Positions 1 to 34,705 of a stretch of DNA of 34,705 bases are shown one piece after another. Position 1 is the first letter of the stretch; every line of letters starts with the position of its first letter. The stretch lies in NCBI GenBank assembly GCA_902802535.1, contig CADCML010000021.1, positions 1 to 34,705 on the forward strand, written 5' to 3'. Below the pieces are notes generated by a model. That model made no database searches. It was not told the origin of the DNA and worked only from the letters and a program-made list of their open reading frames with translations. Made by a program: the position numbers and the translations under genes. The stretch is from an uncultured Bacteroidia bacterium. Its GTDB lineage: Bacteria > Bacteroidota > Bacteroidia > Bacteroidales > F082.

Positions 1-191
1 GGACTGGAACATGCCCTAAAACAGGGCGAATGCTCGGTACAATACGCGCTATGTAGCTTATAATGAGTCATATAATTAAAAAATAACTAAGTATTGATAC
101 GGGAAACAGAAGTGTTTATTGTTCTGTTATGGAACAACAGAATGGATGACAAGACGTTGAAAAAAATCCTTGCCAAAAGAGAATAATACAA
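1..191. other. Left edge, no gene assigned
   Basis: All three forward frames are broken by stops within about 90 bases, so I assign no gene. One forward frame is open from 91 to a TAA at 184-186 and contains a 14-codon stretch starting with ATG at 142. The strong plus-strand terminator only 5 nt later suggests that a plus-strand transcript, perhaps of a gene lying mostly outside the window or of a broken gene, ends here. Confidence 0.3.
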
Positions 192-228
192 TCGCCCGCC
201 AGAAGTTTTCCAGCGGGCGATTTTTCTA
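192..228 (+). terminator. Rho-independent terminator, plus strand
   Basis: An 8-bp perfect GC-rich stem (TCGCCCGC at 192-199, GCGGGCGA at 213-220) with a 13-nt loop is followed by TTTTT on the plus strand. On the minus strand the hairpin is followed by a mixed sequence rather than a T run, so it may stop yidC transcripts only weakly. It therefore mainly serves a plus-strand transcript entering from the left. Confidence 0.75.
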
Positions 229-271
229 TTCAATAATGAATGTGCTTCCGTGTTGGTACAACCTTAGCAAA

Positions 272-2203
272 TCACCGTCTCTGCTGCTGCAGCTTGGCCT
301 GTTGTTTCTGGGCCTCTTCGAGACGTTTTTGGAAGTTCGACTTTTTCTGTGGCTTCTTCTTGTTGGCCTCGATAGTGGCTCTCACCTTGTTCTCATCAAT
401 CATCTTGCGGAAGACAAACATCTGGATGAAAGTGATGATGTTGACGAGCATGTAATAGTAGCTCAAACCCGCAGAATAGTTGTTGAAGATGCCGAAGAAC
501 ATGATGGGCATCAAGTACATCATCCACATCATGGGCTTCATCTGGGGATTGCTCGAAACGTCCATCTGCTTATTGTTCACGTATGTGTAGATGAAGGTCG
601 TGATGGTCATCAGCAGGGTGAACAAGCTGAGGTGGTCCATGCCGAGGAACTTGGGGAACTCAAGGATACTATCATAGGTTGAGAGGTCGTCGGCCCATAG
701 GAAAGGCTGCTGACGCAACTCGATACTGGCCGGGAAGAAACGGAAAATGGCGATAAGGATGGGGAACTGCAGCAAGGCGGGCAAGCATCCCGAAGCAGGA
801 CTTACTCCAGCTTGACGTTGCAGGTTCATCACGGCCTGTTGTTTCTTCATCGCATCCTCTTCTTTTGGGTATTTCGCGTTGATGGCCTCCATCTCAGGCT
901 TCAGCACACGAGTAATGGCCGACGACTTGTATGATTTGAACGCCAGCGGGAAGAGCAAGGTCTTGATGAGGATGGTCAAGATGAGGATGACGATGCCGTA
1001 GTTCCAGCCGTAGCTGCTCAGCCAGTTGAACACAGCAATGACACCATAATTAATCCAACGGATGAGGAAAAAGTTGCCCAAATTGATTTGATCCTGCAAA
1101 CCCAATCCGTAGCTCCGCAATGTCTTGAAGTGATTGGGGCCGAAATAGAGCTGCATCGGAATGGTATTGGTCTCGGCGGTGATGTTGTAAGGCACCGAAA
1201 TGTTGGTCGACATCGACTTGAGGTAGCGCGGATTGCCCGACTTGTGGGTTTGGACGGTCATCTTGGCGTTCAGGAACTCGTCTTTGGCCACAATGACGTT
1301 GCAGAAAAAACGCTGCTTGAACGAAATCCATTTCAGCTTGTTGTTGATGGTCTCAACATCGTCCTTGTTCGCATCGAGGTGTTCCACCTTATTGTCGGAG
1401 AGCGAGCGATAGTACACCGACTCGTCGGCGAAGCGGTCGTTGCTCTTTTCCTGTTTCATCAAGTCGACAGCCCAGTCCAGACTCAAGTAATCGGCGTTGT
1501 TGGCAATCACATCCTTCAACCCGACCGTACGGATATCGAAGTCGAGCATATAGTTGTCGTCATGAATGGTGTAGACGTATTCTATGTACTTTGTCGGGTC
1601 TTGGGTGAGCAGGCGCATGGCGAAAACGAGGCTGTCGCCCTCGGCCACAGTGATGTCGCCGCCCGTGTAAGGCCGACCATTCTTATAAGGTTGGAAATAG
1701 AAATTGGAAGTGTTAATAACACGGTTTTGAGCCAAAAATGAAAGGTCGAACTTGGAAGTGGCCGTATCGAACGAAATCAGCGGCAACGAGTCGTAGGTCT
1801 TGTAGTTTTTCAGCTCCACCTGTTTTAAAAAGCCGCCCTTGCTGCTAAAAGTCAGCTTATGCAGCTGGCTCTCAACCGTCCAAGTCCGTTCCTCACCTTG
1901 CGCCGAAGCCGCAAAGATACCAAATTGGTCTGTCAAGGCATTGGCCTTGTGTTGGGCGAGTGTGGCCGAGTCCATTTCGGCCATCGCCGTCGAATCAGCC
2001 ATTTGGGCCAAGGCTGCAGCCTGTTGTTGTTCGGCCAATCGGAGCGAATCCAAGGCCATCTGTTCCCGTCTCACCTGTCGGAGCGAGTCCTGAATGTGCT
2101 GTTGCTTAGCCAGTTCCTCTTTAGAAGGGCTCATAAAATACATCCAGCCGAAGAGGATAGCCGCGATAAGAATGAAACCAATTAACGTGTTTTTATTGTT
2201 CAT
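272..2203 (-). CDS. yidC: Membrane protein insertase YidC
   Basis: YidC/Oxa1-type insertase of 643 residues, a usual length for Bacteroidetes. It inserts proteins into the inner membrane, alone or with SecYEG. An N-terminal membrane anchor (about residues 5-24) is followed by a charged Gln/Ala-rich linker and a large periplasmic beta domain (about 90-370). The C-terminal five-helix insertase core begins near WLSSYGWNYGIVILIL. The core includes the cytoplasmic loop KPEMEAINAKYPKEEDAMKK and the segment SGCLPALLQFPILIAIF. The tail is basic and Gln-rich, as is common for contact with ribosomes. A TATTTTTG -7-like element lies just upstream (2229-2236, minus). The gene is separated from the polysaccharide operon by a terminator and a gene scar, so it should be its own transcription unit. 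Confidence 0.97.
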   Translation of the reverse strand: MNNKNTLIGFILIAAILFGWMYFMSPSKEELAKQQHIQDSLRQVRREQMALDSLRLAEQQQAAALAQMADSTAMAEMDSATLAQHKANALTDQFGIFAASAQGEERTWTVESQLHKLTFSSKGGFLKQVELKNYKTYDSLPLISFDTATSKFDLSFLAQNRVINTSNFYFQPYKNGRPYTGGDITVAEGDSLVFAMRLLTQDPTKYIEYVYTIHDDNYMLDFDIRTVGLKDVIANNADYLSLDWAVDLMKQEKSNDRFADESVYYRSLSDNKVEHLDANKDDVETINNKLKWISFKQRFFCNVIVAKDEFLNAKMTVQTHKSGNPRYLKSMSTNISVPYNITAETNTIPMQLYFGPNHFKTLRSYGLGLQDQINLGNFFLIRWINYGVIAVFNWLSSYGWNYGIVILILTILIKTLLFPLAFKSYKSSAITRVLKPEMEAINAKYPKEEDAMKKQQAVMNLQRQAGVSPASGCLPALLQFPILIAIFRFFPASIELRQQPFLWADDLSTYDSILEFPKFLGMDHLSLFTLLMTITTFIYTYVNNKQMDVSSNPQMKPMMWMMYLMPIMFFGIFNNYSAGLSYYYMLVNIITFIQMFVFRKMIDENKVRATIEANKKKPQKKSNFQKRLEEAQKQQAKLQQQRR

Positions 2204-2228
2204 GGGAATGATTTTTCAAAATGAGCGG

Positions 2229-2236
2229 CAAAAATA
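2229..2236 (-). promoter_or_regulatory. Candidate -7 element for yidC
   Basis: Minus-strand TATTTTTG fits the Bacteroidetes TAnnTTTG -7 consensus and lies about 25 nt before the yidC ATG. No clear TTG -33 element is present at 19-21 nt upstream, because that space is taken by the T tract of the upstream terminator. This is therefore a weak call. Confidence 0.4.
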
Positions 2237-2237
2237 C

Positions 2238-2266
2238 AAAAAAAAGTGTCCCGAAGGACACTTTTT
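2238..2266 (-). terminator. Bidirectional terminator at end of polysaccharide operon
   Basis: The stem AAAAAGTGTCC (2241-2251) pairs perfectly with GGACACTTTTT (2256-2266) across a CGAA tetraloop. On the minus strand it is followed by eight Ts (plus-strand A run 2238-2245). It is nearly identical to the terminator behind intact gap at 17675-17690. It was therefore probably inherited with the gap 3' fragment and now ends the polysaccharide transcript. Confidence 0.85.
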
Positions 2267-2303
2267 CGTTTAGTAGTTCCACTTTTTCAGTGAAAGTACG
2301 GCA

Positions 2304-2342
2304 TCAATGATACTTGTTGGTCTTCACCTGGCCGATGTGGCA
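2304..2342 (-). pseudogene. 3' tail remnant of a GAPDH gene
   Basis: On the minus strand these bases encode C-H-I-G-Q-V-K-T-N-K-Y-H-stop. This matches the C-terminus of the intact GAPDH at 17732-19186, which ends R-H-I-G-Q-V-K-S-Y-R-Y-Y-stop. The similarity continues past the stop through a small hairpin and the shared GTGTCC terminator. Only about 12 codons remain, joined directly to a UDP-glucose dehydrogenase fragment. I infer a deletion or recombination that removed everything between the two genes. Confidence 0.8.
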
Positions 2343-2523
2343 GGGGTAAGGACTAATTCCTTCTCTGCCGTATACTTCTCAATGTACTCATTCTTAATGG
2401 GCGATTTTTTTGGTTGATGAGGTCGACCCTTTCGGGAACAACAGCAATAACATGGTTGTGTTGTGCCAACACCGTGGCAATGCTCAAATCCAGGTAGCCT
2501 GTGCCTGCTACTGCGATATTCAT
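2343..2523 (-). pseudogene. ugd: 5' remnant of UDP-glucose 6-dehydrogenase
   Basis: From the minus-strand ATG at 2521-2523 the translation begins MNIAVAGTGYLDLSIATVLA and continues to VDLINQKN. This is the N-terminal Rossmann fold of UDP-glucose/GDP-mannose dehydrogenases (normally MxIAVxGTGYVGLS). Continuing in the next frame gives SPIKNEYIEKYTAEKELVLT, also typical of the family. Restoring one A in the A7 run near 2404-2410 would rejoin the two frames. The NAD-binding GTGYVG has become GTGYLD and the Asp of the VD(I/V) segment is missing. After about 60 codons the reading runs into the GAPDH tail. An intact enzyme of about 430 residues would make UDP-glucuronate for the polysaccharide; this copy cannot. 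Confidence 0.85.
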
Positions 2524-2583
2524 TAGTTATTGGTATTGGGTTATTGTGGTTATTTGATAATTGAGTTGCTTCTCTTCAATTTT

Positions 2584-3966
2584 TCAATAGGCGTTTTCAT
2601 CGTGAATGAAAATCGTAGTGAAAGTCTTCCAAATGATTCTAATGTCTAACCAGATGCTCCAATGTTGGATATACCAGATGTCGCGTTCCACACGCCCCTC
2701 CATTTGCCACAGTTCTTTTGTTTCACCCCGAAACCCCGTCACTTGTGCCCAACCAGTCACTCCGGGTTTCACAAAATGGCGAACCATATACTTGTCTATG
2801 AGGAGTGAATACTGCTCGGTATGGGCCAACATGTGAGGTCTCGGCCCCACTATGCTCATATCCCCGCGAAACACATTCCAGAACTGAGGAAGCTCATCAA
2901 TATTCGTTTTGCGCATGAAATTGCCAAAAGGGTATTTGCGAGGGTCATCCTCGGTGGCCTGAAGGCGGTCGGCATCAGCGTTGACATGCATCGAGCGAAA
3001 CTTATACATCCAAAACTCATGACCGTCAAGGCCCGTGCGCCTTTGGCGGAAGAAGATGGGCCCTGGGCTTTGCAGTTTGATTATCAATGCAATGAAAGGA
3101 AACAGCAAGGCGGTAAGCACAAGGCAAAAAGAAGAAGCCACCAAATCAAAAAGACGCTTCACGGCCCTGTTCATCGGATCCTCCAAAGGGCTAATATAGG
3201 TAGTAAATAGTTCCAAATCGTCAAGCATCACGGGTTGCAGATTGATGGCCTCTTCCTGCAACGGAACATAATAGAATTTTACCATTTTCCTGTCACACAA
3301 CGACTCTGTATCTTTGATAATGGAGCGTTCGCTGCGTGGAATGCACATGTATAATTCGTCACCTAAAACCAACTGATCCGGTGCATTTAAAAGCCGGACA
3401 AAGTCATCCAAACCACCTGTTTGCGGCAGGTAGTCCAAAGAGCCATAATAACTGATGACCTTATAGCCCAGGGTTGGGTCTTGCTTGAGTTTATCGTGAA
3501 GTTTGCGCAGTTCCTCACAAGAACCAACCAAAGTGATGGTTCGAGTATTGAAGCCTTTCAGACGCATCAGTTTTAGCAGCCAGCGTTCCAGATAACGCAT
3601 AGGCAGGAACACGGCTAACATTAACACACCTGTAATCAACAGTGGGATACCAACGCGTGCATCAAACTGCATGGCACGCAGCAGAATATATGCAACCAAT
3701 ACTTGAATTAGCACCAGCATTGAAACACGTTTAAGAATACTGTCGACACCCACAAGCCTCTCGTGAATAACAGTGGAAAACCTGGATTCACTGATGACCA
3801 TGGCCACATTGCAAATCAACATGAAAACGCGTTTCTCTTCATCACTACCGCTAAAGAAATTGAACCGCGAGTACAACACCAATACCAGCAACACATTGAG
3901 CATTATAAAATCCCCAACAATAATACACCATTTAATAAGAGAATTTGTACGTGTATTGTTTCTCAT
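2584..3966 (-). CDS. Undecaprenyl-phosphate sugar phosphotransferase (WcaJ/WbaP-like)
   Basis: Polyprenyl-phosphate hexose-1-phosphate transferase of 460 residues. It would start repeat-unit assembly by moving a sugar-1-phosphate from a nucleotide sugar onto undecaprenyl phosphate at the inner membrane. The N-terminal half has about four membrane helices and a CoA-binding-like domain. The C-terminal catalytic domain starts near KRLFDLVASSFCLVL and carries the family signatures SPGPIFFRQRRTGLDG, YKFRSM, DELPQFWNVFRGDMSIVGPRP and KPGVTGWAQVTGFRGET. Length and architecture fit the WcaJ (glucose/galactose) type rather than the short PglC type, but the sugar cannot be read from sequence. It is the last intact gene of the operon, 6 nt after the WecG-type gene, with the ugd scar immediately downstream. 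Confidence 0.93.
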   Translation of the reverse strand: MRNNTRTNSLIKWCIIVGDFIMLNVLLVLVLYSRFNFFSGSDEEKRVFMLICNVAMVISESRFSTVIHERLVGVDSILKRVSMLVLIQVLVAYILLRAMQFDARVGIPLLITGVLMLAVFLPMRYLERWLLKLMRLKGFNTRTITLVGSCEELRKLHDKLKQDPTLGYKVISYYGSLDYLPQTGGLDDFVRLLNAPDQLVLGDELYMCIPRSERSIIKDTESLCDRKMVKFYYVPLQEEAINLQPVMLDDLELFTTYISPLEDPMNRAVKRLFDLVASSFCLVLTALLFPFIALIIKLQSPGPIFFRQRRTGLDGHEFWMYKFRSMHVNADADRLQATEDDPRKYPFGNFMRKTNIDELPQFWNVFRGDMSIVGPRPHMLAHTEQYSLLIDKYMVRHFVKPGVTGWAQVTGFRGETKELWQMEGRVERDIWYIQHWSIWLDIRIIWKTFTTIFIHDENAY

Positions 3967-3972
3967 GACATT

Positions 3973-4701
3973 CTATTTTTTTGTCCGTTCTTTAATGATA
4001 TAACAGATGAATTTCGCATTGCCCACAACATAGCGCCGCCACATGCGACGAGGCTCCATGAGGAAGCGGAAGAGCCACTCTAACGAGTGTTGCTGCCACC
4101 ATAAAGGAGCTCTTTTAGCTGTTCCCGCATAAAAATCAAACACTGCTCCAATAGTTCCGCAGTGACAGTGGATATTTAATTCATTCCAGTGTTTGTAGGC
4201 CCATTTCTCTTGTTTAGGTGCCGTCATGCCAATCCACAGCAAATCAGGATTAGCTGTGTTGATTGCATGCACCATCGCTTGATTATCCTCATCAGAGAAT
4301 TCCGGCTTATATGGCGGAGAATAAGTGACAACCTCAAAATCCGGATAATCAACAGCAACTTGTTTGCGAATCAACGACAGCACCTTCTCGCTTGAACCGA
4401 AAAACATCACTTTTGAGTGCGGTTGCGTTTTCAATCTGTCCATCTCAAGCACGAACAAATCCCATCCAGCAATTCTTTCTATTGGCTGTGAAGAAGCTTT
4501 CAGCCACTGGCAGGCTTTTACAATGGATGCACCATCGGGAATCAAATAGTCTCCTCCACGTAAAGCCTCAGCAAACTCCATGTCCTTTTGAGCTGTGTTG
4601 TAAGAGTGCGCGTTAATGGTGTTGATGAGCATCTTGCCTTGGGGAAGACGCTCCAACTGCTCTCGGGATTCAACTATGAATAAGGTTTTCAGGGTTAGCA
4701 T
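3973..4701 (-). CDS. WecG/TagA/CpsF-family glycosyltransferase
   Basis: GT26 family enzyme of 242 residues (244 if GTG at 4707 is used). Members transfer an N-acetylhexosamine-type sugar, such as ManNAc or ManNAcA, to an undecaprenyl-diphosphate-linked acceptor, giving the second sugar of a repeat unit. Family signatures are INAHSYNTAQ, the LIPDGASIV motif around residue 57, GMTAPKQEKW, and GAVFDFYAGTAKRAP near the C-terminus, followed by the basic membrane-binding tail RFLMEPRRMWRRYV. I chose the ATG at 4701. The GTG at 4707 overlaps the stop of the upstream GT4 as GTGA and is equally compatible with translational coupling. Position next to the initiating transferase fits a role directly after it. 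Confidence 0.9.
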   Translation of the reverse strand: MLTLKTLFIVESREQLERLPQGKMLINTINAHSYNTAQKDMEFAEALRGGDYLIPDGASIVKACQWLKASSQPIERIAGWDLFVLEMDRLKTQPHSKVMFFGSSEKVLSLIRKQVAVDYPDFEVVTYSPPYKPEFSDEDNQAMVHAINTANPDLLWIGMTAPKQEKWAYKHWNELNIHCHCGTIGAVFDFYAGTAKRAPLWWQQHSLEWLFRFLMEPRRMWRRYVVGNAKFICYIIKERTKK

Positions 4702-4703
4702 AA

Positions 4704-5732
4704 TCACGCAATTTCTTCGTATATTCTTGCCACTTGTTGAGTGACGGTTTCGAGGCTGAATTTTTCTGTAGCCATTTTTTGGGATGCTTTGGCCAGTTTG
4801 TTTCGCAAATCCTCGTCCGAAATCATCATTTCCAACTTCTCCGCCAACGCATCCTCATCACCGGGGTTGAACAAAAGCATGTTTTTGCCGTCGATAGCCA
4901 CATCAGGTATGCCGCCTACAGGCGTAGTGATGACCGGAAGGCCGTATGCCCATGCATCCAAAACAGCCATCGGGAAGCCTTCAGCATAGCTGGGGAGACA
5001 TAGGGCTTTGGACTCGCAAAAAACCCGATGTTTGGCTTCGCCACTCACCCAGCCAAGAAGTTCCACTTGTTTCTCTATCCCCAGCTTACAAGCTGTGGCA
5101 CGAGCCTGTTCCACCTCGCCATTGCCAGCAAGGACAATTTTCCAGTCGGGGTGTTGGGGAGCAATCTTGGCGAAGGCATTGATTAGGTCCATGTACCCCT
5201 TGCCCTCATAGAGAGTACCAGAGAACAAAATTTGGTTTTGCTTTCTGTAAGTTGTTGTGTCGGTAATGATTGGGCAAGGATTATAGACTACTTGCAGTTT
5301 GCTTGAATTGCCAATATGATCCTGAACTATTGACTTTAGCCCTTCCGAAAGCAATATTCCGCAATCGGATTTCTCAAACATGTTCTGATAGTTAGCGTTC
5401 CAGACCTCATCTATCTGAGTACCCAAATGCAGGTGAACAACCGTTTTTTTGCCGAACAATTTGGCAAGTTTAAAAAAGAGGTATTTCCGCATGGCTGAAG
5501 GCCTCATGCCCAAATGGAAGTGTACAATGTCATAGAAAGGAAGCAACACCATATATTGCGTGAGCCCTTTGACAAGGTAACAGAATTTGCGCACCATACC
5601 TCCATCACGATGGGTACCAATCCACTGGCATTGGTATTGCCGCCACATCTGGCTTTGCTCATAAAGTTTGAGCACAGCTGTGATGCCGCCACGGGTCTTC
5701 CTGCTTGTTGCTACTACAAGGACTTTTGTCAT
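4704..5732 (-). CDS. Glycosyltransferase family 4 (GT4)
   Basis: GT-B glycosyltransferase of 342 residues, cytoplasmic and membrane-associated, using a nucleotide sugar to extend the lipid-linked repeat unit. The N-terminus has SRKTRGGITAVL, a variant of the usual glycine-rich loop. The C-terminal Glycos_transf_1 domain has ILFSGTLYEGKGYMDLINAF, IVLAGNGE and EGFPMAVLDAWAYGLPVITT. In this last motif the second acidic residue of the usual E-x7-E is Asp. Donor and acceptor are unknown. The start ATG overlaps the stop of an upstream gene fragment (ATGA at 5729-5732). That suggests the original upstream neighbour was a different gene, now mostly deleted. Confidence 0.9.
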   Translation of the reverse strand: MTKVLVVATSRKTRGGITAVLKLYEQSQMWRQYQCQWIGTHRDGGMVRKFCYLVKGLTQYMVLLPFYDIVHFHLGMRPSAMRKYLFFKLAKLFGKKTVVHLHLGTQIDEVWNANYQNMFEKSDCGILLSEGLKSIVQDHIGNSSKLQVVYNPCPIITDTTTYRKQNQILFSGTLYEGKGYMDLINAFAKIAPQHPDWKIVLAGNGEVEQARATACKLGIEKQVELLGWVSGEAKHRVFCESKALCLPSYAEGFPMAVLDAWAYGLPVITTPVGGIPDVAIDGKNMLLFNPGDEDALAEKLEMMISDEDLRNKLAKASQKMATEKFSLETVTQQVARIYEEIA

Positions 5733-5857
5733 TGATTAACCTTTGTCTTTATTTCGGCAACTATTTTTTCCCAATCGTTCTCTTGAAAAACGATCCTCTT
5801 CTGGATAAAGAAATGATTCGTGTTCCAATATCTGTACAATCGTCCATTTGAATTTGA
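5729..5857 (-). pseudogene. 3' fragment of a lost polysaccharide gene
   Basis: Between the licD-like stop and the GT4 start, one minus-strand frame is open for about 42 codons with no start codon. It reads NGRLYRYWNTNHFFIQKRI and continues ENDWEKIVAEIKTKVNQ. It ends in a TGA that overlaps the downstream GT4 ATG as ATGA, the arrangement used by intact neighbours in this operon. I read it as the C-terminal end of a gene whose body was deleted when the licD segment was joined here. The family cannot be identified from this short piece, though Trp/Glu/Lys-rich tails like this are common in glycosyltransferases. Confidence 0.55.
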
Positions 5858-6649
5858 TTACTTCAAATAAGTTTCCAACAAATGCGTCCTTCTTTTGTCT
5901 TCGGGAGGAAGTTCCATATAGTTACCGTACAATTCCTTTAAATATTCATCATACTTAACTGCACCATATAACAACTTGTCTTCAAATTTATATCTGGTCG
6001 ATAGTTCAAACCAATGGATATGAAAATACCTGTTGGAATAATTTGGATCCATCGGAATAACATAATACTTCCCTGGTATTATAGAATCCGTTAGATGCAT
6101 AATTTTATCATTGATTTTATTGACAGATACTGGGAATAATAATTTGACACTTCTTTTTACAATGTCCTTTATACTGTATTTTTGTCGGGACTGTGAATAA
6201 ATAAAAATACTTGTTCTCATCCAAAATTGTATTTTTCGGACAATATGATAGCATGTTTCTTTATCACAACTAACAAGTGGAAAGATATCAATTGTCAATC
6301 CCGGCATCTTATCTTCGTTAACATATAATGTATTGTCTATAACCTTTGTTTTAACATCTTCCACTTTTATCCACGGGATTTTATAGGTTTCCGAACTATC
6401 GTATGTCAAACAACGCAATTCTAAAGGAAGTTCTTTTTTTAATATTGATATCAATTCTGAATAACGCTGATATGGCACTGCAAAATCCATATCGTCATCC
6501 CAAGGAATAAAGCCTTTATGCCGAACAGCGCCAAGCATAGTGCCAGCTATCATAAACATGGGAATATTATGCTTCTGGCATATCTCATCAACAATGATCG
6601 CAATACCTAATAGCCTTTTTTGAACTTGACACAATTCCAATTGTCTCAT
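5858..6649 (-). CDS. LicD-family phosphotransferase
   Basis: LicD family protein of 263 residues. Family members move a phospho-alcohol from a CDP donor to a sugar; bacterial LicD acts in phosphocholine decoration, and the animal homologues fukutin and FKRP transfer ribitol phosphate from CDP-ribitol. The nucleotidyltransferase-like core is clear: MFMIAGTMLGAVRHKGFIPW followed by DDDMDF (acidic metal site, residues 51-56) and a PGLTIDIFPL segment. It sits 5 nt downstream of an SDR, which in turn overlaps a CDP-forming fusion enzyme. I infer that its donor is the CDP compound made by that cassette. No choline kinase or choline transporter is nearby, which argues against phosphocholine. Base composition is AT-richer than in the flanking housekeeping genes. 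Confidence 0.88.
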   Translation of the reverse strand: MRQLELCQVQKRLLGIAIIVDEICQKHNIPMFMIAGTMLGAVRHKGFIPWDDDMDFAVPYQRYSELISILKKELPLELRCLTYDSSETYKIPWIKVEDVKTKVIDNTLYVNEDKMPGLTIDIFPLVSCDKETCYHIVRKIQFWMRTSIFIYSQSRQKYSIKDIVKRSVKLLFPVSVNKINDKIMHLTDSIIPGKYYVIPMDPNYSNRYFHIHWFELSTRYKFEDKLLYGAVKYDEYLKELYGNYMELPPEDKRRTHLLETYLK

Positions 6650-6654
6650 AATGT

Positions 6655-7350
6655 TTATTTATAACAATAACCACCATTTACTTCGATTAAGCTGCCGTTG
6701 ACAAACTGATTGTCAATACAGAAGCGGAACGCATCCACAATCTCGTCTATTTGTGCAAAACGATGTATGGCGGTTTTCTTATAAATGTTCTGTTTGATTT
6801 CTTCAGGCTTGTCGGCCTGCCAAGGCGTGTCCACAAAACCCGGAACAATGGCGTTCACAGTGGTGCCCGTACCTTCAAACTCTTTTACGAGGTTCTTTAC
6901 CAAGGCATGCACGGCCGATTTGGTTACACCGTAGGCCAGTACCGTCGCGTGCGGATGCAAGCCCATTTGTGAACCCGTGAATAATATTCGTGAACCATTG
7001 GGAATCATAGGGAAAAACTCGCGGCACATGATATAGTGCGAATTGACAGCCACCTCCATCATGGCATCCCACTCGCTATCCCTCATTTCAGTAAAACTTC
7101 TGCGAATGCTTACACCAGCATTACACACCAGGCAATCCAAGTTATCGGTCTTAGATTTCACATAGTTTATGAAACGATATACTTCGTCTCGTTTGGTTTG
7201 GTCTATCTTGTGCGCTTCGAAATTCTCTATTCTTTCCTCAAAATCTGGCCCAACGTATGTCGCAAACACATAATAGCCTTTGTCTATCAGCATTTTGGCC
7301 ACACCCAGTCCCATACCTGATGTGCCACCTGTTACTACAGCATGTTTCAT
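6655..7350 (-). CDS. Short-chain dehydrogenase/reductase (cassette A)
   Basis: Classical SDR of 231 residues. Visible motifs are TGGTSGMG (NAD(P) loop, residues 8-15), CNAGV, the Ser-containing FTGSQMG, and the catalytic YGVTK, with PG after it (IVPGFVDTP). The catalytic triad Ser-Tyr-Lys is complete, so it should be an active oxidoreductase. Its ATG overlaps the stop of the cytidylyltransferase/oxidoreductase fusion by 4 nt, suggesting coupled translation and a shared pathway. A likely role is to reduce or epimerise the sugar or polyol that the fusion enzyme handles. It is only distantly similar to the second SDR at 15050-15781, so the two cassettes may differ in product stereochemistry. Confidence 0.9.
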   Translation of the reverse strand: MKHAVVTGGTSGMGLGVAKMLIDKGYYVFATYVGPDFEERIENFEAHKIDQTKRDEVYRFINYVKSKTDNLDCLVCNAGVSIRRSFTEMRDSEWDAMMEVAVNSHYIMCREFFPMIPNGSRILFTGSQMGLHPHATVLAYGVTKSAVHALVKNLVKEFEGTGTTVNAIVPGFVDTPWQADKPEEIKQNIYKKTAIHRFAQIDEIVDAFRFCIDNQFVNGSLIEVNGGYCYK

Positions 7351-8687
7351 ATTTCAGTAACGTTATCGTGGTTCTTAAACTTCTCAATGACTTCAGCAAT
7401 GGCCACACTCTCTTGTGGACGCAGTTTATAACAGATTTTGCGCTCATTGACTATCATCGAGAGCCATTCCTGTATTTCATAACGCAAACCCTCGCCATCA
7501 TAACTATAGAAGTATTTCTTGTTCTTGGTCTGATCCTCATAACGCACCTCGAAGAAGTCCGTCAGCCACCACGGAGCTGGCACATAGATATAGCCTTTCG
7601 TACCCGACACCACCAAATTGCCTTCTGTCTTCACACCGATACCCAACGTAAAGGAAGCCGTAGCATGAGGATAGTTAATCACACCCTTGGTGTAAATATC
7701 CACTCCATTCTCCATACGGCTATGGAAATTCATGTCGTGCCAGTCGAGTCCCAGCAACTTCATTATTGCCAACAGACATAGCGGTGCGTGTTCGTTCATG
7801 GCACCCCCAGCCTGAGTAGAGTCAAGTTCGCGTGTCGGTGGTAGAACTTGTTTGGATAACGATGCCTTCACATCAACCACATCGCCAATAATACCGCTCT
7901 TCACCAATGTGACAATATGTCCAAAAGCTGGACAGAAGGCGGTTTTGCTTGCTTCCAGCAGCACTAAATTGCGTTCTTCCGCCAAGGTAAATAACTCAAG
8001 TGCTTGCTCTTTTGAAAGGACAAAAGGTATTTCACAAAGCACATGTTTATCAGCTAGTAGTGCATTCTTCACATAGTCATAATGTGTCAAATGTGGGGAT
8101 GCCACATACACCAAATCCACGTTCTGCAAGAACTGGTCATAGTCGTTGTAGGCCTTTAGTCCATGCATTTGTGCGAAAGCCTCCGTTTTATTCGCATCTG
8201 GATTCATCACAGCCGTCACCTCTGCCCCGTTCACCACTTTGCTCTCTGGCACAAAACGGTTGGCGATGCGTCCACTACCAACTATTCCAACTCGATAATT
8301 GACTTGGCTTTCTTCACGCAGCATTGTTGAAGAGATTCCTTCGGTACGAGACAGGTACACCACCTTGCAATACTCGTTCAAATAGTCAAACTTTCCTTCC
8401 CAGTCACTGCCGATAGCGAAAATATCCACATCGTACTTTTGGATGTCGTCAATCTTTTGGCCGAGATAGTCCTCGATGATGACCTCGTCAGCATAGCCAG
8501 TGGCTTTCACGGCCTCAACCCGCTCAAGCACATTGTTGCGCACATTGAGTTTGCCTCGACCTCGGTCGAAACTGTCGCTGGTTACGCCCACTATCAAGTA
8601 GTCGCCCAGTTCTTTTGCCCGGCGAAGAAGATTGATGTGACCTTGATGGAGAAGGTCATAGGTTCCGTAGGTGATAACTTTTACCAT
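7347..8687 (-). CDS. Cytidylyltransferase-Gfo/Idh/MocA oxidoreductase fusion, copy A
   Basis: Two-domain protein of 446 residues. Residues 1-125 match TagD-type glycerol-3-phosphate cytidylyltransferases: GTYDLLHQGH (HxGH nucleotide site at 14-17), DWEGKFDYL, and RTEGISST at 114-121. They should couple CTP to a phospho-alcohol. Residues 131-446 are a Gfo/Idh/MocA NAD(P)-dependent oxidoreductase: GIVGSGRIA at 134-142, YVASPHLTHYDYV, CEIPFVLSKEQA, and a C-terminal substrate domain. The usual EKP lysine is Ile220, in both copies. The fusion implies that one polypeptide both oxidises or reduces a polyol or sugar and activates it as a CDP derivative. The product is unknown; glycerol, ribitol or a related polyol are candidates. 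It is about 80% identical in protein to copy B, with many silent differences. Confidence 0.9.
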   Translation of the reverse strand: MVKVITYGTYDLLHQGHINLLRRAKELGDYLIVGVTSDSFDRGRGKLNVRNNVLERVEAVKATGYADEVIIEDYLGQKIDDIQKYDVDIFAIGSDWEGKFDYLNEYCKVVYLSRTEGISSTMLREESQVNYRVGIVGSGRIANRFVPESKVVNGAEVTAVMNPDANKTEAFAQMHGLKAYNDYDQFLQNVDLVYVASPHLTHYDYVKNALLADKHVLCEIPFVLSKEQALELFTLAEERNLVLLEASKTAFCPAFGHIVTLVKSGIIGDVVDVKASLSKQVLPPTRELDSTQAGGAMNEHAPLCLLAIMKLLGLDWHDMNFHSRMENGVDIYTKGVINYPHATASFTLGIGVKTEGNLVVSGTKGYIYVPAPWWLTDFFEVRYEDQTKNKKYFYSYDGEGLRYEIQEWLSMIVNERKICYKLRPQESVAIAEVIEKFKNHDNVTEI

Positions 8688-8713
8688 AAGGATTTATAAT
8701 TAACATAACGACA

Positions 8714-9817
8714 TTATCGGCCAAAAAACTCCAGGTATTTTTCTGCACATGTCGCAATTGTGTAGGGATTGCCGTCCTTTTTGCCCATGGCTTCTTTTTT
8801 TAGGTTTTGCATGTGTGAATACGAGTATTCAAGTGCAACCAAATAGTCATCGAGTGAAAGGCTTTCGCTCAATATACCATTCTTTTTATTCTCGACCACA
8901 TCAACTGCTCCGCAAACCGGAGTCGAAACAATGGGAATGCCCGCAAGGCAGGCTTCTAAGATCGTAATGGGCATGCCCTCATACTTTGAGGAAAGACAAA
9001 AAGCATCTGCGTTCATCAGATAGTCTCCCACGTTCTTGCGCGTTCCGATAAAGTGAATTCTATCCCCAGCCTTTGATTTGATGGATTCTCCCAACTCGCT
9101 GTCAAACCCGTCGCCAATGATAATCAAATCTGCATCATGACCAGCCTCAACGAATTTAGAAAAAGCTTCCACCAACATTACCTGGTTTTTAACGGGGTTG
9201 CATCGTGCCACATGGATATAAACGAGGCTGTTTGACCTGTTTTTATAAGATGAAATCTCTGTCTTCACCTCTTCAAAATGCGCGGTGGAAACAATGGGTG
9301 CCCTGCCGTTGAGAATACACGCGCCTTTGATTTTGGGATAAGCTTTTATCATGTCGCGATAGTTGGTCTCGCTCAGCGCCACAAATCCCATTTTATTGCC
9401 ATATCCAAGCGTCTTTATTAGGAAACGATAGAAAAATGAAGTGTATCCATTGTTGATATCGCTATGGAAGGTTTGAAAGAACTTTGTTCTTCTGTTGAGT
9501 AGGAACAAGGCCATAATGCAAAACATGGGCATTCCATGCCCATGCAAGTGGGCAACGTCGGCTTTTTCTTTCTTTATCGCTTTGTAAACCCGCCAAACCG
9601 ATTTAGGAATAAAACCTTTGCGCAGCCCGAGATTCTTGTAGGTAACCCTATCCGATACGTCAAACTTGTAAAACTGGGCTTGCTCTGGCTCCACGGAATC
9701 GTCCTTGATGGCCAACAGCGTTACATCATGAGATTTAGAGAGTTCGTTGGACAAGTCCACAGCGAACCTTTCTGCGCCGCCTGGGCGCAAATCAAAAACA
9801 ACCTCAAGAATCTTCAT
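8714..9817 (-). CDS. Glycosyltransferase family 4 (GT4)
   Basis: GT-B glycosyltransferase of 367 residues. The N-terminal half has FDLRPGGAERFAVDLSNEL, the GGAER loop typical of GT4 enzymes, and HLHGHGMP. The C-terminal half has YIHVARCNPVKNQVMLVEAF, LIIIGDGF and SSKYEGMPITILEACLAG (E-x7-E conserved), followed by IPIVSTPVCGAVDVV. It should add one sugar of the repeat unit on the cytoplasmic face; the sugar is not predictable. Its ATG overlaps the WbsX-type gene stop by 4 nt, and fusion copy A starts 26 nt after its stop. Confidence 0.92.
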   Translation of the reverse strand: MKILEVVFDLRPGGAERFAVDLSNELSKSHDVTLLAIKDDSVEPEQAQFYKFDVSDRVTYKNLGLRKGFIPKSVWRVYKAIKKEKADVAHLHGHGMPMFCIMALFLLNRRTKFFQTFHSDINNGYTSFFYRFLIKTLGYGNKMGFVALSETNYRDMIKAYPKIKGACILNGRAPIVSTAHFEEVKTEISSYKNRSNSLVYIHVARCNPVKNQVMLVEAFSKFVEAGHDADLIIIGDGFDSELGESIKSKAGDRIHFIGTRKNVGDYLMNADAFCLSSKYEGMPITILEACLAGIPIVSTPVCGAVDVVENKKNGILSESLSLDDYLVALEYSYSHMQNLKKEAMGKKDGNPYTIATCAEKYLEFFGR

Positions 9818-10920
9818 TTCAAAATCACGTCTTTAAGTGCGTCAAGATAACCATGCCCGAATTTCAAATCAGGTTCCATGTAATTGCCTTCTGCCCATTC
9901 ATTCCAACTTCGCAGAAAAATAATTTTATGTTGATCTGCTTTTTTACTTACGAGCTGTACAGCTTCTTGGACATGCTTCTTAAACAATTCAGGAGTGCTA
10001 TTGTGATATATTGTCGCTCTTCTGCCAGCCCGCGATGTACGGTCATAATTGGGAACTATTTGTGGATAAGCATCTTCCCGTTCATCAAACTTGGTATAGA
10101 AATGCCTAATGATATCAGCATAATTGTATTTATTTAATGGCGTTATTCCAGGAAAGAATTTTCGGATTAGAGATAATGCCATTTTCTTATACTTATTGAC
10201 AACAATAGCCTCTGCCGCCCAATAATTATCCGGAGAAACAGCGTCACATCCTAATTCCAGCACTTTAGGAAAGTTCTCTCTCCATCCTCCTCCAATACCA
10301 ACAAAGTGTATTCCATTGGATAACCCATTTTTTTCTGCCAATGTATTCCATGTATTGATAAATGCTTTGATATCAGGCATATCAAAAGGCGACCATATTA
10401 AAAACAAAGGCTTCCCATCAACAGTAATGTAGCGTTTATCCCTAAAAGCAGGCAAAACATAATCAAAATGAGCAATCATATCCTGTTCTCCAGGATACTC
10501 CTGCAACAACAAATCCATGTCTTTATGCGTAGCTGCATCACTATTCCAAGTGCGTCGAGTCCAACTATGATTAGCCCACCCGAGACAGAACGGGAAATCA
10601 GGCTTACCTGATTTCAGGACATCGTCAAAAATCTCGCTCAACAACATTCTACCGTTTCCAAACCAATAATGCCAATACATGAAACCTTCCACACCAGCCT
10701 CTCGTGCCATTTCGGCCTGTTGTTCCCGAATGATTGGCAATCGAAGGTCATAATAGCCTAAATCGGCTGGAACTCGTGGTTGATAATGTCCACGGAACAA
10801 GGGCTTAGCTTTACCCACATTCGTCCACTCCGTAAATCCTTTTCCCCACCATTCATCATTTTCAGGTATAGGATGGTATTGAGGAAGATAAAATGCAATG
10901 ACTCGTGCTTTTTTATTCAT
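9814..10920 (-). CDS. WbsX-type glycosyltransferase (GH99-like fold)
   Basis: Member of the Glyco_tran_WbsX family (368 residues), common in Bacteroidetes polysaccharide loci and related in fold to GH99-type proteins. Signature segments are AFYLPQYHPIPENDEWWGKG followed by FTEWTNV, GFMYWHYWFGNGRMLL, PFCLGWANHSWTRRTW, and RSWNEWAEGNYMEPD near the C-terminus. Family members are annotated as glycosyltransferases because of genetic context; the catalytic mechanism is not well established. There is no signal peptide, so it should be cytoplasmic. It lies between the polymerase and a GT4 gene, as part of the repeat-unit assembly set. Confidence 0.9.
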   Translation of the reverse strand: MNKKARVIAFYLPQYHPIPENDEWWGKGFTEWTNVGKAKPLFRGHYQPRVPADLGYYDLRLPIIREQQAEMAREAGVEGFMYWHYWFGNGRMLLSEIFDDVLKSGKPDFPFCLGWANHSWTRRTWNSDAATHKDMDLLLQEYPGEQDMIAHFDYVLPAFRDKRYITVDGKPLFLIWSPFDMPDIKAFINTWNTLAEKNGLSNGIHFVGIGGGWRENFPKVLELGCDAVSPDNYWAAEAIVVNKYKKMALSLIRKFFPGITPLNKYNYADIIRHFYTKFDEREDAYPQIVPNYDRTSRAGRRATIYHNSTPELFKKHVQEAVQLVSKKADQHKIIFLRSWNEWAEGNYMEPDLKFGHGYLDALKDVILK

Positions 10921-10935
10921 ATAAAAATATTCTAA

Positions 10936-12297
10936 TTATTCTTCTTGATTTAGTGATACCAGTATTATATCTTCGGAATCAGCATCTCCTTCTGTTTCTT
11001 CTTGTACATCTTCGTCTTGATAACCCATTTCGTTGGCGATAATGAGGGCATAAAAGATTATCATAGCATTAAAAGTATCATAATCACCAGTAAAAAATGT
11101 ATAACTAAAATAAGCAACAAGTAAAATTGATATTGTTCTTTTTAGTTCTGTATTATCTTCAAAATGCTTTGAGACAATTTTGAATACAAGCACAACCATT
11201 ATTCCCCAAACGAGCAAACCCATAATGCCATTGTTGCACAAAATCTGTATCAAACAACTTTCAAATGAAAGCATGGTGGGATGACGGCCTATGGTTGAAC
11301 GATACCATCCCGTCCAACCATAACCAAAGCCAAAAACAGGGTGGTCTTTCAAAGCATTAAAACAACCCTGAAACTGCCCCATGCGCATTCCAACGCTAGA
11401 ACCTAAAACAATCGACTCATCGCCAATAGAATTGAGAAACAATAAATATTCTGGCATAAAATGTTTTATAAATAACCATAAGACAACCACTAAAACAGCA
11501 GCTGTGATAAGCACCCGAAACTGGCGATTATAACACAAATAAACAAATAGGACAATACCTTCGGCCATCAAAACACTGCGAGAACCACAAACAACCACAT
11601 TAATCAACACAAGTCCAAACAACACTTTAGGAATAATGGACGTGTCTCGTTTGAACTGGTAGAGCAAAAACACCGATGAAAAAACCAAAAAATAACCATA
11701 TTCTGTCACATGTGGATACACAGAAGATATATAACCAAACACTCTAATGCCTTCCTCCAACACTTTTTCTTGATCCCTGATGTCATATTCCAAAACAGGA
11801 TTGATAGCATCAATATACGGGTTTTGACCAGGTATCAATATTAGAAAAATACCATACAATGATGCAATCGCTATAGCCAAATACATGGAATAGGTGAAGA
11901 TTGAAGCATTGCGTTTATCATAATCAACAATACTAATAATAGCAAAAGGCAAAAACAATCTCATAATGTCAATCCTAAACACTTTAAACTGCTCAGAAAG
12001 TGGCATTTCAGTGATATGAAAGGGGATAAAAAGTGCTTGGATGAAAAACAAGAACAAAAATGGTGTTAACAAAGAAAAACCTGTCGAACTTATACCTTCC
12101 CTATTTAAAGCCCAAACAAACAACAATAATAATAGAATCAGCGATAGAAGGTTCTCACCAATTTTGAATCCTCCTAAATACAGATAATAGAATGGGACCA
12201 GAAAAAAGATCAATATGTAAATGCCTACTCCCCATTCATATTTCACGAATAATAAGAAAAGACAAAAAAAGGATATAATTGAAATGGCTGTAATCAT
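10936..12297 (-). CDS. O-antigen/capsule polymerase (Wzy-like)
   Basis: Integral membrane protein of 453 residues with about 11-12 predicted hydrophobic helices. It also has a periplasmic loop near FGYGWTGWYRSTIGRHPTML, in the position and style of the Wzy_C/O-antigen ligase domain (FGxGxG...H). It would polymerise flipped undecaprenyl-PP repeat units. The pairing with a Wzx flippase two genes upstream supports Wzy over WaaL ligase. The last 30 residues form a very acidic tail, which is unusual for the family. The ATG overlaps the TagF-like gene by 4 nt. The region is AT-rich compared with the flanking chromosome. Confidence 0.85.
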   Translation of the reverse strand: MITAISIISFFCLFLLFVKYEWGVGIYILIFFLVPFYYLYLGGFKIGENLLSLILLLLLFVWALNREGISSTGFSLLTPFLFLFFIQALFIPFHITEMPLSEQFKVFRIDIMRLFLPFAIISIVDYDKRNASIFTYSMYLAIAIASLYGIFLILIPGQNPYIDAINPVLEYDIRDQEKVLEEGIRVFGYISSVYPHVTEYGYFLVFSSVFLLYQFKRDTSIIPKVLFGLVLINVVVCGSRSVLMAEGIVLFVYLCYNRQFRVLITAAVLVVVLWLFIKHFMPEYLLFLNSIGDESIVLGSSVGMRMGQFQGCFNALKDHPVFGFGYGWTGWYRSTIGRHPTMLSFESCLIQILCNNGIMGLLVWGIMVVLVFKIVSKHFEDNTELKRTISILLVAYFSYTFFTGDYDTFNAMIIFYALIIANEMGYQDEDVQEETEGDADSEDIILVSLNQEE

Positions 12298-13496
12298 AAC
12301 TTTGTAGTGATAAAATTGATAATGCTAGATATATCTCCTGGACAATCGTAATATTTATTTGTAGAAATAAGCTTGATAGAAATGTCGGGAGCGCGCATAA
12401 GAGTTGTAAGTTCTTGATAATTCTTTGCTTCAGAAAGCGATTTTAATAGTTCTATGAAACCCTTGAAAATATAGCGAGACTTGGCGGTATATTCTTCTAT
12501 ATCAAAATCATAGATAATGACAGGCTTATGCATTAAGGCAAAATCAAACATGATGCTCGAATAATCTGTAATTAATCTATCAAACAAAGGCAACAAAGGA
12601 TAAATATCCAAGCTGTTATCCAAAACTTGAATGTTAGAATAACCAAACCCTGTAGGTAATGGAGTAATTCGATGAAGTTTCAAATACAATACGATATTAG
12701 TTGCTTTCAAAAAACTATTAAACTCGTCCCAATCAGGTATAGCCCTATAGATATAATTCGGGTCGGCATCTCGGAAAGTAGGCATATAAATAATTTTTTG
12801 CCTTGATTCCGCTTTTAACTCGTTATACATGCGTACACCCTCAGGAACTTCATACTTCACAACAAAATCATCTAATTCTGTATTTGTCATATACAAGGTA
12901 TGACATCTCGGTTGGTCTGATATTATGATGTTCTCAATAGGCACTTGGAAAGCAGCTGACATCACATTAGATAAATTTCTACTTGTAGCAAGCACATAAT
13001 CTCCATAAACATGACTATGAACATACTTATAATGAAAAGTTGAAGATATAATGTAAGGTTCCGGAGGATCATTCCGTATCTGACCAATTCTTTTTGCTAC
13101 TGTTACACCATGCCACAGCTCAAATCTAACTGCTCCTTCTGAAAGCTCATGTGAAGCAAATTCATCAATGCGGTTATCATAAATTACCATACCAGCTCGA
13201 TATAACAACCTGCGACCTTCAACCGAATTTGATTTTGCACACTCAAAACCCAAACTCCGAACCCTTTGCAGCACTTCATCATTGCGTGAAAGCCACACGT
13301 GACGATAATTTGGCAATGCTTTATTATTATAAATAAACAAATGTTTAGCGTTATCAATAAAGAGGTCTAAAGCACCACCATACACTATCAAATTATTGTC
13401 ACGCTTATGCAAAGACACAATTGCCCGCAATAGATTACTTTTTATATTAAGTATTTTTCTTTTAACTCGAAAGGATAGCTTTTCTTTTCTTATCAT
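12294..13496 (-). CDS. CDP-glycerol glycerophosphotransferase-family protein (TagF-like)
   Basis: A 400-residue protein with the GT-B fold of the TagB/TagF/TarL family, which transfers glycerol- or ribitol-phosphate from CDP-polyol to a sugar or polyol chain. Key residues are present: His129 in ELWHG, YMPTFRD near 238-243, His275 in YLKLHR, and the LITDYSSIMFDF motif at 308-319 followed by KPVIIYDFDIEEY. The two histidines correspond to the catalytic pair described for TagF. It lacks the long N-terminal extension of true teichoic acid polymerases, so adding a single phosphopolyol per repeat unit is more likely than building a poly(polyol phosphate) chain. Two CDP-forming fusion enzymes in the same operon provide plausible donors. 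Confidence 0.88.
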   Translation of the reverse strand: MIRKEKLSFRVKRKILNIKSNLLRAIVSLHKRDNNLIVYGGALDLFIDNAKHLFIYNNKALPNYRHVWLSRNDEVLQRVRSLGFECAKSNSVEGRRLLYRAGMVIYDNRIDEFASHELSEGAVRFELWHGVTVAKRIGQIRNDPPEPYIISSTFHYKYVHSHVYGDYVLATSRNLSNVMSAAFQVPIENIIISDQPRCHTLYMTNTELDDFVVKYEVPEGVRMYNELKAESRQKIIYMPTFRDADPNYIYRAIPDWDEFNSFLKATNIVLYLKLHRITPLPTGFGYSNIQVLDNSLDIYPLLPLFDRLITDYSSIMFDFALMHKPVIIYDFDIEEYTAKSRYIFKGFIELLKSLSEAKNYQELTTLMRAPDISIKLISTNKYYDCPGDISSIINFITTKL

Positions 13497-15025
13497 CTTT
13501 GCCTTTTAACTCGATTTTGAAAAATCTTTATTACGGACATTTTTTCATTTTTAGACAACCCAATGGTCATAATAGACATTACCAAAATTGTAGTCGTCAG
13601 TATCACAAATAAAATAAGCCCAAGAAACGAATCTGGAATTGCATTATTTAGAAGGATGCTAATCCCTGTGGTGATTATCATTACTATTACAACTGGCAAC
13701 ATTGTCTTTTTTAAGTAGTTTTTCACATCGAAATCCGCAATTCTTTTCAGAAAAACCATTTGTAATATCCAACGTATTATATGAGATACAAATAGAATAT
13801 AATAAGCAATTTCTGGACTCATTCCAAGTTTTAAGGCTATCCATACAAAAGGAAATACAAGTAAGGCCAATGAACCAGCTACCAACTGATAATCTCGTAT
13901 TTCACCTGTAGCTAACATTAGGTAATACAATGGCGTTGAAAGCGCATTCATAGTAATAATAAGGAAAGAAAGACGCGTAAACAAAACTGCATAGTCTGGA
14001 ACCGTTTTCAACCATATCATCAATACAAATTCGGTTCGTAGAGACAATGGTATTACAAAGAGCATCGTTAGATACATGACCAACTTTGTACCTTGATTGA
14101 CAAGGTTGAAGCATTCCTCATATTCTTGAGCTGCGTATGTTTTGGTGATTTGAGGACGAATAGCAGTTGTAAAACTATTAACAAATTGATTGACCGCATT
14201 GTCAACTTGCGATGCCACTCCTCGGCCTGCATTCACAAGTACACCACAAAAGATATTCAACAAAACATTAACGCCTTGATTTGATAACACTGTAGCTGTA
14301 CTACCAATAAAATTCCACCCTACAAAACCTCCCATTTGTTTATAGGCTGAAAATCGGGTTTCCAACTTGAAACGGCACTTGTCAATGAACTTATGACGGC
14401 AATAAATGAAATTTAACGAGAATACCGCAAAAGCGACAATGCCCATACTTACTGAATAATAAATCAATTTATCGGAGAAAGCTACAAGGAGAAGGAGGGC
14501 AAAACCAAGTTTCAAAAGCACCTCTACTATGCTGATAACTGCAAACACTCCCATTCGTTCCTCCGCAATGATTAGAGCATTGTAAGGTATGGTTATCAGT
14601 TGCAATATGAACGCTAATGTGGAAAACTGAAAAACCCAATTTGCCGCCGCCATACGACCTTCCGGCAAGTTCATATAATTATTTAAAAACCAAACACCTA
14701 TTATTTCCGCAATAAATAATATGACTATACCGATAAGGAGATGTATACCAAGAGAAAGCGAAAATATGTATGAAGGGTTTCCGTCTTTTTTTCCCAATTC
14801 AAATGATATATAACGTTGAGTGGCAGCCACAAGACTACCACTTACCAACGCAAACATCCCTACCATTCCACCAACAGCATTATATACACCATAATCACTT
14901 ACACCAAGAATATTCAGAATTAGACGAGATACATAGAGTGAAACGAACATAACTATAATAGTACGTCCGTACAACAAGACAGTGTTTTTGGCTAGTCTTT
15001 TTTTATCACTATTGTTTTGGCTCAT
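13493..15025 (-). CDS. Polysaccharide flippase (Wzx-like)
   Basis: MATE/polysaccharide-synthesis superfamily transporter of 510 residues with 12-14 hydrophobic helices. It starts with the typical RLAKNTVLLYGRTIIVMFVS, then LYVSRLILNILGVSDYGVYN, and continues with VGGMVGMFALVSGSLVAATQ. It should move the undecaprenyl-diphosphate-linked repeat unit from the cytoplasmic to the periplasmic face. Its stop overlaps the start of the TagF-like gene by 4 nt, and an SDR gene ends 24 nt upstream. Confidence 0.93.
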   Translation of the reverse strand: MSQNNSDKKRLAKNTVLLYGRTIIVMFVSLYVSRLILNILGVSDYGVYNAVGGMVGMFALVSGSLVAATQRYISFELGKKDGNPSYIFSLSLGIHLLIGIVILFIAEIIGVWFLNNYMNLPEGRMAAANWVFQFSTLAFILQLITIPYNALIIAEERMGVFAVISIVEVLLKLGFALLLLVAFSDKLIYYSVSMGIVAFAVFSLNFIYCRHKFIDKCRFKLETRFSAYKQMGGFVGWNFIGSTATVLSNQGVNVLLNIFCGVLVNAGRGVASQVDNAVNQFVNSFTTAIRPQITKTYAAQEYEECFNLVNQGTKLVMYLTMLFVIPLSLRTEFVLMIWLKTVPDYAVLFTRLSFLIITMNALSTPLYYLMLATGEIRDYQLVAGSLALLVFPFVWIALKLGMSPEIAYYILFVSHIIRWILQMVFLKRIADFDVKNYLKKTMLPVVIVMIITTGISILLNNAIPDSFLGLILFVILTTTILVMSIMTIGLSKNEKMSVIKIFQNRVKRQR

Positions 15026-15049
15026 TATACAAAAAACAGATACATTTAG

Positions 15050-15781
15050 TCATCTAATACTACTTAGTTTATAATCATAACTATGAGCCCCCTCTTTGCG
15101 AAAGTCGTTGTGATATCTTTGCAATACTTCCTTGAAAACTTCATCATATTTTGGGATGAAAACATCGTCTTTATTCTCCATGTGTTGTATAATTTCACAT
15201 GACAAATCATGAAGAATAGCAAGGTCGTTTTGTCCTGCATAAAAGTTTGTTCCTTTTATATTGCCTGGAGATACATTTAATATCACATTTTTTGAGCCAG
15301 CTTTTCGTAACTCTACATTTACACTCTCGATAAAGATTTTCAATGCCGCCTTAGTTGCTCCATAAACCGCAAAAAAAGGTGAAGACATCCAACCAGAAAT
15401 GCTGTCCATTACACCACAATAAAAATCATCTTTTCCATCCAACTTCCCATAGAAGCGTTTGATGAGCCGTAATACTGGGATTGTGTTAACATTAAACGAA
15501 TCTATAATATGTTGTTCTGAAACATTTTTGAATAAAGCTAATTTGCCAAAACCTGCTGTAATCATTAATGCATCAATATCAGAGAAACGATCAAAGAAGG
15601 AATAGTCTTCTGTTCTAAGGTCGAAAAGGAAACCTTCAATTTTTGGATGATTATATTCCTCAGCCATTGCAGCTTTGTCAACGATATAGACTTTTTCCGT
15701 TGAATCGCGAACAGCCAATTCAGTTGCTATGGCTAATCCAATACCGTTGGAACCTCCAACTATCAATATTCGCTTTATCAT
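15050..15781 (-). CDS. Short-chain dehydrogenase/reductase (cassette B)
   Basis: SDR of 243 residues with GGSNGIG at residues 9-15 (the usual Thr is replaced by Gly), ITAGFG in place of NAG, Ser in MDSISGW, and YGATKAAL with the catalytic Tyr and Lys. It belongs to a different SDR subgroup from the one at 6655-7350. Its ATG overlaps the stop of fusion copy B by 4 nt, repeating the arrangement of cassette A. I infer that it acts on the substrate or product of copy B. The C-terminal 50 residues (HMENKDDVFIPKYDEVFKEV onward) are less typical of classical SDRs and may form a substrate lid. Confidence 0.88.
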   Translation of the reverse strand: MIKRILIVGGSNGIGLAIATELAVRDSTEKVYIVDKAAMAEEYNHPKIEGFLFDLRTEDYSFFDRFSDIDALMITAGFGKLALFKNVSEQHIIDSFNVNTIPVLRLIKRFYGKLDGKDDFYCGVMDSISGWMSSPFFAVYGATKAALKIFIESVNVELRKAGSKNVILNVSPGNIKGTNFYAGQNDLAILHDLSCEIIQHMENKDDVFIPKYDEVFKEVLQRYHNDFRKEGAHSYDYKLSSIR

Positions 15782-17118
15782 ATCTCAGTCACATTTTCTC
15801 CATTATTATATTTTCCAATAATCTCAGCAATTGCCTCACTCTCCCTGCGACATAGTTTATAACAACTGCGACGATTATTCACTATCATTGAGAGAAACTC
15901 CTGTATTTCATAACGCAGTCCCTCGCCATCGTAGCTGTAAAAGAATTTCTTGTTCTTGGTCTGATCCTCATAGCGCACTTCGAAGAAGTCGGTGAGCCAC
16001 CATGGGGCAGGCACATATACATAGCCCTTGGTACCAGATATCACAAGATTCCCCTCCGTCTTCACACCAATTCCTAATGTAAACGAAGAAGTGGCGTGTG
16101 GATAGTTAATAACGCCTTGAGTATAAATATCGACACCATTCTCTTTCTTGGTGTGAAAACTCACATCATGCCAATCAACACCTAACAGCCTCACAATAGC
16201 CATCAGGCAGAGTGGAGCATGCTCGTTCATCGCACCTCCAGCTTGAATAGGATCAAGTTCGCGAGTCGGTGGTAATACTTGTTTGGACAGCGAAGCCTTC
16301 ACATCGACAACGTCACCAATGATTCCACTCTTCACCAATGTAACGATATGTCCGAATGCCGGACAATAGGCCGTCTTGCTAGCTTCCATCAGAACCAAAT
16401 TGCGCTCCTCGGCCAAACGGTAAAGTTCCAAAGCCTGCTCTTTACATAGCACAAAAGGTATTTCGCAAAGCACATGTTTGTTGGCCAAAAGGCAACATTT
16501 CACATAGTCGTAATGTGTCATATGTGGTGAAGCGACATAGACAATATCAACCTGATGAATGAAGGAATCGAAATCAGAATATGCTTCTATACCATGTTTT
16601 ATCGCAAAACATTTAGACTCTTTGGCATCAGGATTGAACACGGCTTTCACCTCCACGCCGTTCACCACTTTGGTTTCTGGTACAAAGCGGTGAGCAATAC
16701 GTCCACTGCCAATGATTCCTAATCTGTATACTTCTTGACTTTCCTCACGTAGCATAGTGCTACTAATGCCTTCTGTGCGTGGCAAATAAACCACCTTGCA
16801 ATACTCGTTCAGATAGTCAAACTTACCCTCCCAATCGTTGCCAATGGCAAAGATGTCAACATCATATTTCTGAATGTCATCGATTTTTTGTCCAATATAA
16901 TCTTCAATGATCACTTCATCGGCATAACCGGTGGCTTTCACAGCTTCCACTCGCTCCAACACATTGTTTCTGACATTCAGTTTGCCACGTCCACGGTCAA
17001 AACTGTCACTAGTGACCCCCACTATCAAATAGTCGCCCAGACTCTTTGCTCTCCTCAAAAGGTTAATATGACCTTGATGCAGTAAGTCGTAGGTGCCGTA
17101 TGTGATGACTTTTATCAT
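15778..17118 (-). CDS. Cytidylyltransferase-Gfo/Idh/MocA oxidoreductase fusion, copy B
   Basis: Same length (446 residues) and domain order as copy A at 7347-8687. The TagD-like domain has HQGH (14-17), DWEGKFDYL and RTEGISST. The oxidoreductase domain has GIIGSGRIA, YVASPHMTHYDYV and CEIPFVLCKEQA (EKP lysine again replaced by Ile). The cytidylyltransferase half and the C-terminal catalytic face are almost identical to copy A. Differences cluster in the Rossmann region at about residues 145-195 and at the extreme C-terminus. Codons differ at many silent positions, so the copies are old or were acquired separately. It is the first gene of the operon. Confidence 0.9.
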   Translation of the reverse strand: MIKVITYGTYDLLHQGHINLLRRAKSLGDYLIVGVTSDSFDRGRGKLNVRNNVLERVEAVKATGYADEVIIEDYIGQKIDDIQKYDVDIFAIGNDWEGKFDYLNEYCKVVYLPRTEGISSTMLREESQEVYRLGIIGSGRIAHRFVPETKVVNGVEVKAVFNPDAKESKCFAIKHGIEAYSDFDSFIHQVDIVYVASPHMTHYDYVKCCLLANKHVLCEIPFVLCKEQALELYRLAEERNLVLMEASKTAYCPAFGHIVTLVKSGIIGDVVDVKASLSKQVLPPTRELDPIQAGGAMNEHAPLCLMAIVRLLGVDWHDVSFHTKKENGVDIYTQGVINYPHATSSFTLGIGVKTEGNLVISGTKGYVYVPAPWWLTDFFEVRYEDQTKNKKFFYSYDGEGLRYEIQEFLSMIVNNRRSCYKLCRRESEAIAEIIGKYNNGENVTEI

Positions 17119-17129
17119 AAGTAATTGTT

Positions 17130-17137
17130 CAAAAATA
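17130..17137 (-). promoter_or_regulatory. Weak -7-like element before the operon
   Basis: Minus-strand TATTTTTG lies 11 nt before the ATG of fusion copy B. No TTG is at the right distance and the transcript would be nearly leaderless, so this is a secondary candidate to the site at 17571-17578. Confidence 0.2.
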
Positions 17138-17148
17138 GAAGCGAGTTA

Positions 17149-17165
17149 AGAAGCTGTTTAAAAAT
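17149..17165 (+). repeat. Possible IS terminal inverted repeat
   Basis: GAAGCTGTTTAAAAATG, about 105 bases before the transposase-like reading frame, resembles the GxxGCTGTTTAAAAA-type ends of IS elements in this phylum. No partner end is visible in this window, so this is a tentative call. Confidence 0.3.
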
Positions 17166-17272
17166 GAAAAAAAAGTATTCTATGAGGAATAAAAAAGTTA
17201 AATAAATAATTGATTTTTCAGTTGGTTAATTGTATATTTACTCGTAACTTTTTGGTTCTCAATTATTTAGTT

Positions 17273-17418
17273 ATGAACAAGAGATATCCTACCAACCTAA
17301 CTGAAAACAGTGTCAAATAATGCAAAAAATTCTGGAACCAACGACAAGAAAGAGAAAATATTCACTCAAGGACATCATGAACCGCATCCTGTATGTCAAC
17401 AAGACTGGGAACCAATAA
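17273..17418 (+). pseudogene. IS5-family transposase N-terminal remnant
   Basis: From ATG 17273 the frame reads MNKRYPTNLTEN and then stops. In the neighbouring frame the sequence continues QIMQKILEPTTRKRKYSLKD and then IMNRILYVNKTGNQ, ending at TAA 17416-17418. Joined, these match the DUF4096 N-terminus of IS5-type transposases (K-x-YPSDLTDxQWQxIE...RKRKxSLRxIxNAILYxxKTGxQWRMLP). There is a one-base frameshift at the expected QWQ, and the protein is lost after the QW position. No DDE catalytic region follows. It is a dead insertion sequence fragment sitting at the upstream edge of the polysaccharide operon, on the opposite strand. Confidence 0.75.
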
Positions 17419-17570
17419 AGCCGGCCGAACCGGTGATCAATATGCTTTGCATGGTGTTTTTGTCTACTCTTTATATCCTATAGCTCCGCCTTCTAAGTCC
17501 CAAAACAATCAATTAAGGAACTGAAAACCAATGTGTTATAGTTTTCTCGATAAAACAAACAAAATTTTTG
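17419..17570. other. Non-coding stretch between IS remnant and candidate promoter
   Basis: I see no credible coding frame here. It includes a small CCGG...CCGG dyad near 17420-17432. If the promoter at 17571 is real, this stretch and the antisense IS remnant form a leader of about 440 nt for the polysaccharide operon. Confidence 0.3.
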
Positions 17571-17578
17571 CAAAGGTA
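17571..17578 (-). promoter_or_regulatory. Candidate -7 element of the polysaccharide operon
   Basis: Minus-strand TACCTTTGC fits the Bacteroidetes -7 consensus TAnnTTTGC exactly. The -33 TTG is not at the ideal distance, so the match is partial. It lies between the gap terminator and the first operon gene, where a promoter is required, because the terminator at 17675-17690 should block read-through from gap. Confidence 0.45.
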
Positions 17579-17667
17579 AGAAAAAAATGGATTTGTTGTT
17601 TTGTGTTTCTCAACATTTTTTCGTGCTTTTTGCTGAGAAAACCGTACAGCATAATGGGACGGATAAC

Positions 17668-17695
17668 AAAAAAAGTGTCCCGCGGGACACTTTTT
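17668..17695 (-). terminator. Bidirectional terminator behind gap
   Basis: The perfect palindrome GTGTCCCGCGGGACAC (17675-17690) is flanked by A7 on the left and T5 on the right, so it can act in both directions. On the minus strand it ends gap transcripts about 40 nt after the stop, after a smaller TTCACC/GGTGAA hairpin (17706-17723). A close copy lies at 2241-2266. Confidence 0.88.
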
Positions 17696-17731
17696 CGTTG
17701 AAACCTTCACCATTTTTGGTGAAAGCATAAA

Positions 17732-19186
17732 TTAATAATAACGATAGCTCTTCACCTGACCAATATGGCGGGCGAGGCGGACCACCTGATTGCTGTAGCC
17801 GAACTCGTTGTCGTACCACAGATAGAGGATGACCGTCTTGCCATCGGCACTGACCTTAGTGGCCGGTGCGTCGAAGATGCAGGCGCAGCTGTCGCCGATG
17901 CCGTCGCTGCTGACGAACTCGGTGTTGTTGCTGAAACGGATTTGCTCAATGAGGTTACCCTCCAAGCAAGCGATGCGGAAGGCCTCGTTCACTTCCTCAA
18001 CGGTGGTTTCGCGCTCAAGGTCGAGGGCGAGGACGGCCAAGGAAACATCAGGCGTAGGCACGCGCACGGCGTTGCTGGTCAGCTTGCCTTTCAGTTCGGG
18101 GATAGCCTTGGCAGCAGCCTTGCCAGCACCCGTCTCGGTAATAACCATGTTCAACGGGGCCGAACGACCACGACGCTCTTTCTTGTGGTAGTTGTCCAAC
18201 AGGTTCTGGTCGTTGGTGTAGCTGTGGATGGTCTCGATGTGACCCTTGGAGATACCGAAGTTCTTCAACATGACTTGCAGGCCAGGCACGATGGCGTTGG
18301 TGGTGCAAGAAGCAGCCGAGAAGATGGTCTCGTTGTCAAGGTCAAGCGTGTCTTGGTTGACACCGTAAACAACATTCGGGATGTCGCCCTTGCCGGGAGC
18401 GGTGAGCAACACCTTGGCAACGCCCTTGGCTTGGAGGTGACGAGCTAACGACTCTCTGTCACGGAAAGCACCCGTGTTGTCAATGAGCAATGCATCGTTG
18501 ATGCCATATTGCGTGTAGTCGAGGTCCTCGGGGTTCTTGGCTTCGAGGAAGAGAATCTTCTGTCCGTTGACCATCATGGCGTTTTCGCCTTCAATAGGAG
18601 TGCAAACACCGTGGAAATAGCGGTGTACCGAGTCGGTGCGGAACAGGTTGATACGCTTGAGGATGTCCTCGGGTGAGTTTTTGCGGGTGACAATGGCGCG
18701 CACACGGAGGGCATCGCCACGGCCAGCCATTTCCGTCATCTCACGACAAAGGATTCGACCGATACGGCCAAAACCGTAAAGGATGACATCCTGGACCTTG
18801 TTGCTACGAGGATTGGCATCGATGATGTAGTTGAGTTTGTCGCGGACGAAAGCAGTCACATTGTTGTTGTACTTGTCTTTCTCATCCGTCCACTCCGAGT
18901 TGAGGCGACCGAGGTCAATACGGGCGGGAGCCAGATTTTCGGCCAACAATGCCTTGGCGATAAGCAGAGAATCTTGCACGCGGACGGGCTTGCCCAAAAC
19001 AGCCTCAGCGCGGAGGTGCTTGTTCAAAATCTTACCCGAACCACGATTGACCAACAAAGAACGCAACATAATCAGTTCCACTGACTTGTCGTACCATAAC
19101 CTACCAACGATGTTAATCAGTTCATTGGCAGCTTTTTCGTTTTCATTCCATGCCTTCAAAGAGGTTTCGAAAGTGTCATTTTTCAT
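17732..19186 (-). CDS. gap: Glyceraldehyde-3-phosphate dehydrogenase, long form
   Basis: GAPDH of 484 residues. It oxidises glyceraldehyde-3-phosphate to 1,3-bisphosphoglycerate with NAD(P) in glycolysis/gluconeogenesis. An N-terminal extension of about 130 residues, absent from canonical 335-residue enzymes but seen in a long-form GAPDH subgroup, precedes the Rossmann motif GFGRIG (138-143). The catalytic Cys294 is in FSAASCTTNAIVPG, and the C-terminal segment has WYDNEFGYSNQVVRLARHIG. It has its own strong promoter (19233-19262) and terminator. Its 3' end is duplicated as a short remnant at 2304-2342, on the far side of the polysaccharide locus. Confidence 0.96.
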   Translation of the reverse strand: MKNDTFETSLKAWNENEKAANELINIVGRLWYDKSVELIMLRSLLVNRGSGKILNKHLRAEAVLGKPVRVQDSLLIAKALLAENLAPARIDLGRLNSEWTDEKDKYNNNVTAFVRDKLNYIIDANPRSNKVQDVILYGFGRIGRILCREMTEMAGRGDALRVRAIVTRKNSPEDILKRINLFRTDSVHRYFHGVCTPIEGENAMMVNGQKILFLEAKNPEDLDYTQYGINDALLIDNTGAFRDRESLARHLQAKGVAKVLLTAPGKGDIPNVVYGVNQDTLDLDNETIFSAASCTTNAIVPGLQVMLKNFGISKGHIETIHSYTNDQNLLDNYHKKERRGRSAPLNMVITETGAGKAAAKAIPELKGKLTSNAVRVPTPDVSLAVLALDLERETTVEEVNEAFRIACLEGNLIEQIRFSNNTEFVSSDGIGDSCACIFDAPATKVSADGKTVILYLWYDNEFGYSNQVVRLARHIGQVKSYRYY

Positions 19187-19232
19187 ACTTGTAATTTTTA
19201 TTCTACATTAGGTTTAGTGTTCATATTTTGGG

Positions 19233-19262
19233 CAAAGTTAGGGATTATTTTAATCCACGCAA
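19233..19262 (-). promoter_or_regulatory. Promoter of gap
   Basis: Minus-strand TTG (19260-19262), a 19-nt spacer, then TAACTTTG (19233-19240) match the Bacteroidetes primary sigma factor consensus exactly. Transcription would start near 19226, giving a leader of about 40 nt before the gap ATG at 19186. Confidence 0.8.
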
Positions 19263-19282
19263 ACGAAAAGGAGTTTTTTTTG

Positions 19283-19290
19283 TATTTTTG
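19283..19290 (+). promoter_or_regulatory. Candidate -7 element for the cysteine desulfidase-type gene
   Basis: Plus-strand TATTTTTG followed by CC lies 18 nt before the ATG at 19309. A -33 TTG is not evident. The site is divergent from, and about 20 bases from, the gap promoter. Confidence 0.45.
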
Positions 19291-19308
19291 CCGAAAAATT
19301 AAAAAACG

Positions 19309-20580
19309 ATGGAGAAAAGCGACTGTCTATACGATGCCTATCTGAGCATCCTCAAAGAAGAACTCGTGCCCGCCATGGGCTGCACTGAACCGATTTGCTT
19401 GGCATACGCTGCTGCCAAAGCGCATGAAATCTTAGGTACCATGCCTAAGCGCGTCGAAATCAAGGCCAGCGGCAACATCATCAAAAACGTGAAGAGCGTC
19501 ATCGTGCCCAACACCAAGGGCATGAAGGGCTTGAAAGCCTCCGTGGCGGCAGGCATTGTGGCCGGCAATCCCAAAAAGGCTTTGGAGGTTATCGCCGAGG
19601 TGACACCTGAGCAGAAAAAGGAGATTGCCGAGTTTTTGGACAACACTCTGATGACCATCGTCCCTTTGAACGTCATCGCCCAATTGGATGTGACGGTCAC
19701 CTTATATAATAAGGAGCACTCTGCCAGTGTGCGCATTGCGGGCTTCCACACCAACATCGTCCGCATGGAAAAAGACGACCAAGTGCTGTTCGACTCGGGC
19801 TATGCCGACACGGGTGCCACCAAGCTCACCGACCGCAGTTGCCTCTGCATGAAAAACATCTACGACTTCGCCAACACCGTTGACATTGAAGACCTTAAGC
19901 CCATCATCCAACCGCAAATCGAGTGCAATAAGGCCATCGCCATGGAAGGCCTCAACAACAACTGGGGCGCCAATATCGGCAGCACAATCCTCAGCCGTGG
20001 CAGCGATGTGCGCATCAAAGCAAGAGCTTGGGCAGCGGCGGGCAGCGACGCCCGCATGAGCGGATGCGAAATGCCTGTCATCATCAATTCGGGCAGCGGC
20101 AACCAAGGCATGACGGTCAGCCTGCCTGTTTTGGCCTACGCTGAAGAATATGGCATCGACGAGGAACGTACCCTGCGTGCTGTGGCTCTTTCCAATCTTG
20201 TCGCCATTCACCAAAAGACTGGAATTGGCAGACTTTCAGCCTATTGCGGTGCCGTCAGTGCAGGTTGCGCTTCGGGATGCGGCATTGCCTACCTCATGGG
20301 CGAACCGCTCAACATCATCGAACACACCCTTGAAAACGCCTTGGGCATGGCCGCCGGCATCGTTTGCGACGGCGCTAAACCTTCTTGCGCTGGCAAAATC
20401 GCCCTCTCCGTTGAGGCGGGCATCCTTGGCTACGAGATGAGCAAGCAAGGCGGCAACCTCCTCGGTGGCGACGGAATCATCGGCAAGGACGTCGAAGAAA
20501 CCATCGACCACATCGGCTGCCTCGGTCGCCTCGGCATGAAGGAAACCGATGTTGAGATTTTGAAGATTATGGTGGAGTAA
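19309..20580 (+). CDS. L-cysteine desulfidase / L-serine dehydratase-alpha family (CyuA/YhaM-like)
   Basis: Protein of 423 residues of the UPF0597 family, related to the iron-sulfur L-serine dehydratase alpha chain. Characterised relatives (archaeal CdsB, E. coli CyuA/YhaM) break L-cysteine into pyruvate, ammonia and sulfide. The N-terminus has PAMGCTEPICLAYA with Cys25. Downstream are SGSGNQGMTVSLPV and a cysteine-rich stretch (AYCGAVSAGCASGCG), then CDGAKPSCAGKIALS, which holds likely [4Fe-4S] ligands. It is cytoplasmic. It is the only plus-strand gene between gap and the TonB receptor. It converges on threonine aldolase with only 2 bases between the two stops. Acting on serine instead of cysteine cannot be excluded. 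Confidence 0.88.
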   Translation: MEKSDCLYDAYLSILKEELVPAMGCTEPICLAYAAAKAHEILGTMPKRVEIKASGNIIKNVKSVIVPNTKGMKGLKASVAAGIVAGNPKKALEVIAEVTPEQKKEIAEFLDNTLMTIVPLNVIAQLDVTVTLYNKEHSASVRIAGFHTNIVRMEKDDQVLFDSGYADTGATKLTDRSCLCMKNIYDFANTVDIEDLKPIIQPQIECNKAIAMEGLNNNWGANIGSTILSRGSDVRIKARAWAAAGSDARMSGCEMPVIINSGSGNQGMTVSLPVLAYAEEYGIDEERTLRAVALSNLVAIHQKTGIGRLSAYCGAVSAGCASGCGIAYLMGEPLNIIEHTLENALGMAAGIVCDGAKPSCAGKIALSVEAGILGYEMSKQGGNLLGGDGIIGKDVEETIDHIGCLGRLGMKETDVEILKIMVE

Positions 20581-20582
20581 GG

Positions 20583-21611
20583 TTACTTACCCATCAGTTC
20601 CCTGAGTTTACCGGCAAACGTCCGAATATCCTCTTCGGTGGTGTCGAACGCGCACATCCAACGGACTACATCGGCGTCTTCATCCCAATCGTAGAAGAAA
20701 CAATGGTTTTGCAGTTCCTTCCAAACCTTGCGAGGCAACTGCGCGAACACGCCGTTGGCCTGCACGGGATAAACTACCTTCACGCCAGGAATGTCCTTCA
20801 CTGCTTGATATAGTAGCTGCGCCATCTTGTTGGAATGCTCGGCATTACGCTTCCAAAGGTCGTTCTCGAAATAGGCATCGAACTGAGCCGCAATGAAACG
20901 CATCTTCGAGCAGAGCTGCATGGACTGCTTGCGACGGTATTTGAAATCGGGACATAAATTAGGATTCAGCAGGACGACCGCCTCCCCCATCATCAGGCCA
21001 TTTTTGGTGCCACCAAAAGAAACGGCATCCACGCCAAGGTCGGTGGTCATCTGCTTGAAGGTGCAGTCCAAAGCCACGGCGGCATTGCCCAAACGGGCGC
21101 CGTCGATATGAACGTACATGTCGTATTCCCTCGCCAAGCCTACTATGGCTTTGATTTCGTCCAAGCTGTACAAGGTGCCAAATTCTGTCGGCTGGGTGAT
21201 GGAAATCAGCTTGGGCTGTGAATGGTGCTCGAAACCGAAACCGTGCAAACGGGTTTTAATTAACTCCGGGGTCAGTTTGCCGTCGGGAGTGTTCACCGTA
21301 AGCAACCGACAGCCCACAATGCGCTGCGGCGCGCCGCATTCGTCCACGTTGATGTGAGCACTTTCGGCACACACCACGGCTTCATGGGAGTTGACCATGG
21401 CATCAATGCACAGCGTGTTGCAGCCCGTTCCGTTGAAGGCAAAGAAAACCCTCGCCTGCTCGCCGAACTGTTCACGGAACTTCGCCTCAGTGGCGGCACA
21501 ATATTCATCATCGCCGTATGCCAAGGCATGGTCTTGGTTCACACGGGCGATGGCTTCCAAAACCTCAGGGCAAATGCCCGAATGGTTATCACTTCCGAAT
21601 CCTCTTTTCAT
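20583..21611 (-). CDS. ltaE: Low-specificity L-threonine aldolase
   Basis: PLP-dependent aldolase of 342 residues that splits L-threonine or L-allo-threonine to glycine and acetaldehyde. Landmarks are GFGSDNHSGICPEVL at the N-terminus, YGDDEYC, FNGTGCNTL, HIDGARLGNAAVAL (Asp that binds the PLP ring), and SFGGTKNGLM with the Schiff-base lysine. I chose the ATG at 21611, giving MKRGFGSDNHSG. An upstream ATG at 21662 would add 17 residues encoded by the inverted repeat at 21621-21697 and is unlikely. The gene is downstream of the phosphohexomutase gene in the same direction, with the repeat in between. Confidence 0.92.
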   Translation of the reverse strand: MKRGFGSDNHSGICPEVLEAIARVNQDHALAYGDDEYCAATEAKFREQFGEQARVFFAFNGTGCNTLCIDAMVNSHEAVVCAESAHINVDECGAPQRIVGCRLLTVNTPDGKLTPELIKTRLHGFGFEHHSQPKLISITQPTEFGTLYSLDEIKAIVGLAREYDMYVHIDGARLGNAAVALDCTFKQMTTDLGVDAVSFGGTKNGLMMGEAVVLLNPNLCPDFKYRRKQSMQLCSKMRFIAAQFDAYFENDLWKRNAEHSNKMAQLLYQAVKDIPGVKVVYPVQANGVFAQLPRKVWKELQNHCFFYDWDEDADVVRWMCAFDTTEEDIRTFAGKLRELMGK

Positions 21612-21620
21612 AATTATTTT

Positions 21621-21697
21621 GACTACGGGACTACGAGATTGCGAGACTATGGGACAAACCAAAGTCTCGAAGTCCCGTAGTCTCGCAGTCTCGTGTC
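21621..21697. repeat. REP-like imperfect inverted repeat
   Basis: The two arms, 21621-21655 and 21664-21697, are about 80% complementary across an AAACCAAA loop. Each arm is itself made of short units like GACTACGGGA and CTACGAGA. It fills the gap between the threonine aldolase and phosphohexomutase genes. It could stabilise or attenuate the bicistronic mRNA, or be a scattered repeat of this genome. Confidence 0.7.
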
Positions 21698-21700
21698 AAA

Positions 21701-23083
21701 TTATACCATTTTCTTTGCTTCTTCCAGTATCATGTTGGCAAAACGATCGGCCTCTGCTTCGGTCTTGCCCTCGGAATAAATACGAATGATAGGCTCAGTG
21801 TTCGACTTGCGTAGATGCACCCAACCCTCCTCAAAGTCAATCTTCACACCATCGATGGTGGTCACCTTCTCGTTCTTGAACTTCTCGGCGAACTTGGCCA
21901 AAATGCCGTCCACATCAGTTGAAGGCGTGAGTTGAATCTTGTTCTTCGACATCACATAAAGCGGATATTCCTTCTTCAACTCAGAGCATTTCACCTTCTT
22001 TTCGGCTAATTGCGTCAGGAACAAGGCGGTTCCGACGAGCGCATCGCGGCCATAGTGCAATTCGGGATAAATCACGCCTCCGTTGCCTTCGCCGCCGATG
22101 ACGGCACCCACTTCCTTCATCTTTTCCACCACATTCACCTCGCCCACGGCAGCGGCAAAGTATTGCTGGCCACGTTTTTGCGTCACATCTCTTAAAGCGC
22201 GGGTTGAAGACAGATTGCTCACCGTCGGACCAGGCGTGTGCTTCAAAATGAAGTCGGCAACCGAAACCAAAGTGTATTCCTCGCCGAACAATTCGCCGTC
22301 CTCCTTGACGAAAACAAGGCGGTCCACATCGGGGTCGACGACCACGCCGAAATCGCAGCCCTGTTCTTTAACATAACGGCAGATGTCGGTCAGGTTTTGA
22401 GCCAAAGGCTCTGGCGTATGGGCGAACTTGCCCGTAGGTTCGCAATTGAGTTCCAACACCTCTTTCACGCCGAGGGCTCGCAGCATCTTCGGGATGGCAA
22501 TGCCGCCCGTCGAGTTGACCGCATCCACAGCCACTTTGAAGTTGGCTTTGGCAATCACCTCCTTGTTGACCAATGGCAGTTGGCAAACCATGTCGACATG
22601 CTTGTCCATCCAGCCGTCAACTTGCTGATAACTACCGATTTCCTCAATCGGAACAAAATCGAAATCGTCCTTTGCGGCCACATCAAGCAGCCATGCGCCT
22701 TCGGCGGCAGAGATGAACTCACCCTTTTCGTTGAGAAGTTTCAAAGCATTCCATTGAGCAGGGTTATGGCTGGCTGTCAAAATGATGCCAGCGTCAGCTT
22801 TCAAACCTGTGACGGCAATTTCCGTAGTAGGCGTAGTGCTCAAACCAATGTCAAGCACATCAGCGCCCATGGCCTGCAATGTGCCGCAAACCACCTGATT
22901 CACAAGGAAGCCCGAAAGACGAGTGTCGCGTCCGACAACGATTCTCGGACGTTTGACGCCACGGTGTTGGACAAATTTGACAAAAGCTGCGGTGAATTTC
23001 ACCATATCTATTGGCGTAAGGTTGTCGCCCGGCTGGCCGCCGATGGTACCACGAATGCCGGAAATGGATTTGATCAATGTCAT
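21701..23083 (-). CDS. glmM: Phosphoglucosamine mutase / phosphohexomutase
   Basis: Alpha-D-phosphohexomutase of 460 residues. The active-site serine lies in TASHNP (Ser105), the metal loop is DPDVDR, the sugar loop is GEGNGGVIYPELHYGRDALV, and the phosphate-binding loop is RKSNTEPIIRIYSEG. The N-terminus ISGIRGTIGG is typical of GlmM-like enzymes in this phylum. GlmM converts glucosamine-6-phosphate to glucosamine-1-phosphate for UDP-GlcNAc. Closely related proteins act on mannose or glucose phosphates, so the exact substrate is inferred. It could feed precursors both to peptidoglycan and to the polysaccharide locus. Confidence 0.88.
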   Translation of the reverse strand: MTLIKSISGIRGTIGGQPGDNLTPIDMVKFTAAFVKFVQHRGVKRPRIVVGRDTRLSGFLVNQVVCGTLQAMGADVLDIGLSTTPTTEIAVTGLKADAGIILTASHNPAQWNALKLLNEKGEFISAAEGAWLLDVAAKDDFDFVPIEEIGSYQQVDGWMDKHVDMVCQLPLVNKEVIAKANFKVAVDAVNSTGGIAIPKMLRALGVKEVLELNCEPTGKFAHTPEPLAQNLTDICRYVKEQGCDFGVVVDPDVDRLVFVKEDGELFGEEYTLVSVADFILKHTPGPTVSNLSSTRALRDVTQKRGQQYFAAAVGEVNVVEKMKEVGAVIGGEGNGGVIYPELHYGRDALVGTALFLTQLAEKKVKCSELKKEYPLYVMSKNKIQLTPSTDVDGILAKFAEKFKNEKVTTIDGVKIDFEEGWVHLRKSNTEPIIRIYSEGKTEAEADRFANMILEEAKKMV

Positions 23084-23162
23084 ATTTATTCAGTTTTTAA
23101 TTATTAGTTTTCAGTCATCAGTTGTTCGCTTGTAGGGTTGTCACACTATGGCAGCCGATGGA

Positions 23163-24269
23163 TTATTGTATCGAAAAATCGAGCATCACCGGATAATGGT
23201 CTGAGCCCTTATAGCGTAAACGGTTGAAATCAAAAGGAGTTACACCGTTGTTGGCCCAGACATAATCAATGCGCAGCAACGGTAGTTTGCCCGCGTAAGT
23301 CGGCTTGATGCCGCGTCCCACCTTGGTAAAGGTGTCTGTAAAGCCAGCTTTTTGCATCTGCCGATAGTTGTAGGAAAGCGGCGTTTCGTTGAAATCGCCA
23401 CAGATAATGATTGGTCCGTCAACAGGTGGCATCTCGTCCAACACACTTTGAAGTTCGTCGCTGCGCCGCTGAAAAGAACTGCCTAACTTGTGAAGCACCG
23501 ACCTACTTATCGTATCAAGATTGTTTTGCCGATCGGGTGTGCTAGTCAAGACATCAAGCTCATTGTCAGTAATGTTATAAGAAAGCAGATGCATATTGGC
23601 CACATGGAACTTACCTTTTTCGCCAGCATCCACTGAGACCATCACACCGTAAGTGTTTTCCTTGCCAAAGCCAGATTCCTCATCAACCTTGGCTATGGGA
23701 AATTTCGAAAAAATCACATTGCCTGCGTAATTGTCTTTTCGATTGAAATAAACGTATTGGAAACCTGTAGTTTTAGCAAATTCTTCAATGCATTTCGTTC
23801 GGGAAATCTTTTTACTGTAACCATGAAACTCCTGACAGCATAAAATGTCTGGTGATTGCTCCTTTACCATATTCATCACTTGATAGGCAAACTGTTCCTT
23901 ATCCACTTCTTCTATCCCGACAGGCCTAAACATGTGTACATTATAACTCATAATCCTGATGCCGTTGTCGCCTGTGGCCTTGGTTCCAAAAGAATAAGAC
24001 TTGTTGAGTCCAGGGATAGCGACCAACAATGCCAACACCGCTATCCACGCTTTTCTCGACCAAAGCAGCATCAAAAACAACAAAATCACGACATTGTAAG
24101 CAAGAATCACCCAAAACGACAACCCAAAAAACGATGTCCAGACGAAATGCTTCGGGTTGATGTAAGGGCTTATTACACTCAATATCATGGCAATCAATCC
24201 GATAACTGCCATGATCGACAAAATGAAAACCAATACCTTTCCGAAGAATCCTCTTTCTCTTCTTTCCAT
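23163..24269 (-). CDS. Membrane-anchored endonuclease/exonuclease/phosphatase-family protein
   Basis: Protein of 368 residues. About three N-terminal membrane helices (residues 9-95) are followed by an EEP/DNase I-like domain. Catalytic motifs are visible: the NVHMF start, LCCQEFHGYS (metal-binding Glu), ICGDFNETPLSYNY (Asp and Asn), and the terminal GSDHYPVMLDF (Asp-His). The metal-dependent hydrolase fold acts on phosphodiesters such as nucleic acid, phospholipid or inositol phosphates; this subgroup is widespread in Bacteroidetes and its substrate is not known. The catalytic domain should face the periplasm or cytoplasm depending on helix number. It starts 1 base after the rhomboid gene ends, in the mutL-rhomboid operon. 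Confidence 0.88.
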   Translation of the reverse strand: MERRERGFFGKVLVFILSIMAVIGLIAMILSVISPYINPKHFVWTSFFGLSFWVILAYNVVILLFLMLLWSRKAWIAVLALLVAIPGLNKSYSFGTKATGDNGIRIMSYNVHMFRPVGIEEVDKEQFAYQVMNMVKEQSPDILCCQEFHGYSKKISRTKCIEEFAKTTGFQYVYFNRKDNYAGNVIFSKFPIAKVDEESGFGKENTYGVMVSVDAGEKGKFHVANMHLLSYNITDNELDVLTSTPDRQNNLDTISRSVLHKLGSSFQRRSDELQSVLDEMPPVDGPIIICGDFNETPLSYNYRQMQKAGFTDTFTKVGRGIKPTYAGKLPLLRIDYVWANNGVTPFDFNRLRYKGSDHYPVMLDFSIQ

Positions 24270-24270
24270 T

Positions 24271-25203
24271 TTATTTGCTGTTTTTAAACAAAAACTCCTT
24301 TTCTTCCTGCGTCAGGCTTCCATAGCCATTCTTGGCAATTTTGTCCAAAAGGGCATCCACATTTCGCTCTTTTTCAGCCCGTTGACGGTTATACTCTCCA
24401 TCATTGCGCGGCACTTCATCCTTGACCTCTTCATAGCGGGTGTATTTCATTTTCTTCTTGCCCATCTTGTCCTTCCTACTCCAGAACCATCCCTTCCATT
24501 TCTTCAAATCAAAGTTGGGTCCGCTCAAGCCATTCTTCTTCCAGTACAGAATCAGTATCAAGCCAAAGAGCATACCTCCAAGGTGGGCAAAATGAGCTAC
24601 GTTGCTTCCACCCGACAAGCCGCTGACAAGTTCAATGACTGCATACCCAATGACGAACCACTTCGCCTTGATGGGAAACAGGAAATACAAGTAAATCATG
24701 GAGTTGGGGAACATCATGCCAAAGGCCAAAAGCAGACCATAGATGGCTCCCGACGCGCCTACGGTGTTCATCATGTTGAGGTAACTCGACATCGGGATGA
24801 TTTGACCACCAGTGTTCACCGTAGCATAATCGGCCAAAACAGTGGTGTATTGGATGTATTGCACCAGTTCCTGACACAAACCAGCACCGATTCCGCACAC
24901 CATGTAAAACAACAGGAAACGCTGCGAACCCCAAATGTTTTCAAGCGTGTTGCCGAACATCCACAAGGCAAACATGTTGAAAAACAGGTGCCCGAAATTG
25001 GCGTGCATGAACATGTAGGTAATCAGTTGATACACCCTGAAATCGGTAGCTTTGAAGAAATGAAGACCCAAAATGTCGGTCAAATCGATGTTGAAACGTT
25101 CCAAAGTAAAGGTAGCCAAAAACATCAACACATTGATAATCAACAAATGCTTTACCACAGTAGGTAACACTCTAAATCCAGTAGGGCTGTATTGTTCGTT
25201 CAT
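24271..25203 (-). CDS. Rhomboid-family intramembrane serine protease
   Basis: Protein of 310 residues with six or seven membrane helices. The active site is visible: HxxxN (His72, Asn76) in GHLFFNMFAL, the nucleophile Ser151 in GASGAIYG, and His207 in AHFAHLGGM. It cleaves helices of membrane proteins within the bilayer. A charged cytoplasmic tail of about 85 residues follows (KKWKGWFWSRKDKMGKKKMK onward). A second, small rhomboid-like gene often follows in this phylum, but here the EEP-family gene does. The ATG overlaps the mutL stop by 4 nt. Confidence 0.93.
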   Translation of the reverse strand: MNEQYSPTGFRVLPTVVKHLLIINVLMFLATFTLERFNIDLTDILGLHFFKATDFRVYQLITYMFMHANFGHLFFNMFALWMFGNTLENIWGSQRFLLFYMVCGIGAGLCQELVQYIQYTTVLADYATVNTGGQIIPMSSYLNMMNTVGASGAIYGLLLAFGMMFPNSMIYLYFLFPIKAKWFVIGYAVIELVSGLSGGSNVAHFAHLGGMLFGLILILYWKKNGLSGPNFDLKKWKGWFWSRKDKMGKKKMKYTRYEEVKDEVPRNDGEYNRQRAEKERNVDALLDKIAKNGYGSLTQEEKEFLFKNSK

Positions 25204-27011
25204 TTGAATAAATCCTCCATATTAATAATGACAAATATTTTTTTTCCGTTGGGTGCGATTTCCGCAACATTGCAGGCAAACAACTCATCCACAAGGTTTT
25301 GCATCTCTTTCTCATCGAGCCTCGTCTGTGCCTTGATGGCAAGCTGTTTCGCCATAGTTTTAGCTAAACTCAGTTTCCTATCTATCTGCAAATCCGTGCG
25401 GTTGAGTTTGTAATTGTCCAAAATCTGTTCCAGCAAGGCCACGGCATCACAACCTGCAGCGTCGGACGGTGTTCCATTAATCATAAAGGTGGTTGGATTG
25501 GCCTGCTCCAACACGAAGCCAAGGGCTCCGAGCTCCGGAAGCATCTCCTTCAGCAACGAAGCATCGTTCACATTGAGTGACAACGCCTGCGGAAACAGTT
25601 CCTGCTGCGACACGCCACCTTGGTTTTCCAACTCCTTCAGGTATTTCTCGAAAAGTATCCTGGAATGGGCCAGATTCTGGTCAATGACCATCAATCCCGA
25701 CTTAACAGCTGTGACGATATATGATTGATTTACTTGCACATACTGGCTATTCAGTTTGGTTTCCTCTTGCTGTCCAAAGGTCTCGGAAGGTAAGTCGGTA
25801 CGTTCACCATAAAGCAGGCGCCAGTCGCCCGCAGATTCTTTTTTCTGGGGCTGATATGAGCCTTCCCAATGCGACTCACGCGGCGCGGATTCTTTTCTGA
25901 AAGGGTTGAAATTCGGGTCGATGGGGATTTGGGGAATGGCCAAGGGATTCGACATGCGCATAGCCGCACTGAAATCGTTGTTCAAATCCGACGATTCATC
26001 GAAATCAATCATCGGAGAGAGGTTGTGCTGACCTATGGCTTTGCGCACTGCAGCGTGAAGGATGGCATACACCAGCTTGACATCCAAGAAGTTGACCTCG
26101 GTTTTGGTCGGGTGGATGTTGATGTCGATGTCGGATGGGTCGACCTCAATGTTGATAAAATACCCCGGGAAGCTGTCTTTGGGAATCATCTCCATGAAAG
26201 CGTTCTCGATAGCATGATGCAGATAGGCGTGCTTGATAAAGCGCTTATTCACAAAGAAATACTGCTCGCCACGAGTCTTTTTGGCATATTCCGCCTTGAC
26301 AATATAGCCATCAATGCGCACACGCTCGGCCTCTTGGCGAACGGGCAACAATTTTTCTTCGTAATTGCTCCCAAACAGCCCCATGATGCGCTGCTTGAGG
26401 TTACCTGAATACAAGTGATAGATTTCCTTGCCGTCGCTGGTCAGGGTGAAACCAATTTCGGGGTTCATCAGCGAAACTCGGGTGAACTCTTCCACAATAT
26501 GCCGCATTTCGGCTTGCAGCGACTTGAGGAAGTTACGCCGAGCTGGCACGTTGAAAAACAAGTTCTTAACTGTAAAAGTCGTACCAGGCTGCATCGGAAC
26601 AAGGCTTTGCTCCTTGACGACTGAGCCTTCGTTGACAATCTTCACCCCCACTTCGTCTTCCTTGCGCCTCGTTTTCAGCTCCACTTGCGCAATGGCGGCT
26701 ATGCTGGCCAAAGCCTCGCCACGGAAGCCCATCGTGCGGATGGCAAACAAGTCTTCCGCCTTGCTGATTTTTGACGTGGCGTGCCGCTCGAAGCACAGAC
26801 GCGCGTCGGTTTCCGACATGCCACAACCGTTGTCGACGACCATAATCATCGACTTGCCAGCATCTTTCACCACCAAGTCAATTTGGGTAGCACCAGCATC
26901 CAAAGCGTTCTCCATCAGCTCTTTGACAGCCGATGCAGGACGTTGAATCACCTCGCCTGCCGCAATTTGGTTGGCGACACTATCGGGCAGCAACTTGATG
27001 ACATCCAACAT
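25200..27011 (-). CDS. mutL: DNA mismatch repair protein MutL
   Basis: MutL of 603 residues, linking MutS mismatch recognition to repair. The GHKL ATPase N-terminus is intact: IAAGEVIQRPASAVKELMEN, DNGCGM, and TMGFRGEALASI. The transducer domain with NPTKTEV-like HPTKTEVNF follows. The C-terminal dimerisation domain holds VIDQNLAHSRILFEKY near residue 445, where endonuclease MutLs have DQHAxxExxxxE. It ends ACNVAEIAPNGKK, where they have the CPHGRP-type motif. Both nuclease motifs are therefore degenerate. The gene follows a small membrane protein by 3 bases and overlaps the rhomboid gene. Confidence 0.96.
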   Translation of the reverse strand: MLDVIKLLPDSVANQIAAGEVIQRPASAVKELMENALDAGATQIDLVVKDAGKSMIMVVDNGCGMSETDARLCFERHATSKISKAEDLFAIRTMGFRGEALASIAAIAQVELKTRRKEDEVGVKIVNEGSVVKEQSLVPMQPGTTFTVKNLFFNVPARRNFLKSLQAEMRHIVEEFTRVSLMNPEIGFTLTSDGKEIYHLYSGNLKQRIMGLFGSNYEEKLLPVRQEAERVRIDGYIVKAEYAKKTRGEQYFFVNKRFIKHAYLHHAIENAFMEMIPKDSFPGYFINIEVDPSDIDINIHPTKTEVNFLDVKLVYAILHAAVRKAIGQHNLSPMIDFDESSDLNNDFSAAMRMSNPLAIPQIPIDPNFNPFRKESAPRESHWEGSYQPQKKESAGDWRLLYGERTDLPSETFGQQEETKLNSQYVQVNQSYIVTAVKSGLMVIDQNLAHSRILFEKYLKELENQGGVSQQELFPQALSLNVNDASLLKEMLPELGALGFVLEQANPTTFMINGTPSDAAGCDAVALLEQILDNYKLNRTDLQIDRKLSLAKTMAKQLAIKAQTRLDEKEMQNLVDELFACNVAEIAPNGKKIFVIINMEDLFK

Positions 27012-27014
27012 ACC

Positions 27015-27323
27015 TTATTTCCCCATCAGTCCGCTGACAATGGTCTGCATCAGCGGTGTACAGAAGATGAAATAAAACAGAAACAGCACGAACACGCCCA
27101 ACACGATTCTCCGAATCAGCTTGGCCCGTTGTTCTTCCTTGCTCTCTTCGTTTTTGGTGGCACTCCATCTCTGCCGCATCTTGATGCGAAGCTGCTCCTC
27201 ATGAGTAAGCTTGTTATCGAGACCGGCAGCGGCCTTTTTTTCCTCCCATGCCTGTTCATCAGGGTTGTAATAGCGAGGTATGTAATTGAATTTCTTTGGA
27301 TTATGTCGAAAAAAGAAAGCCAT
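27015..27323 (-). CDS. Small single-helix membrane protein
   Basis: Protein of 102 residues with no function I can assign. The N-terminal 75 residues are charged and aromatic (FRHNPKKFNYIPRYYNPDEQ). One membrane helix (RIVLGVFVLFLFYFIFCTPL) is near the C-terminus. Similar small proteins next to mutL are common in Bacteroidetes. It begins the mutL-rhomboid-EEP transcription unit and ends 3 bases before mutL. A -7 element lies 20 bases upstream. Confidence 0.8.
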   Translation of the reverse strand: MAFFFRHNPKKFNYIPRYYNPDEQAWEEKKAAAGLDNKLTHEEQLRIKMRQRWSATKNEESKEEQRAKLIRRIVLGVFVLFLFYFIFCTPLMQTIVSGLMGK

Positions 27324-27342
27324 AGTATAGAATTAGGATTTG

Positions 27343-27350
27343 CAAAGATA
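27343..27350 (-). promoter_or_regulatory. Candidate -7 element of the mutL operon
   Basis: Minus-strand TATCTTTGC fits TAnnTTTGC. The best nearby TTG is not at 19-21 nt, so the -33 element is weak. The predicted leader is about 14 nt before the ATG at 27323. Confidence 0.5.
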
Positions 27351-27380
27351 GAAAAAAATTACAACTCACACGACATGTTA

Positions 27381-27746
27381 TTAGAAGTCGCCGATTTCCT
27401 CGCCTGAAGTGTCGAGAACATCATTGGGAATACTCTCTTCGCAGTTGAGCGAAGCCCATTTGCCGTTCCAAGTGGCTTCGAGCTTGTCAATCATGTCGTC
27501 CAACTTCCCAATTTCAGCATCGGTCATTTCCGATTCCTGGCGGTAGTTGTCCATATCGGAGCGCAGGCCAAGAATGGCGAAGTTCATCATCTGGAGCTCG
27601 TCGCAATCAGCGATGGTATTTATCTGGTTTTCAATGGATGAGATTTCCCCTTCCATGTCCTTGAACTGCTTCGAAACCGAATCACCGCAAGCAGCGACAA
27701 AGAGCAACATGGCGGCCAACATGGCAAATTTTGCAAACCTTCTCAT
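27381..27746 (-). CDS. Small putative lipoprotein
   Basis: Protein of 121 residues. I chose the ATG at 27746 because it gives a proper lipoprotein signal: MRRFAKF, a hydrophobic core, then the lipobox FVAAC, with Cys as the predicted lipidated residue and Gly-Asp after it. The mature part is acidic and helical (SKQFKDMEGEISSIENQINT), likely a coiled coil. An upstream ATG at 27809 would hide the signal and overlap the promoter. Function unknown; probably anchored in the outer membrane or inner membrane facing the periplasm. Confidence 0.75.
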   Translation of the reverse strand: MRRFAKFAMLAAMLLFVAACGDSVSKQFKDMEGEISSIENQINTIADCDELQMMNFAILGLRSDMDNYRQESEMTDAEIGKLDDMIDKLEATWNGKWASLNCEESIPNDVLDTSGEEIGDF

Positions 27747-27766
27747 GATAGTTTTGTTTTGGGCCT

Positions 27767-27798
27767 CAAAAATAGGGAAAAAATTTGAAACCGCGCAA
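27767..27798 (-). promoter_or_regulatory. Promoter of the lipoprotein gene
   Basis: Minus-strand TTG (27796-27798), a 21-nt spacer, then TATTTTTG (27767-27774). The predicted start is near 27760, about 14 bases before the chosen ATG at 27746, which supports that start choice. Confidence 0.6.
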
Positions 27799-27956
27799 AA
27801 GTCGGCCAATTATTATATATTATAAGGTGTAGGGACGTTTCCCAAAGACACTTTCGGCCAGCCTTCAACCCAATCTAAACCAAAGCTTTATAGATAATGA
27901 ACAAAAGCTGTTGATTTTTTTTCGAAAAAAACGGAAAATGTTTGGTAAAGAATGGC

Positions 27957-27986
27957 TTGGCAATTCAAAGGAATGCCTTATATTTG
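27957..27986 (+). promoter_or_regulatory. Promoter of the TonB receptor gene
   Basis: Plus-strand TTG (27957-27959), a 19-nt spacer, then TATATTTGC (27979-27987) is an exact Bacteroidetes promoter match. Transcription would start near 27993, giving a leader of about 77 nt. Confidence 0.8.
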
Positions 27987-28069
27987 CACGGTCTTATATG
28001 CCAAATTGGAAATACAACTAAATGAGAATCAACACAATCAACCAAATTATTAACATTAAATTATTATCT

Positions 28070-31000
28070 ATGAAAAAGTTATTTACTTTTTTCGTGGCTA
28101 TGATTGCCTCCATTAGCTTGATGGCCCAGGTGACCACTTCGAGCATCAGTGGAAAAATCACGGACAGCAACAAGGCCACCCTTCCGGGTGCCACTATTGT
28201 TGCCACACACACGCCTTCGGGCTCACAGTATTATGCTGTGGCCGATGCCAACGGTACCTACCGTTTGCTCAACATCCGTCCCGGCGGCCCTTACACCATC
28301 GAAGTGCGCATGGTGGGTTTCCAGACGGTAAAGCAAGAAGGTATCACCGCCACCTTGGGTGAGACCAAGATCCTCAACCTCCGCCTGAAGGAAGAGGCTG
28401 TCGGTTTGAACGAAGTTGCAGTGGTGGCCGAAGCCATCAGTAACGGCATGGACAGTGACCGTGCTGGCGCCACAACGGCAATCAACAACGAGCAAATTAC
28501 TACCCTGCCCACCATCAGCCGTAGCTTGAACGATGTGCTGTCATTGACCCCGCAGGCTTCGGTGCTTGGCGGCCAGCTTTCCATTGGCGGCGGCAACTAT
28601 CGTTCGTCCTACGTCACCGTTGACGGTGCTGCATTCAACAACGCCTTCGGTATTGGCGGCAACCTGCCTGCCGGTGGTAGCCCCATTTCCTTAGACGCTC
28701 TTGAAACCATGACCATCAGCATCACTCCTTTCGATGTACGTCACAGTGGCTTCACTGGCGGTGCCATCAACGCCGTCACCAAGAGCGGAACCAACAACTG
28801 GCACGTGAGTGTTTATGACTATTTCACCAACGATGGACTCATCGGTAGCAAGTACGGCAAGAAAGACGAACTCGGCAACTTCCCCGATCGTCTGAAACTC
28901 AACAGCTCGTTGGACAACACCGTTGGCATCAGCGTAGGTGGCCCCATCGTGAAAGACAAGTTGTTCTTCTTCGTGAACTTCGAATACCAAAGCGACGTTG
29001 ACCCCGGCCAAACCCAATTCGCCCGCGAAAACGAGCAAGCTGATTGGGGTGGCGGTACCCAATACAACCGTCCTACCATCGAAAAGATGGATGAAATCAA
29101 AGATTACTTGATGACCAAGTACAACTACAATCCAGGCCGTTACCAAAACTACAGTGCCAGCACACCCGACTTCAAGTTGCTTGCCCGTTTAGACTGGAAC
29201 GCCGGTGCCAATGACAAGATCAACATCCGTTACAGCTTGGTGAAGAACAAATATTCAACTTCTCCTTCAAGTTCCATCAACCCCTTGAGCAGCAGCGTGT
29301 ACAACCGTAACACCTACGGCCGTACCTCCGAATATGCCATGTATTTCGAGAGCAGCCGTTACTTCCAAGAGCAGAACTTCAGCTCCATTGCTGCCGAATG
29401 GAACCACAGCTTCCTGAGCGGCCGCGCCAACAATATGTTGCGTGCCACCTATTCGAACCAGAACGAGCCTCGCAGCTTCGTGGGCAAACTCTTCCCCACC
29501 GTTGATATTCTTGAGTTCCTCGAAGATGGCACTCCAGCCGTTTATACTTCCTTCGGTCCCGACCCGTTCACCTACGGCAACCTCCGCAAAGTGCAAACCG
29601 CTGTCGTCACTGATGAAGTGAGCTTACTCACCGGTGTCCACAACTTCACCTTTGGTGCCCAGTATGAGTTCGACAACACCAAGAATGGCTTCATGCAAGG
29701 TGGTGCCGGCTACTATGTTTACAACTCATGGGAAGACTTCGTCAACAACGCCAATCCGCGTGCTTTTGCCATCACATACGGCAACAATGAGAAACACGAG
29801 CAAGTGTATCCTTTCTTCAACTACATGCAAGGTTCGCTCTACGCACAAGACGAAATGACCCTCAGCGAGCGCTTCAAGCTCTCTGCTGGCCTGCGCCTCG
29901 AAATGCCTTGGTATCCTTCCATCAAAGCCTACAACTACAACAAGGAATTTGCTGAAGGTTGGACCGATGACGATGGTGTCCACCACTCCATTGCCGACGG
30001 CGAAGGCAATAGCATGTACGGTATGTCGACCGCCGACATGCCCAAAGCTCGCGTGAACTTCTCGCCCCGTTTGGGCTTCAACTGGGATCTCTCTGGCGAC
30101 CGCAAGTACATCCTCCGTGGTGGTACGGGCCTCTACACTGGCCGTCTGCCTTTCGTGTGGATTGTTTCGACCGTGGGTAACTCCAACTGCCTCCAGAACC
30201 AGTACATCAACAGCAACGAAGAAGAACAAATCAAGTTCTACACCAGCCCAAGCGAAATCATCAACAACAATTCAAGTCTCCTAAAGACTGGCGACCTGCC
30301 GGCTCCTCAGTCGACCACCATCATGGACAAGAACCTCCGTATGCCTCAAAGTTGGAAGAGCAGCTTGGCCTTCGATGCCGAGCTTCCTGGCGGCATCAAA
30401 GCCACCGTGGAAGGCATCTACAACAAGGACATCACCTCTGTTGCCGTCACCAAACTCGGCATCGTTGAGGACGGAACCATCCAGCTGCCCGGCGAGCCTG
30501 ACAAGAGATTGAAGTGGAAGAGCGAAGGCATCAAGAACTCCCTCGGCAGAGACGTCACTCCTTATCTCATCACCAACACCGACAAGAACGGTTACTACTA
30601 TTCTGTTACCGGTCAGTTGGTCAAAGACTTCAATTTCGGTCTCCACTTGATGGGTGCCTACACCTATTCGGAAGGCAAGAATGTCTCCGATGCTATCGGC
30701 GACCAAATCACCTCTGCTTACAACACCAATGCATTCGGCATCCATGGTTCTAACGTTCACGAGATGGGCTACAGCTCCTACGTGTCGCCCCACCGTCTGC
30801 TCCTCAACATCGGCTGGAATTGGTCCGTTGGCAAGCACACCCATGAAACCATTGGCCTCTACTATGAAGGTCTCAATCTCGCCTATATTGGCAGCTACAG
30901 CTACACCCGCTACAGCTATACCATGACGAGCAACGTGAACGGTGATGGTGGTTCCAACAGCTTGGCCTACATCCCGACCGAGGGTCAACTCATGGCTGAG

Positions 31001-31384
31001 AACAGCCCATACACCAACCCTGAAGAATTCAACGAGTTCATCAAGGCCGACAAGTATTTGAGCAAGCATCGTGGTCAATATGCCGAGCGTGGCGGTGCCA
31101 TCGCTCCTTGGAGACACACCTTCAACTTCAAGTATGAGAGAACCTACAAGTTCGACTGCGGCGCAAGCATCAGTGCTGGCATCGATGTGAACAACATTGC
31201 CAACCTGTTCTGGAGAGGCTGGGGCAACATACAGCGCCTGAGCAGCAGCGACATTCTGAAGCTCACTGGCAACGGTACAGAAGAGAGCCCTTACCAGTAC
31301 ACCTTCACCAACCCCACTTGGAACATTTACGCCAACGCACTCTCCACTTGGTCAGCTGCGCTGAACCTGCGTTTCAACTTCTAA
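28070..31384 (+). CDS. TonB-dependent receptor with carboxypeptidase-regulatory-like domain
   Basis: Outer-membrane protein of 1104 residues. I chose the ATG at 28070 because it begins a clear signal peptide (MKKLFTFFVAMIASISLMAQ); an ATG at 28022 would prefix 16 hydrophilic residues. The mature start is a CarboxypepD_reg-like domain (SSISGKITDSNKATLPGATI). It is followed by a plug (QASVLGGQLSIGGGNYRSSY region, with TPFDVRHSGFTGGAINAVTK) and a large beta barrel ending in the terminal aromatic LNLRFNF. The plug and GGAINAVTKSGTN segment resemble Oar-like receptors. No SusD partner follows, so it is not a typical glycan-utilisation pair. Ligand unknown; peptides, proteins or metal complexes are possible. 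Codon use is GC-rich and biased, consistent with high expression. Confidence 0.92.
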   Translation: MKKLFTFFVAMIASISLMAQVTTSSISGKITDSNKATLPGATIVATHTPSGSQYYAVADANGTYRLLNIRPGGPYTIEVRMVGFQTVKQEGITATLGETKILNLRLKEEAVGLNEVAVVAEAISNGMDSDRAGATTAINNEQITTLPTISRSLNDVLSLTPQASVLGGQLSIGGGNYRSSYVTVDGAAFNNAFGIGGNLPAGGSPISLDALETMTISITPFDVRHSGFTGGAINAVTKSGTNNWHVSVYDYFTNDGLIGSKYGKKDELGNFPDRLKLNSSLDNTVGISVGGPIVKDKLFFFVNFEYQSDVDPGQTQFARENEQADWGGGTQYNRPTIEKMDEIKDYLMTKYNYNPGRYQNYSASTPDFKLLARLDWNAGANDKINIRYSLVKNKYSTSPSSSINPLSSSVYNRNTYGRTSEYAMYFESSRYFQEQNFSSIAAEWNHSFLSGRANNMLRATYSNQNEPRSFVGKLFPTVDILEFLEDGTPAVYTSFGPDPFTYGNLRKVQTAVVTDEVSLLTGVHNFTFGAQYEFDNTKNGFMQGGAGYYVYNSWEDFVNNANPRAFAITYGNNEKHEQVYPFFNYMQGSLYAQDEMTLSERFKLSAGLRLEMPWYPSIKAYNYNKEFAEGWTDDDGVHHSIADGEGNSMYGMSTADMPKARVNFSPRLGFNWDLSGDRKYILRGGTGLYTGRLPFVWIVSTVGNSNCLQNQYINSNEEEQIKFYTSPSEIINNNSSLLKTGDLPAPQSTTIMDKNLRMPQSWKSSLAFDAELPGGIKATVEGIYNKDITSVAVTKLGIVEDGTIQLPGEPDKRLKWKSEGIKNSLGRDVTPYLITNTDKNGYYYSVTGQLVKDFNFGLHLMGAYTYSEGKNVSDAIGDQITSAYNTNAFGIHGSNVHEMGYSSYVSPHRLLLNIGWNWSVGKHTHETIGLYYEGLNLAYIGSYSYTRYSYTMTSNVNGDGGSNSLAYIPTEGQLMAENSPYTNPEEFNEFIKADKYLSKHRGQYAERGGAIAPWRHTFNFKYERTYKFDCGASISAGIDVNNIANLFWRGWGNIQRLSSSDILKLTGNGTEESPYQYTFTNPTWNIYANALSTWSAALNLRFNF

Positions 31385-31400
31385 TTGGAAGGTTTACCAA

Positions 31401-31430
31401 AAAAAGCACCTCGTTTCGGGGTGCTTTTTT
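31401..31430 (+). terminator. Terminator of the TonB receptor gene
   Basis: GCACC (31406-31410) pairs with GGTGC (31420-31424), flanked by A and T runs that extend the stem. TTTTTT follows (31425-31430), about 20 nt after the stop codon. Confidence 0.85.
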
Positions 31431-31449
31431 GTTACCCATCGGGCATAAG

Positions 31450-31481
31450 AAAAGCGGGACGAATCTCCTCGTCCCGCTTTT
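31450..31481 (-). terminator. Terminator of the DUF349 gene
   Basis: A 13-bp perfect stem, AAAAGCGGGACGA (31450-31462) with TCGTCCCGCTTTT (31469-31481), has a 6-nt loop. On the minus strand it lies 18 nt after the DUF349 stop and ends in TTTTCTT. It can also back up the TonB terminator in the other direction. Confidence 0.82.
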
Positions 31482-31499
31482 CGGTTAAGTAGCATTGCT

Positions 31500-33488
31500 T
31501 TATTCCTCAGCAATCTTCAGTTTCTCTTCGAGAACCTTCAAGTCTTCCTTGGCCTTGTTGATCTTCTTCTCATACTCGGCGCGCATCAACTCTGAGTTCT
31601 TGCTGTTGGAGAAGAAACCGATGTTGTTTTCCATTGCAGCGATTTCCTCACGCAGCTTTTGGATGCGGATTTGCAGCTTGCCGCCTTCCTTGCGCACGCG
31701 ATCGCTGGCATTCGGGTCGCCCTTCCAAGTTTCCATCATTTCGCGGAAATCGTTGGTCGAGGCCTCATTCTGGTTCTTCCTCATTGTGTCGAAGAGACCG
31801 TCAATGAGCTCGCGATACTCCTTATTAATAGTATCCTTGTGCTTCATCGGCACATAGCCTATTTCAATCCAACGCTTCTGGAACGCCTTGATGGCATCCA
31901 TGTTCTCGTTGCGGTTAGAGCCCAGTTCAAACGCCTTGATTTCATCAAGCAGGGCTTTCTTGGCGGCCAAATTGGATTCCTCTTCGGTGCGGCGACCGCT
32001 GAAATGCTCGTTCTTGCGGTTGAAGAAGGTGTCGCAGGCAGCACGGAAACGCTTCCAAATCTTGTCAGCATGGCGTTTCGGCACCGGGCCGATGGTTTTC
32101 CATTCCTCCTGAAGCTTCTTCATCTGTTCGGTGGCGTTTTTCCACTCGGTGGACTCCATCAAGCCTTCAGCCTCGATGCAAAGTTGGGTCTTGCGTTCAA
32201 GATTTTCGGTCTGACGGTCTTTCAGCGTGGAGAAGAACTCCTTTTTCTTGGCGAAGAAAGCATCCATGCTGGCGCGGAAACGCTGCCAAATCTCTTCATT
32301 ATCCTTCTTGTTGGCAAGGCCTATGGTCTTCCAAACATTGAAAATCTCTGAAAGCTCGGTCGACTTTTTCTGCCAAGCGTTCACGCTCGAGTAGTCCTCG
32401 GCAACCAATTCCTCAGCCTTGACGCACAAAGCCTTCTTTGCCTCCAAGTTAGCGGTTTGTTTTTCCTCAAGCTTGGCGTAATACTCGCGGCGGATTTGGT
32501 TGATTTTGTCCGTAGCGGCCTTGAAACGCTCCCAAATCTCGTCCTTTTTGTCCTGCGGCACGGGACCGACTTCTTTCCAATCCTCGTGCAGCTTCTGCAA
32601 AGCCTTGAAAGCCTTTGTTACCGACTTCTCGTCCAAAAGCTCCTCGGCTTTCTCGCAAAGCTCAATCTTGGAATCGAGGTTTTTCTTCATGTCGAGGTCG
32701 CGAAGCTCACGTCCGATACGCACCTTGTCGAAGAACTTCTCAACGAGGAAATGGTAGTTGTTCCACAGGTTGGAATTTTCAGCAGCCGGCACTGACCCGA
32801 TTTCCTTCCAGCGGTCTTGCAGGGCGCGGAAGTCGTCGTAAGTCTTTTTCAAGGTGTCGTCGGAAGCGATGATTTCCTTCAGTTCGTCCAAGATGGCTTG
32901 TTTCTTGGCCAAGTTCTCCACCTTTTGCTTTTCAAGGTCCTCATTTTGCTTGGCGCGGTTGGCCTTGAAGATGCCAAAAGCCGCGTTGAAACGTTGTTCG
33001 ATGGGGTCTTCCACATGCTGGAAGCTCTCTGCCTCACCGCCGGCTTGCAAGAAATGGTCAAGCTCGTTGTCCATGTCTTCTTTGTTCAACTTATTGAAAT
33101 GGAGACGAATAGCCGCAACCTTATCCTTGATGCTTTGGACATCGGCATCCTGCACAATTTCTTCGAGCATTTCGACGAGTTGCAGTTTGTTGAGGCCATC
33201 CAAGTCGGTATTGTCTTCCACCAGTTCTTCATCGTCGGGTTCGGGGATGTCCACCAACTCGGGCATCACCTCGTCGTTCATGGGAACTGTCTCGGTTTGT
33301 GACTCTGCCGTGAGTGTGTTCACATCGATTCTCACCTTGCCCGGCAAGATGTTTGGTTGAATCAATTTGGCAATCTTCTTTTTCTCGTTCGCGTCCAAGG
33401 TCTTCTTCGAAGCGTTTGACGCAATCTGTTCATTCTCAACCCCTTCAGTGGCAACGGGATTTTGATTCTGTAGTTCGTTGTTTTCCAT
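31500..33488 (-). CDS. DUF349-repeat protein
   Basis: Cytoplasmic, highly charged helical protein of 662 residues. After an acidic, Asn/Glu-rich N-terminus (1-160) come five DUF349 repeats of about 75 residues. Each has a W-K-x-I-G-x-V-P core followed by W-x-R-F: DRWKEIGSVP near 226, then DWKEVGPVP, VWKTIGLAN, EWKTIGPVPKRHADKIWKRF, and RWIEIGYVPMKHKD. The C-terminal 90 residues form a coiled coil (REEIAAMENNIGFFSNSKNS and on). Proteins of this type are universal in Bacteroidetes; their role is not established, although the repeats resemble regions suggested to bind nucleic acid. Monocistronic. Confidence 0.85.
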   Translation of the reverse strand: MENNELQNQNPVATEGVENEQIASNASKKTLDANEKKKIAKLIQPNILPGKVRIDVNTLTAESQTETVPMNDEVMPELVDIPEPDDEELVEDNTDLDGLNKLQLVEMLEEIVQDADVQSIKDKVAAIRLHFNKLNKEDMDNELDHFLQAGGEAESFQHVEDPIEQRFNAAFGIFKANRAKQNEDLEKQKVENLAKKQAILDELKEIIASDDTLKKTYDDFRALQDRWKEIGSVPAAENSNLWNNYHFLVEKFFDKVRIGRELRDLDMKKNLDSKIELCEKAEELLDEKSVTKAFKALQKLHEDWKEVGPVPQDKKDEIWERFKAATDKINQIRREYYAKLEEKQTANLEAKKALCVKAEELVAEDYSSVNAWQKKSTELSEIFNVWKTIGLANKKDNEEIWQRFRASMDAFFAKKKEFFSTLKDRQTENLERKTQLCIEAEGLMESTEWKNATEQMKKLQEEWKTIGPVPKRHADKIWKRFRAACDTFFNRKNEHFSGRRTEEESNLAAKKALLDEIKAFELGSNRNENMDAIKAFQKRWIEIGYVPMKHKDTINKEYRELIDGLFDTMRKNQNEASTNDFREMMETWKGDPNASDRVRKEGGKLQIRIQKLREEIAAMENNIGFFSNSKNSELMRAEYEKKINKAKEDLKVLEEKLKIAEE

Positions 33489-33750
33489 TTCAATAAGTTT
33501 TTAGAATAATCAGGGCATTTCGCCCGATTCAGGTTGTACAATTAAGTCTGCAAATATATGAAATCTTTTGATTCAACATCACAAAGTAAGTCAATTATTT
33601 GTAAACCAAGAAGATTTTTTGCACAAAATTGGTTTTTCTGCATTAAACGACAGAAGTCCCAACAAATCGTGATATGCGAAAAATTGAGAAAATATCTTAC
33701 TGAAATTCAGTCGATAATAAAAAGTATTTGAAAAAAAGTGACAAAAACGC
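33489..33750. other. Intergenic region between DUF349 gene and tRNA-Ser
   Basis: I find no coding frame. It contains the candidate DUF349 -7 element (33551-33558) near the left end and, at the right end, the start of the tRNA promoter. The middle is AT-rich with no repeat or hairpin that I trust. Confidence 0.5.
33551..33558 (-). promoter_or_regulatory. Candidate -7 element of the DUF349 gene
   Basis: Minus-strand TATATTTGC is an exact -7 match. TTG lies only 15 nt further upstream, which is shorter than the usual 19-21, so the promoter is probable but not ideal. The predicted leader is about 55 nt. Confidence 0.5.
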
Positions 33751-33780
33751 TTGCAGGTTTCGAGAAAATGCCTACTTTTG
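33751..33780 (+). promoter_or_regulatory. Promoter of tRNA-Ser (and probably tRNA-Pro)
   Basis: Plus-strand TTG (33751-33753), a 19-nt spacer, then TACTTTTG (33773-33780) is an exact consensus match. The start is predicted near 33787, 11 nt before the mature tRNA-Ser. Confidence 0.85.
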
Positions 33781-33797
33781 CACCGCAATTCGCACCT

Positions 33798-33886
33798 GGA
33801 GAGGTGGGTGAGTGGCTGAAACCAACAGTTTGCTAAACTGTCGTATCCTGCAAAGGGTACCGGGGGTTCGAATCCCCCCTTCTCCG
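33798..33886 (+). tRNA. tRNA-Ser(GCT)
   Basis: An 89-nt class II tRNA with a long variable arm. The acceptor stem GGAGAGG pairs with CTTCTCC (one G-T wobble), the anticodon stem-loop is ACAGT-TTGCTAA-ACTGT with anticodon GCT, the T loop is TTCGAAT, and the discriminator is G. It reads AGC/AGU codons. CCA is not encoded. Confidence 0.97.
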
Positions 33887-33897
33887 CGAAAGAAAGA

Positions 33898-33923
33898 AGA
33901 CGATGTTGCATCGTCTTTTTTTT
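33898..33923 (+). terminator. Hairpin terminator between the two tRNAs
   Basis: AGACGATG (33898-33905) and CATCGTCT (33909-33916) pair perfectly over a TTG loop and are followed by seven Ts (33917-33923). It starts 11 nt after tRNA-Ser. The T run ends exactly where mature tRNA-Pro begins. Confidence 0.85.
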
Positions 33924-33998
33924 CGGGGTATGGCGCAGTCCGGCTAGCGCACCTGCTTTGGGAGCAGGGGGTCGAAGGTTCGAATCCTTTTGCCCCGA
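33924..33998 (+). tRNA. tRNA-Pro(TGG)
   Basis: A 75-nt tRNA. The acceptor CGGGGTA pairs with TGCCCCG, the anticodon stem-loop is CCTGC-TTTGGGA-GCAGG with anticodon TGG, the T loop is TTCGAAT, and the discriminator is A. CCA is not encoded. No separate promoter fits between it and the preceding hairpin. Confidence 0.97.
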
Positions 33999-34006
33999 CT
34001 TGAAAA

Positions 34007-34042
34007 TCAAGGAGTTACAAGGGTTTGTGACTCCTTTTTTTT
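34007..34042 (+). terminator. Terminator of tRNA-Pro
   Basis: A long stem, AAGGAGTTACAA with TTTGTGACTCCTT (one G-T wobble), has a short GGG loop and is followed by a run of eight Ts. It lies about 10 nt after tRNA-Pro. Confidence 0.85.
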
Positions 34043-34064
34043 GGCCTTTTCAGAAATCAGGACA

Positions 34065-34149
34065 CAAAAAGGACACGCTTTTTCGAAACATCTCCTATCG
34101 CTTTCCTATACTTTTTAGTAACTCCCCTGCCAAAAAGGACACACTTTTT
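34065..34149. repeat. Pair of short direct repeats after tRNA-Pro
   Basis: CAAAAAGGACACGCTTTTT (34065-34083) and CAAAAAGGACACACTTTTT (34131-34149) differ at one base and are 66 bases apart. A third partial copy (CAGGACACAAA) is just upstream. Each is partly palindromic (AAAAA...TTTTT). Their position right after a tRNA 3' end recalls recombinase arm sites, but no integrase gene is in the window. Confidence 0.5.
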
Positions 34150-34158
34150 GGACTATTT

Positions 34159-34188
34159 CAAAAAATGCCGCCCCCGAAGGGACGGCAT
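34159..34188 (-). terminator. Minus-strand terminator
   Basis: On the minus strand ATGCCGTCCC pairs with GGGGCGGCAT (one G-U wobble) over a TTCG-type loop and is followed by six Ts (plus-strand A run 34159-34164, with the stem A at 34165). On the plus strand the matching position would be an A-C mismatch, which supports minus-strand use. Confidence 0.75.
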
Positions 34189-34217
34189 CACGCAAATAAG
34201 TTGCTCATGTCTACTGA
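34159..34217 (-). ncRNA. Candidate short RNA (about 57 nt)
   Basis: A consensus promoter (34224-34252) and a strong terminator (34159-34188) define a minus-strand transcript of about 57 nt with no real gene inside. The only frame is a six-codon ATG-to-TGA peptide (MSNLFA). It could be a small RNA, or the leftover leader of an element that once lay here. It runs toward the tRNA genes on the opposite strand. Confidence 0.45.
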
Positions 34218-34223
34218 GCGGTG

Positions 34224-34252
34224 CAAATATACAACTTTTTCGATTTTCACAA
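34224..34252 (-). promoter_or_regulatory. Minus-strand promoter with no gene after it
   Basis: Minus-strand TTG (34250-34252), an 18-nt spacer, then TATATTTGC (34223-34231) closely fits the Bacteroidetes consensus. The start is predicted near 34217. Confidence 0.7.
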
Positions 34253-34313
34253 CCTTACTATAATTAAGGTGCGCTTTGTTGCTTCTCTTCTCCCCTCCCT
34301 TGGACAGACTGGA

Positions 34314-34556
34314 GCCTGACTGGATGGCAAAGGCTGCGGCCATGAAGCTTCCCCACAAGGGACAAGCGACCTCCGCAGCCTTTGACAGCCAGGCAGCACA
34401 CCGAATCGATTAAACTGCTGGAGTGGATTTGCGGATGAACGACCGAGGATGAGAAACGAGAGCGGGAAAACGCAAACCCACTATTAACCGAAGGCGGACA
34501 AAGGATGCGGCCAAGGAGCTTCCTAAAAGATGCGACACCTACCCCCGCATCCTTTG
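34314..34556 (-). other. Twin covarying hairpins, possible structured RNA
   Basis: Hairpin 1 pairs CAAAGGCTGCGG (34328-34339) with CCGCAGCCTTTG (34373-34384), with an outer extension 34314-34322/34386-34394. Hairpin 2 pairs CAAAGGATGCGG (34499-34510) with CCGCATCCTTTG (34545-34556). The stems differ by one compensated base pair, and the loops share CCA, then AGCTTCC. A third hairpin lies between them (34423-34433 with 34471-34481). Mismatches in the third hairpin and in the outer extension become G-U pairs only on the minus strand, which suggests minus-strand RNA. The region is much more GC-rich than its flanks, and I find no open coding frame. Confidence 0.55.
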
Positions 34557-34604
34557 GCCGACTGAGGTAAAATTAAAACCACCTACCAAGCCGGATGAGG
34601 TGAC

Positions 34605-34627
34605 AAAAAAAAAAGGAGAAGGTCTCC
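34605..34627 (-). terminator. Terminator of the right-edge small gene
   Basis: On the minus strand GGAGA and TCTCC (34615-34619, 34623-34627) form a short hairpin followed by ten Ts (plus A run 34605-34614), directly after the stop codon of the partial gene at 34629. Confidence 0.8.
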
Positions 34628-34628
34628 A

Positions 34629-34705
34629 TCAGGAAACCTTCACCATTTTGATCACAATCGTTATTGCAGTGATGATGACAGCCAGCAACACCACCACCAT
34701 ACCGA
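34629..34705 (-). CDS. Small membrane protein, partial at window edge
   Basis: The minus-strand frame runs in from the right edge and ends at TGA 34629-34631. It reads G, then MVVVLLAVIITAITIVIKMV, then K-V-S-stop. This is one very hydrophobic helix with a short basic end, typical of small single-helix membrane proteins. If the ATG at 34698-34700 is the start the protein has 23 residues; otherwise it extends outside the window. The terminator that follows at once supports a real gene end. Function unknown. Confidence 0.5.
   Translation of the reverse strand, partial: GMVVVLLAVIITAITIVIKMVKVS

Follow-up and report, generated by a model that had tools for sequence, protein, structure and literature searches.

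In the window, a 34,705-nt stretch of DNA from an uncultured Bacteroidia bacterium, two fusions of a TagD-like cytidylyltransferase domain with a Gfo/Idh/MocA (Gfo) domain lie in one polysaccharide operon, each coupled to a different short-chain dehydrogenase (SDR), and both have lost the residues that we take to be the catalytic pair (proton relay, K220/Y303) of related Gfo reductases. Among 127 fusions, a partner gene (SDR or aminotransferase) was found within 2.5 kb of 83 of the 93 that lack K220 vs. 3 of the 34 that retain it, with partner profiles made mainly from neighbours of the Lys-less fusions. Because the proton-relay residues are gone, we favour the partner, rather than the Gfo domain, as the enzyme that would convert the carbonyl and set the product, and each cassette would supply a surface polysaccharide of the Wzy type with one small alcohol in CDP-activated form. 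We give this reading an even chance.

Two fusion-SDR cassettes in one operon

The operon comprises 13 genes running from position 17118 to 2584, all on the minus strand, with neighbours that overlap or are separated by at most 125 nt. FUS2 (15778..17118, 446 aa) is followed by SDR2 (15050..15781, 243 aa), a flippase-like membrane protein named Wzx from sequence and context and without a Pfam match (13493..15025), a TagF/TarF-like CDP-glycerol:poly(glycerophosphate) glycerophosphotransferase (PF04464, 12294..13496), a Wzy/O-antigen ligase-like polymerase (10936..12297), and glycosyltransferases of the WbsX family (9814..10920) and the GT4 type (8714..9817). FUS1 (7347..8687, 446 aa), with the same domain order as FUS2, is followed by the FabG-like SDR1 (6655..7350, 231 aa) and, 5 nt past it, by a LicD-family phospho-alcohol transferase (5858..6649). 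The run ends with a GT4-type glycosyltransferase (4704..5732), a WecG/TagA/CpsF glycosyltransferase (3973..4707) and a WcaJ-like undecaprenyl-phosphate sugar phosphotransferase, the initiating enzyme (2584..3966). Flippase-like genes similar to that at 13493..15025 were also present in other fusion loci.

A sequence-only reading of this DNA had placed two 446-residue TagD-like/Gfo fusions in one operon, and the open reading frames and Pfam domains agree, with CTP_transf_like at residues 5–125 and GFO_IDH_MocA at residues 132–243 and 132–245. The spacing of 8.4 kb given there corresponds to 8431 nt from start to start, and the 4-nt overlap of each fusion with a different SDR is ATGA in both cassettes, with SDR1 and SDR2 belonging to two distinct families. 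The identity of the fusions, put at about 80%, was a little higher when measured (84.5% for amino acids, 74.6% for DNA). SDR1 lies almost entirely outside the interval of that reading, which started at 7347. Across the 127 fusions, the 4-nt overlap recurs with SDR1 in 15 cases and with SDR2 in 18, and these numbers include the two cassettes of the window.

Both SDRs show the features of classical SDRs (PF00106), GxxxGxG and YxxxK. SDR1 carries TGxxxGxG and Y140/K144, and SDR2 (AlphaFold2 model, pLDDT 90.6) a Gly-rich motif and the same pair, which was invariant in 19 SDR1 and 25 SDR2 sequences. The fold search with SDR2 matched general SDRs alone.

The fusion family is patchy but widespread, with members in gut and rumen Bacteroidales, Fibrobacter and Clostridia. 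TagD-domain peptides retrieved at least 541 related stretches, which may include stand-alone TagD and thus do not amount to a fusion count; 80 of these loci were kept, 79 with a full-length fusion frame and one partial (L109). Duplicates (L104, L191, L196, L202), partial fusions (L109, L201), a broken fragment (L189) and standalone Gfo or TagD frames were left out of the counts. The fusion frame of L059 ends early and encodes 407 aa. Among the open-licence papers searched, judged mostly from titles and abstract openings, we found no paper on the fusion and no characterised homologue.

In the cytidylyltransferase domain, H14, G16 and H17 (HxGH), R114, T115 and S119 (RTxGIS), and Arg44 and Lys46 were present in 127/127 fusions. 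Solved glycerol-3-phosphate (G3P) cytidylyltransferases were the best PDB match. In such an enzyme, Lys44 and Lys46 are described as contacting the phosphates (PMC8262930). The fusions resemble TagD/TarD in HxGH, Lys46 and the Arg of RTxGIS, and differ from it in Arg44 in place of Lys44 and in the attached Gfo domain; the two window copies score 124.6 and 129.3 bits with TIGR01518 (G3P cytidylyltransferase), below the equivalog cut-off of 165.4. In both of these copies the motif is RTEGISST, vs. RTEGISTT in TagD.

The Gfo domain and the partner enzyme

In the alignment to dihydrodiol dehydrogenase, by which K220 and Y303 were placed, both FUS1 and FUS2 have Ile at the Lys of the EKP motif and Leu at the catalytic Tyr. 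The fused Gfo domain had earlier been taken for a working reductase beside the SDR. Since FUS1 and FUS2 lack the proton-relay Lys and Tyr, and Lys loss tracks a separate SDR or aminotransferase, each cassette probably does not hold two reductases. The domain is nevertheless conserved: E148, P221, W373 and W374 were found in 127/127 fusions, and the Gly-rich NAD motif (GSGRIA in both window copies) was retained in 113/127, including 79 of the 93 Lys-less fusions and the window's own. The Gfo domain is thus not decaying and does something, perhaps still redox, which counts against the preferred reading, as does the retention of Tyr303 in 41 of the 93 Lys-less fusions. The AlphaFold2 model of FUS1 (pLDDT 91.4, pTM 0.79) gave Foldseek matches to 3evn, 2o48 and KijD10, and its nearest solved folds include the nucleotide-sugar enzymes KijD10 and GnnA. 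KijD10 K102 and Y186 mutant entries were among the matches; in a literature search for these mutants, none of the papers listed mentions KijD10.

Such conservation and such folds would also be expected if the Gfo domain, despite the missing Lys/Tyr, oxidised a CDP-alcohol to a CDP-ketone that the SDR or aminotransferase then reduced or aminated, giving epimers or amines. A Gfo enzyme with an aminotransferase is a known pair type in nucleotide-sugar pathways, e.g., WlbA/WbpB with WbpE. However, the Lys usual for such chemistry is absent mostly where a partner is present, and the Gly-rich motif is also gone in 14/127 fusions, 11 of which have a partner within 2.5 kb. We consider this two-step redox scheme rather unlikely, although it is the strongest of the alternatives.

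A survey of genomes with the partner of each fusion recorded, as the sequence-only reading had proposed, yielded SDR1 or SDR2, but also two aminotransferase families, or none; near Lys-less fusions the partner was SDR1, SDR2 or a member of one of the two aminotransferase families. Aminotransferase cassettes include RUMAL_RS18340/RS18345 of Ruminococcus albus 7, and L083, from Xylanibacter muris, is an AT-I locus; L117 and L126 are examples of Lys-bearing fusions. Within 6 kb, a partner was found for 5/34 fusions with Lys and 89/93 without it, a count that, unlike that at 2.5 kb, takes in distant or weak matches, such as the SDR1-like genes 5.3 kb away in L187 and L188. Among the exceptions, L110 and L180 retain Lys and adjoin an SDR1-like gene, L120 retains Lys and has an aminotransferase, and L076 and L183 lack Lys with no partner seen. 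K220 changed about twice on the fusion tree, so the link between Lys and partner represents one or two events and is not independently replicated; an independent-pairs/contrast test of Lys loss vs. partner had 1–2 usable pairs and no power. In a held-out set, 5/5 evaluable new fusions lacked Lys and had a partner; this set holds no Lys-bearing member and thus bears on one side of the link.

We propose, from its domain type and invariant residues, that the TagD domain would attach CMP to a small phosphorylated compound, either a carbonyl or an alcohol, and that the translationally coupled partner would convert the carbonyl, before or after this step. The CDP-linked products would then be placed on the glycan by the transferases downstream of the SDRs, LicD for SDR1 and the TagF-like enzyme for SDR2. 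A CDP-linked polyol is the product predicted from the TagD domain, the SDR and these two transferases. SDR1 and SDR2 would yield two different alcohols, probably stereoisomers, from a common intermediate, and aminotransferase partners would yield an amino-alcohol. The role of the fusion would be CDP activation and substrate binding, and in Lys-bearing relatives the Gfo domain itself would carry out the reduction. More tentatively, the Gfo domain may have been retired as a reductase and kept as a substrate-holding dock, into which two SDR and two aminotransferase families plug to give an alcohol isomer or an amine, including a first CDP-amino-alcohol route (e.g., to CDP-serinol).

Partner exchange and origin of the cassettes

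On the fusion tree, SDR1 and SDR2 switch 16 times across 59 fusions, compared with a mean of 19.8 after shuffling, where 52 of 1000 replicates gave a count this low. Switching is thus frequent and clustering weak, near the shuffled range but leaning to clustering. SDR/aminotransferase switches were rare, at 5 among 94 fusions (shuffled mean 28.4, lowest 21 in 300 shuffles). The fusions of L035 and L048 are 96% identical, one with SDR1 and the other with SDR2, and their blastn match is limited to the fusion ORF. In L052, SDR1 and SDR2 lie in tandem behind a single fusion, and L114 has SDR2 plus a short SDR1-like frame. The idea that the SDR type sets the transferase type was rejected, because LicD and Glyphos_transf accompany both SDR classes and the AT-V aminotransferase; the window's pairing of LicD with SDR1 and of TagF with SDR2 is therefore not a general rule. 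A third reductase of ~350 aa adjoining the fusion was also discarded: the proteins inspected were mostly aminotransferases, the rest membrane or transferase proteins.

The proposal of an undescribed route to two related CDP-linked compounds fits the parallel cassettes, the divergent SDRs and the SDR exchange on near-identical fusions, but not with the Gfo domain as a working reductase. Frequent exchange is also expected from replacement by an equivalent enzyme, and the two SDRs might be isofunctional, both cassettes making the same CDP-alcohol and occurring together through recombination of variable polysaccharide loci. Genome G1172, with two copies (L047, L195) and one SDR2 broken, and G1183, with three SDR2 cassettes, are consistent with this. 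However, two non-orthologous SDRs are intact together in the window operon and behind the L052 fusion, the window cassettes have different transferases behind them, and 3 of the 6 other multi-copy genomes pair one SDR1 with one SDR2 cassette (L048/L197, L049/L198, L122/L203), although no more than by chance. We regard isofunctional SDRs as rather unlikely.

The cassettes had also been called duplicated. FUS1 and FUS2 differ with a dN of 0.11, and NG86 returned no dS, which we read as saturation and hence not as a recent tandem copy. FUS1 falls in a 5-row clade (99/99) without FUS2, each copy shows slightly higher identity (87 and 86%) to a fusion from a different genome than to its counterpart in the window, and the SDRs come from different families. 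The AU test does not reject FUS1 and FUS2 as sisters (p 0.184), yet tandem duplication followed by divergence to a new specificity appears improbable. Among 61 other genomes with the fusion (whole-genome search at E 1e-60, out of the 80 behind L047–L126), 6 have two or three copies, which lie either on separate contigs or at a distance of 172 kb; two copies in one operon is not the general pattern. In G1186, the second copy is cut by the contig end. A chimeric contig fusing the loci of two strains is highly improbable, since the copies, at 75% DNA identity, are too far apart for easy assembler crossover and the gene run is continuous and co-directional, even in a draft genome with 85% completeness and 6.3% contamination.

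Candidate substrate and comparison with known systems

For the preferred reading, in which the partner converts the carbonyl, the most economical option is a three-carbon substrate at the level of dihydroxyacetone phosphate (DHAP), leading to CDP-glycerol enantiomers or CDP-serinol; we hold this as a possibility short of probable. It is hinted at by GDPD genes in 15 of the 34 Lys-bearing loci vs. 2 of the 93 others (a signal confounded with taxon, the strong cases being all Clostridia), by two Gfo-GDPD fusion proteins, by a HisC-like aminotransferase among the partners, and by Cj1437 of C. jejuni, described as converting DHAP to (S)-serinol phosphate (PMC11800397). The family search with neighbour proteins covered 52 of the 58 listed, a list of proteins up to 900 aa and clear of contig ends, and the best 25 of the 48 families that matched. 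Against our best explanation, a dedicated SDR is not required for ordinary sn-G3P. For the aminotransferases and the SDRs, no PDB match convincingly named the substrate; 3f0h, to which AT-V is close, is titled just 'Aminotransferase'.

If the proposed scheme is correct, part of surface polysaccharide chemistry would be predictable from the one partner gene adjoining the fusion, and the family would clearly exemplify how a catalytic domain within a fusion can lose its chemistry and leave the step to separate, swappable enzymes. In vitro synthesis of defined capsule glycans would benefit from donors such as CDP-amino-alcohols or CDP-glycerol enantiomers.

PDB entries 6pd1 and 6pd2, which we take to be PntC-AEPT of Treponema, likewise join a nucleotidyltransferase with a class V aminotransferase related to AT-V, but the loci of the fusion family encode their aminotransferase separately. 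A phosphonate (AEP) pathway, raised because AT-V resembles AEP transaminases, was rejected: no phosphonate gene, PEP mutase included, was recognised by eye from the sequence starts of 14 neighbour clusters. KijD10, a dTDP-3-ketosugar reductase, and dimeric dihydrodiol dehydrogenase share the fold of the Gfo domain by Foldseek and sequence, but their catalytic Lys/Tyr are Ile/Leu in the window (aligned to dihydrodiol dehydrogenase). The Bcs1-type CDP-ribitol synthase of H. influenzae is bifunctional, with an IspD-type cytidylyltransferase domain and a reductase on one chain. The fusions likewise hold the domains of two activities on one chain, and the Lys-bearing ones would be a convergent equivalent; in contrast to Bcs1, the domain families are others, and in the window a separate SDR accompanies a Gfo domain without the catalytic pair.

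In the systems described in PMC10918830, HS5.18/HS5.17 of C. jejuni HS:5 produce CDP-6-D-glucitol and Mnp1/Mnp2 of S. pneumoniae 35A produce CDP-mannitol, in each case with a cytidylyltransferase and one separate NAD(P)H reductase, as in each window cassette. Those pairs are PF01128 and PF01370 enzymes, whereas the window has a TagD-like PF01467 domain with a fused Gfo domain, no Pfam match to PF01128 in either fusion, and PF00106 SDRs. The two reductases of those systems are described as giving different isomers from the same CDP-6-fructose (PMC10918830), much as SDR1 and SDR2 would give different alcohols from a common intermediate.

The window operon and its two fusions

The polysaccharide operon comprises 13 co-directional genes on the minus strand (17118 down to 2584). 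It opens with fusion 2 (15778..17118), the short-chain dehydrogenase SDR2, a flippase-like gene, a TagF-like transferase, a Wzy-like polymerase, WbsX and a GT4 gene, and continues with fusion 1 (7347..8687), the short-chain dehydrogenase SDR1, LicD, a second GT4 gene, a WecG-like gene and a WcaJ-like initiating enzyme. Each fusion protein has 446 residues (1–126 TagD-like, 131 onward Gfo/Idh/MocA), and the ATGA at the end of each fusion gene is common to its SDR gene. Between the two, protein identity is 84.5% (TagD portion 96%, Gfo portion 80%) and DNA identity ∼75%; dS was not computable. The GC content is 0.33–0.45 within the operon (window 6000–17000) vs. 0.43–0.55 in most of the flanks, as is usual for exchanged polysaccharide loci. 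Genes for MutL, an outer-membrane beta-barrel protein and a DUF349 protein lie at window 25200–33999, with tRNA-Ser and tRNA-Pro genes at 33798–33999. Among the matches listed, the nearest named relatives of the draft genome are rumen Bacteroidales.

When aligned to dimeric dihydrodiol dehydrogenase, both window fusions carry Ile220 in place of the EKP lysine and Leu303 in place of the tyrosine, two residues that we take to form a proton relay. The nearest folds include KijD10, of which Lys102 and Tyr186 mutants have PDB entries. Lys220 is present in 34 of 127 unique fusions and absent in 93; both residues are present in 29, 41 have Tyr without Lys, and the Gly-rich nucleotide motif is gone in 14. 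E148, P221, G362, G365, W373 and W374 are invariant (127/127). The fused Gfo domain of the window copies would thus have lost its redox function; the domain is otherwise strongly conserved and is therefore kept for some purpose.

Standalone Gfo paralogues directly follow the Lys-bearing fusions of L173, L174, L175 and L176 (loci from other genomes), and the three that were read (L174, L175 and L176) retain the EKP lysine. Very divergent, long-branch fusions with degenerate Gfo motifs occur at L187:9085-10392 and L188:9495; LicD directly follows each, with no adjoining SDR or aminotransferase.

Distribution of the fusion family

GTDB genomes were scanned with TagD-domain peptides. Among the best 80 loci of the matches listed, a full-length fusion frame was found in 79 and a partial one in 1; judging by the record titles, the hosts belong to Bacteroidales families, Fibrobacter, Clostridia and Lachnospiraceae. 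A full-length fusion was present in 12 of 148 other relatives (10/89 within the genus, 2/59 beyond it), in 6 of a further 392 genomes from the order (E 1e-70) and in none of 394 other genomes sampled phylum-wide (E 1e-60). Matches were detected in 28/295 genomes of the order of L126 (at least two partial) and in 6/287 of the order of L117 (one ending at a contig end). The family is thus patchily distributed, as expected for variable polysaccharide loci. Six of 61 fusion-bearing genomes searched whole hold 2–3 copies, on separate contigs or 172 kb apart, and genome G888 also has two copies, a Lys-bearing and a Lys-less fusion.

Partner genes, Lys220 and the exchange of SDRs

Four partner families occur near fusions: SDR1, SDR2, AT-V and AT-I. 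AT-V is a class V aminotransferase, with AEP-transaminase and BhcA as nearest models, and AT-I is a HisC/CobD-like aminotransferase, all with scores below the cut-offs. An aminotransferase structure without a functional name, PDB 3f0h, is a close relative of AT-V (E 2e-148).

A partner on the same strand within 2.5 kb was found for 3/34 Lys-bearing vs. 83/93 Lys-less fusions; the proportions were 5/34 vs. 89/93 within 6 kb and 2/34 vs. 71/93 within 150 nt. The four Lys-less fusions lacking a partner in 6 kb are L094 (contig end), L195 (broken SDR2), and L076 and L183 (unexplained). At L195:9388-10119(+) the SDR2 gene is interrupted by stops and the ATGA overlap with the intact fusion is retained; the same genome holds a second SDR2 cassette, L047. 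The Lys-bearing exceptions are L110 and L180 (adjoining SDR1-like gene), L120 (AT-I), and L116 and L164 (SDR1-like genes 3–5 kb off).

Since the partner profiles were derived mainly from neighbours of Lys-less fusions, the immediate neighbours of Lys-bearing fusions were scanned with Pfam (52 of 58 listed neighbours). LicD (8), Glyphos_transf (6), GDPD (glycerophosphodiester phosphodiesterase; 5) and Gfo (4) came up most often; SDR was seen in 2, and no aminotransferase was found among the 25 of 48 matching families listed. In a small held-out set all five evaluable fusions were Lys-less with a partner: Ser replaces Lys in the Ruminococcus albus 7 plasmid fusion, L213 and L214 (AT-V) and in L215 (AT-I), and Arg in L212 (SDR1-like, 4-nt overlap). 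The sixth, L216 (Ser), ends at a contig end; all six being Lys-less, the set bears on one side of the link only. Lys220 changes state just twice on the fusion tree, so the correlation, though striking, goes back to one or two events, and an independent-pairs test of it had no power.

SDR1 and SDR2 cluster only weakly on the tree: for 59 fusions they switch 16 times (mean of shuffles 19.8; 52/1000 shuffles as low), and for the 46 with an adjoining strong SDR 12 times (mean of shuffles 15.6; 48/1000 as low). SDR vs. aminotransferase gave 5 switches among 94 fusions (shuffled mean 28.4; lowest 21 of 300). The exchange is clearest in L035 and L048: the fusions are 96% identical, with SDR1 behind one and SDR2 behind the other, and their blastn match runs from 2 nt ahead of the fusion start up to its stop codon. 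L052 has a single fusion followed by SDR2 and SDR1 in succession, and L114 has SDR2 plus a short SDR1-like frame. The fusion thus seems indifferent to which SDR lies behind it, but tuned to reduction vs. amination.

If the fusion supplied a common activated intermediate or a binding platform and the partner set the product, this exchange pattern would be expected. A similar pattern would arise if SDR1 and SDR2 were isofunctional and one replaced the other, which we keep as a rival. What is established here is how the genes are arranged, which domains they encode, which residues are lost or conserved, which partner families occur and how these are exchanged. Beyond this, we propose that the TagD domain would transfer the cytidylyl group, the Gfo domain would have lost its redox function, the SDR would reduce a carbonyl, and LicD and the TagF-like transferase would use the products; the fusion would be the source of the intermediate, or the platform, and the partner would determine the product.

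Substrate and comparison with known pathways

A three-carbon substrate is weakly suggested. The TagD domain is nearest to glycerol-3-phosphate (G3P) cytidylyltransferases, with a score below the curated cut-off. Ordinary sn-G3P requires no dedicated SDR, which counts against a three-carbon compound. GDPD-like genes (within about 5 kb) occur at the loci of 15/34 Lys-bearing vs. 2/93 other fusions, although these 15 include near-copies and a 64-aa fragment and all are from Clostridia, so that taxon confounds the comparison. Within the order of L126 alone, the proportions are 11/19 Lys-bearing (L163–L181) vs. 0/7 Lys-less fusions (L182–L188). The same Gfo type, with the lysine kept, is fused to GDPD at L190:9028-10905(-) and L204:5847-7832(-), both from that order.

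The AT-I partner is HisC-like, as presumably is Campylobacter jejuni Cj1437. The latter is described as converting dihydroxyacetone phosphate to (S)-serinol phosphate (PMC11800397). The glycerol-3-phosphate cytidylyltransferases Cps3B and Cps7B are reported to take both enantiomers of glycerol phosphate, and isomer identity can therefore come from the supply enzyme (PMC8262930). On the R. albus 7 plasmid pRUMAL01 (L205, NC_014824.1), the genes are LicD, a class V aminotransferase, the Lys-less fusion, LicD, a GNAT acetyltransferase and LicD. An acetyltransferase near this cassette would fit an amine product, and the locus, from an annotated isolate, is suited to bench work.

No published account of the fusion was found in the open-licence literature searched. 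The L040, L050 and L066 loci also carry an IspD-like cytidylyltransferase (cluster c17; Pfam for L050 only), and L040 and L066 an epimerase-like gene (cluster c14, by eye); these extra genes are possibly a second CDP-polyol pathway of known type. The fusion cassette would work like the two-gene CDP-polyol pathways (PMC10918830), but with different protein families at both steps.
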